From Tranquillimonas alkanivorans (GTDB taxonomy: Bacteria; Pseudomonadota; Alphaproteobacteria; Rhodobacterales; Rhodobacteraceae): a stretch of 38,910 nucleotides of DNA. Both the position numbers and the translations under genes were made by a program. The notes below the pieces were generated by a model that saw only the letters and a list, made by a program, of their open reading frames with translations, searched no databases and had not been told where the DNA came from. This document shows, in pieces, positions 1 to 38,910 of the stretch; within the stretch, counting starts at the first letter, position 1, and each line of letters opens with the position of its first letter. The stretch is from positions 1-38,910 of the forward strand of contig NZ_FOXA01000023.1 in NCBI RefSeq assembly GCF_900115595.1. Reading direction: 5' to 3'.

Positions 1-318
1 ACCATGTTCCTGAACTACGACCTTCTGGCGCGGCATTGGGTGCGCTACGGCTATCTTTACCCGTTCGGCGAGGCTCTGGCGGGCATCCTGATGATTGCCG
101 GCGCACTGATCTGGATCGCCTCGCCGGTGGCCATCTTCATAGGCGCGGTCGGCGCGATCTCGGTCTTCAAGGCCGTCTACATCGACAAGCGGGAACTGAA
201 ATGCGCCTGCGTCGGCGGCTCCAGCAACGTGCCGCTCGGGGTCGTTTCCTTGACCGAGAACGTGATGATGCTGGTCATGGGCATCTGGATGCCGATCCGG
301 ATGGTTCTGCTCGGTTGA
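1..318 (+). CDS. MauE/DoxX-like redox-associated membrane protein, 3' part
   Basis: The reading frame is open at the left edge, so the N-terminus is missing. The visible 105 codons hold about three hydrophobic segments and a Cys-Ala-Cys motif in KCACVGGSSNVPLG, followed by a final membrane segment. The motif and the pattern YDLLARHWVRYGYLYPF match the C-terminal half of MauE-type proteins, a membrane family linked to disulfide or heavy-metal handling. In related bacteria such genes often sit in copper-resistance islands, and the DUF305-like relic just downstream fits that. The ATG at position 4 is probably an internal methionine, because family members carry another helix upstream. The exact role is unknown. 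Confidence 0.7.
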   Translation, partial: TMFLNYDLLARHWVRYGYLYPFGEALAGILMIAGALIWIASPVAIFIGAVGAISVFKAVYIDKRELKCACVGGSSNVPLGVVSLTENVMMLVMGIWMPIRMVLLG

Positions 319-326
319 ACCCGAAA

Positions 327-345
327 AGGGGCGAGTGTTGCCCCT
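327..345 (+). terminator. hairpin after the MauE-like gene
   Basis: AGGGGC and GCCCCT form a 6-bp stem around a 7-base loop, 9 bases after the stop codon. No U-tract follows, so termination is only probable. Confidence 0.4.
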
Positions 346-800
346 CCAGGGGAGCCCGCGGCCTCGCCCACTGGCCTCTTATCCTCGGAGCGATGTCTCC
401 CGCGCTCGCGCAAAGCGATGCAGCCGCACATGCAATCCGTTCCGGGCATTCTGCCTCCGACAGGTCCGGCGGGTCGTCGGTGGCATCCGAGCAGCATTCC
501 GACGGCATCGCATCGGAGACCACGGAAACGATGAGTTCCGAGATGATGCGGATGATGGATGCGATATCGGGTCCGGGCCTGGACGCAGGCTTCATGGCCG
601 ATGCGCCAAGATGCAGATGGCGCTGGCGCAGGCCTATGAAGGAGCCAATGAAGATCAGAAAGCCGCTGCCGCTCCAGCGGTACAGGCACCGGCCTGGCTC
701 GAGGCGTATCGCGCGGCCAACGAACGCCTGCATTCCGACATGGACATCGCGCTTTCGGACGATCCCTCAGGAACTACACGCCCTGCTGCTCCTCCGACTT
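345..800 (+). pseudogene. decayed DUF305-like secreted protein
   Basis: One frame gives the end of a signal peptide (LGAMSPALAQ) and then a Met/Ser-rich stretch with SGPGLDAGFMADA up to about 605. A second frame continues with KMQMALAQAYEG and PAWLEAYRAANERLHSDMD up to about 770. GLDAGFMAD and YRAANERLHSDMDIA resemble the segments that precede the HHxGA metal-binding helix in DUF305 proteins, but no such His pair is present. The gene therefore seems frameshifted and to have lost its core. Copper-island DUF305 genes often neighbour MauE-like genes. The family call is by eye and only moderately sure. Confidence 0.45.
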
Positions 801-1096
801 GATCGCGACGAACCGCATCGTAGGGCGCGTTTGCCGTCGATCGCAAGATTGAAGAGAGCGAGGTCGCGGGTAGGAACAGCGAGTTTAAGCCGCACACGGA
901 TCGCCCAGATATGGTTCGGCTGGAGCGGGCGCTTCTGGCCGACGTTGCGGCCTTTGTTCCAGGCAGACCGGCAAGCGCGAACGGCGGGCAAATTTGTGCC
1001 AGGTGAGGCCCTGGCTGACCTTCATGATCAAAAGCATCGTACTGGGCGTCGTCGGCACATGGCGAGAGGTGAGCCGCAAGTATCGGTATAACTCGG
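801..1096. other. gene-free stretch upstream of katE
   Basis: About 300 bases without a convincing gene. A short frame reading [18 protein letters not shown] near 920-965 looks protein-like but could not be placed. It may be the end of the same decayed locus. Confidence 0.4.
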
Positions 1097-1122
1097 GGAA
1101 CGATACCGCCGGACATCCTGTT
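1097..1122 (+). promoter_or_regulatory. candidate EcfG-type (general stress) promoter of katE
   Basis: GGAAC at 1097-1101, 17 bases, then TGTT at 1119-1122. This is one base from the alphaproteobacterial EcfG consensus GGAAC-N16/17-CGTT. It lies about 60 bases before the catalase start. Stress-type catalases are known EcfG targets in several alphaproteobacteria, but many Rhodobacterales lack this sigma factor, so the match may be chance. Confidence 0.35.
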
Positions 1123-1180
1123 GACCCCGGACCCGCCGCAGGCTCAGCGGCGTTCTCACCCATGCCAGACGGGGGACAGG

Positions 1181-3280
<2,100 letters not shown>

Positions 3281-3403
3281 TTTGCGGATGAGGTTCTGCG
3301 ATAGGCAGAGGTTCACCTCGTCAAGAAATCCTAACGTACAGCGAAGGTCGGCGATCCACCACCTCCCGGTCTCCTTCGCGGTCCCGGCAGATGTCGAGCA
3401 GGT

Positions 3404-3511
3404 GCAGCGAACGGCAGAGATGTCCGCACTTCAGTCATCAAGCCGGTGAAAATGCTGCGCAATGCACGAATGGCCGGTTCGGTGAGGCCGCGCTGCGGCG
3501 CAGATCTCAGC
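3404..3511 (+). repeat. degenerate interspersed repeat, copy A
   Basis: The segment starts with GCAGCGAACGGCAGA and GATGTCCGC. It continues through AATGCTGCGCAATGCACGAATG and ends near CGCTGCGGCGCAGATCT. Copies B (10870-10981) and C (33641-33744, opposite orientation) share the 24-bp start and scattered blocks further in. A weaker relative begins at 5678. The rest of 3281-3631 holds no gene that can be supported. Confidence 0.6.
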
Positions 3512-3631
3512 CTCGACTGTCGGCTGTGGGCCGTCCGTGACGAGGTAGCTGTGGCTGCTTGGGCAACTGAACATGGCATGCCGTTCATCACGCCGAGATC
3601 GCTTGGCAGGCAGCTTTCTCCGGGAGCTTCC

Positions 3632-3910
3632 TCATGCGCCGGCCTTTGTCCCGCGATCGCGCTTCGGCTTCGGAGCGGCGGCGCGGGCTTCGCGGATGCG
3701 GATGAGGAGGGCTTCGGCGGGTTCGTCCTCGCGGTCTTGGGTGACGAGTTCTCCGCGTATCAACTGGATCGAGATGCCCGTCCTCAAGTGTCGCGTCCTC
3801 CAGGACTTCCATGAAGCCCAAGTCATTCTTGCGCTCTGCAAGCTCGTACTCTCTCGCGTCCAAGTCAGCCGCACGCTTCAGAAGCGCCCTTGCCGCGCGT
3901 TCCAGTTCAC
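3632..3910 (-). pseudogene. HsdS (type I restriction specificity subunit) tail relic plus coiled-coil fragment
   Basis: On the minus strand, 3772-3632 encodes IRGELVTQDREDEPAEALL, then IRIREARAAAPKPKR, and ends at a stop. This matches the conserved C-terminus of type I restriction S subunits, where a last helix (typically AFSGELVPQDPNDEPA) is followed by LLxRIRxxRA and a Lys/Arg tail. Upstream, in another frame (about 3910-3770), lies a charged helical piece reading ELERAARALLKRAADLDARE. It may come from the same gene or from a different one. The rest of hsdS, and hsdM and hsdR, are absent, so this is a 3' scrap. Confidence 0.5.
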
Positions 3911-3968
3911 CTGCGGGTGGGATCCGTCCCAGCGTGTGGGCTTATGATCCCGCGCGCTGGAGAGTCCC

Positions 3969-4235
3969 TCAAGTCTCGCTGCGCAGAGCCTCATCGAGGA
4001 CCGGCTGGACGACGGGAAGGTCCTTTGCCGCCACCCGTTTCAGCAACGCCTCGACCAGCCTCGCCCGCTTCTCCGCCGGCTGGACCTTGATCAACGCGAG
4101 CAACGCAGCGCCCAGGATAATCTTGCGCCGGGCGTCGAGCTTGCGTTCCCGCTGACGTTCCTGGGCCTGCGCTCTCTGGAACCGCGCCTTGGCCTGGTCG
4201 AGCCTCTTCCTCGCTCTTTCAAGCTCCCCGCTCAT
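3969..4235 (-). CDS. TraC/TraD-family mobilisation accessory protein
   Basis: Small basic protein of 88 residues with a long charged coiled-coil (ELERARKRLDQAKARFQRAQ) followed by RKLDARRKIILGAALLALI. The latter is the signature of the small TraC/TraD proteins encoded beside oriT in Ti-like (Q-type) transfer regions. Such proteins help the relaxase at the origin. The second ATG, at 4235, is preferred because AGGGGG lies six bases upstream; the ATG at 4241 would touch that site. The gene diverges from the relaxase gene with the candidate oriT between them. The C-terminus (LLKRVAAKDLPVVQPVLDEAL) is longer than in classic TraD. Confidence 0.6.
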   Translation of the reverse strand: MSGELERARKRLDQAKARFQRAQAQERQRERKLDARRKIILGAALLALIKVQPAEKRARLVEALLKRVAAKDLPVVQPVLDEALRSET

Positions 4236-4300
4236 TGTCATCCCCCTGCTGCGTCCGAGAGGAGATAGGTTGGGAAACCCCCGAGGCCGAAAGAGAGACG

Positions 4301-4328
4301 AGGGCGCAATTTAGTGTTGCTCCAACAC
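4301..4328 (+). other. candidate origin of transfer (oriT), Q-type nic region
   Basis: AGGGCGCAATTTA at 4301-4313 closely resembles the nic-region core of Q-type oriTs (RSF1010 core AGGGCGCACTTA on this strand; Ti plasmids AGGGCGCAATTA). It is followed at once by an inverted repeat, GTGTTG-CTC-CAACAC, at 4314-4328. The site lies between the divergent TraC/TraD-like gene and the MobA/MobL relaxase gene, as in Ti plasmids. The position is strong support, but cleavage is not shown. Confidence 0.6.
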
Positions 4329-4430
4329 CACCCGTCTTCGACGGACCCTCCGGGTTGCGTCCACTCGCCGGGGAGGGCGTCCCCGACGGCGCCTGCAGCG
4401 AGCTGGGCCTGCGGCCCCCATCTCCGACCA

Positions 4431-5474
4431 ATGGCGAGCAAGGCGGCACATCACGAATTCACCACGATAAAACGCTCAGAAGGGCGATCCGCGACCGCGC
4501 GGATCGCCTACATCTGTCGCACCGCCATCGAGGACGAGCGCACTGGCGAGACGCACCGCTACCGCGATCGGAAGCAGGAGCTTGTTGGCATCCAGCTCGT
4601 CGGCTCGGATGGTGATGCAGCCTCGTTCGCCAATGCCCTGGAGGCCGGGGAGAAGCGGAAGGACGGCCAGGTCGGACGCTCCTCAATCCTGGCCCTGCCG
4701 AACGAGCTCGACGACATCGCCGGCCTTCGGGTGGTCCGCGCCTACCAGGAACACCTTCTACACCGCTACGGCTGCGCCAGCCTCTCGGCCGTGCATCGGC
4801 AGGCAGGCAACCATCACGCCCACATCGTCGAGAGCACGCACGACGGCGAAGGGAAGAAGATCGATGTGCTATCGAACAGCAGGAAAAGCGGCGCGGAAGT
4901 CGAGCATCGTCGCGGCACATGGGCCGAAATTGTTAACGCCAAGTTGGAACGGTCGGCTCCCTCGGCCGAGTACCTCGATCATCGGAGGAAGAAACGCAGG
5001 CGTGCCGCCGGGGACACCAGTGCGGAGACGCCGGACGTGCCGCACCATGGTCCAGCTCTGCACGCAGTGCTGAGAAGAAAGCACCAGCCGAAGAAACAGC
5101 CAGCCTGGGCCGTTCGACGGTTCCGCGAGCTCCACGAACTCCTCGAGTCCTCGAAGGCGTTCCGCCGAGCCGCTGCACTGGTTCGCCGCCTTGAGGCGTC
5201 GGCAGCCGAGAAGAGCGCCGACTTCTTTCGCCCTGCGTCGCCGGAGCCGAACTCCGACGTCGCCGACGGGGGCCACATGCCGCCCCTGGGCGCGTGGACT
5301 CCGCCGGAAGACAAGAAGGCCGACTCCGACTTCGATCAGCAGAACGTCAGCTTCGCCAAGAAGGGGCTGCAGGACAAGATGCACGGCCGCCACAGCGCCA
5401 GCTCCTGGCGAGCCGCCGAAAACGGACGCGCTTCCCTGGCCCACGCTGATCCACTGCCAGCGGGTGGGACCTAA
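4431..5474 (+). CDS. MobA/MobL-family relaxase (possibly shortened)
   Basis: Relaxase of the MobA/MobL type, which nicks oriT through a Tyr to start DNA mobilisation. From ATG 4431 it has 347 residues. The N-terminus ARIAYICRTAIEDERTG fits the family. The metal-binding His motif is VHRQAGNHHAHIVES, the NPHAH equivalent; here NHHAH replaces it. KKIDVLSNSRKSGAEVEH resembles the following region. The C-terminal 150 residues are Arg/Lys-rich and low in recognisable structure. No helicase domain is present, so the protein would mobilise only with help from other transfer functions. Start choice: 4431 lies after the oriT and begins the conserved part. The frame is open upstream to 4314, but that stretch overlaps oriT. 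Confidence 0.7.
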   Translation: MASKAAHHEFTTIKRSEGRSATARIAYICRTAIEDERTGETHRYRDRKQELVGIQLVGSDGDAASFANALEAGEKRKDGQVGRSSILALPNELDDIAGLRVVRAYQEHLLHRYGCASLSAVHRQAGNHHAHIVESTHDGEGKKIDVLSNSRKSGAEVEHRRGTWAEIVNAKLERSAPSAEYLDHRRKKRRRAAGDTSAETPDVPHHGPALHAVLRRKHQPKKQPAWAVRRFRELHELLESSKAFRRAAALVRRLEASAAEKSADFFRPASPEPNSDVADGGHMPPLGAWTPPEDKKADSDFDQQNVSFAKKGLQDKMHGRHSASSWRAAENGRASLAHADPLPAGGT

Positions 5475-5630
5475 ACCCACACGCTGGAGACGAAGAGCGG
5501 GCGAGCTTGGCAGGCGCATCGCAAACCCGCCGCCCCCCAATCCCTACAGCTCTTAATGAAGAGAGCGGGCCGGGGGCCAGCCCGATACATTTCGTGGCCG
5601 ACTTGTGGGCATGACCCTATGTTCAACGAA

Positions 5631-5655
5631 GGCTCCCGAGAAAGCTTCGGGAGCC
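5631..5655. terminator. 9-bp stem hairpin downstream of the relaxase
   Basis: GGCTCCCGA and TCGGGAGCC pair around GAAAGCT. No U-tract follows. It lies 157 bases after the relaxase stop. Confidence 0.4.
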
Positions 5656-5677
5656 CTCTGCGCCGGAGGTCGGCTTG

Positions 5678-5808
5678 GCGGACTTTCTGCCGTTTGCCGC
5701 GCGCGCATCATCTCGCGCTTCGCTATCGCGGCATCCGGAAGAGAGTGCGGATTCCGGACCTTCGCTGCGAAGGCGGGAAAAGCTTGACCATCCTGTGAGA
5801 GCAGACAT
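5678..5808 (+). repeat. degenerate interspersed repeats (copy D and 62-bp element)
   Basis: 5678-5700 (GCGGACTTTCTGCCGTTTGC) is a weaker relative of the reverse complement of repeat copies A and B. 5747-5808 begins with GCGGATTCCGGACC and TTCGCTGCG and ends with GCAGACAT. The same arrangement and length occur in reverse orientation at 37699-37760. No gene is supported from 5475 to 6006. Confidence 0.55.
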
Positions 5809-6006
5809 CACCTGGACTGCCGTCTCCGACGAGACGCTGCGACGCCGCATGACCGCATGGAGCCCTTCCACGACATTCGGCGCAAGCGCGTGAACGAGAC
5901 GATCTCGCCGACACTCGACTAATGACAAGCGGACGACCTTGGCCATGATGGCCAGAGCCGCGCCCACGGAGCCGTCAGCACACTGGTGCTACTCGCGCTC
6001 AGGGCC

Positions 6007-6180
6007 GTCGAGTACGCGACGCTCGAATGGGTCGACTGGTTCAATACCCGCCGCCTGCTCGAGCCCATCGGGAACATCCCACCCGCAGAAGCCGAAGAAG
6101 AATACTACGCGGCTCTGGAAGCCGATGCCGTGGCCGCGTAACTAACGAAAACCAGCCTCCGGAAGACCTGGTGCGGTTCA
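6007..6180 (+). mobile_element. right end of an IS3-family insertion sequence (relic)
   Basis: 6007-6141 encodes VEYATLEWVDWFNTRRLLE and PIGNIPPAEAEEEYYAALE, ending at a stop. This is the C-terminus of an IS3-family OrfB transposase (DDE integrase core, last helix). 6148-6180 looks like the terminal inverted repeat (reverse complement begins TGAACCGCACCAGG). No OrfA, catalytic DDE core or left end is present, so the element is dead. The frame breaks up just upstream of 5990. From 6181 to 6400 nothing else is recognised. Confidence 0.75.
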
Positions 6181-6400
6181 ATCCCCCGTTCAGCCAGGGC
6201 CGCGCCAAGAGTCAGTGTCGTCTGGTAGAATCGACGTCCGCGCGACTGCCCCATATGCCGATGCTGTCACCGACGGGCCTTCACTCAATATACCGCCTCG
6301 GTAACCCCCCAACCGGGCTTGAAGCGGACATGGCGTAACGGGCCCATGGGGTACGGGTTCGCTGCCACCCGATGCGTACAGCAGGGATGGCAGCAAGGGC

Positions 6401-7039
6401 TCAGCTCGCGTCTTTGAACTCGGCATACTCGCCGCGCACTTGCACGGTCACCGTGACATCGCTGTCGTCGCGATTGCGCCAGAACCAGCCGTGCTCTCCG
6501 GCGAAGTCGGCGACGATCTCGCCCTCGGACCCGGTGGAGCCGCGGCCCTTCTCGTAGGTCACCGATTGGCCGCCGCCATGGCCGTGCAAGTCGAAGTTCA
6601 CCCGGCCGCCCTCGACCAGCATCCGATATTCCGCCGACTGGCCTCCCTCCATCACCAGCTTCCATTCGGCCGAGTCGCCGGGCGCCAGAGTGAAGGTGGT
6701 TTCGTCGCGCCAGGCGTCTGCCGCTTCGCCGCTCTCGGCCTCCTGAGCATATGCCGCGCCCACGAAGAGCCCGAAGATCTCGTTCAAGAGGCTCGATTGC
6801 TCCTCCCCGGCCTGCATCAGCCGGTCGGCCTCCGCCTCCTCGGCGAGTTGGGTCTTGATCTCGCCCATTTCCGCGAGGCCGATCGCTCGCCCGACGCCGG
6901 TCGGGTCGATGCCGTACTCCGCGGGCAGAACCACCGTCACCAGGATCGCCACGGCCGAGGTCGCGGCGATGACCGTGGAGCGCAGGAGTTGCGCCGAGCT
7001 GGGCGGGTCTTCGAGGCTGGGTTTCTGTGCGTTGAACAT
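6401..7039 (-). CDS. membrane-anchored periplasmic protein of the HupE operon
   Basis: 212 residues: one N-terminal membrane segment (about 20-42, STVIAATSAVAILVTVVLP), a short helical linker, then a periplasmic domain from about 110 on (FTLAPGDSAEWKLVMEGGQ and later TVTVQVRGEYAEF). Proteins of this type, often called transmembrane anchor proteins, commonly follow HupE/UreJ genes in Rhodobacterales. No enzyme motif is seen. The gene starts 19 bases after the HupE stop, with GGAG ten bases before ATG 7039, so the two are co-transcribed. It probably assists the neighbouring metal transporter, but that is inferred only from context. Confidence 0.7.
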   Translation of the reverse strand: MFNAQKPSLEDPPSSAQLLRSTVIAATSAVAILVTVVLPAEYGIDPTGVGRAIGLAEMGEIKTQLAEEAEADRLMQAGEEQSSLLNEIFGLFVGAAYAQEAESGEAADAWRDETTFTLAPGDSAEWKLVMEGGQSAEYRMLVEGGRVNFDLHGHGGGQSVTYEKGRGSTGSEGEIVADFAGEHGWFWRNRDDSDVTVTVQVRGEYAEFKDAS

Positions 7040-7058
7040 GTCTGGTGTCTCCGTTGCG

Positions 7059-7750
7059 TTACGCGGCCGCGAACAGGCCGGTGATCTGGTAGCCCATGAG
7101 GATGAAGCCCATGGACATCATGACGACGTTGGCGGTGTAGGCCTGGCGAAAGAAGTTCGGGGATTCCCGCCAGTAGCCCATGACGATGAGGATCACGGCG
7201 AGCGCCATGACCTGGCCGAGTTCGACGCCGACGTTAAACGCCAGCAGGTTGGGCAGCAGCCCGTCCGAGGCGATGTTGTAGTCGAGGATCTTCGTGGCCA
7301 GGCCAGCGCCGTGGAAGAAGCCGAAGATCAGCGTCGCGGCCTCGGTGTTCGGCTGGACCCCGAACCAGCGCTGGTAGGCGCCGAGGTTGTCGAGCGCCTT
7401 GTAGACGACCGAGAGGCCGATGATGGCGTCGACGACATAGGCGTTGACCCCCCAGCCGAACCAGACGCCCGCGAGCATCGTGGTCGAGTGCCCGAGGGCG
7501 AAGAGGCTCACATAGATGCCGACGTCCTTCATCTTGTAGAGGAAAAACACGACACCGAGCAGGAACAGGATGTGGTCGTACCGGTCACCATGTGCTTGGC
7601 GCCGAGATACATGAAGGGGATGAGGTTCACCCCCCAGATCCTCTGGATGTAGCCCGCGTCACCGGGGGTGACGTTGTGGGCCAGCGCATGTCCGGCGCTC
7701 AGCAGAAGCGCGGCCAGCGCAAGAAGGGACAGGACAGCGGTCCGGCGCAT
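7059..7750 (-). pseudogene. hupE: HupE/UreJ-type nickel/cobalt permease, frameshifted
   Basis: HupE/UreJ proteins are membrane importers of nickel or cobalt. The first part (ATG 7750) has a signal-like helix and then HNVTPGDAGYIQRIWG, VNLIPFMYLGAKHMVTG. The rest continues in another frame: FFLYKMKDVGIYVSLFALGHS, FGFFHGAGLA and FNVGVELGQVMAL, ending at 7059. Both halves are well conserved, and the join is expected to read HMVTGYDHILFL. One base seems missing near 7580. The shift lies inside the conserved first membrane segments and should abolish function, unless it is a sequencing error or recoding. The downstream anchor gene is intact. Confidence 0.75.
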
Positions 7751-8200
7751 GCCGGGATCGCTCCAGCCCCGATGACTTGTGGTCATGGATTGGACTCCGC
7801 TTGGGTCTTTCAGGATCGGTGGTGTCGCGCACGCGGCGCGGCCGATACAGACGCGCGGAGGTCGCTCGATACGGAAGACCCGGTGCGGGCCGTCGACCGA
7901 CACCGGAAGGCGCGACAGGTCCCGGTAGCCGGAAATCGGCTCGGGAGTTTGCGCAAGCGACAGGACCGCCGGGCTGTGGTCATGGTCGGCGGCGTCATGG
8001 CCATGACCATGCATCGCCCAGTAGAGGTCCTCTTCGAGCCCGTGGCTGTGACCGTGCTCGGCCATCATCTCGGCGTGCTCCTGGAGCGTCTCCAAGATGG
8101 CCGGGGCATGGGAGGTTGCCGGCATCACGGACCACATCAGAACCGACAGCGTGAGTAGCGCCGCAAACGCGCCTTGCCCGAGTGCCCTGGCGGAACCCAT
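7529..8200 (-). CDS. His-rich secreted/metal-associated protein, reading through into hupE
   Basis: ATG 8200 follows AGGCAGGACCG. The first 115 residues are a known type of small Rhodobacterales protein: a hydrophobic N-terminus, then AEMMAEHGHSHGLEEDLYW and MHGHGHDAADHDHS, and a conserved end FRIERPPR. The His clusters suggest metal binding near the HupE importer. Family members normally stop soon after ERPPR. Here the frame has no stop. It runs through the start of hupE (MRRTAVLSLL at 7750) and ends at 7529 only because of the hupE frameshift. Translation of hupE probably restarts internally. The functional part is about 7850-8200; the remainder is read-through. Confidence 0.6.
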   Translation of the reverse strand: MGSARALGQGAFAALLTLSVLMWSVMPATSHAPAILETLQEHAEMMAEHGHSHGLEEDLYWAMHGHGHDAADHDHSPAVLSLAQTPEPISGYRDLSRLPVSVDGPHRVFRIERPPRVCIGRAACATPPILKDPSGVQSMTTSHRGWSDPGMRRTAVLSLLALAALLLSAGHALAHNVTPGDAGYIQRIWGVNLIPFMYLGAKHMVTGTTTSCSCSVSCFSSTR

Positions 8201-8256
8201 CGGTCCTGCCTGTTCCTCTGCCTCGACTGCTCGACGCCTTTTGCGGCGTCTTGTTG

Positions 8257-8275
8257 TATCCCCCCGGAGGGGATA
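8257..8275. promoter_or_regulatory. operator of the CsoR/RcnR-family sensor
   Basis: TATCCCCCCGGAGGGGATA is an inverted repeat (TATCCCC and GGGGATA, spacer CCGGA) containing a run of six C. RcnR, DmeR, FrmR and InrS bind short A/T-flanked G/C tracts of this kind. It lies in the 85-base gap between the divergent His-rich/HupE operon and the sensor gene, 10 bases before the sensor ATG. A further hairpin (GACGCC and GGCGTC) lies at 8233-8250. Confidence 0.65.
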
Positions 8276-8285
8276 GCGTCATCCT

Positions 8286-8546
8286 ATGTCAGACCCGCAC
8301 ATCCATGCAAGCCACCCCGCCCTGATCGCCCGGCTGAAACGCGCCGACGGCCATCTTCGCGCGGTGATCGAGATGCTCGCGGCCGGCAAGCCCTGTCTCG
8401 ACGTCGCGCAGCAACTCCAGGCGGTCGAGAAGGCCGTGGCGAACGCGAAGCGCGCGCTGATCCATGACCATCTCGATCATTGTCTCGACACGGAAGGCTC
8501 GGACACCGATCGCGCCGAGCTCAAGGCGATCGCCCGCTATCTCTGA
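8286..8546 (+). CDS. CsoR/RcnR-family metal sensor with InrS-like ligand set
   Basis: An all-helical repressor of 86 residues that releases DNA on binding a metal. The family core is clear (LIARLKRADGHLRAVIEML and QQLQAVEKAVANAKRALIHD). Candidate metal ligands are His5, Cys37, His62 and Cys66. Their spacing (32, 25, 4) equals that of the Synechocystis nickel sensor InrS (His21, Cys53, His78, Cys82), whereas RcnR has His in the last position and CsoR lacks the N-terminal His. The next gene is a His-tailed MFS exporter, as InrS controls the exporter NrsD. Nickel is therefore the likely signal; cobalt or copper remain possible. ATG 8286 overlaps the operator region closely, so autoregulation is expected. 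Confidence 0.8.
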   Translation: MSDPHIHASHPALIARLKRADGHLRAVIEMLAAGKPCLDVAQQLQAVEKAVANAKRALIHDHLDHCLDTEGSDTDRAELKAIARYL

Positions 8547-8554
8547 GGGAAACC

Positions 8555-9874
8555 ATGCTCGCCGTTCTCGCCGATCGCACCTATAGGCACCTCTTCCTGG
8601 CGCAGGTCGTGGCGCTGCTCGGCACCGGCCTCGCCACAGTGGCGCTCGGATTGTTGGCTTTCGACCTCGCGGGTGAGCGGGCCGGGCTCGTGCTCGGAAC
8701 GGTCTTCACGATCAAGATGGTGGCCTATGTCGGGATCGCGCCTGTCGCCGGCGCCTTCGCCGATCGGGTGCCGCGCCGGGCCATGCTGGTGACGCTCGAC
8801 CTCGTGCGCGCTGGGGCGGCGCTGGCGCTGCCCTGCGTCACCGAGATCTGGCAGGTTTACGTGCTGATCTTCCTGCTGCAGTCGGCCTCGGCGGCCTTCA
8901 CGCCGACGTTCCAGGCCACGATCCCGGACGTGCTGCCGCAGGAGGACCGCTACACCAGGGCCCTCTCGCTCTCGCGGCTGGCCTACGACCTGGAAAACAT
9001 CGTCAGCCCGACGCTCGCCGGCCTCCTGCTCGCGGTGATGTCCTACAACGCGCTCTTCCTCGGGACGGTGGCAGGATTCATTGCCTCCGCCCTGCTGGTC
9101 GTCTCCGTCCTGCTGCCCAGCCCCAGGCCTTCCGAGCCGCGCGGCATCTACGACCGCTCCACCCGTGGTATCCGCATCTATCTCGCCACGCCGCGCCTGA
9201 GGGGGCTTCTGGCTCTGAACCTTGCGGCGGCGGCAGGCGGGGCGATGGTGCTCGTGAACACCGTCGTGCTGGTGCGTGGCGAACTCGATCTCTCCGAGAG
9301 CGCGCTGGCCTGGACCATGGGGGCCTTCGGCGCAGGCTCGATGCTTGCCGCCCTCGCCCTTCCACGGCTCCTCGACCGGGTGTCGGACCGGCCGGTCATG
9401 CTCGCCGGGGCGGGCGTACTGACCGCGACGCTGGTGGTGCTGGCGACGATCATCCTCGGGGCCGGTCTGTCCTGGCCACTGCTCCTCGGGGCCTGGCTTC
9501 TCGCGGGAGTCGGCTATTCGGCGGTGCTCACCCCCTCGGGACGGCTCCTGCGTCGCTCGGCGCATCCGCAAGACCGGCCCGCGGTTTTCGCCGCGCAGTT
9601 CGCGCTTTCGCACGCCTGCTGGCTCGTGACCTACCCGCTCGCCGGGGTCCTGATGACCATAGTCGGCGCGCCAGTGGCCCTCCTGGGGCTGAGCGTGCTT
9701 GCCGCGTCCGGTGTCGTCGCTGCACTCCGCCTGTGGCCGGCCGGGGATCCGCAGGTTCTCGAACACCGGCACGACAACCTGCCGCTGGACCACGCGCACC
9801 TGAAGGGGCACCGCCACCACAGTCACACCTTTGTCGTGGACGCCGATCATCCCAGGTGGGCGCTGCACCTGTAA
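8555..9874 (+). CDS. MFS metal (probably nickel) exporter with His-rich C-terminus
   Basis: A 439-residue major facilitator with about 12 membrane segments. The loop motif GAFADRVPRRAMLV lies between helices 2 and 3. The sequence resembles NreB/NrsD-type nickel exporters. After the last helix comes a cytoplasmic tail with about ten His (DHAHLKGHRHHSH), like the His-rich tails of NreB and NrsD. The start at 8555 has GAGGGA just upstream and lies 8 bases after the sensor stop, so the two form one operon. An in-frame start at 8480 inside the sensor gene is rejected. The MFS and His tail are seen; nickel as the substrate is inferred. Confidence 0.8.
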   Translation: MLAVLADRTYRHLFLAQVVALLGTGLATVALGLLAFDLAGERAGLVLGTVFTIKMVAYVGIAPVAGAFADRVPRRAMLVTLDLVRAGAALALPCVTEIWQVYVLIFLLQSASAAFTPTFQATIPDVLPQEDRYTRALSLSRLAYDLENIVSPTLAGLLLAVMSYNALFLGTVAGFIASALLVVSVLLPSPRPSEPRGIYDRSTRGIRIYLATPRLRGLLALNLAAAAGGAMVLVNTVVLVRGELDLSESALAWTMGAFGAGSMLAALALPRLLDRVSDRPVMLAGAGVLTATLVVLATIILGAGLSWPLLLGAWLLAGVGYSAVLTPSGRLLRRSAHPQDRPAVFAAQFALSHACWLVTYPLAGVLMTIVGAPVALLGLSVLAASGVVAALRLWPAGDPQVLEHRHDNLPLDHAHLKGHRHHSHTFVVDADHPRWALHL

Positions 9875-9890
9875 TCGTCGGCCATGTCGC

Positions 9891-10562
9891 CTAAGCGGCA
9901 TCCACGGCGGAATGTCGGGCGTATCCCCGACCCGACGCCAGGCCGACGGTGAACAGGATCAGAAGCACCAGCGCGACGATCAGCGTGGAGTCCTGAGGGA
10001 CGCCGAGGAAGATGGCCGCGCTTCCCCCGACGACGGCCCAGAGGCCGGGTACGATCAGCAGCCAACGGACCACGCGCCAGGTTCCGGTCAGCAGAATGCC
10101 GATGGTGAAGATCGTTGTGGGACAGGGCGCAACCCCGAAGGCGGGCATCTCCGGCCAGCCGTGACCGGCTGTCCATCCCCAAAGCGGATAGAGCACCGTG
10201 GCGAAGAGGATCAGGAGCAGCCCGATGGCTGGGCGGGCCTCCGTCCCGGCCGCGAAGCGGAGCGACGGGATGCGCGCCGGCAGAACGATCAACCCCATCG
10301 CCTGCACCACGAACACCGCGGCGAACAGGGCGGCGGCAGGGTTGATCTCGCGGAAGAACATCCAGTGATAACCGACCCCGTTCACCGCCCACATGGCGGC
10401 CAGCGTGCTTGGGATGAACAGGGCGGCCCCTCGGCTGGGCCGGAACAGCATCGCCACGGACGCGGTGGCGAGGACGTAGAAGAGCGGGATTAGCGGCCAG
10501 ACGACCTGGTTGTATCCGCCGAACACCGCGAAGAAGGCGTCCTGAGTGAAAGGCAGGTCCAT
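9891..10562 (-). CDS. DUF6064-family membrane protein
   Basis: 223 residues with about six or seven membrane segments. The family marks are PFTQDAFFAVFGGYNQVVWP near the N-terminus, GVGYHWMFFREINPAA in the middle, and GHGWPEMPAFGVAPCPTTIF toward the end. The function of DUF6064 is not known to me. ATG 10562 is chosen because it begins the conserved part; a GTG at 10622 would add 20 poorly conserved residues. It converges on the MFS exporter (16-base gap) and is probably not part of the metal operon. Confidence 0.8.
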   Translation of the reverse strand: MDLPFTQDAFFAVFGGYNQVVWPLIPLFYVLATASVAMLFRPSRGAALFIPSTLAAMWAVNGVGYHWMFFREINPAAALFAAVFVVQAMGLIVLPARIPSLRFAAGTEARPAIGLLLILFATVLYPLWGWTAGHGWPEMPAFGVAPCPTTIFTIGILLTGTWRVVRWLLIVPGLWAVVGGSAAIFLGVPQDSTLIVALVLLILFTVGLASGRGYARHSAVDAA

Positions 10563-10869
10563 GACGGGCAACTTCTTCGAGGGAAGCCGGAAACCCGTCT
10601 CATGATCCGCCGCCCGCTGCACTGACCTGCATCAACGGGAGGGTAGGAAGCCGGCAGGGTTTCGATGTCGCGCCTGCAAAGAGCGCATCGCTACGTCCGA
10701 TACATTCGCACTCGGTGCGGTCATCCACCGCAGCAGCGCCTCACAGGATACTACGGAGCCGAGGATCTCTGCTTGCGCAGGTTGGCCGAGAGCATCTCGC
10801 CCTTGTGAAATTCAGGGAGCTGCCGTTGCTCTGGAGCGCCTTCGCGGTCGCGGTAGAAATCGAGCACGC

Positions 10870-10981
10870 GCAGCGAACGGCAGAAATGTCCGCAAAGCTG
10901 CCGCAGAATCCTCGAGAATGCTGCACCATGCATGAACGTCCGATCTGGTGAAGCTGCGATGCAGCACCGAGGACATCAGCG
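10870..10981 (+). repeat. degenerate interspersed repeat, copy B
   Basis: Starts with GCAGCGAACGGCAGA and AATGTCCGC, identical to copy A except for one base in 24. It then shares AATGCTGC, GCATGAACG and a GC-rich end. Similarity to copy A seems to extend to about 11010 (GTGGGCCGT). The gene-free stretch 10563-11190 otherwise shows nothing recognisable. Confidence 0.6.
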
Positions 10982-11190
10982 AGCGGCAGGAGTGGGCCGT
11001 TCACCACCGGGCGTGCTGTGCCGCACACACGAACGGCAATGCGGCATGAAACGGGGTAGAGCCGGCGTGTGGTCGGCGATGAGGTGGCGTGCGGCGGACC
11101 ATGGGCCGAAGCCGCTCGGGGCCTTCGTCGCCTGCCAGGCATTGCGGGCCATCCAATCCGAGGCACGGGCGATGGCGATCGACCTCGGAG

Positions 11191-11480
11191 CGCGAGTTCG
11201 ACGTGGCGGACTGGACCGATGCGCAGCTCGACGACGTGATCGCGAGGGTCCGCGCTGCCGTCCCCGTCCTCGCCGATGCGCCGGTCGTCGCCCTCTGGGC
11301 CGGAGTGCGGCCGCGCGCCCAGTCGCGCACCCCAATGCTGGGCGTTCATCCCTTCCGGGCGGGGGAGTATGTCGCCAATGGCGGATTCAAGGTCGGTCCG
11401 ACATGGTCTCGCTGGCAGGCGAGGTGATGGCCGATCTCATCCTCGAAGGCCGTGACCGCATCCTTGGGACTTCCGACCGG
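11191..11480 (+). pseudogene. C-terminal relic of a D-amino-acid-oxidase-type FAD oxidoreductase
   Basis: REFDVADWTDAQLDDVIARV, then ALWAGVRPRAQSRTPMLG and GEYVANGGFKVG match the C-terminal third of DAO-family (DadA/ThiO-like) oxidoreductases. After a frameshift near 11400, the last helix LAGEVMADLILEGRDRI follows in a different frame. The FAD-binding N-terminal domain is missing, so the gene is dead. It ends next to the convergent BASS carrier gene. Confidence 0.6.
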
Positions 11481-11498
11481 AGGCGAGCCTCTGACGGT

Positions 11499-12425
11499 TC
11501 AGGCCCTCGGCCAGCCCGCGAGGCGGGGCAGGGTGAGCGGCGTCAGGTACATCGGGATCTGGTAGCAGCCCACGAAGAGCAGAAGGTCGCCGGTCGCGGC
11601 GGCGGGCAGGCTCGCGAGGAAGAGGGCGAGATTGCGGTTCGAGGCCGCCACTGCGAGGCCCGCGGCCTCGGACGGCTCGGCCCGCCGCGCGGCCCTCCAA
11701 GTGGCCAGCGCCAGCGCCCGGTGCAGGCCGAACGAGAGGGCCAGCGCGGCGGGCAGGGCCGGGTCGAGGCGCTGCAGCGCCGGTCCCACTGCCGACATCA
11801 ACCCGATCACGACGAGCCCCATGGTCAACGCGACGAGCCCGTCCACCGCCACGGACGCGTCGGGCCGGGTCACGGCCGGGGCGAGCTTGCGCAGCAGGGC
11901 GGCCGCGCCGATGGCCAGGGCGATCACCAGCAGCAGCCGCGCCGCGCCCGCGAGCACCGTCGCCACCTCTCCGAAGACCGGCAGGACGAGGAATACCGGC
12001 AGCGCCGTCAGCGGCAGAAGCGCGGTTCCGAGGGCGAGCTGCCGCATCGCCGCGCCCGCGTCGGCCCGGCACATCAGCGCGAGCCCCGGCGCGCCCGTGA
12101 TGGGCGCCGCGGCAAGGACAAGCACCGCTCCGGTCGCGAGCGGGCCGTCGAGCCAGCCGAGTGCCTCCAGCACTCCGGCAGCGACGAGAGGCAGCACCGT
12201 CTGCCCGAGGACCACGAGAAGCACCGTCCGGGGCCAGTGCCGGCGCGGCGGCAGGGCGCGCCGCGGCCCGACGCGCAGCGCGGCGAGAAAGAGCGACAGC
12301 GCGATCAGCGGGACGAGTGCCCCGGCCATCCACCGTGCCAGTCCGGGGAAGACGATCCCCGCGGCCAGCCCCGCCACCAGCACCCATCGGCCGTGCCGGG
12401 CCAGCCAGCCGAGGCCGCCCCTCAC
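11499..12425 (-). CDS. BASS-type (bile acid:sodium symporter-like) carrier
   Basis: 308 residues with about nine or ten hydrophobic helices and the BASS-type pattern of small residues (APITGAPGLALMCRADAGAA, and AAGLAVAASNRNLALFLA near the second crossover). BASS carriers move organic anions with sodium. The start is GTG 12425, which overlaps the stop of the MarR gene (GTGA), so translation is coupled; the frame upstream of it is just the MarR shadow. It is the last gene of the TRAP-MarR operon and may import or export a related organic acid. The substrate is unknown. Confidence 0.7.
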   Translation of the reverse strand: MRGGLGWLARHGRWVLVAGLAAGIVFPGLARWMAGALVPLIALSLFLAALRVGPRRALPPRRHWPRTVLLVVLGQTVLPLVAAGVLEALGWLDGPLATGAVLVLAAAPITGAPGLALMCRADAGAAMRQLALGTALLPLTALPVFLVLPVFGEVATVLAGAARLLLVIALAIGAAALLRKLAPAVTRPDASVAVDGLVALTMGLVVIGLMSAVGPALQRLDPALPAALALSFGLHRALALATWRAARRAEPSEAAGLAVAASNRNLALFLASLPAAATGDLLLFVGCYQIPMYLTPLTLPRLAGWPRA

Positions 12426-12946
12426 AGCGAGGCCGCCGCCCGCGCCGCTTGGTCGTAGCTGCCCGAAAGCGCCCGCATCAGCGCGGCCAGCCGGCTCATG
12501 TCCGCCCGATCGAAGCCTGCGGCGGCTGCGGTTTCGACGAGCAGAGCCTCGCGGATCTCGGCGTAGCGGCGGCACAGCGCGGCGCCGGCCTCGGTCACGG
12601 CGACGGTCTTTTCCTTGCCCTTGCGACCGGTCTCGGTGAGGCCGCGCTCCTGCAGCTTACGCACTGCGTAGTTGACGATATGCGTGTCCTCGACGTTCAG
12701 CACGAGGCAGAGGTCCGCCAGCGTCTTTGGTCGCTCCCGGTGATAGGCGAGGTGCAGGACGAGGACCTCCATTGGCGCCATGCCCGGTTGCCCCGCCGCG
12801 TCGGCGCAACGGGTGATCCAGCGCTGGAAGGCGTTGTTGGCCATCGTGACAGCGAACTCGACCTCGGACAGCTCGGGCAGGTCGGACTTCGCGAGGTGCG
12901 CCGAACTGACCACGTGGCCGACGGGGCTTTTCGTCTCGCGGCTCAT
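12422..12946 (-). CDS. MarR-family transcriptional regulator
   Basis: 174 residues with a winged-helix domain: MAPMEVLVLHLAYHRERPKT, then LADLCLVLNVEDTHIVNYAV as the recognition region, and RKLQERGLTETGRKGKEKTV as the wing, followed by a dimer helix. Such dimers bind short palindromes and answer to small carboxylic ligands. ATG 12946 overlaps the dctM stop (ATGA). The only strong palindrome near this operon is 16048-16063, in the gap between dctP and the oxoprolinase gene, and it is the likely target. The ligand may be the transported acid. Confidence 0.85.
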   Translation of the reverse strand: MSRETKSPVGHVVSSAHLAKSDLPELSEVEFAVTMANNAFQRWITRCADAAGQPGMAPMEVLVLHLAYHRERPKTLADLCLVLNVEDTHIVNYAVRKLQERGLTETGRKGKEKTVAVTEAGAALCRRYAEIREALLVETAAAAGFDRADMSRLAALMRALSGSYDQAARAAASL

Positions 12947-14247
12947 CTCGACAGCATCGTTCCGGGCAGCCACAGCGCGAGCTGCGGGAAGAGCGCCAGC
13001 AGCGCGACCGCCAGCACGAGCAGGCCGAAGAAGGGTGCGGCGTAACGGGCGATCGAGAAGATGTCGCGCCCGGTGATCGTCTGCAGCACGAAGAGGTTGA
13101 AGCCCACGGGCGGCGTGATCTGGCTCATCTCGACCACGAGGACGAGGAAGACGCCGAACCAGATCGGATCGATTCCCGCCTGCACGACCATCGGAAGGAT
13201 GATCGAGACCGTGAGCACGACGATCGAGATCCCGTCGAGGAACATCCCCATCACGATGAAGAAGACCGTCAGCGCGGCAAGCAGCGCGTAGGGCGAGAGC
13301 CCCATCTCCCCGATCCAGGCGGCGAGCTGGCGCGGGATGCCCGTGTAGCCCATCGCGACCGTCAGGAAGGCCGCGCCCGCGAGGATGAAGGTGATCATGC
13401 AGGTCGTGATCGTGGCTGCGCGCAGCGCGTCGGCGAAGCCCGCCCAGCTCATCGCTCCCGTCGCCCAGGCGAGGATGAGCGCGCCGGTCACGCCAATCAC
13501 CGCGGCCTCGGTCGGGCTGGCGATGCCCGCGTAGATCGAGCCGATCACGGCGAAGATGAGCCCAACCACCGGCAGCAGGCGCGCGGACCCACGGATGGCG
13601 GCGCGGCGGTCGACCGGCGGCTCGGCCTCGGGCATGCGGCTGCGGTTCACCGTCGACCAGAGCATGATGTATCCGGAGAACAGGGCCGCGAGCATCAGCC
13701 CCGGCACGACCCCCGCGAGGAAGAGGCGCGCGATCGATTGCTCCGTCGCTGCGCCGTAGACGATCAGGATGATCGAGGGCGGAATCAGGAAGCCGAAGGT
13801 CCCCGAGCCCGCAAGCGTCCCGATGATCATGCGCGGATCGTAGCCCCGGCTCGTCAGCTCCGGCACCGACATGCGGCCGATGGTGGCGGTGGTCGCCGCC
13901 GAGGAGCCGGAGACGGCGGCGAAGAGGGCGCAGCCGAAGACGTTCACGTGCAACAGCCGTCCGGGCAGGCGCCCGGTGAACGGGGCAAGGCCCGAGAACA
14001 TGTCCGAGGACAGGCGCGAGCGGACAAGGATTTCCCCCATCCAGATGAACATCGGCAGGGCGGTGAGGTCCCAGACGGTCAGCCCGCCCCAGACTTTTGT
14101 AGCGAAAACCAGCCCGGCGGGGGCGGGCGAAGCCAGCGCCATCGCCACGAGTCCCACGGCGATCAGCGAGAAGCCGACCCACAGGCCCGCCGCCAGCGCT
14201 CCGAAAAGCACCACGACGAGGATCGGCGCAAGCAGGGACAGCTCCAT
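12943..14247 (-). CDS. dctM: TRAP transporter large membrane subunit DctM
   Basis: 434 residues, about 12 membrane segments, the ion-coupled permease of a TRAP importer. Family marks: FIWMGEILVRSRLSSDMFSG, AAVSGSSAATTATIGRMSVP, GTFGFLIPPSIILIVYG, and near the end EMSQITPPVGFNLFVLQ. ATG 14247 shares one base with the dctQ stop (TGATG), which fixes the start; an upstream frame extension only shadows dctQ. It works with DctQ and DctP. Confidence 0.93.
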   Translation of the reverse strand: MELSLLAPILVVVLFGALAAGLWVGFSLIAVGLVAMALASPAPAGLVFATKVWGGLTVWDLTALPMFIWMGEILVRSRLSSDMFSGLAPFTGRLPGRLLHVNVFGCALFAAVSGSSAATTATIGRMSVPELTSRGYDPRMIIGTLAGSGTFGFLIPPSIILIVYGAATEQSIARLFLAGVVPGLMLAALFSGYIMLWSTVNRSRMPEAEPPVDRRAAIRGSARLLPVVGLIFAVIGSIYAGIASPTEAAVIGVTGALILAWATGAMSWAGFADALRAATITTCMITFILAGAAFLTVAMGYTGIPRQLAAWIGEMGLSPYALLAALTVFFIVMGMFLDGISIVVLTVSIILPMVVQAGIDPIWFGVFLVLVVEMSQITPPVGFNLFVLQTITGRDIFSIARYAAPFFGLLVLAVALLALFPQLALWLPGTMLSR

Positions 14248-14798
14248 CAGGCGTGTTCCCCGCGTGCGGCCTCGGCGGCCTGGAAATCGGGCACGCGCCC
14301 ACGGGCCAGCGCGACGGCCGCATCGATCAGCGCGATGCAGAAGAGGGCGAGCCCGAGGGTCATGACGCCCTGCGGCAGCCAGAGCGGCACCGGGATCATG
14401 CCGTAGCTCACGGAGTCGAAGCGCCAGCTGTCGAGGACCTGCACGGCGCTCGACCACGTGGCGAAGGCGGCCAGCCCGGCGGCGGCCAGCGTGACAGCGA
14501 AGCCGAGGACGCGCCCGGCGGCGGGCGGCAGAGCGCGGGTCAGCAGCGTCACGCGGACATGCCCGCCTGCCCGCAGGGTGCCTGCGAGGCCGAGGAAGAC
14601 GGCGCCGACGAAGAGAAAGGCGCCGATCTCGGCCAGCGAGGGCACGGTCAGTCCCGGCGGCGGAGCGCCGGTCGCGCGGGCGGCGCGGTCGATCAGGCGG
14701 CCCGTAATCTGGAACAGCACGAGCAGCGCGATTGCGGCGAAGGCCGCCGCGGCCAGCGCCAGCGCGCCCTGGTACAGACGGTCGAGGAAGGAGCGCAT
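14247..14798 (-). CDS. dctQ: TRAP transporter small membrane subunit DctQ
   Basis: 183 residues with four membrane segments, the size and layout of DctQ. Visible features are the first helix (LALAAAAFAAIALLVLFQIT), the middle (EIGAFLFVGAVFLGLAGTLR AGGHVRVTLL) and the last helix (GVMTLGLALFCIALIDAAV). It lies in front of dctM with a TGATG overlap and 166 bases after dctP. Confidence 0.9.
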   Translation of the reverse strand: MRSFLDRLYQGALALAAAAFAAIALLVLFQITGRLIDRAARATGAPPPGLTVPSLAEIGAFLFVGAVFLGLAGTLRAGGHVRVTLLTRALPPAAGRVLGFAVTLAAAGLAAFATWSSAVQVLDSWRFDSVSYGMIPVPLWLPQGVMTLGLALFCIALIDAAVALARGRVPDFQAAEAARGEHA

Positions 14799-14871
14799 GC
14801 GGTGTCTCCGGGATGGGCTGCGGATCGTGTCCGGACCAGGCGAAAGGAGCGCGGGAGGGCCTGCCTGCGGA

Positions 14872-14888
14872 CGGGCGGGCGTCGCCCG
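14872..14888. promoter_or_regulatory. hairpin between dctP and dctQ
   Basis: CGGGCG and CGCCCG pair around GGCGT in the 166-base gap. Such gaps often give more binding protein than permease. The stem is short, in very GC-rich DNA. Confidence 0.25.
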
Positions 14889-14964
14889 GGCCGCTGCGCG
14901 ACCCGGACGGAGCGAGCGGTGGCGCGCGTCGTCCGACGAAGGCTCACCGCTTACCCCCGAGCCC

Positions 14965-15951
14965 TCACTCCGTCGCGGCGCGATAGTCCTCGATCAGCGC
15001 GGCGCCTTCGTCGCCCGCTTCCTCGAGCCACTCCTGGGTCATCGTGTGCCCGATCTCCGACAGCTCGCCCGACAGGGTCTCGGACGGCTCGGCAACGGTC
15101 ATGCCGTTCTCCTTGAGCGTCGCGATCTTCTCAGCGGTCTCCGCCTCGCTCATCTCCCAGCCGCGGGTCTCGGCCTCGGCGGCGGCGTCGAGCACGGCCT
15201 GGCGCTGCTCCTCGGGCAGGCCATCGAACGCGGTGCTGTTCACGATCACCATGTTTTTCGGCAGCCATGCCTGCGTGTCGGTGTAGTAGTCGGTGAAGTC
15301 CCAGGCCTGGCTGGAGACGCCGGTTGAGGGCGAGGTGATCATCGCATCGACGCGGCCGGTGGCGAAGGCCGTGGGAATGTCGCCGGTCTCGATCTGCGTG
15401 GGCACCGCACCCATGAGCTGCGCCAGCCGCTCGGTCGCCGTGTTGTAGGCGCGGAAGGCGGCGCCCTCAAGGTCGGCGGTGCTTTCGACCGGCTCCTGCG
15501 TGTAGAGACTCTGGCCCGGCCACGGCACGGCGTAGAGCAGCGTCAGGCCCTGCTCGGCCAGCTTCTCCTCGACGAGCGGACGCGAGGCCTCCCACAGGGC
15601 GCGGGCTTCGTCGTAGTTGTCGGCCAGGAAGGGAATGGAATCGACCGAAAAGACCGCGTCCTCGTTCGCGAGCCGCGACATCAGCACCTCGCCGACCGGC
15701 GCGAGACCGCGGCGGACCGAGTCCTTAATCTCTGGATGGGCGAAGAGCGAGCCCGCGGAATGCACCGTGATCGTCAGGTCGCCGCCGGTGGCCTCACCGA
15801 CATCCTCGGCGAACTGCTGGATGTTCTGGGTGTGAAACACGCTGTCGCCGTAGGGCGTGGGCATGTCCCATGCGGTCTGCGCCAGCGCGGGCAGCGCGGT
15901 GGTGGCAAGGAGTGCGGCGCCGGCGAGCGCCGTGCTGAAATGCTTGGTCAT
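14965..15951 (-). CDS. dctP: TRAP transporter substrate-binding protein DctP
   Basis: 328 residues with a signal peptide cut after about residue 25 (ALPALAQ). The body is a DctP-type binding protein: DMPTPYGDSVFHTQNIQQFA, then LTITVHSAGSLFAHPEIKDS. FRAYNTATERL carries the family's conserved Arg that holds the ligand carboxylate. ATG 15951 is chosen because the signal peptide starts there. The gene diverges from the 5-oxoprolinase gene with a palindrome between them. In Bordetella, two DctP-type proteins (DctP6 and DctP7) bind pyroglutamate, so 5-oxoproline is a good guess for the ligand. Confidence 0.92.
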   Translation of the reverse strand: MTKHFSTALAGAALLATTALPALAQTAWDMPTPYGDSVFHTQNIQQFAEDVGEATGGDLTITVHSAGSLFAHPEIKDSVRRGLAPVGEVLMSRLANEDAVFSVDSIPFLADNYDEARALWEASRPLVEEKLAEQGLTLLYAVPWPGQSLYTQEPVESTADLEGAAFRAYNTATERLAQLMGAVPTQIETGDIPTAFATGRVDAMITSPSTGVSSQAWDFTDYYTDTQAWLPKNMVIVNSTAFDGLPEEQRQAVLDAAAEAETRGWEMSEAETAEKIATLKENGMTVAEPSETLSGELSEIGHTMTQEWLEEAGDEGAALIEDYRAATE

Positions 15952-16047
15952 CGGTATCGCCCTGTTGTTGTCCGGACGGCCGTTCTTGCTACGGCGCCGG
16001 GCCGGCCGCCCTTGACCCGACGAGAGCAAGCTTGACCTTACGTTAGT

Positions 16048-16063
16048 AATTTGTCAACAAATT
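16048..16063. promoter_or_regulatory. 7-2-7 palindrome, probable MarR operator
   Basis: AATTTGTCAACAAATT is a perfect inverted repeat (AATTTGT-CA-ACAAATT) in an AT-rich island inside GC-rich DNA. It lies 34 bases before the oxoprolinase ATG and 97 bases before dctP. On the minus strand its centre contains TTGACA. The size and TTG/CAA arms fit MarR-type sites. Confidence 0.65.
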
Positions 16064-16097
16064 GTCATCGTATCACGCGGCGGACCGGGAGGACGGC

Positions 16098-19739
<3,642 letters not shown>

Positions 19740-19803
19740 CGGGCGGGCCCGGTTGCGCCCCGTGCGCGGTCAGGCCATCGCCTGCGGCAATCGAACAGCG
19801 AGA

Positions 19804-20500
19804 AACGCCACGCGCCACGGCGGCAAGATACTTGCGGATCAGCTCAAGCTGCTGGACGTGCGGCGCGTGTTCTCGGTGCCGGGGGAGAGCTTCCTCGCCG
19901 CGCGGGACGGGCTTTAACAGAACGGTCTCGACAACGTCGTCTGCCGCCACGAGGGTGGCGCCGCGTTGATGGCCGAGCCGCACGGGAAAATTGACAGGCC
20001 GCCCCGGCGTTGCCTTCGTCACGCGGGGACCGGGCGCCGCCAACGCCGCCTGCGGCATCCACGTGGCCCGGAAGGATTCGACGCCGATGGTTCTGTTCGT
20101 GGGCCAGATCGCGCGCGGTCACTGCGACCGCGAGGCCTTCCAGGAGCTCGACTATCGCGCCGTTTTCGGCGGGCTGACCAAGTGGGTGGCCGAGTTGGAT
20201 GCGACCGAGCGCCTGCCGGAATACGTGGCCCGCGCCTTCCGCGTTGCCATGTCCGGACGTCCCGGGCCGGTCATCCTCGCGCTGCCCGAGGACATGCAGG
20301 GCGCCGAGGCCGAGGTGGTCGACTCCACCGGATGTACCGGGGCCGTCACCGTCCCGGTGCGCCTCGACCCAGCCTCCTTTAAGCCTATCCTCGAGGAGTT
20401 TGCCACCGCCGAGCGGCCCCTCGTCGTCACCGGCCGGCTGCATGCGACGCAGGAGAGCGCCGCCGACCTCGCCCGCTTCGCCGAGCGCACACGCCGCCGC
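19804..20500 (+). pseudogene. N-terminal half of a TPP-dependent (acetolactate-synthase-like) enzyme
   Basis: GGKILADQLKLLDVRRVFSV PGESFLAARDGL is the start of the TPP-enzyme N-terminal domain. A TAA follows in frame near 19915. RHEGGAALMAE then carries the expected catalytic Glu region, and a one-base shift near 19990 leads into GRPGVAFVTRGPGAANA and VGQIARGHCDREAFQELDYR up to ARPLVVTGRL-like sequence. It breaks off near 20500, beside a run of seven A. The central and TPP-binding domains are missing. It is a different protein from the intact TPP enzyme at 30972. Confidence 0.7.
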
Positions 20501-20535
20501 CCACAAAAAAATCGCAAGTCTCGCGACCGAGATTG

Positions 20536-20949
20536 TTAAATACCATGTGCAGCGAAGGCCACCGACAGGCCTTCGTCCCGGTCGAGATTTGGCAGAGCCC
20601 GGCGCGCTGCCGTCAGCCCGTCGCTCGCGATCGCCATAAGCCTGTCCGCATCGTCGGCTGACGCCGGGTTGAGGTAGAGCATCACGGCGTGTTGGTTCAC
20701 CTTCGGCAGCAGTGCGCGCCACATCTTCCGGGCTGAGCTCGTCGAGCTGCGACGCTCGGCAGGTCAGCTGCGGCTGTTCCCTTGGCTCGAGGGCGGCGAG
20801 GCGCGCAGCGAGCTGATCGCGGATCTCACCAAAGCCCGCGGCTACTACCGGCGCACCAATGGGATGTACCGGGCAGAGATCGATTTCGGTCTACCGAGAC
20901 GCTCCGGCCCAATTCGGCGCCCGCGCTCACAGCCGCAGCTTGCAAAAAC
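20536..20949. other. two unidentified gene fragments
   Basis: On the minus strand, 20724-20536 reads KVNQHAVMLYLNPASADDAD and LMAIASDGLTAARRALPNLD, ending at a stop. On the plus strand, about 20690-20953 reads ARHIFRAELVELRRSAGQLR, LFPWLEGGEARSELIADLTK and ARGYYRRTNGMYRAEIDFG. Both look like real protein pieces without starts. I do not recognise either. They probably mark older deletions next to the TPP relic. Confidence 0.35.
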
Positions 20950-20972
20950 ATGAACACTGAATCATATTTCAC
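20950..20972. promoter_or_regulatory. TetR operator, site 1 (livK promoter)
   Basis: ATGAACACTGAATC then ATATTTCAC. It matches the site in front of tetR (30357-30379) at 19 of 23 positions, and 25 of 31 with flanks. The centre TGA-A-TCA and outer arms ATGAA/TTTCA are kept. It lies 30 bases before the livK ATG. Confidence 0.7.
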
Positions 20973-21002
20973 AAAACAGCATAAGATTCGGGAGGAGTTC
21001 TC

Positions 21003-22175
21003 ATGCATCGTCTGTCCACCGCCGCCGCGGCGCTCATGGCGTTCGCCGCGCCCGCGGCCGCCGACATCACCATCGCCCATGTCTATGGCAAAACCGGCGC
21101 GCTCGAGGCCTATGCCGAGCAGTCGCACAACGGTTTGATGATGGGCCTGGAATACGCGACCGACGGCACGATGGAAGTCAACGGCGAGAAGATCGTCGTG
21201 ATCGAGAAGGACACCCAGGCCGACCCGGCGCTCGGCAAGGCGCTCCTGGCCGAGGCCTACGGCGACGACGACGCCGCGTTGGCCGTGGGCCCCGTGAGTT
21301 CGGGCGTGGCGCTGGCAATGCTGCCGGTGGCCGAGGAATACGAGCGCATCCTGATCGTCGAGCCGGCGGTCGCGGACTCGATCACCGGCGAGAACTGGAA
21401 CCGCTATGTCTTCCGCACGGGCCGGAATTCCAGCCAGGACGCCATCGCCAATGCCGTGGCGCTGGGGGGCGAGGACGTGAAGGTCGCGACGTTGGCGCAG
21501 GATTACGCCTTCGGCCGCGACGGCGTGTCCGCGTTCAAGGAGGCGCTCGAGGAAACCGGCGCCGAGGTCGTGCACGAGGAATACGTGCCCACCGACACCA
21601 CCGACTTCACCGCGGCGGCCGAGCGCATCTTCAACGCGATGGACGGCGTCGAGGGCGAGAAGAAGCTCTTCATCATCTGGGCCGGCGGCGGCAACCCGAT
21701 GGGCAAGATCAACGCGATGGACCCCTCGCGCCACGACGTCGAGATCGCCACGGGCGGCAACATCCTGGCGGCGCTGACCGCCTACAAGGAACTGCCGGGC
21801 ATGGAGGGCGCGACCTATTACTACTACGAGATCCCGGACAACGAGGTGAACGACTGGCTGGTCGAGCAGCACTTCGAGCGCTACGACAGCCCGCCGGACT
21901 TCTTCACCGCGGGCGGCATGGCCGCGGGAATCGCCGTGGTTGAGGCGCTGGAAAAGGCCGGGTCCACCGATACCGAGGACCTGATCACCGCGATGGAAGG
22001 GATGGAGTGGATGACGCCCAAGGGCACCATGCGCTTCCGCCCGGAGGACCACCAGGCGCTGCAATCGATGTACCACTTCCGCACCGAGGTGCAGGACGAC
22101 AAGGACTATGGTGTGCCGGTGCTGGTCCGCGAACTGGGCATCGACGACATGGACATCCCCGTCCGCAACCAGTGA
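21003..22175 (+). CDS. livK: HAAT/Liv-type ABC transporter substrate-binding protein
   Basis: 390 residues, a periplasmic type I binding protein (peripla_BP_6 type). The signal peptide ends near residue 20 (AAPAAA). ITIAHVYGKTGALEAYAEQS begins the mature protein, and VGPVSSGVALAMLPVAEEY and AQDYAFGRDGVSAFKEAL are typical of the fold. It starts after GGGAGGAG and is the first gene of a five-part transporter operon ending with a hydrolase. The ligand cannot be read from the sequence. The regulon with an acyl-CoA ligase argues for an aromatic, cyclic or branched carboxylic acid rather than an amino acid. Confidence 0.9.
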   Translation: MHRLSTAAAALMAFAAPAAADITIAHVYGKTGALEAYAEQSHNGLMMGLEYATDGTMEVNGEKIVVIEKDTQADPALGKALLAEAYGDDDAALAVGPVSSGVALAMLPVAEEYERILIVEPAVADSITGENWNRYVFRTGRNSSQDAIANAVALGGEDVKVATLAQDYAFGRDGVSAFKEALEETGAEVVHEEYVPTDTTDFTAAAERIFNAMDGVEGEKKLFIIWAGGGNPMGKINAMDPSRHDVEIATGGNILAALTAYKELPGMEGATYYYYEIPDNEVNDWLVEQHFERYDSPPDFFTAGGMAAGIAVVEALEKAGSTDTEDLITAMEGMEWMTPKGTMRFRPEDHQALQSMYHFRTEVQDDKDYGVPVLVRELGIDDMDIPVRNQ

Positions 22176-22186
22176 TCCACCGGACC

Positions 22187-22210
22187 CCCGGGGCCGCCGT
22201 CGGCCCCGGG
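22187..22210 (+). promoter_or_regulatory. 10-bp stem hairpin between livK and livG
   Basis: CCCGGGGCCG and CGGCCCCGGG pair perfectly around CCGT, 11 bases after the livK stop. Such a stem can protect the livK part of the message and reduce read-through, giving more binding protein than ATPase. Confidence 0.5.
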
Positions 22211-22262
22211 CGCGGCCCGGGCGTGCGATGAGCCCCGGCGCATTTCTTCGAAGGACCCCGCG

Positions 22263-23027
22263 ATGACCGTCCCGCTTCTGGAGACGCAGGACCTTTCCGT
22301 GCGCTTCGGCGGCCACGTCGCCGTCGACGCCGTCACCTGCGCCTTCCGCGCCGGAGAGCTGACCGCCATCGTCGGCCCGAACGGCGCCGGCAAGACCACG
22401 TATTTCAACCTGATCTCGGGCCAGATCCCGGCGAGCGCGGGCCGCGTGCTGCTGGACGGCCGCGACATCACCCGCACACCCGTGGCCGCGCGCTGCCGGC
22501 TGGGCCTTGGCCGGGCGTTCCAGCTGACCAACCTGTTCCCCGACCTCACCGTGCTCGAGAACGTGCGTCTCGTGATCCAGGCGCATCGGGGGCGCGGCTT
22601 CTCGATCTTCTCGCTCGCCGACGCGCAGCGCGAGGTGACCGAGGCCGCCGAGGCGGTGATCGACCGGGTGCGCCTCACGCCGCTGATCTCGCAGAAGGTC
22701 TCGGAGCTCAGCCACGGCAACCAGCGCAAGCTCGAGGTGGCGCTGCTGATCGCGCTCGATCCGCGCGTCTACATGTTCGACGAGCCGACGGCGGGCATGT
22801 CGGTGGACGAGGCGCCGGTGGTGCTGGACCTGATCGCCGAGCTGAAGGCCGAGTCCGACCGCACGATCCTTCTGGTCGAGCACAAGATGGACGTGATCCG
22901 CACGCTCGCCGACCGCATCATCGTGCTGCACAACGGCAAACTCGCCGCCGACGGCAAACCGGCCGAGGTCATGGCCTCGGACGTGGTGCAGGAGGCCTAC
23001 ATGGGCAAGGAGCTGGAAGATGTCTGA
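22263..23027 (+). CDS. livG: ABC transporter ATP-binding protein LivG
   Basis: 254 residues. Walker A is GPNGAGKTT, the signature region is ELSHGNQRKLEVALLIA, Walker B is VYMFDEPTAGMS, and the switch His lies in LLVEHKMDVI. The long insert between Walker A and signature, with GLGRAFQLTNLFPDLTV, is typical of LivG. GAAGGA precedes the ATG. It overlaps livF by 8 bases. Confidence 0.93.
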   Translation: MTVPLLETQDLSVRFGGHVAVDAVTCAFRAGELTAIVGPNGAGKTTYFNLISGQIPASAGRVLLDGRDITRTPVAARCRLGLGRAFQLTNLFPDLTVLENVRLVIQAHRGRGFSIFSLADAQREVTEAAEAVIDRVRLTPLISQKVSELSHGNQRKLEVALLIALDPRVYMFDEPTAGMSVDEAPVVLDLIAELKAESDRTILLVEHKMDVIRTLADRIIVLHNGKLAADGKPAEVMASDVVQEAYMGKELEDV

Positions 23028-23742
23028 CGCGATCCTGTCGCTCAGAGGCGTGAAGACGGACATCGCGCAGTATCACATCCTGCAGGGCGTCGACCTCGAC
23101 GTGCCGCGGGGGCAGGTGACGATGCTGCTGGGCCGCAATGGCGTGGGCAAGACCACGACCCTGCGCACGATCATGGGCCACTGGCGCGCGCGCGCGGGGA
23201 CGATCCGGCTTGACGGCGACGATATCGCGCAGGCCCCAACGCCGGCAATCGCGCGGCGGGGCGTAGGCTATGTGCCCGAGAACATGGGCATCTTTTCGGA
23301 CCTGACGGTGGAAGAGAACATGACGCTCGCCGCCGCCTCCGGCCCGCTCGAGCGTGAGCGGCTTGAGTGGATCTTCGGCGCCTTCCCGGCGCTGCGCACC
23401 TTCTGGCGTTCCGAGGCGGGGAACCTCTCGGGCGGGCAGAAGCAGATGCTGTCGATCGCCCGCGCCATGGCCGAGGAGCGCAAGCTCTACCTGATCGACG
23501 AGCCGACGAAGGGTCTGGCGCCGGCGATCGTCTCGACCATGGCCGGTGCGCTGCGCGACCTGAAGCGGCGCGGCGCCTCGATCCTTCTGGTCGAGCAGAA
23601 CTTCTCGGTCGCGCGCGCGCTCGGGGACCGGGCGGCGGTGATGGACGACGGGCGGATCGTCTGGACCGGGGAGATGGCCGAGCTCGCGGGCGACGCGGCC
23701 CTGCAGGAGCGGCTGATGGGCCTCAGCATGGAGACGGCGTGA
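23020..23742 (+). CDS. livF: ABC transporter ATP-binding protein LivF
   Basis: 240 residues, the second ATPase of the Liv-type importer. Walker A GRNGVGKTT, signature NLSGGQKQMLSIARA, Walker B LYLIDEPTKGLAP, then LLVEQNFSVARAL. GVGYVPENMGIFSDLTVEEN is the usual LivF loop. It starts inside the end of livG. Confidence 0.93.
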   Translation: MSDAILSLRGVKTDIAQYHILQGVDLDVPRGQVTMLLGRNGVGKTTTLRTIMGHWRARAGTIRLDGDDIAQAPTPAIARRGVGYVPENMGIFSDLTVEENMTLAAASGPLERERLEWIFGAFPALRTFWRSEAGNLSGGQKQMLSIARAMAEERKLYLIDEPTKGLAPAIVSTMAGALRDLKRRGASILLVEQNFSVARALGDRAAVMDDGRIVWTGEMAELAGDAALQERLMGLSMETA

Positions 23743-23830
23743 TGCGTGGCGGCTGGCAGGACACGCCTTCGGCGAGAGTATTTTCGGCAAGAGGAAGCAA
23801 CGGAACGCCAACATGCGAGGGAGGGGCGCG
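23743..23830 (+). other. short livF-livH spacer with an extragenic motif
   Basis: 88 bases. The part around 23770-23800 (GGCGAGAGTATTTTCGGC then AAGAGGAAG) looks like an extragenic sequence that I recall from many Rhodobacterales genomes. The ribosome site GAGGGAGGGG precedes livH. No second copy was noticed in this window. Confidence 0.3.
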
Positions 23831-24862
23831 ATGACGGCTGCGCCGGATCATGCGCCGACGCTGTCGGGGCCGGGGCTGAAGGACCGACTGGGGCAGGCGG
23901 CGCCGCTGCTGCTCGTCCCTGTGCTGGTGGTGCTGGGGTATCTCTCCATCGGCTCGACGAGCTCGTGGCTGACGCTGACGGTGTCGGGGCTGGCGATGGG
24001 TATGATGATCTTCATCATGGCCTCGGGCCTCACGCTCGTCTTCGGGTTGATGGACGTGATCAACTTCGGGCACGGCGCGTTCATCTCGGTCGGGGCCTTC
24101 GTCGGCATCTCGGTCGTCCTGGCGCTGTCGGGCTGGGCCGGCGCGCCGTCGCTGGCGCTGAACCTGGGCGCCATCGCGCTGGCCGTGATCGCCGCGATGG
24201 CGGTGACGGCCGTTCTGGGCTGGGCCTTTGAGCGGGTGATCGTGCGACCGGTCTATGGCGCGCATCTCAAGCAGATCCTCGTCACCGTCGGCGGGCTGAT
24301 CGTGATCGAGCAGCTGATCCACGTGATCTGGGGGCCGGACGAGATCTTCCTGACGCGCCCTGAAAGCCTGAAGGGCGCGATCACCTTCGCGGGCGCGGCG
24401 CTCGAGCGGTATCGCATCCTCGCCGTCGTCTTCGGGCTGGCGCTGTTCCTGGCGATGCGGCTGGTGCTGCGGCGCACGAAGATCGGCCTGATCGTGCGCG
24501 CGGGCGTGCAGAACGGCGAGATGGTCGAGGCTCTCGGCTACCGCCTGCGTCTGGTGTTCGTCGGCGTCTTCGTGGCCGGCTCCGCTCTCGCGGGTCTGGG
24601 CGGCGTGATGTGGGGCCTCTATCAGGAGGTCGTGACGGCGGGGATGGGCGAGGAGATGATGATCCTCGTCTTCATCGTCGTCATCATCGGCGGGCTCGGT
24701 TCGGTCGAGGGGGCGTTCATCGGCGCGCTGCTGGTGGGGCTGTTGCAGAACTACGTGGCCTTCCTGGCCCCCAAGCTGGCGCTCGTGTCCAACATCGGGC
24801 TTCTGACGCTGATCCTGCTGTGGCGGCCTCAGGGGATGATGCCCGTGGTGAAGGCGAAATAG
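23831..24862 (+). CDS. livH: ABC transporter permease LivH
   Basis: 343 residues with about eight membrane helices. Family marks are FGLMDVINFGHGAFISVGAF and, near the end, VVIIGGLGSVEGAFIGALLV. It has a longer N-terminus than E. coli LivH. The ATG at 23831 has GAGGGAGGGG just upstream; the ATG at 23813 would overlap that site. Confidence 0.9.
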   Translation: MTAAPDHAPTLSGPGLKDRLGQAAPLLLVPVLVVLGYLSIGSTSSWLTLTVSGLAMGMMIFIMASGLTLVFGLMDVINFGHGAFISVGAFVGISVVLALSGWAGAPSLALNLGAIALAVIAAMAVTAVLGWAFERVIVRPVYGAHLKQILVTVGGLIVIEQLIHVIWGPDEIFLTRPESLKGAITFAGAALERYRILAVVFGLALFLAMRLVLRRTKIGLIVRAGVQNGEMVEALGYRLRLVFVGVFVAGSALAGLGGVMWGLYQEVVTAGMGEEMMILVFIVVIIGGLGSVEGAFIGALLVGLLQNYVAFLAPKLALVSNIGLLTLILLWRPQGMMPVVKAK

Positions 24863-24863
24863 G

Positions 24864-25919
24864 ATGATCGTGACCCTGCTTTCCGGCGACCGGCCGCGCA
24901 GCCCGCTGCTGACCCTGATCCTTCTGGCGATCCTCGCGGGCCTCGCGCTCGCGCCGTTCCTGTTCCCCGGCGTGCGCTCGCTCGAGACGGCGGCGCGGAT
25001 CTGCATCTTTATCGTGCTGGTGGCGAGCTATGATCTGCTCTTGGGCTACACCGGGATCGTCAGCTTCGCGCACACCATGTTCTTCGGCCTGGGCGCCTAT
25101 GGCGTGGCGTTGGCGTCCGAGCACATCGGGCGCGGCTTCGGCGCGCTCGCGGTGGGCACCGTCGCGGGGGCGGTCGCGGCGGCGCTGCTGGCGATGGTGA
25201 TCGGGCTGTTCTCGCTGCGGGTGCGGGCGATCTTCTTCGCAATGATCACGCTCGCCGTCGCCTCGGCCGTGGCGGTGCTGGTCAGCCAGCTGTCGCAGAT
25301 CACCGGGGGCGAGGACGGGCTGAACTATCGCATCCCGCGCGAACTGACGCCGGCGTTCCGGTGGGGCGGGAAGCTGTTCGACGTGAACCTGAACGGTAAG
25401 CTGCTGAACTACTACCTCGTCTTCTTCTGTTCGCTGGGCTTGTTCCTTCTGATGCTGCGCATCGTGAACTCGCCCTTCGGCCGGGTGCTCCAGGCGATCC
25501 GCGAAAACGACTTCCGGGCCGAGGCGATCGGCTATCGCGTCGTGCGCTACCGCGTCGCCGCGACCTGCATCTCGGCCGCCGTGGCGGCGCTGGCGGGAAG
25601 CCTCTTCGCCGTCTGGCTGCGCTATGTCGGGCCGGACACGACGCTGAGCTTCGAGATCATGCTCGACATCCTGCTGATGGTGGTGATCGGAGGAATGGGC
25701 ACGATGTACGGCGCGGTCGTGGGCGCGACGCTGTTCGTGCTGGCGCAGAACTATCTGCAGAACCTGATGGGGCTGGCCTCGGGCGCGACCGAGGGGGTGC
25801 CGGTCGTCTCGGACCTTCTGGACCCCGACCGATGGCTGTTGTGGCTGGGCGTGCTGTTCATCCTCAGCGTCTACTTCTTTCCCACCGGCATCGTCGGACG
25901 TCTTCGGGCGGGGCGCTGA
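24864..25919 (+). CDS. livM: ABC transporter permease LivM
   Basis: 351 residues with about ten membrane helices. Family marks are YDLLLGYTGIVSFAHTMFFG, then FFAMITLAVASAVAVLVSQL with ITGGEDGLNYRIP, and LLMVVIGGMGTMYGAVVGAT. It starts one base after the livH stop, so the two permeases are translated together. Confidence 0.92.
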   Translation: MIVTLLSGDRPRSPLLTLILLAILAGLALAPFLFPGVRSLETAARICIFIVLVASYDLLLGYTGIVSFAHTMFFGLGAYGVALASEHIGRGFGALAVGTVAGAVAAALLAMVIGLFSLRVRAIFFAMITLAVASAVAVLVSQLSQITGGEDGLNYRIPRELTPAFRWGGKLFDVNLNGKLLNYYLVFFCSLGLFLLMLRIVNSPFGRVLQAIRENDFRAEAIGYRVVRYRVAATCISAAVAALAGSLFAVWLRYVGPDTTLSFEIMLDILLMVVIGGMGTMYGAVVGATLFVLAQNYLQNLMGLASGATEGVPVVSDLLDPDRWLLWLGVLFILSVYFFPTGIVGRLRAGR

Positions 25920-26708
25920 GTGGCGGTGCGCGAGGCAGGCTCGGGGCGACCGCTCGTCTTCCTGCACGGCTGGACGATGGACGCCAGCATCTTCGAGGGC
26001 CAGTTCGGCCGTCTGTCGGACCGGTTTCACTGCCTCGCGCCCGATCTGCCGGGGCACGGCACGGCCCGCGACGGCGCGCCGACGCTGGAGGCCGCGGCGG
26101 ACGCGGTGGACGCGCTGCTGCGCGAGTTGTCGGAGGTCGTGCTGATCGGCTGGTCGATGGGAGCGTCGGTGGCTTGGAGCTACGTGCGGCGGCACGGAGC
26201 GGAGGCGCTCGCCGGGCTCGTGACGGTGGACATGAGCCCGCGGCTGCTCAATGGGCCGGGCTGGCCGCACGGGCTGCTCGGGCAGGAAAGGGCCGGGGCG
26301 CGCGCAATGGCCGCGAGGTTCGACGCGGACTGGGAGGGCGGGGCGCAGGCTATCGCCTCGACGATGTTCGCCACGCGGGACGGGGTTCCGGGCTATGGGC
26401 GCGACCGGGCGATGCGGCAGGTTACGTCGAACGAGCCCGAGACAATGCGGCGGATCTGGCGCGCGCTGGTGGCGGCGGACCTGCGTGACGTGGTTCCCCG
26501 GGTCCCGGTCCCGGTGCTTGCCTGCCACGGGGCGCGGAGCCGGGTCTATCCGGCCTCGGCCGCGGAATGGATCGCGGGAGCCTCCCCGCAGGGGCGGCGC
26601 CTAGCGTTCGAGATGTCGGGACATTCCCCGCACCTGGAGGAGCCTGACGCCTTCGCCGAAGCGATCGCGAAGTTCGCCGGTCAGGGTGCGTGCGAGCACG
26701 CACCCTGA
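25920..26708 (+). CDS. alpha/beta hydrolase ending the Liv operon
   Basis: 262 residues. The nucleophile elbow is GWSMG (Ser), the oxyanion region is VFLHGWTMD, and the catalytic His is in GHSPHLEEPDAF. The fold covers esterases, C-C hydrolases and lactonases. The start is a GTG placed directly after the livM stop (TGAGTG), so coupling is likely. In this operon it may release the acid from an ester or lactone, or cleave a ring-opened product. The reaction is not known. The stop codon lies inside the strong terminator hairpin. Confidence 0.8.
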   Translation: MAVREAGSGRPLVFLHGWTMDASIFEGQFGRLSDRFHCLAPDLPGHGTARDGAPTLEAAADAVDALLRELSEVVLIGWSMGASVAWSYVRRHGAEALAGLVTVDMSPRLLNGPGWPHGLLGQERAGARAMAARFDADWEGGAQAIASTMFATRDGVPGYGRDRAMRQVTSNEPETMRRIWRALVAADLRDVVPRVPVPVLACHGARSRVYPASAAEWIAGASPQGRRLAFEMSGHSPHLEEPDAFAEAIAKFAGQGACEHAP

Positions 26709-26712
26709 CCGG
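26677..26712. terminator. perfect 17-bp stem terminator at the operon junction
   Basis: CCGGTCAGGGTGCGTGC and its exact complement pair around a GA loop, 26677-26712. The hairpin covers the hydrolase stop codon (26706-26708). It can act on both convergent transcripts. No U-tract is seen on either side. Confidence 0.65.
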
Positions 26713-26783
26713 TGCGTCCTCCACGTCGGACGGTGCGGGCTCTGCGACCTTGCCTGAGGCTGACGCTAGAGCCGGCTCCGGGC

Positions 26784-26803
26784 GGTGCGTACGAACACGC
26801 ACC
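26784..26803. terminator. second, related hairpin at the end of the minus-strand operon
   Basis: GGTGCGT and ACGCACC pair around ACGAAC and touch the stop codon of the last hotdog gene. The GGTGCGT...ACGCACC arms repeat those of the 26677 hairpin, so the two look like copies of one sequence. Confidence 0.5.
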
Positions 26804-27159
26804 TACGCGCCGACGTCCTTGACCAGCACCAGGGACCTGCCTTCGCACACCACTGTGCCGTCCTCGGTCGCGCAGGAGGCCCAGAGATCCACCAGGTGCT
26901 TCTCGGGGCGCACGCGCGTCACCTCGACGCTCGCCATCAGCGGCTGACCGACCGGGGCAGGGGCGAGGAACCGCATCTCCTGCTTCAGGTAGTTCGTCCC
27001 CGGCCCCGGGAGCTTCACACCCAGAAGATAGGAGAACATGGCGGCCACCAGCGGCTCGGGCACCGCGCCGTCTACCGGCGAGCCGGTGAGGCGGGCGAAA
27101 TCCTCGACCTCCGCCGCGCCGAAGGTGCGCGAGACGTGGCGCTTGTCGCCGAGTTCCAT
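26803..27159 (-). CDS. MaoC-like hotdog protein without the hydratase motif
   Basis: 118 residues with a single hotdog fold: FGAAEVEDFARLTGS, then VPEPLVAAMFSYLLGVKLPG and YLKQEMRFLAPAPVGQPLMA. The region where MaoC/PhaJ enzymes carry the Asp and His of the hydratase motif (GDxNPxH) reads GSPVDGAVPEP, so both catalytic residues are missing. The start is ATG 27159, which overlaps the stop of the preceding MaoC gene (TGATG). The pair resembles heterodimeric dehydratases such as mycobacterial HadAB/HadBC, in which one subunit is catalytic and the other supports substrate binding. That is an inference. Confidence 0.7.
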   Translation of the reverse strand: MELGDKRHVSRTFGAAEVEDFARLTGSPVDGAVPEPLVAAMFSYLLGVKLPGPGTNYLKQEMRFLAPAPVGQPLMASVEVTRVRPEKHLVDLWASCATEDGTVVCEGRSLVLVKDVGA

Positions 27160-27512
27160 CACGCGACCTCAGTCTCGCCGATCAGCAATTCGGCCTCGTC
27201 GGCCCGGCGCACGGCGCGTAGGTAGAACCGGTTCTCGGCGTGAAGCTCGACCTCGAGCATCACGGACTCCCCGGCGAAGCACGGATTGGGGAACATCAGG
27301 GATTGAGAGACGTGCCGGGCGTGGGGCCGCGCGTCGCGCAACAGCGTCCAGAGCTTGGAGTAGATCAGCATGCCGTGCGCCACCGTTCGGCCGAAGCGCG
27401 TGCGGGAGGAGAACCCGAAGTCCACATGGATCGGGTTGTCGTCGCCCGAAATGCGCGCGAAGGCGTCGAACTCTTCTTGCGTCGGGGTCCATTCGGCGGT
27501 GATCTGGCTCAT
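27159..27512 (-). CDS. MaoC-like (R)-type enoyl-CoA hydratase, catalytic hotdog
   Basis: 117 residues. FARISGDDNPIHVDFGFSS is the complete hydratase-2 motif with the catalytic Asp and His, followed by GRTVAHGMLIYSKLWTLL. It hydrates an enoyl-CoA, or the reverse. ATG 27512 overlaps the CoA-ligase stop (ATGA) and the end overlaps the next hotdog gene, so the order ligase, MaoC, MaoC-like is tightly coupled. The protein is single-domain, and its partner lacks the motif. Confidence 0.82.
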   Translation of the reverse strand: MSQITAEWTPTQEEFDAFARISGDDNPIHVDFGFSSRTRFGRTVAHGMLIYSKLWTLLRDARPHARHVSQSLMFPNPCFAGESVMLEVELHAENRFYLRAVRRADEAELLIGETEVA

Positions 27513-28987
27513 CTCAGACGCTCCCTCAGATCGGGCTTGCGGATCTTGCCGGCGGCGGTGCGGGGGAAATCCTCGACGATTTCGAACCGCGCCGGGATCT
27601 TGTATTTGGCCAGCCGCTCGCGACACCAGCCCTGCAGCGTGCCGGTGTCGAGCGCCTGCCGGGGTCGGGGCAACAGGAAGGCCGCGCCGACCTCGCCCCA
27701 GCGGGAGTCTGGAATGCCGACCACGGCCGCTTCGAGCACGGCGGGATGCGTGCACAGCACGCGCTCGACCTCGGCCGGATAGACGTTCTCTCCGCCCGAA
27801 ATGAACATATCCTTGATCCGATCGACGATGAAGTAGTACCCGTCCGCGTCCCGGCGGCCCACGTCGCCGGATTTCAGCCAGTCGTCGTGGGTGAACGTCT
27901 CCCGCGTCGCCGCCTCGTTTCCGAAATAACCCGGCGTGATGTTGGGGCCGCGGAACTGCAGTTCTCCCTCACCGGGCTCGCCCTGCGGCACGCCGTCCAG
28001 CCGCACCTCGGTCAGCACTTGTGCACGGCCGACCGAGCCGATCTTGTCGGCCGCCCGGGCGCGGTCCATCAGAAAGACGGTTGGGCCCGTCTCGGTCATG
28101 CCCATGCCGTTGAGCACTTGCGCGCCGCGCTCGGCGAAGAAGCGGATCAGAGGCTCGGGCAACGGCGCGCCGCCGCAGCCGCAGCGCAGGGTGCTCCAGT
28201 CCACCCGGTCCACGTCGTCGTGCAGGCTGAACGCCTGATAGATCGCGGGGACGCCGAAGAACTGCGTCACGCCGCCGCCGCGGATCAGCGACAACAGCGT
28301 GTCGGCGTCGAACTTGGGCAGGATGGTGGAGCAACCGCCGGCCAGGAAGACGGGCAGGGTGTAAAGGTTGATTCCCGCTGTGTGGAACAGCGGCAGGAAG
28401 TTCACGCTGCGGTCGGTCGAGACGAGATCGATCGCCTGTCCGATGTTGACCGCATTGGCCCACGCCATCCGCGCTGTCTGGATCACGGCCTTCGGCCGTC
28501 CGGTCGTGCCCGAGGTGAAGAGCAGGTACCAAGGCCGGGTCGCCGAGACGGGATCAGCGCGGTCCGGGGCGGGGGTGCTTGCCCACTCTGTCACCGGGCC
28601 GTCCATCGAAAGAAGCGTCAGGTCCAGCGCCTTGGCCACCGCTCGGCCCGCTTCGGTGTGCGCCTCATCGTGGATCAGGGCGCGCGCGCCGACGGTCGAG
28701 AGGGTCTCGATCAGCTCCGCCGCGGGGTGGCGCCAGTTCAGCGGCGCAAGAATGATGCCGGTCTTCTGACAGGCGAAGAGCGTCAGGAAGAACTCGACTC
28801 GATTGAGCGAAAGGACGGCGAGGCGGTCGCCCTCCCCCAGCCCGCTGTCGGTCAGGCCCCCTGCGATCCTGTTGGCGGCGGCGTTGACCTCGGCGAAGCT
28901 CCAGCGTTTTCCACCCTCGATGAACGCCGCGGCGTCGGGCGAGATTTCGGCGCGCTTCATTGCCATGTCGGGGATCAAGTCAAGCAT
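27509..28987 (-). CDS. AMP-forming acyl-CoA ligase
   Basis: 492 residues of the ANL superfamily, making an acyl-CoA from a carboxylic acid, ATP and CoA. Core motifs: LLFTSGTTGRPKAVIQTARM (P-loop), NGMGMTETGPTVF, SGDVGRRDADGYYFIVDR, IKDMFISGGENVYPAEVERV, and the C-terminal RTAAGKIRKPDL with the catalytic Lys. It is a general FadD-like ligase, and the acid cannot be read from sequence. ATG 28987 overlaps the crotonase gene by 8 bases. It probably activates the acid imported by the Liv-type transporter of the convergent operon. Confidence 0.9.
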   Translation of the reverse strand: MLDLIPDMAMKRAEISPDAAAFIEGGKRWSFAEVNAAANRIAGGLTDSGLGEGDRLAVLSLNRVEFFLTLFACQKTGIILAPLNWRHPAAELIETLSTVGARALIHDEAHTEAGRAVAKALDLTLLSMDGPVTEWASTPAPDRADPVSATRPWYLLFTSGTTGRPKAVIQTARMAWANAVNIGQAIDLVSTDRSVNFLPLFHTAGINLYTLPVFLAGGCSTILPKFDADTLLSLIRGGGVTQFFGVPAIYQAFSLHDDVDRVDWSTLRCGCGGAPLPEPLIRFFAERGAQVLNGMGMTETGPTVFLMDRARAADKIGSVGRAQVLTEVRLDGVPQGEPGEGELQFRGPNITPGYFGNEAATRETFTHDDWLKSGDVGRRDADGYYFIVDRIKDMFISGGENVYPAEVERVLCTHPAVLEAAVVGIPDSRWGEVGAAFLLPRPRQALDTGTLQGWCRERLAKYKIPARFEIVEDFPRTAAGKIRKPDLRERLR

Positions 28988-29762
28988 GGGCGCCTCCCTT
29001 CGCCAATCCGCCAAGAAACCGCTCCATGCCCGCCAGCGTCTCTGGCCGCGCAATCCGCTCGCGAAACGCCCGGGCCTCGGCGTCGAGCCTTGCCTTCAGT
29101 GCCGCCCGCCGCGCCGCGTCCCAGATCAGCTGCTTGGCGGCAATCATGGCAGCGGCGTCGTGCGCCGCCAAGCGGGCGCAGAGGGCGAGGGCATGGTTCT
29201 CCGGTTCTTCCGCGATCTCGTGCGCCAGCCCGTGCGCGTGCAGGTCCTGCGCCGTCAGCCGCGAATTGGCGACCTGCCACGCCAGTGCGCGCGCCGCGCC
29301 CACGCGATCGGGCAGCAGCGCTGTCCAACCGCCGTCGGGGGCGAAGCCGACGCGGGCATAATACGGCTGCATGAAGCAATCCGGCGCCACCACGGCGAGG
29401 TCCGAGGCGAAGAGCAGACCGGCCGATCCGCCCGTGATGGCTCCTCGGGAGGCGGTCACCACGAGCGAGGGCAGCGAGACGAGGCGAAGCACGATGTCCT
29501 GCAGCACCGGCACCACCGCGTCGGCGTGCTCCGTCGCACGCCCCGCGTGGGCGGCGTCCCGGAAAGCAGCTACATCGCCGCCGGTCGAGAAGTTGCGGCC
29601 TTGGGCGGTGAGCAGCAGGATCGTCGGTGCAACGACCTCGGCATCGCGCACGGCCGCGCGCAGGTCGGACAGCAGGCCGGGCTCAAGGGCGTTCGACCGC
29701 GGTGCGCGCAGTTCGAGACGCAGGATCGCCTCCGACGGCCGCTCCAGCGCGACGAGGCTCAT
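28980..29762 (-). CDS. crotonase-family enoyl-CoA isomerase/hydratase
   Basis: 260 residues. The oxyanion-hole strand is GRNFSTGGDVAAF, and the second part SRGAITGGSAGLLFASDLAV leads to MQPYYARVGFAPDGGWTALL. The first catalytic Glu of classic hydratases is replaced (QPYYARVG), while an Asp is present in APDGG. This is the layout of PaaG-type isomerases rather than of hydratases with two Glu. ATG 29762 overlaps the tetR stop (ATGA). It lies just after tetR and before the CoA ligase in one coupled operon. Confidence 0.82.
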   Translation of the reverse strand: MSLVALERPSEAILRLELRAPRSNALEPGLLSDLRAAVRDAEVVAPTILLLTAQGRNFSTGGDVAAFRDAAHAGRATEHADAVVPVLQDIVLRLVSLPSLVVTASRGAITGGSAGLLFASDLAVVAPDCFMQPYYARVGFAPDGGWTALLPDRVGAARALAWQVANSRLTAQDLHAHGLAHEIAEEPENHALALCARLAAHDAAAMIAAKQLIWDAARRAALKARLDAEARAFRERIARPETLAGMERFLGGLAKGGAHA

Positions 29763-30349
29763 GGCGCGAGCCCCTCGCGGACCAGCGCGAAGGCCTCGTC
29801 TACCACGCCATCGATCTCGGCGGGATCGCCCCAGAGCGCATAGCGTTCCCCCAGCGCTTTCGCCATGCCCATCAGCGCCCAAGCCCGCACTTCGGCATCG
29901 CCCGGGCGCACCTCGCCATCCGCCTGGGCCTTCTTCAGTCGCGCCTCGTAGGCCTTGGCGAAGGTCGTGAAATAGTCGCGGTAGGCGGCGGGGTCGACGA
30001 AGCGGGCCTCTTCCACGATGCGATAGAGGGCGGGGCGTTCGGCGACGAAGTGCAGGAAGGCGGCGAGGCCGGCGCGTTCGGCTTCAAGCCGTGTGGCCCC
30101 GGGGTCAAGCGCGCGGGTGACGACCGTGCGGGTCAGGTGGCCCATCTCGACCACCAGCTCGCGGAAGATTTCTTCCTTCGATTTGAAGTAGATATAGAGC
30201 GTGCCCTGCGCGGTCTCGGCGCGCCGCGTGATCTCGGAAATTGACGCCGCGGCGAACCCGGCCTCGCCGAAAACCTCCTCGGCCGCACGCAGGATCTGCT
30301 CGCGCCGGGCACGTCCGCGTCTGGTTTTTGGAAGGTCTCCCTTGGGCAT
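29759..30349 (-). CDS. TetR-family repressor of the uptake and CoA-activation regulon
   Basis: 196 residues. The DNA-binding domain is clear: RREQILRAAEEVFGEAGFAA, ASISEITRRAETAQGTLYIY and FKSKEEIFREL. The C-terminal ligand domain follows. ATG 30349 fits the usual TetR N-terminus (MPKGDLPKTRRGRARREQIL). No good ribosome site precedes it, so the message may be leaderless or start very close. Its own palindrome (30357-30379) lies directly before the start and is repeated at livK. The ligand is probably an acyl-CoA or the free acid of the pathway. Confidence 0.88.
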   Translation of the reverse strand: MPKGDLPKTRRGRARREQILRAAEEVFGEAGFAAASISEITRRAETAQGTLYIYFKSKEEIFRELVVEMGHLTRTVVTRALDPGATRLEAERAGLAAFLHFVAERPALYRIVEEARFVDPAAYRDYFTTFAKAYEARLKKAQADGEVRPGDAEVRAWALMGMAKALGERYALWGDPAEIDGVVDEAFALVREGLAP

Positions 30350-30356
30350 GCAAAAC

Positions 30357-30379
30357 ATGAACCATGAATCATGTTTCAT
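30357..30379. promoter_or_regulatory. TetR operator, site 2 (tetR promoter)
   Basis: ATGAACCATGAATC then ATGTTTCAT. It is a 23-bp palindrome centred at 30368 with one mismatched pair, seven bases before the tetR ATG. See site 1 at 20950-20972. Confidence 0.75.
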
Positions 30380-30971
30380 AGTCAAGTGTGACGCCGACCG
30401 CCAACCACGTGGTGGCCGTCCTAAATCCGCACACCATGCTTCCCGACAACTCCCCCGACCGATGACGCCGCAGGAGGTGCACGGCAACTGGCTTAGGCCA
30501 CTCGGCGTCCGAGTTTCTGCACGAACCGTCATTCCGACCGAAGTCCATGAGCTGGAGCGTTGCGCCACCTGTGGCGCGTCGGAAGGCAACTAAGAAACAT
30601 GGTATGTGTGCTCTTCTACGGGCAGAGGGCACGGGCAAGAGTTCGTCTGCACAGCACCTCGCGCACGGCGGGATCGGTCGCGTCACTCCCGTTAACCGCG
30701 CACGATTATGTGGCTTAGTCGGTGGAGGCGCTCCCGCCGGACGGGAAGGAGTTCAGAGCCCTCGTTTTGGCGGCCTCCGGGAGCCTGGCTTGGACGTCCG
30801 GACTGCGGGCCTTTATTCGCGCGTGCTCAATATTCGCCGCGCCCGCTACGGCCGACCGACCGAAGGTTGGACAGCGGAGATTCGTTGCGGGCGCGGGCTG
30901 AACAGGCAGCGTGTTTGCAAGCCGCCTTCGGGCTGGAGCATCGACCATCGTTGGTGTTGAGTTCCGCTCAA
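30380..30971. other. gene-free stretch between tetR and the TPP-enzyme gene
   Basis: About 590 bases with no gene I can support. Several frames stay open only because of the GC content. Around 30780-30900 the minus strand shows CTCCGCTGTCCAACCTTCGG, loosely like the degenerate intergenic repeats elsewhere in the window. Confidence 0.4.
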
Positions 30972-32585
30972 TCACATCCGCATGCGCGGCACGTCATTCG
31001 GGTCCAGTCGCAGCTCGATCAAGAGTGGCTTGTTTCGGGTTTCGATGGCCTCGATCGCCCGGTCCAAATCCTCGTTGGTCTGGACCAGCACGCCCTGTCC
31101 ACCCAATGCAGTTCCGACCTGAGCGAACGAGGGCCAGTCGAAGGTCGACAAGCCCGGGTCCATCTTGCGGTCGAGGAACTGGATGTGCTCGGCCCCATAG
31201 GCAGAGTCGTTCGCCACGATCACGATCAGATCCTGCTTCATCCGGACGGTGGTGTTGAACTCGTTGATGCCCCCCATCATGAAGCCGCCGTCGCCGGTGA
31301 ACAGCACGACCGGTCGGTTTGGCACCGCATAGCCCGCCCCGATCGCAACCTGCAGCCCCAGGCCGATGGAGCCGAAATTCGCGGTGGCGATAAAGCTTTC
31401 CGCGTTGGGGCAGGAGACGCGGCACCAGACCTCGGTCATGAAGCGCCCGCCATCGGTGGTGAGAAACCGGTCTTTCGGCAATGCCTCTTCCAGCCGGTCC
31501 AGCGCGTATTCGAAGTTCACGAAACCGGGTGCGGCCTTGTCCGGTTCGCCCTTCGGATGTGCCGTCAGCGCGTCGATGTCGAGTTCGGCGGCAAAGCCGC
31601 TGCCGGGGATCTCGGCCTCGTTCAGCCACCAAACGATATTGTCAACGGTCAGGCCCGCATCGGCCACAAGCGCCGCATCGGGGTGATAGTTCTTGGCGAC
31701 CTCCGTGACGGTGTCGTTGACCTGTATGACGCGCTTGCCCTTCATCAACGCGCCCTTGTCGGTGGTGAAATGGTGCAAGGATGTCCCGAACGCGACGATG
31801 CAATCCGCTTTGCCGATTGCATCGTAGGCAGCGGGTGTCGACAGGGTGCCGAAGATGTCGATGTTATTGGGATGATCGTTGAACATCCCCTTGGCCTTCA
31901 GCGTCGTGGCCAGGGGGGCCTCCAAACGGTCAGCCAAGGCCTTGATCTGCGCGACAGCGTCCTTGGCACCGATACCTGCCAGGATGATCGGGCGTTTCGC
32001 GCTGGCGATCATGCCGATGGCTTCATCAAGGTCACTGCCTTCGGGCACGTAGGAGCGCGCGGTAAACGCGGGAAAGACGTGCCGTGTGTGCTCGACCTCC
32101 TGCCACATGAAGTCGGCCGGCATGTTAAGAACGACGGGGCGCTTTTCCACCTGCGCTCGGTAAATGGCATGGGCAACATCGTAGGAGGCGGTCTCGGGCG
32201 CGCGCATCTGTTCGAATCCGGCCCCCGTGATCTTGACTGTTTCGCGCTGATCGATGTTCTGCAGGTTGTGCGGGTTCGACACGGCGGTATCGCCGGCCAG
32301 AAGGACCATCGGAACGTGCGCACGCGCGGCCTCGGTCAGTGCGGTGACGCAGTTGGTCAGTGCCGGGCCATGGGTGACCGTGGCGATGCCGACCTTGCCT
32401 GCGACGCGGCCGTGGGCCAGCGCCATGAGAACCGCACTGCCCTCGAAAGCCACGGGGACGAAGGTTCCGCCACCAGCGCGCACGAAGTCATCCACAATGA
32501 AGAGATTGGCGTCCCCCATCAGCCCGAACATCGTGTCGAGACCGTGATCGGCAAGGGATCGGGCGATGGATTGGTAGACGTACAT
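30972..32585 (-). CDS. TPP-dependent acetolactate-synthase-like enzyme
   Basis: 537 residues with all three domains of the TPP family. N-terminal Pyr domain: YVYQSIARSLADHGLDTMFG, with the catalytic Glu in VAFEGSAVLMALA and GKVGIATVTHGPALTN. The middle Rossmann-type domain is IILAGIGAKDAVAQIKALAD. The C-terminal TPP motif starts at GDGGFMMGGINEFNTTVRMK and continues to IVANDSAYG. It decarboxylates or condenses a 2-oxo acid; true acetolactate synthase, benzoylformate or oxalyl-CoA type cannot be separated by eye. ATG 32585 is chosen because the conserved part begins there; a GTG at 32621 would add 12 residues. It stands alone, with no small subunit nearby. Confidence 0.85.
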   Translation of the reverse strand: MYVYQSIARSLADHGLDTMFGLMGDANLFIVDDFVRAGGGTFVPVAFEGSAVLMALAHGRVAGKVGIATVTHGPALTNCVTALTEAARAHVPMVLLAGDTAVSNPHNLQNIDQRETVKITGAGFEQMRAPETASYDVAHAIYRAQVEKRPVVLNMPADFMWQEVEHTRHVFPAFTARSYVPEGSDLDEAIGMIASAKRPIILAGIGAKDAVAQIKALADRLEAPLATTLKAKGMFNDHPNNIDIFGTLSTPAAYDAIGKADCIVAFGTSLHHFTTDKGALMKGKRVIQVNDTVTEVAKNYHPDAALVADAGLTVDNIVWWLNEAEIPGSGFAAELDIDALTAHPKGEPDKAAPGFVNFEYALDRLEEALPKDRFLTTDGGRFMTEVWCRVSCPNAESFIATANFGSIGLGLQVAIGAGYAVPNRPVVLFTGDGGFMMGGINEFNTTVRMKQDLIVIVANDSAYGAEHIQFLDRKMDPGLSTFDWPSFAQVGTALGGQGVLVQTNEDLDRAIEAIETRNKPLLIELRLDPNDVPRMRM

Positions 32586-32648
32586 GCGGCTGCTCTTCGT
32601 TTCCGTGCTGCGGTGTTCCACATTCTAATGCACAGGTGGTGCGTGATA

Positions 32649-32695
32649 TGCGCAAAGTTGTGGCGTTTGGAGCAATTTTTGCGGCATTTTGCGCA
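32649..32695. promoter_or_regulatory. inverted and direct TTTGCG repeats upstream of the TPP enzyme
   Basis: TGCGCAAA (32649-32656) and TTTGCGCA (32688-32695) are inverted repeats 31 bases apart. Between them, GCAATTTTTGCG and GCATTTTGCG form a direct repeat. The AT-rich block is unusual here and lies about 65 bases before the TPP-enzyme start. Lrp/AsnC-type sites can look like this; no regulator gene is near. Confidence 0.4.
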
Positions 32696-32771
32696 CAGTG
32701 TGGCGAGGGGCGCGTGGATCACGCATGCTCACATGGAAGTCTTCTCGGGCCACCTACCGGCCGCCCTGTAG

Positions 32772-33209
32772 TCGACCTCGGGGATCTGCCACTGTCTTGG
32801 CGACGTCTACTATTCTGCGACCTCCAACTTCGAACCCTATCCCACCTTCGCCGCCTGTCTCCTGAATGGTGGCCGACACCCGAAATGGACAGGGAACATG
32901 CGGCACTGCGACCGCCGGCGACCTCGACGTCGCTGCCTCTGCAAGAGGTACATATGAGCGTGACGCGTTCAACGGTTGCACCGACGATGACGATGATTGC
33001 CTCAACACTAGGCATGAGCTTGTCGCCGAGCTTTCGACCGGGCGCACGACACAGACGGCGGACGGTCGCCGCGTTCTTCAAGGGCGCTGGAACGACTCTG
33101 CATTGGTAAGATAATCACCAGCACGAGCGGGTTCGGTATCGACCACCTCGTTCCGCTCAAGTTCGCTTGGGAACACGGGGCAGACCGTTGGTGTCAATGG
33201 CGGCGTTAA
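32772..33209 (+). pseudogene. secreted HNH/DUF1524-type nuclease, broken in three frames
   Basis: Three frames in succession give parts of one protein. First, SGICHCLGDVYYSATSNFEP and YPTFAACLLNGGRHPK (32772-32880), a small Cys-containing domain. Then FNGCTDDDDDCLNTRHELVA, ELSTGRTTQTADGRRVLQGR and WND (to about 33100). Then GKIITSTSGFGIDHLVPLKF and AWEHGADRW (33105-33209) with the DHLVPLK motif of GmrSD-C/DUF1524 HNH nucleases. D/N-x-R-HELL-like and DHLVPL elements in this order are typical of secreted nucleases of this type. At least two frameshifts are present and the C-terminal Asn/Glu part is missing, so it is inactive. Confidence 0.65.
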
Positions 33210-33350
33210 AGCCGACCACGGGGCGGCGCAATAGTCGGCCATGTGACGGTGCCGGTAGGACGGGTGAGCGTCATAGCCTGCGCGCTCTCCATATAGCTGG
33301 CGCATGCCATGGCACATGAGCCCATCGAGGTCCATTCCTGTTGCCGTCGG

Positions 33351-33476
33351 TCAGGAGGTGGCGGAGGTGTTTCGGCCGCTGCTGTGCGCGAGGCGGTAGC
33401 ACTCGCCATTCATCTCCAGGATGTCGACGTGGTGCGTGAGGCGGTCCAGCAGCGCCCCGGTCAGCCGCCCGCAGCG
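33351..33476 (-). mobile_element. IS21-family IstB tail (relic)
   Basis: RLTGALLDRLTHHVDILEMN then GECYRLAHSS, ending at a stop at 33351. This is the C-terminus of the IstB ATPase of IS21-type elements. No IstA or Walker motifs are present. Confidence 0.7.
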
Positions 33477-33518
33477 GGCCGAGCCCGCCGCCGTGGACGA
33501 CTTTCTCACCGCCGTTCT

Positions 33519-33590
33519 CGCAGCACCGTCCGATACCTGGGCGTCGAGCTTGAGGACGCGCTGGCGACCTCGGAGGCCGTCGAAATCTGA
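33519..33590 (+). pseudogene. C-terminal tail of a tyrosine recombinase
   Basis: STVRYLGVELEDALATSEAV then EI and a stop. Integrases of Rhodobacterales often end in STVRYLGxExDDALxIAExxEI, where the Tyr is the catalytic residue. Only the last 23 codons remain. Confidence 0.6.
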
Positions 33591-33640
33591 CGGCAGGGGC
33601 CGTCATTCAAGGACGGTCCTCTCCGGACCTTCGCCTTCCG

Positions 33641-33744
33641 ATCTGGTGCTGCGCCGCAGCGTCTGCGAAACCGCCGTTCATTCGCCACGCAGCATGAGAG
33701 GTCACGCGGAAGACGGCAGCGCGGACATTCATGCCGCTCGCTGC
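33641..33744 (-). repeat. degenerate interspersed repeat, copy C
   Basis: On the minus strand it begins GCAGCGAGCGGCATGAATGT then CCGC, shares ATGCTGCG, GAATG and CGCTGCGGCGCAG with copy A, and ends near 33641. Copies A and B lie at 3404 and 10870. Between 33745 and 33961 nothing else is recognised. Confidence 0.55.
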
Positions 33745-33961
33745 AAGCGCACGATCATGTGCTGCACCTGCCAGAGGCGGTTTGCGAAGCCGGGCTCGCC
33801 GTCGCCGAATTCCGGAGTGCGCCGATGGCCGGTTCCTACGCCAATCGAATTCCGATCAAACCTGCCCATGGTCGCACGGGTTTAGCTCGATAACGAGCCA
33901 CGATACGGTTGAGATTAGCTGGCCTGAAGACAACGATCGAGAGCAGCGACGGAGCTTGTAT

Positions 33962-36900
33962 ATGAACACCGAGCAAGACATGGCGCTGGCGAGCGACATT
34001 CTTGAAACCGTCCGCTTGCCGCTTCTGGCGCTCGATGGCGACCTTCGTGTGGAAAACGCGAATGAGGCCTTCCTGCACCAGTTCCAGGTGAGCCGCCAGG
34101 AGACCCTGGGCCGCCTGGTATACGACCTCGGCAACGGCCAGTGGAATATCCCGGAATTGCGCCGGCTGCTCGAGGAGATCCTCCCGGAGCAGAGCACGGT
34201 GTCGGACTACCGGGTCGAGCATGACTTCGAGCGGATCGGCCGGCGCATCATGCGCGTCAGTGGCCGGCGCATTGCACGACCGGACAACCCGGACCTGATC
34301 CTGCTTTCCATCTCGGACGACACGGAACGCGAGGCGCTTCGAGCCGAGTTGGTCAAGCGAATGGAACTCGCGGAAAAGCTGATCGACAGCGTGCGCGAGG
34401 GATTGTTGATCCTCGATCCGGATCTGCGCGTCCAGTCCGCCAGCGGCGCGTTCTACGAGAGCTTCGCTGTCGAACCCGAGCAGACCGTCGGCCGTCTCGT
34501 CTACGAACTTGGCAACGGCCAGTGGAATATTCCCGAGTTGCGCCAGCTCCTCGAGGATGTGCTGCCCCGGCAGCGGAGCTTCAACGATTTCGAAGTCACT
34601 CATACGTTCGAGGACGTTGGCGAGCGGGTCATGCTCCTGAACGGCCGGCGCCTGGATCATACCGATCTCATCCTGCTCGCCATCCGCGATGTCACTGACC
34701 TCCGGCAGAGCGCAGCCCGACTGCAGGAGGTAGCGGCGGCGGCGCATGTCGGCGTGTTCGAGGACGACCGGCGCACGGGCGCACTCTACTGGTCTCCGGA
34801 GATGCGGGATATCCTCGGATACCCGCCGGACGCGCCGACACCGATTGGTGGCGTCGTTCCGGACTTCGTGCATCCCGAGGATCGAGCGGACGTTGCGGCC
34901 ATGTTCGCTCGCGTGACCGATCCGAGGGGCGACGGGAAAATCTTTCACGAGCACCGGATTGTCCGACCGGCCGGACGGCGAGACCCGGTGGGTGCAGATG
35001 AAGGGCCAGACCGAGTTCGCCGAGGTCGAAGGGGAGCGGCGTCCCGTGCTGATCCGTGGCATCGTTCTCGACGTCACCGAGCGGAGGGCCGCGGAAGAGG
35101 AGCTTCGCGAGCGTGAGCGGCGGCTCCGCAACGTGCTCGACGGCATGGGCGAGGCCTTCGGCCTCATGGATCACGATCTGCGGATCATCACGCAGAACGA
35201 GGCCGCGCTCGCGCTCGACGGGCGCTCGTTGGAGGATATCCAGGGCCGGACCCATTGGGAGGTCTATCCAGGCTCCGAGGAGAGCGAACTGGGTCGGCTC
35301 TACAAATATGCGCTGGACGAACAGGTGCCTGTTTCGTTGGAGCACCGCTACAAGTGTCCACACGACGGGACGAAATGGCTCGAGATGCGAGCCTTTCCGG
35401 TGCCCGAGGGGCTCGCCGTGTTCTGGCGGGACATCAGCGAGCGCAAGGAGGCCGAGGCGGCCCTGCGCCAGAGCGAGAGCCGACTGCGCAAGGTTCTCGA
35501 CATCGAGACGGTCGGCGTCGTCTACTTCGATCTGATCGGCGGCGCCTTGGATGCGAACGAGGCCTACCTCTCGATGATCGGTTACAGCCGCGCCGAACTC
35601 GAGAAGGGCGAAGTCCGGTACGAGCATCTGACGCCGCCCGACTGGCGCTGGCGGGACGAGCAGACCATCGCCGAATTCGGGGCGAGCGGCAAAGCCGGCC
35701 CCTTCGAGAAGCAGTATTTCCACAGAGACGGATCCCGCATCTGGGTGCTTTGCTCGGACAAGATGCTCGACGACGGGACCGCCGTGGAGATCATCATCGA
35801 TGTGACCGAGCGCAAGCGCGCGGAGGCGGCCCTGCTCGAGAGCGAACAGCGTTACAAGACGTTGTTCGAGTCCATGGACGAGGCCGATGCGGTGGTCGAG
35901 GTCCTGCGTGACGACGCAGGGAATTGGGCCGACTTTCTCTTTATCGAGGTCAACCCGGCCTTCATGAAACACACGTCGATGCCGTATCCGGTCGGCAAAC
36001 GTGCGACGGAGTTGCTGGGCACACCCAATCCTCGCTGGGCGGAAACGTACGGCAGGGTGGTGGACACGGGCGAAGCCGTGCGGCTGGAAGAGGAGGAGCC
36101 TGTCCTCGACCGGGTCTTCGACCTGAACATCTTTCGCATCGGTGACGCTTCGGACCGGCGCGTTGCGGTGCTGTTCAACGACGTGACCGAGCGCAAGCGG
36201 GGCGAGGCGGCACTGAGGGAAAGCGAAGCCCGCTACCGCGCGCTGGTCGGTTCGACCTCGGACATCATCTACCGCATGAGCCCCGACTGGACGGAGATGC
36301 GCGAGCTCGGCGGACGCGGCTTCATCACCGACACGCACGAGCCGCGTCGTGACTGGATGAAGGGCTACATTCCACCGGAGGACCAGCCGACGGTCGAGGC
36401 GGCGATCCGAGAAGCAATCATCACAGAAACTCCCTTCGACCTGGAGCACCGGGTTTGGAAGGTTGACGGCAGCATTGGCTGGGTTCGGTCGCGCGCCGTC
36501 CCGCGCAGGGATGAAAACGGTCGGCTACGTGAATGGTTCGGGGCAGCCAGTGACGTTACCTCGCGCAGGCGCGCGGAAGAACGCCAGAACATGCTGATGG
36601 GCGAGCTGGACCACCGCGTGAAAAACACCCTCGCGGTCGTCCAGTCGATCACACGCCAGAGCCTCGGGCGCAGGCAGGCCGTGGGACCCGAGACGGCAGA
36701 GAGGCTGGTTGGCCGCATCAATGCGCTGGCGCAGTCGCACGCGCTGCTGGCGCGCAGCCGGTGGGAAGGTGCAGGGGTCGCCGATCTCGTCGAGAACACC
36801 GTCGCCCCGTACCGCAGCGAGCGGAGCGACCGCATCACCGTAGCGGGACCGGATCTGCAGGTGACACCGAAGGCCGCACAGACGCTGACGCTCGCCTTCC

Positions 36901-37575
36901 ACGAACTCGTCACCAACGCCGGCAAGTACGGGGCGCTCTCGCGCGAGAACGGGCGCCTCACGATCGGGTGGAACATCTCGGGTGAGGCGGATGACCGCCG
37001 CCAAGGGTTTCGGATCGCGCCTTATCGAGCAAATCCTGAGCGCGGAGCTCGAGGGCGAGGTGAAAATGGAGTTCGACCGCTCCGGCCTGCGGGCGCGCCT
37101 CGACCTGCCGTTGAACAATCTCCAGGCCCGGGGCCGTGGACGCTTGTCCCGGCCCAGCAGCGAAGACACATTTCGGCCCGGGGACCCCGCGACCCTCCAT
37201 GGCACACGTGTTCTCGTCGTCGAGGATGAGCACCTCGTCGGGCAGGACACGGCCGAGGCGCTTCGATCCGCCGGATGCTCGACCCTGGGACCGATCGCCA
37301 CCGTGCAGGAGGCACTTCGCGTCGCCGTTTCCGAGGACATCGATGCGGCCGTCCTCGACATCAACCTCAATGGCGATCTTGTATGGCCGGTGGCTCGGGC
37401 ACTGAAGGCGCGGGAAATCCCGCTCGTATTCACAACCGGCTATGCCGATACGGTCCCGGCGCCTCGTGGATTGGAGAACGTTACCCGGATCGAAAAGCCG
37501 GTTGAGCCGGATCGGCTTCTCGCGAGGCTTTCTGTGGAGGTCACGCGAAAGGCTCATGCAGCGCCTACACATTAA
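33962..37575 (+). pseudogene. seven-PAS HWE hybrid histidine kinase, broken
   Basis: About 1200 codons over three frames. ATG 33962 begins a chain of PAS domains: ILETVRLPLLALDGDLRVEN, LIDSVREGLLILDPDLRVQS, VAAAAHVGVFEDDRRTGALY, LRNVLDGMGEAFGLMDHDLR, and three more, separated by TERKRAEAAL-type linkers. Then the phospho-acceptor helix GELDHRVKNTLAVVQSI and the N-box HELVTNAGKYGALS of HWE kinases, and a receiver domain (TRVLVVEDEHLVG, Asp in VLDINLNGD, Lys in IEKP). Lesion 1: the doubled CCGG at 34967-34974 is a 4-bp insertion that shifts the frame in PAS 3. Lesion 2: near 37001 about 18 codons before GFGSRLIEQ are missing, and the frame shifts again. The ATPase would lack part of its lid. Such kinases often act in general stress signalling. 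Confidence 0.85.
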
Positions 37576-37698
37576 GTGTGGTGCTACATCCGGGCGCGAG
37601 CCGCAAAGTCATGAGGGTCTGCGGGTTCGTCGGATGGTAATCGGGCCGGAGCGGTGACACGGTGCCGCAGCAACTCGCTGGTCTGCCTGGTCTTGCTG

Positions 37699-37760
37699 AT
37701 GTCTGCTTTAGCAGATTGGCCAAGAGCACCCCGCCGCCGCAGCGAAGGTCCGGAGTCCGC
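37699..37760 (-). repeat. 62-bp degenerate repeat, second copy
   Basis: In reverse orientation it reads GCGGACTCCGGACC, TTCGCTGCGGCGG and ends GCAGACAT, the same layout and length as 5747-5808. The two copies match closely at both ends and less in the middle. The remaining gene-free DNA from 37576 to 38278 holds no gene I can support. Confidence 0.55.
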
Positions 37761-38278
37761 CCGATCTTGGCCAGTCGCGCTCCGCTGGATGCGTGAACTC
37801 GCGGACGCGTAATGGTCGAGAAGGCGCGGAGCAGACCTTCGCGCCATACTGCACCACGAAATGCGCAGGGCTGGCCCGGGCTGACGTCCTCTCATCCCGG
37901 AAGGCGAGGATGACCTAATCTTCGTCCTGAAGAAGCTTCGCGTCCTGCCCCTTCCGTTGCTGTGGCACTTGAATCCGCGACCCAAGGGATGGAGGCGCGC
38001 CGGCTCGGTCGTCACGCAAGCTGACGGCTGACGCTGGTCGAGGCCGGTGGCGCCTCGATCGCTCTCCCGTTCGAGGTGGGCTTCGGTGGGACGCGCCGCC
38101 GGGCACGGCCGCGCCGGTCTGAAGCAGCTTGACGCCCCCGGTTCCGGCATCTCCGATCGGGCGCCGAAACCGGAGAGGGCACAGTGGAGGCCGCGCCAAG
38201 CGCGACACGGGGCGGGACTTGCCTCCGGGGCCACGTCATGACACACGTGCCGATATCCGCAGCGGAGTCGCACGCTAA

Positions 38279-38910
38279 GACCCTGATTTCACAGGATGGC
38301 TTCCGACCCTGCCGCCGGAGCCAAAATCCTCCCAACCTCCTAACGAGAGCGACCCGGACTGGCAGTGGCTGGCGATCGAGGCGACGAGGGTGCTGATCGA
38401 TGTCAGCGCGGAGCGGGCCCGGCGCGACCGGGGCCTCTATGACGGGCCGAGCCGGTTCTTCCGCGCCGCCCTGCGCGCCGAGGGCGCCGCGCCGGACCCC
38501 ATGCCGGTCCACCGCGTGACCCCCGAGGTCGCCCCGGCCGGCTTCGCGCTCGCCGCTACGGCCCAGGCAGCCGCCCCGGTCCTGTCCGCCAGCGAGGAAC
38601 CGCGCTCCGCCGTGGTCGCCGCCGCGGCCGAGCCCGCGGGCGCCCCGGCGGCCGCCCCGGCCCCGTCCGCCCCCGAGGTCTCCGGGACGGAGCCCGGCCC
38701 GGTGGCTCGTCCGGCTTCGGCGGAGCCTGCGCGGCCGCGCTCCGACGCTGCGCCGGCGCCGCAGCACGCGCCTCCGGCGGGCCAGGTCGTGGAGCCCGCC
38801 TCCGCGCCGTCGGAAATGAACGCCGAGGCGGACGAGGCCGACGCGGGCGCAGATGTTATCCTGCCGGCCGGGCTGGAGAGGCCCGAGGGCCTCGATCCGG
38901 TGGCATGGCA
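38279..38910 (+). CDS. open frame, Pro/Ala-rich, possibly a tyrosine-recombinase fragment
   Basis: A frame open from the stop at 38276 to the right edge, without a clear start. It begins DPDWQWLAIEATRVLIDVSA, ERARRDRGLYDGPSRFFRAA, then a long Ala/Pro/Glu-rich linker, and ends GLERPEGLDPVAW. The helical start and the linker resemble the region before the catalytic domain of Rhodobacterales phage-type integrases, in which a charged helix (ERARRDxGLY) is common. No catalytic motif is inside the window. It may be a 5'-truncated gene; what lies beyond the edge decides. Confidence 0.35.

Follow-up and report, generated by a model that had tools for sequence, protein, structure and literature searches.

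Do two convergent operons, one for a Liv-type ABC importer and a hydrolase, the other for a TetR-family regulator and acyl-CoA enzymes, answer to a single regulator? The question was raised by an original prediction made on a 38,910-nucleotide stretch of DNA (hereafter the window; Tranquillimonas alkanivorans, NCBI RefSeq assembly GCF_900115595.1, contig NZ_FOXA01000023.1, positions 1 to 38,910, forward strand), which took similar sites before livK and tetR for the operators of one TetR regulon. The features concerned are:

20950 to 20972, + strand: putative livK operator, 30 bases 5′ of the livK start codon
21003 to 22175, + strand: livK, periplasmic substrate-binding protein (Peripla_BP_6)
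22263 to 23027, + strand: livG, ABC ATPase
23020 to 23742, + strand: livF, ABC ATPase
23813 to 24862, + strand: livH, permease
24864 to 25919, + strand: livM, permease
25920 to 26708, + strand: alpha/beta hydrolase (Ser79 and His235 in 37/37 aligned orthologues)
26676 to 26713, no strand assigned: strong hairpin across the hydrolase stop codon, a possible two-way terminator lacking a U-tract
26803 to 27162, − strand: second hotdog protein (PhaJ-like predicted fold, lacking the catalytic motif)
27159 to 27512, − strand: MaoC-type predicted (R)-specific enoyl-CoA hydratase (Asp24 and His29)
27509 to 28987, − strand: acyl-CoA ligase (AMP-binding)
28980 to 29762, − strand: crotonase-family protein, probably an enoyl-CoA isomerase and not a hydratase
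29759 to 30349, − strand: tetR, FadRSa-like predicted repressor
30357 to 30379, − strand: putative tetR operator, 8 to 30 bases 5′ of the tetR start codon
30380 to 30385, − strand: possible −35 box TTGACT, picked out by eye directly beside the tetR operator

Comparison with relatives supports two predicted transcription units here, livKGFHM-hydrolase and tetR-crotonase-ligase-maoC-hotdog2, headed by one type of operator. A consensus scan listed no promoter near the tetR operator; a TTGAC-like box adjoins the livK operator in 21/34 loci. The operons had been proposed to converge on a shared terminator. The hairpin, which precedes the 94-base inter-operon gap and extends partly into it, is strong (folding 55 bases gives 16 to 17 paired positions and about −38 kcal/mol, with z about −5 for either strand), but no T-run follows it and the terminator scan listed no entry there, so that a shared terminator is only plausible.

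The sites at 20950 to 20972 and 30357 to 30379 agree at 19 of 23 positions, as had been claimed. The accompanying figure of 25/31 with flanks holds for flank splits of 5+3, 6+2 and 7+1; otherwise the eight flanking bases give 22 to 25. Both sites had been called one palindrome, a label that fits the tetR site well and the livK site loosely, because their self-complementarity is 20/23 vs. 14/23. With the pattern first proposed (up to 3 mismatches), the window contained no match other than this pair, found on both strands in each case (100 shuffles gave an expectation of 0.00), and the organism's own genome (92 contigs, 4.54 Mb) one further place with 3 mismatches (reversed-pattern control, 0). 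A looser palindromic pattern recovered both sites with 0 mismatches and two further places with 2 (control, 0). These patterns were derived from the two window sites themselves, and across both searches of the 4.54 Mb only three weaker places accompany the pair. Wide scatter, which the original prediction had named as one outcome that would speak against it, was not found in this genome-wide search.

In many Alphaproteobacteria, TetR orthologues are co-located with livKGFHM and with genes for an alpha/beta hydrolase, a CoA ligase and MaoC-type proteins; an orthologous TetR is also present in Pseudomaricurvus and, in several cases, on plasmids. The proposed comparison of sites before orthologous livK and tetR genes was run on fetched loci (mostly 20 kb), short loci first returned by the searches being replaced with longer stretches for the counts, and it supports the regulon. 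Left out of the counts were L022 (35% TetR, other context), L142 (the L097 record) and L223 (Mameliella, annotation only). The operator consensus was ATGAAnCATGAnTCATGnTTCAT, and unit heads scoring below 14 were taken as exceptions. Wherever a transcription unit starts, in convergent, divergent and single-operon layouts, the operator is kept, with 9 exceptions among 79. It was present at 70/79 livK or tetR starts heading a unit vs. 0/11 internal starts (Fisher p 4e-9), a tally that is partly circular because the consensus was drawn from the same loci, that counts one shared site twice in divergent loci, and whose head-of-unit class ignores genes of other kinds just upstream. Regulator and target are served alike (35/40 tetR heads and 35/39 livK heads), and 4 of 1795 random stretches from the same loci reached the operator score. 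Six of the nine exceptions come from L163, L164 and L166, loci of a single genus whose shared site has diverged; the others are the tetR head of L098, the livK head of L101 and the tetR head of L124, where no operator was recognisable. In L124 tetR and the ligase form a single open frame, which favours the regulon.

The likeness of the two window sites could also arise if another regulator acted on both, or if the two promoters shared ancestry, with TetR governing neither operon or only itself; that both sites are promoter regions of one locus would suit this explanation. Genome co-occurrence and the TetR-free livK loci, which are less open to circularity than the head count, speak against it. 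In the family genome sample, the operator pattern (up to 2 mismatches) was found in 7/11 TetR-positive vs. 0/187 TetR-negative genomes (p 1.6e-10); the remaining four TetR-positive genomes (G018, G062, G112 and G154) had no site at this threshold, and the window's own livK site fails this stricter pattern. The operator was absent before livK in 12/12 orthologous loci where TetR was not found nearby (best score 10 to 12 of 20), and fused operons lose the tetR site while retaining the livK site. Control by another regulator, or mere shared ancestry, is accordingly very unlikely. Even less credible is a division into two regulons, with TetR acting on the enzymes and an unrelated regulator, e.g., a sigma-54 activator, on the transporter. 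Sigma-54 activator homologues do lie near livK in 5/12 TetR-free loci, but L217, the sole TetR locus in that neighbour comparison, lacks one, a flank comparison over all loci found them in 5 loci in total, and the livK heads of TetR loci carry the operator at the frequency given above. Sites kept at the unit heads of relatives and the sparse occurrence in the own genome support the TetR regulon as predicted, and on this comparative evidence both putative sites very probably belong to one such regulon.

What might this TetR sense? The window protein carries the TetR_N domain (PF00440, 59.3 bits vs. a cut-off of 24). Its closest solved relative by sequence is 6el2/6en8 (E 2e-26), and in a fold search with the model predicted for it (mean pLDDT 93.5) SaFadR chains take the first seven places, the best at TM 0.85, with FadR and FasR further down among other TetR proteins. 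FadRSa of Sulfolobus acidocaldarius is described as a TetR-family repressor of a lipase/beta-oxidation cluster with four genomic sites, in which Arg73 and Arg86 are important for the acyl-CoA response and changes of Gly48, Tyr51 and Tyr53 harm DNA binding (PMC6449355). The counterparts of the arginines are R74 (47/49 orthologues) and R87 (45/49), and G49, Y52 and Y54 are each kept in 49/49. DNA-contact residues Tyr47, Leu49 and Phe52 are replaced in the window TetR by Q48, T50 and I53, and ligand residues Lys77, Met101 and Arg132 by T78, V102 and A133. The two regulators are thus alike in being best matched by sequence and fold, in sharing some DNA-contact residues and the two acyl-CoA arginines and in controlling hydrolases and CoA enzymes (PMC6449355). 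They differ in that identity is ∼30%, one protein is bacterial and the other archaeal, several DNA and ligand residues are changed, and the window regulon takes in a Liv-type importer. Bacillus FadR, Mycobacterium FasR and Thermus FadR, acyl-CoA-binding regulators with a TetR fold that the fold search also brought up, match less well, and scores against the curated NCBIfam models stay far under the cut-offs for both FadR (46.7 vs. 200 bits) and FasR (56.2 vs. 330 bits). An acyl-CoA may well be the inducer.

The importer fits its customary label poorly. Best NCBIfam scores for LivK, LivH, LivM, LivG and LivF (60/477, 73.1/379, 90.5/366, 194.5/362 and 160.3/441 bits) all lie below the cut-offs for a branched-chain amino acid (LivKHMGF) importer. 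The nearest solved relatives of LivK are 3n0x and 3nnd, members of the same family (E 1e-154 or better across most of the chain), which are of Rhodopseudomonas palustris origin; a literature search by PDB codes or by the locus tag RPA4397 gave no match for their ligand. In other genomes the operator suggests a second Liv importer, or a TonB receptor (with an MFS gene), as a member of the regulon. Liv-class proteins of R. palustris have been reported whose ligands were aromatic, fatty and dicarboxylic acids rather than branched-chain amino acids (PMC3223731).

The predicted set of a ligase, a crotonase and two hotdog proteins was recovered as to family, but usual catalytic residues of their families are missing from two members, the crotonase and the second hotdog protein. 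In a PhaJ-type hydratase, the catalytic Asp and His sit in the hydratase loop. The MaoC protein keeps D24 and H29 in 37/37 orthologues (the tighter motif [SA]G[DE].NP.H in 27/37), whereas the loop motif was found in 0/40 second hotdog proteins; these carry an LPG-G-T-Y-L segment in 35/40 cases vs. 0/37 MaoC proteins. Among solved structures, MaoC is nearest to PhaJ and human HTD2 in sequence, and its partner is nearest to them in fold. The pair resembles a PhaJ-type hydratase divided in two: relative to PhaJ (1iq6), MaoC keeps Asp24/His29, and its partner shares the fold, as predicted, minus the motif. HadAB and ChsH1-ChsH2 hotdog hydratases work as unequal pairs; unlike these and PhaJ, the putative single enzyme here would be made from two short genes with complementary losses. 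Canonical crotonase hydratases have their first glutamate in the pattern GG-x-x-E-[LI], which was found in 0/34 crotonase orthologues, PDGGW standing there in 34/34. The protein is probably an enoyl-CoA isomerase rather than a canonical hydratase, and it appears dispensable, because it was retrieved from fewer loci (34) than the ligase (43). A crotonase and MaoC pair inverting 3-hydroxyacyl-CoA was also considered, and is weakened by the missing glutamate.

These proteins suggest two uses, each improbable as it stands. One is the uptake and use of (R)-3-hydroxyacids, their esters or oligomers (e.g., polyhydroxyalkanoate breakdown products), which the hydrolase would cut, the ligase activate and the PhaJ-like pair dehydrate to 2-enoyl-CoA. 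The PhaJ/HTD2 likeness of the hotdog pair favours it, as does a 3-hydroxybutyrate dehydrogenase (TIGR01963, above cut-off) that adjoins the orthologous livKGFHM-hydrolase genes in Mariluticola, but such a dehydrogenase adjoins livK in only 1/12 TetR-free livK loci. A weak match of the hydrolase to an intracellular PHA depolymerase model (45.8 of 300 bits) also favours it. Against it, the BioH model scores higher for the hydrolase, though likewise under its cut-off, and the closest solved relative of the ligase is 8weu/8wev, which carries the name feruloyl-CoA synthetase / fatty-acyl-CoA synthase. This last likeness argues instead for a regulon that takes up aromatic or hydroxycinnamic acids, or esters of these, and uses their side chains, an option equally doubtful, with which the aromatic ligands reported for the R. 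palustris Liv-class proteins (PMC3223731) and an orthologue in Pseudomaricurvus alkylphenolicus, suggestive by name only, are consistent. Against it stand the missing first hydratase glutamate and, in the annotated TetR loci, the absence of a ring-cleavage gene beside the block (most loci are unannotated, and there the identification covered chosen neighbours).

Neighbouring genes did not reveal the substrate, and this route was rejected. When called flanking frames were compared all against all, the known block emerged together with small clusters; the larger clusters were opposite-strand overlaps of known genes, or TonB receptor and MFS genes, and several clusters of 3 to 5 loci lie outside the identified set. 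Chosen neighbours in 8/10 fetched TetR-free livK loci were mixed (PLP decarboxylases, GGDEF/EAL proteins, a TPP enzyme, a TauD protein, an isochorismatase, a PcaD-like hydrolase and a sigma-54 regulator). Esters or oligomers of (R)-3-hydroxyacids are a weak lead. A still more speculative proposal is a mobile, self-contained scavenging module, in which a FadRSa-like acyl-CoA sensor would couple whichever importer is at hand (Liv-type ABC, second Liv, or TonB receptor and MFS) to a CoA ligase, an ester hydrolase and a PhaJ hydratase split between two genes. The module's substrate would be an ester or oligomer of an (R)-3-hydroxyacid for which no import by this route is known.

Overall, the locus is very likely best explained as an autoregulated TetR-family regulon joining uptake to CoA activation. 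A presumed TetR dimer would sit on each operator, over or beside the promoter, and repress. The importer would bring in a compound that the hydrolase cleaves, and the ligase would join the resulting acid to CoA; the acyl-CoA made by the operon's own ligase would then bind TetR and free both operators. MaoC and its degenerate partner would work together as a single (R)-specific enoyl-CoA hydratase, and a double bond would be moved by the crotonase protein. The order of the enzymes is tentative, its odds somewhat short of even. No description of this regulon was found among the titles and abstract beginnings listed from open-licence PubMed Central (in two cases the first 20 of 98 and 8 of 160 matches), where the operator strings returned 0 papers.

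A "branched-chain amino acid" importer thus gains a putative regulator, an operator and partner enzymes, and with them a route to its substrate: TetR inducer, LivK ligand and ligase substrate should be of one chemical kind. Conservation of the operator is high enough to suggest members of the regulon in other genomes.

Two converging units, each headed by a copy of one palindrome, were analyzed:

20950-20972, + strand: putative operator before livK
21003-26708, forward strand: livKGFHM and an alpha/beta hydrolase gene
30349-26803, reverse strand: tetR, crotonase, acyl-CoA ligase, MaoC and second hotdog genes
30357-30379, - strand: putative operator before tetR

The sites are located as originally predicted: 30 bases separate the first from livK, and the second covers the interval 8 to 30 bases ahead of the tetR start (30349). 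Of their 23 positions, 19 are identical (25 of 31 when the flanks are split most favourably). In the 4.54-Mb genome, of which the window is contig C48, the predicted pattern (≤3 mismatches) occurred at one place besides these two, and a looser palindromic pattern (≤2 mismatches) at two others; thus, the site is not scattered. Overlaps of 4 to 8 bases between neighbouring genes of the reverse unit are consistent with a single operon. The coding ends of the units are 94 bases apart. The proposed shared terminator is plausible: a strong hairpin (about -38 kcal/mol on either strand) spans the hydrolase stop codon, but no U-tract was found at it. By eye, a 5-oxoprolinase/hydantoinase-like gene lies beside TRAP transporter-like genes elsewhere in the window (16062-19739 and 12943-16029), and a relaxase-like frame (4314-5474) would be in line with plasmid or mobile-element DNA.

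Each livK or tetR start in related loci was scored by its best match to ATGAAnCATGAnTCATGnTTCAT within 200 bases (20 informative positions). Starts heading a unit scored ≥14 in 70 of 79 cases (livK 35/39, tetR 35/40), and unit-internal starts in 0 of 11 (tetR 10, livK 1); only 4 of 1795 random 215-base stretches from the same loci reached that score. Where tetR was absorbed into the liv operon, the site is missing before tetR and retained before livK. Of the 198 family genomes, 7 contain the consensus (≤2 mismatches), and each of these belongs to the 11 TetR-positive ones; the reversed consensus occurred in none of the family genomes listed. In one of the seven (G159) it lies on a separate contig, before a livK orthologue (L173). 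At 12 livK orthologue loci in which this TetR was not found, the 300 bases preceding livK scored 10 to 12; the highest score anywhere in these stretches was 14, reached in two. Both the observation of a common palindrome and its reading as a TetR regulon of two operons are upheld. A TTGAC-like box abuts the livK operator in 21 of 34 loci, being absent beside the window's own, and suggests that repression may act by blocking the promoter.

The distribution of this TetR is patchy. Orthologues, own genome counted, were detected in 11/198 family (E 1e-20), 20/390 order (E 1e-35) and 15/385 class (E 1e-25) genomes, samples that overlap one another, and on 8 plasmid records, including Hoeflea, Mameliella, Nitratireductor and Roseinatronobacter. 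Among the named holders are Anianabacter, Pseudovibrio, a Cohaesibacter MAG and the gammaproteobacterium Pseudomaricurvus. No match was found in G432, the sole same-genus genome listed in the order sample.

Layouts of loci (up to 25 kb, mapped using the window proteins)
Convergent: same as window
Fused single operon running from livK to hotdog2, with tetR within: L103, L105, L129, L130, L132, L134, L135, L136, L137, L217
Divergent units, common promoter region: L159-L164, L166, L167
Tandem: L165
TetR locus, stretch lacking Liv orthologues: L020, L131, L138, L168
tetR without the block: L097, L139, L140, L169, L170
tetR without the block, locus cut by contig end: L098

In L124 (8213-10303, - strand) tetR and the acyl-CoA ligase form a single open reading frame; neither a crotonase nor a hydrolase gene was detected in that locus.

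The regulon has also changed in content. Hoeflea carries a second operator (L141 21654-21676) before a second, different Liv-type ABC operon (L222 1981-6634), and in Pseudomaricurvus a second operator is flanked by the hydrolase gene and one for a TonB receptor. In L139, L140 and L169, tetR adjoins TonB receptor, hydrolase or MFS genes, with an operator in L169 between tetR and the TonB receptor-hydrolase-MFS run. At the Qingshengfaniella locus (L097) no ligase, MaoC, hotdog or Liv genes were found; in the region 11090-12206 a frame resembling a transposase by eye separates the crotonase from a leftover livK-type promoter, which has its operator and a ribosome-site-like GGGAGGAG and is probably a remnant of the locus.

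By sequence and fold, TetR is most similar to FadRSa, the acyl-CoA-responsive repressor of Sulfolobus acidocaldarius. According to the FadRSa report, its DNA complexes are strongly abrogated by acyl-CoA, but not by acetyl-CoA, CoA or free fatty acids, and Arg73 and Arg86 matter for this response (PMC6449355). Both arginines are conserved in the window TetR, whereas several of the other ligand and DNA residues described there are not. Since the ligase would form acyl-CoA within the regulon, induction by this product is the simplest reading.

MaoC retains Asp24 and His29 in 37/37 orthologues. The second hotdog protein has the loop motif in 0/40 but is predicted to fold like PhaJ (mean pLDDT 94.9, TM 0.89 to 1iq6), and in 35/40 it carries an LPG-G-T-Y-L segment absent from MaoC; we infer that the two are halves of one enzyme. 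In L141 (15200-15556), L143 (15184-15543) and L223 (16489-16863) the second protein is annotated as phosphate acetyltransferase, perhaps from the fused family model PRK08190. The crotonase-family protein is more likely an isomerase than a hydratase, because PDGGW is present in 34/34 proteins and the first hydratase glutamate is absent from the 34 compared.

The substrate leads do not settle on a single compound. The best solved relatives of LivK are 3n0x and 3nnd, for which no ligand was found; binding of aromatic, fatty and dicarboxylic acids is reported for proteins of this class in R. palustris (PMC3223731). The nearest solved relative of the ligase is a feruloyl-CoA synthetase. In Mariluticola (L215 9370-17699) a sigma-54 regulator and 3-hydroxybutyrate dehydrogenase precede livKGFHM-hydrolase, and the window-type TetR was not found in the stretch. 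In the TetR-free Haematobacter locus (L216 1-19950) acyl-CoA dehydrogenases, an AMP-binding ligase, thiolase and crotonases surround a livK relative (48% identical), a gene content that would fit an acid used through CoA. A PLP decarboxylase gene lies near the livK operon in two TetR-free family genomes (L205 14326-15879, L206 14447-15859).

No description of this regulon with its operator was found in the literature searched; the kind of system is already known, an acyl-CoA-responsive TetR governing uptake and CoA chemistry.
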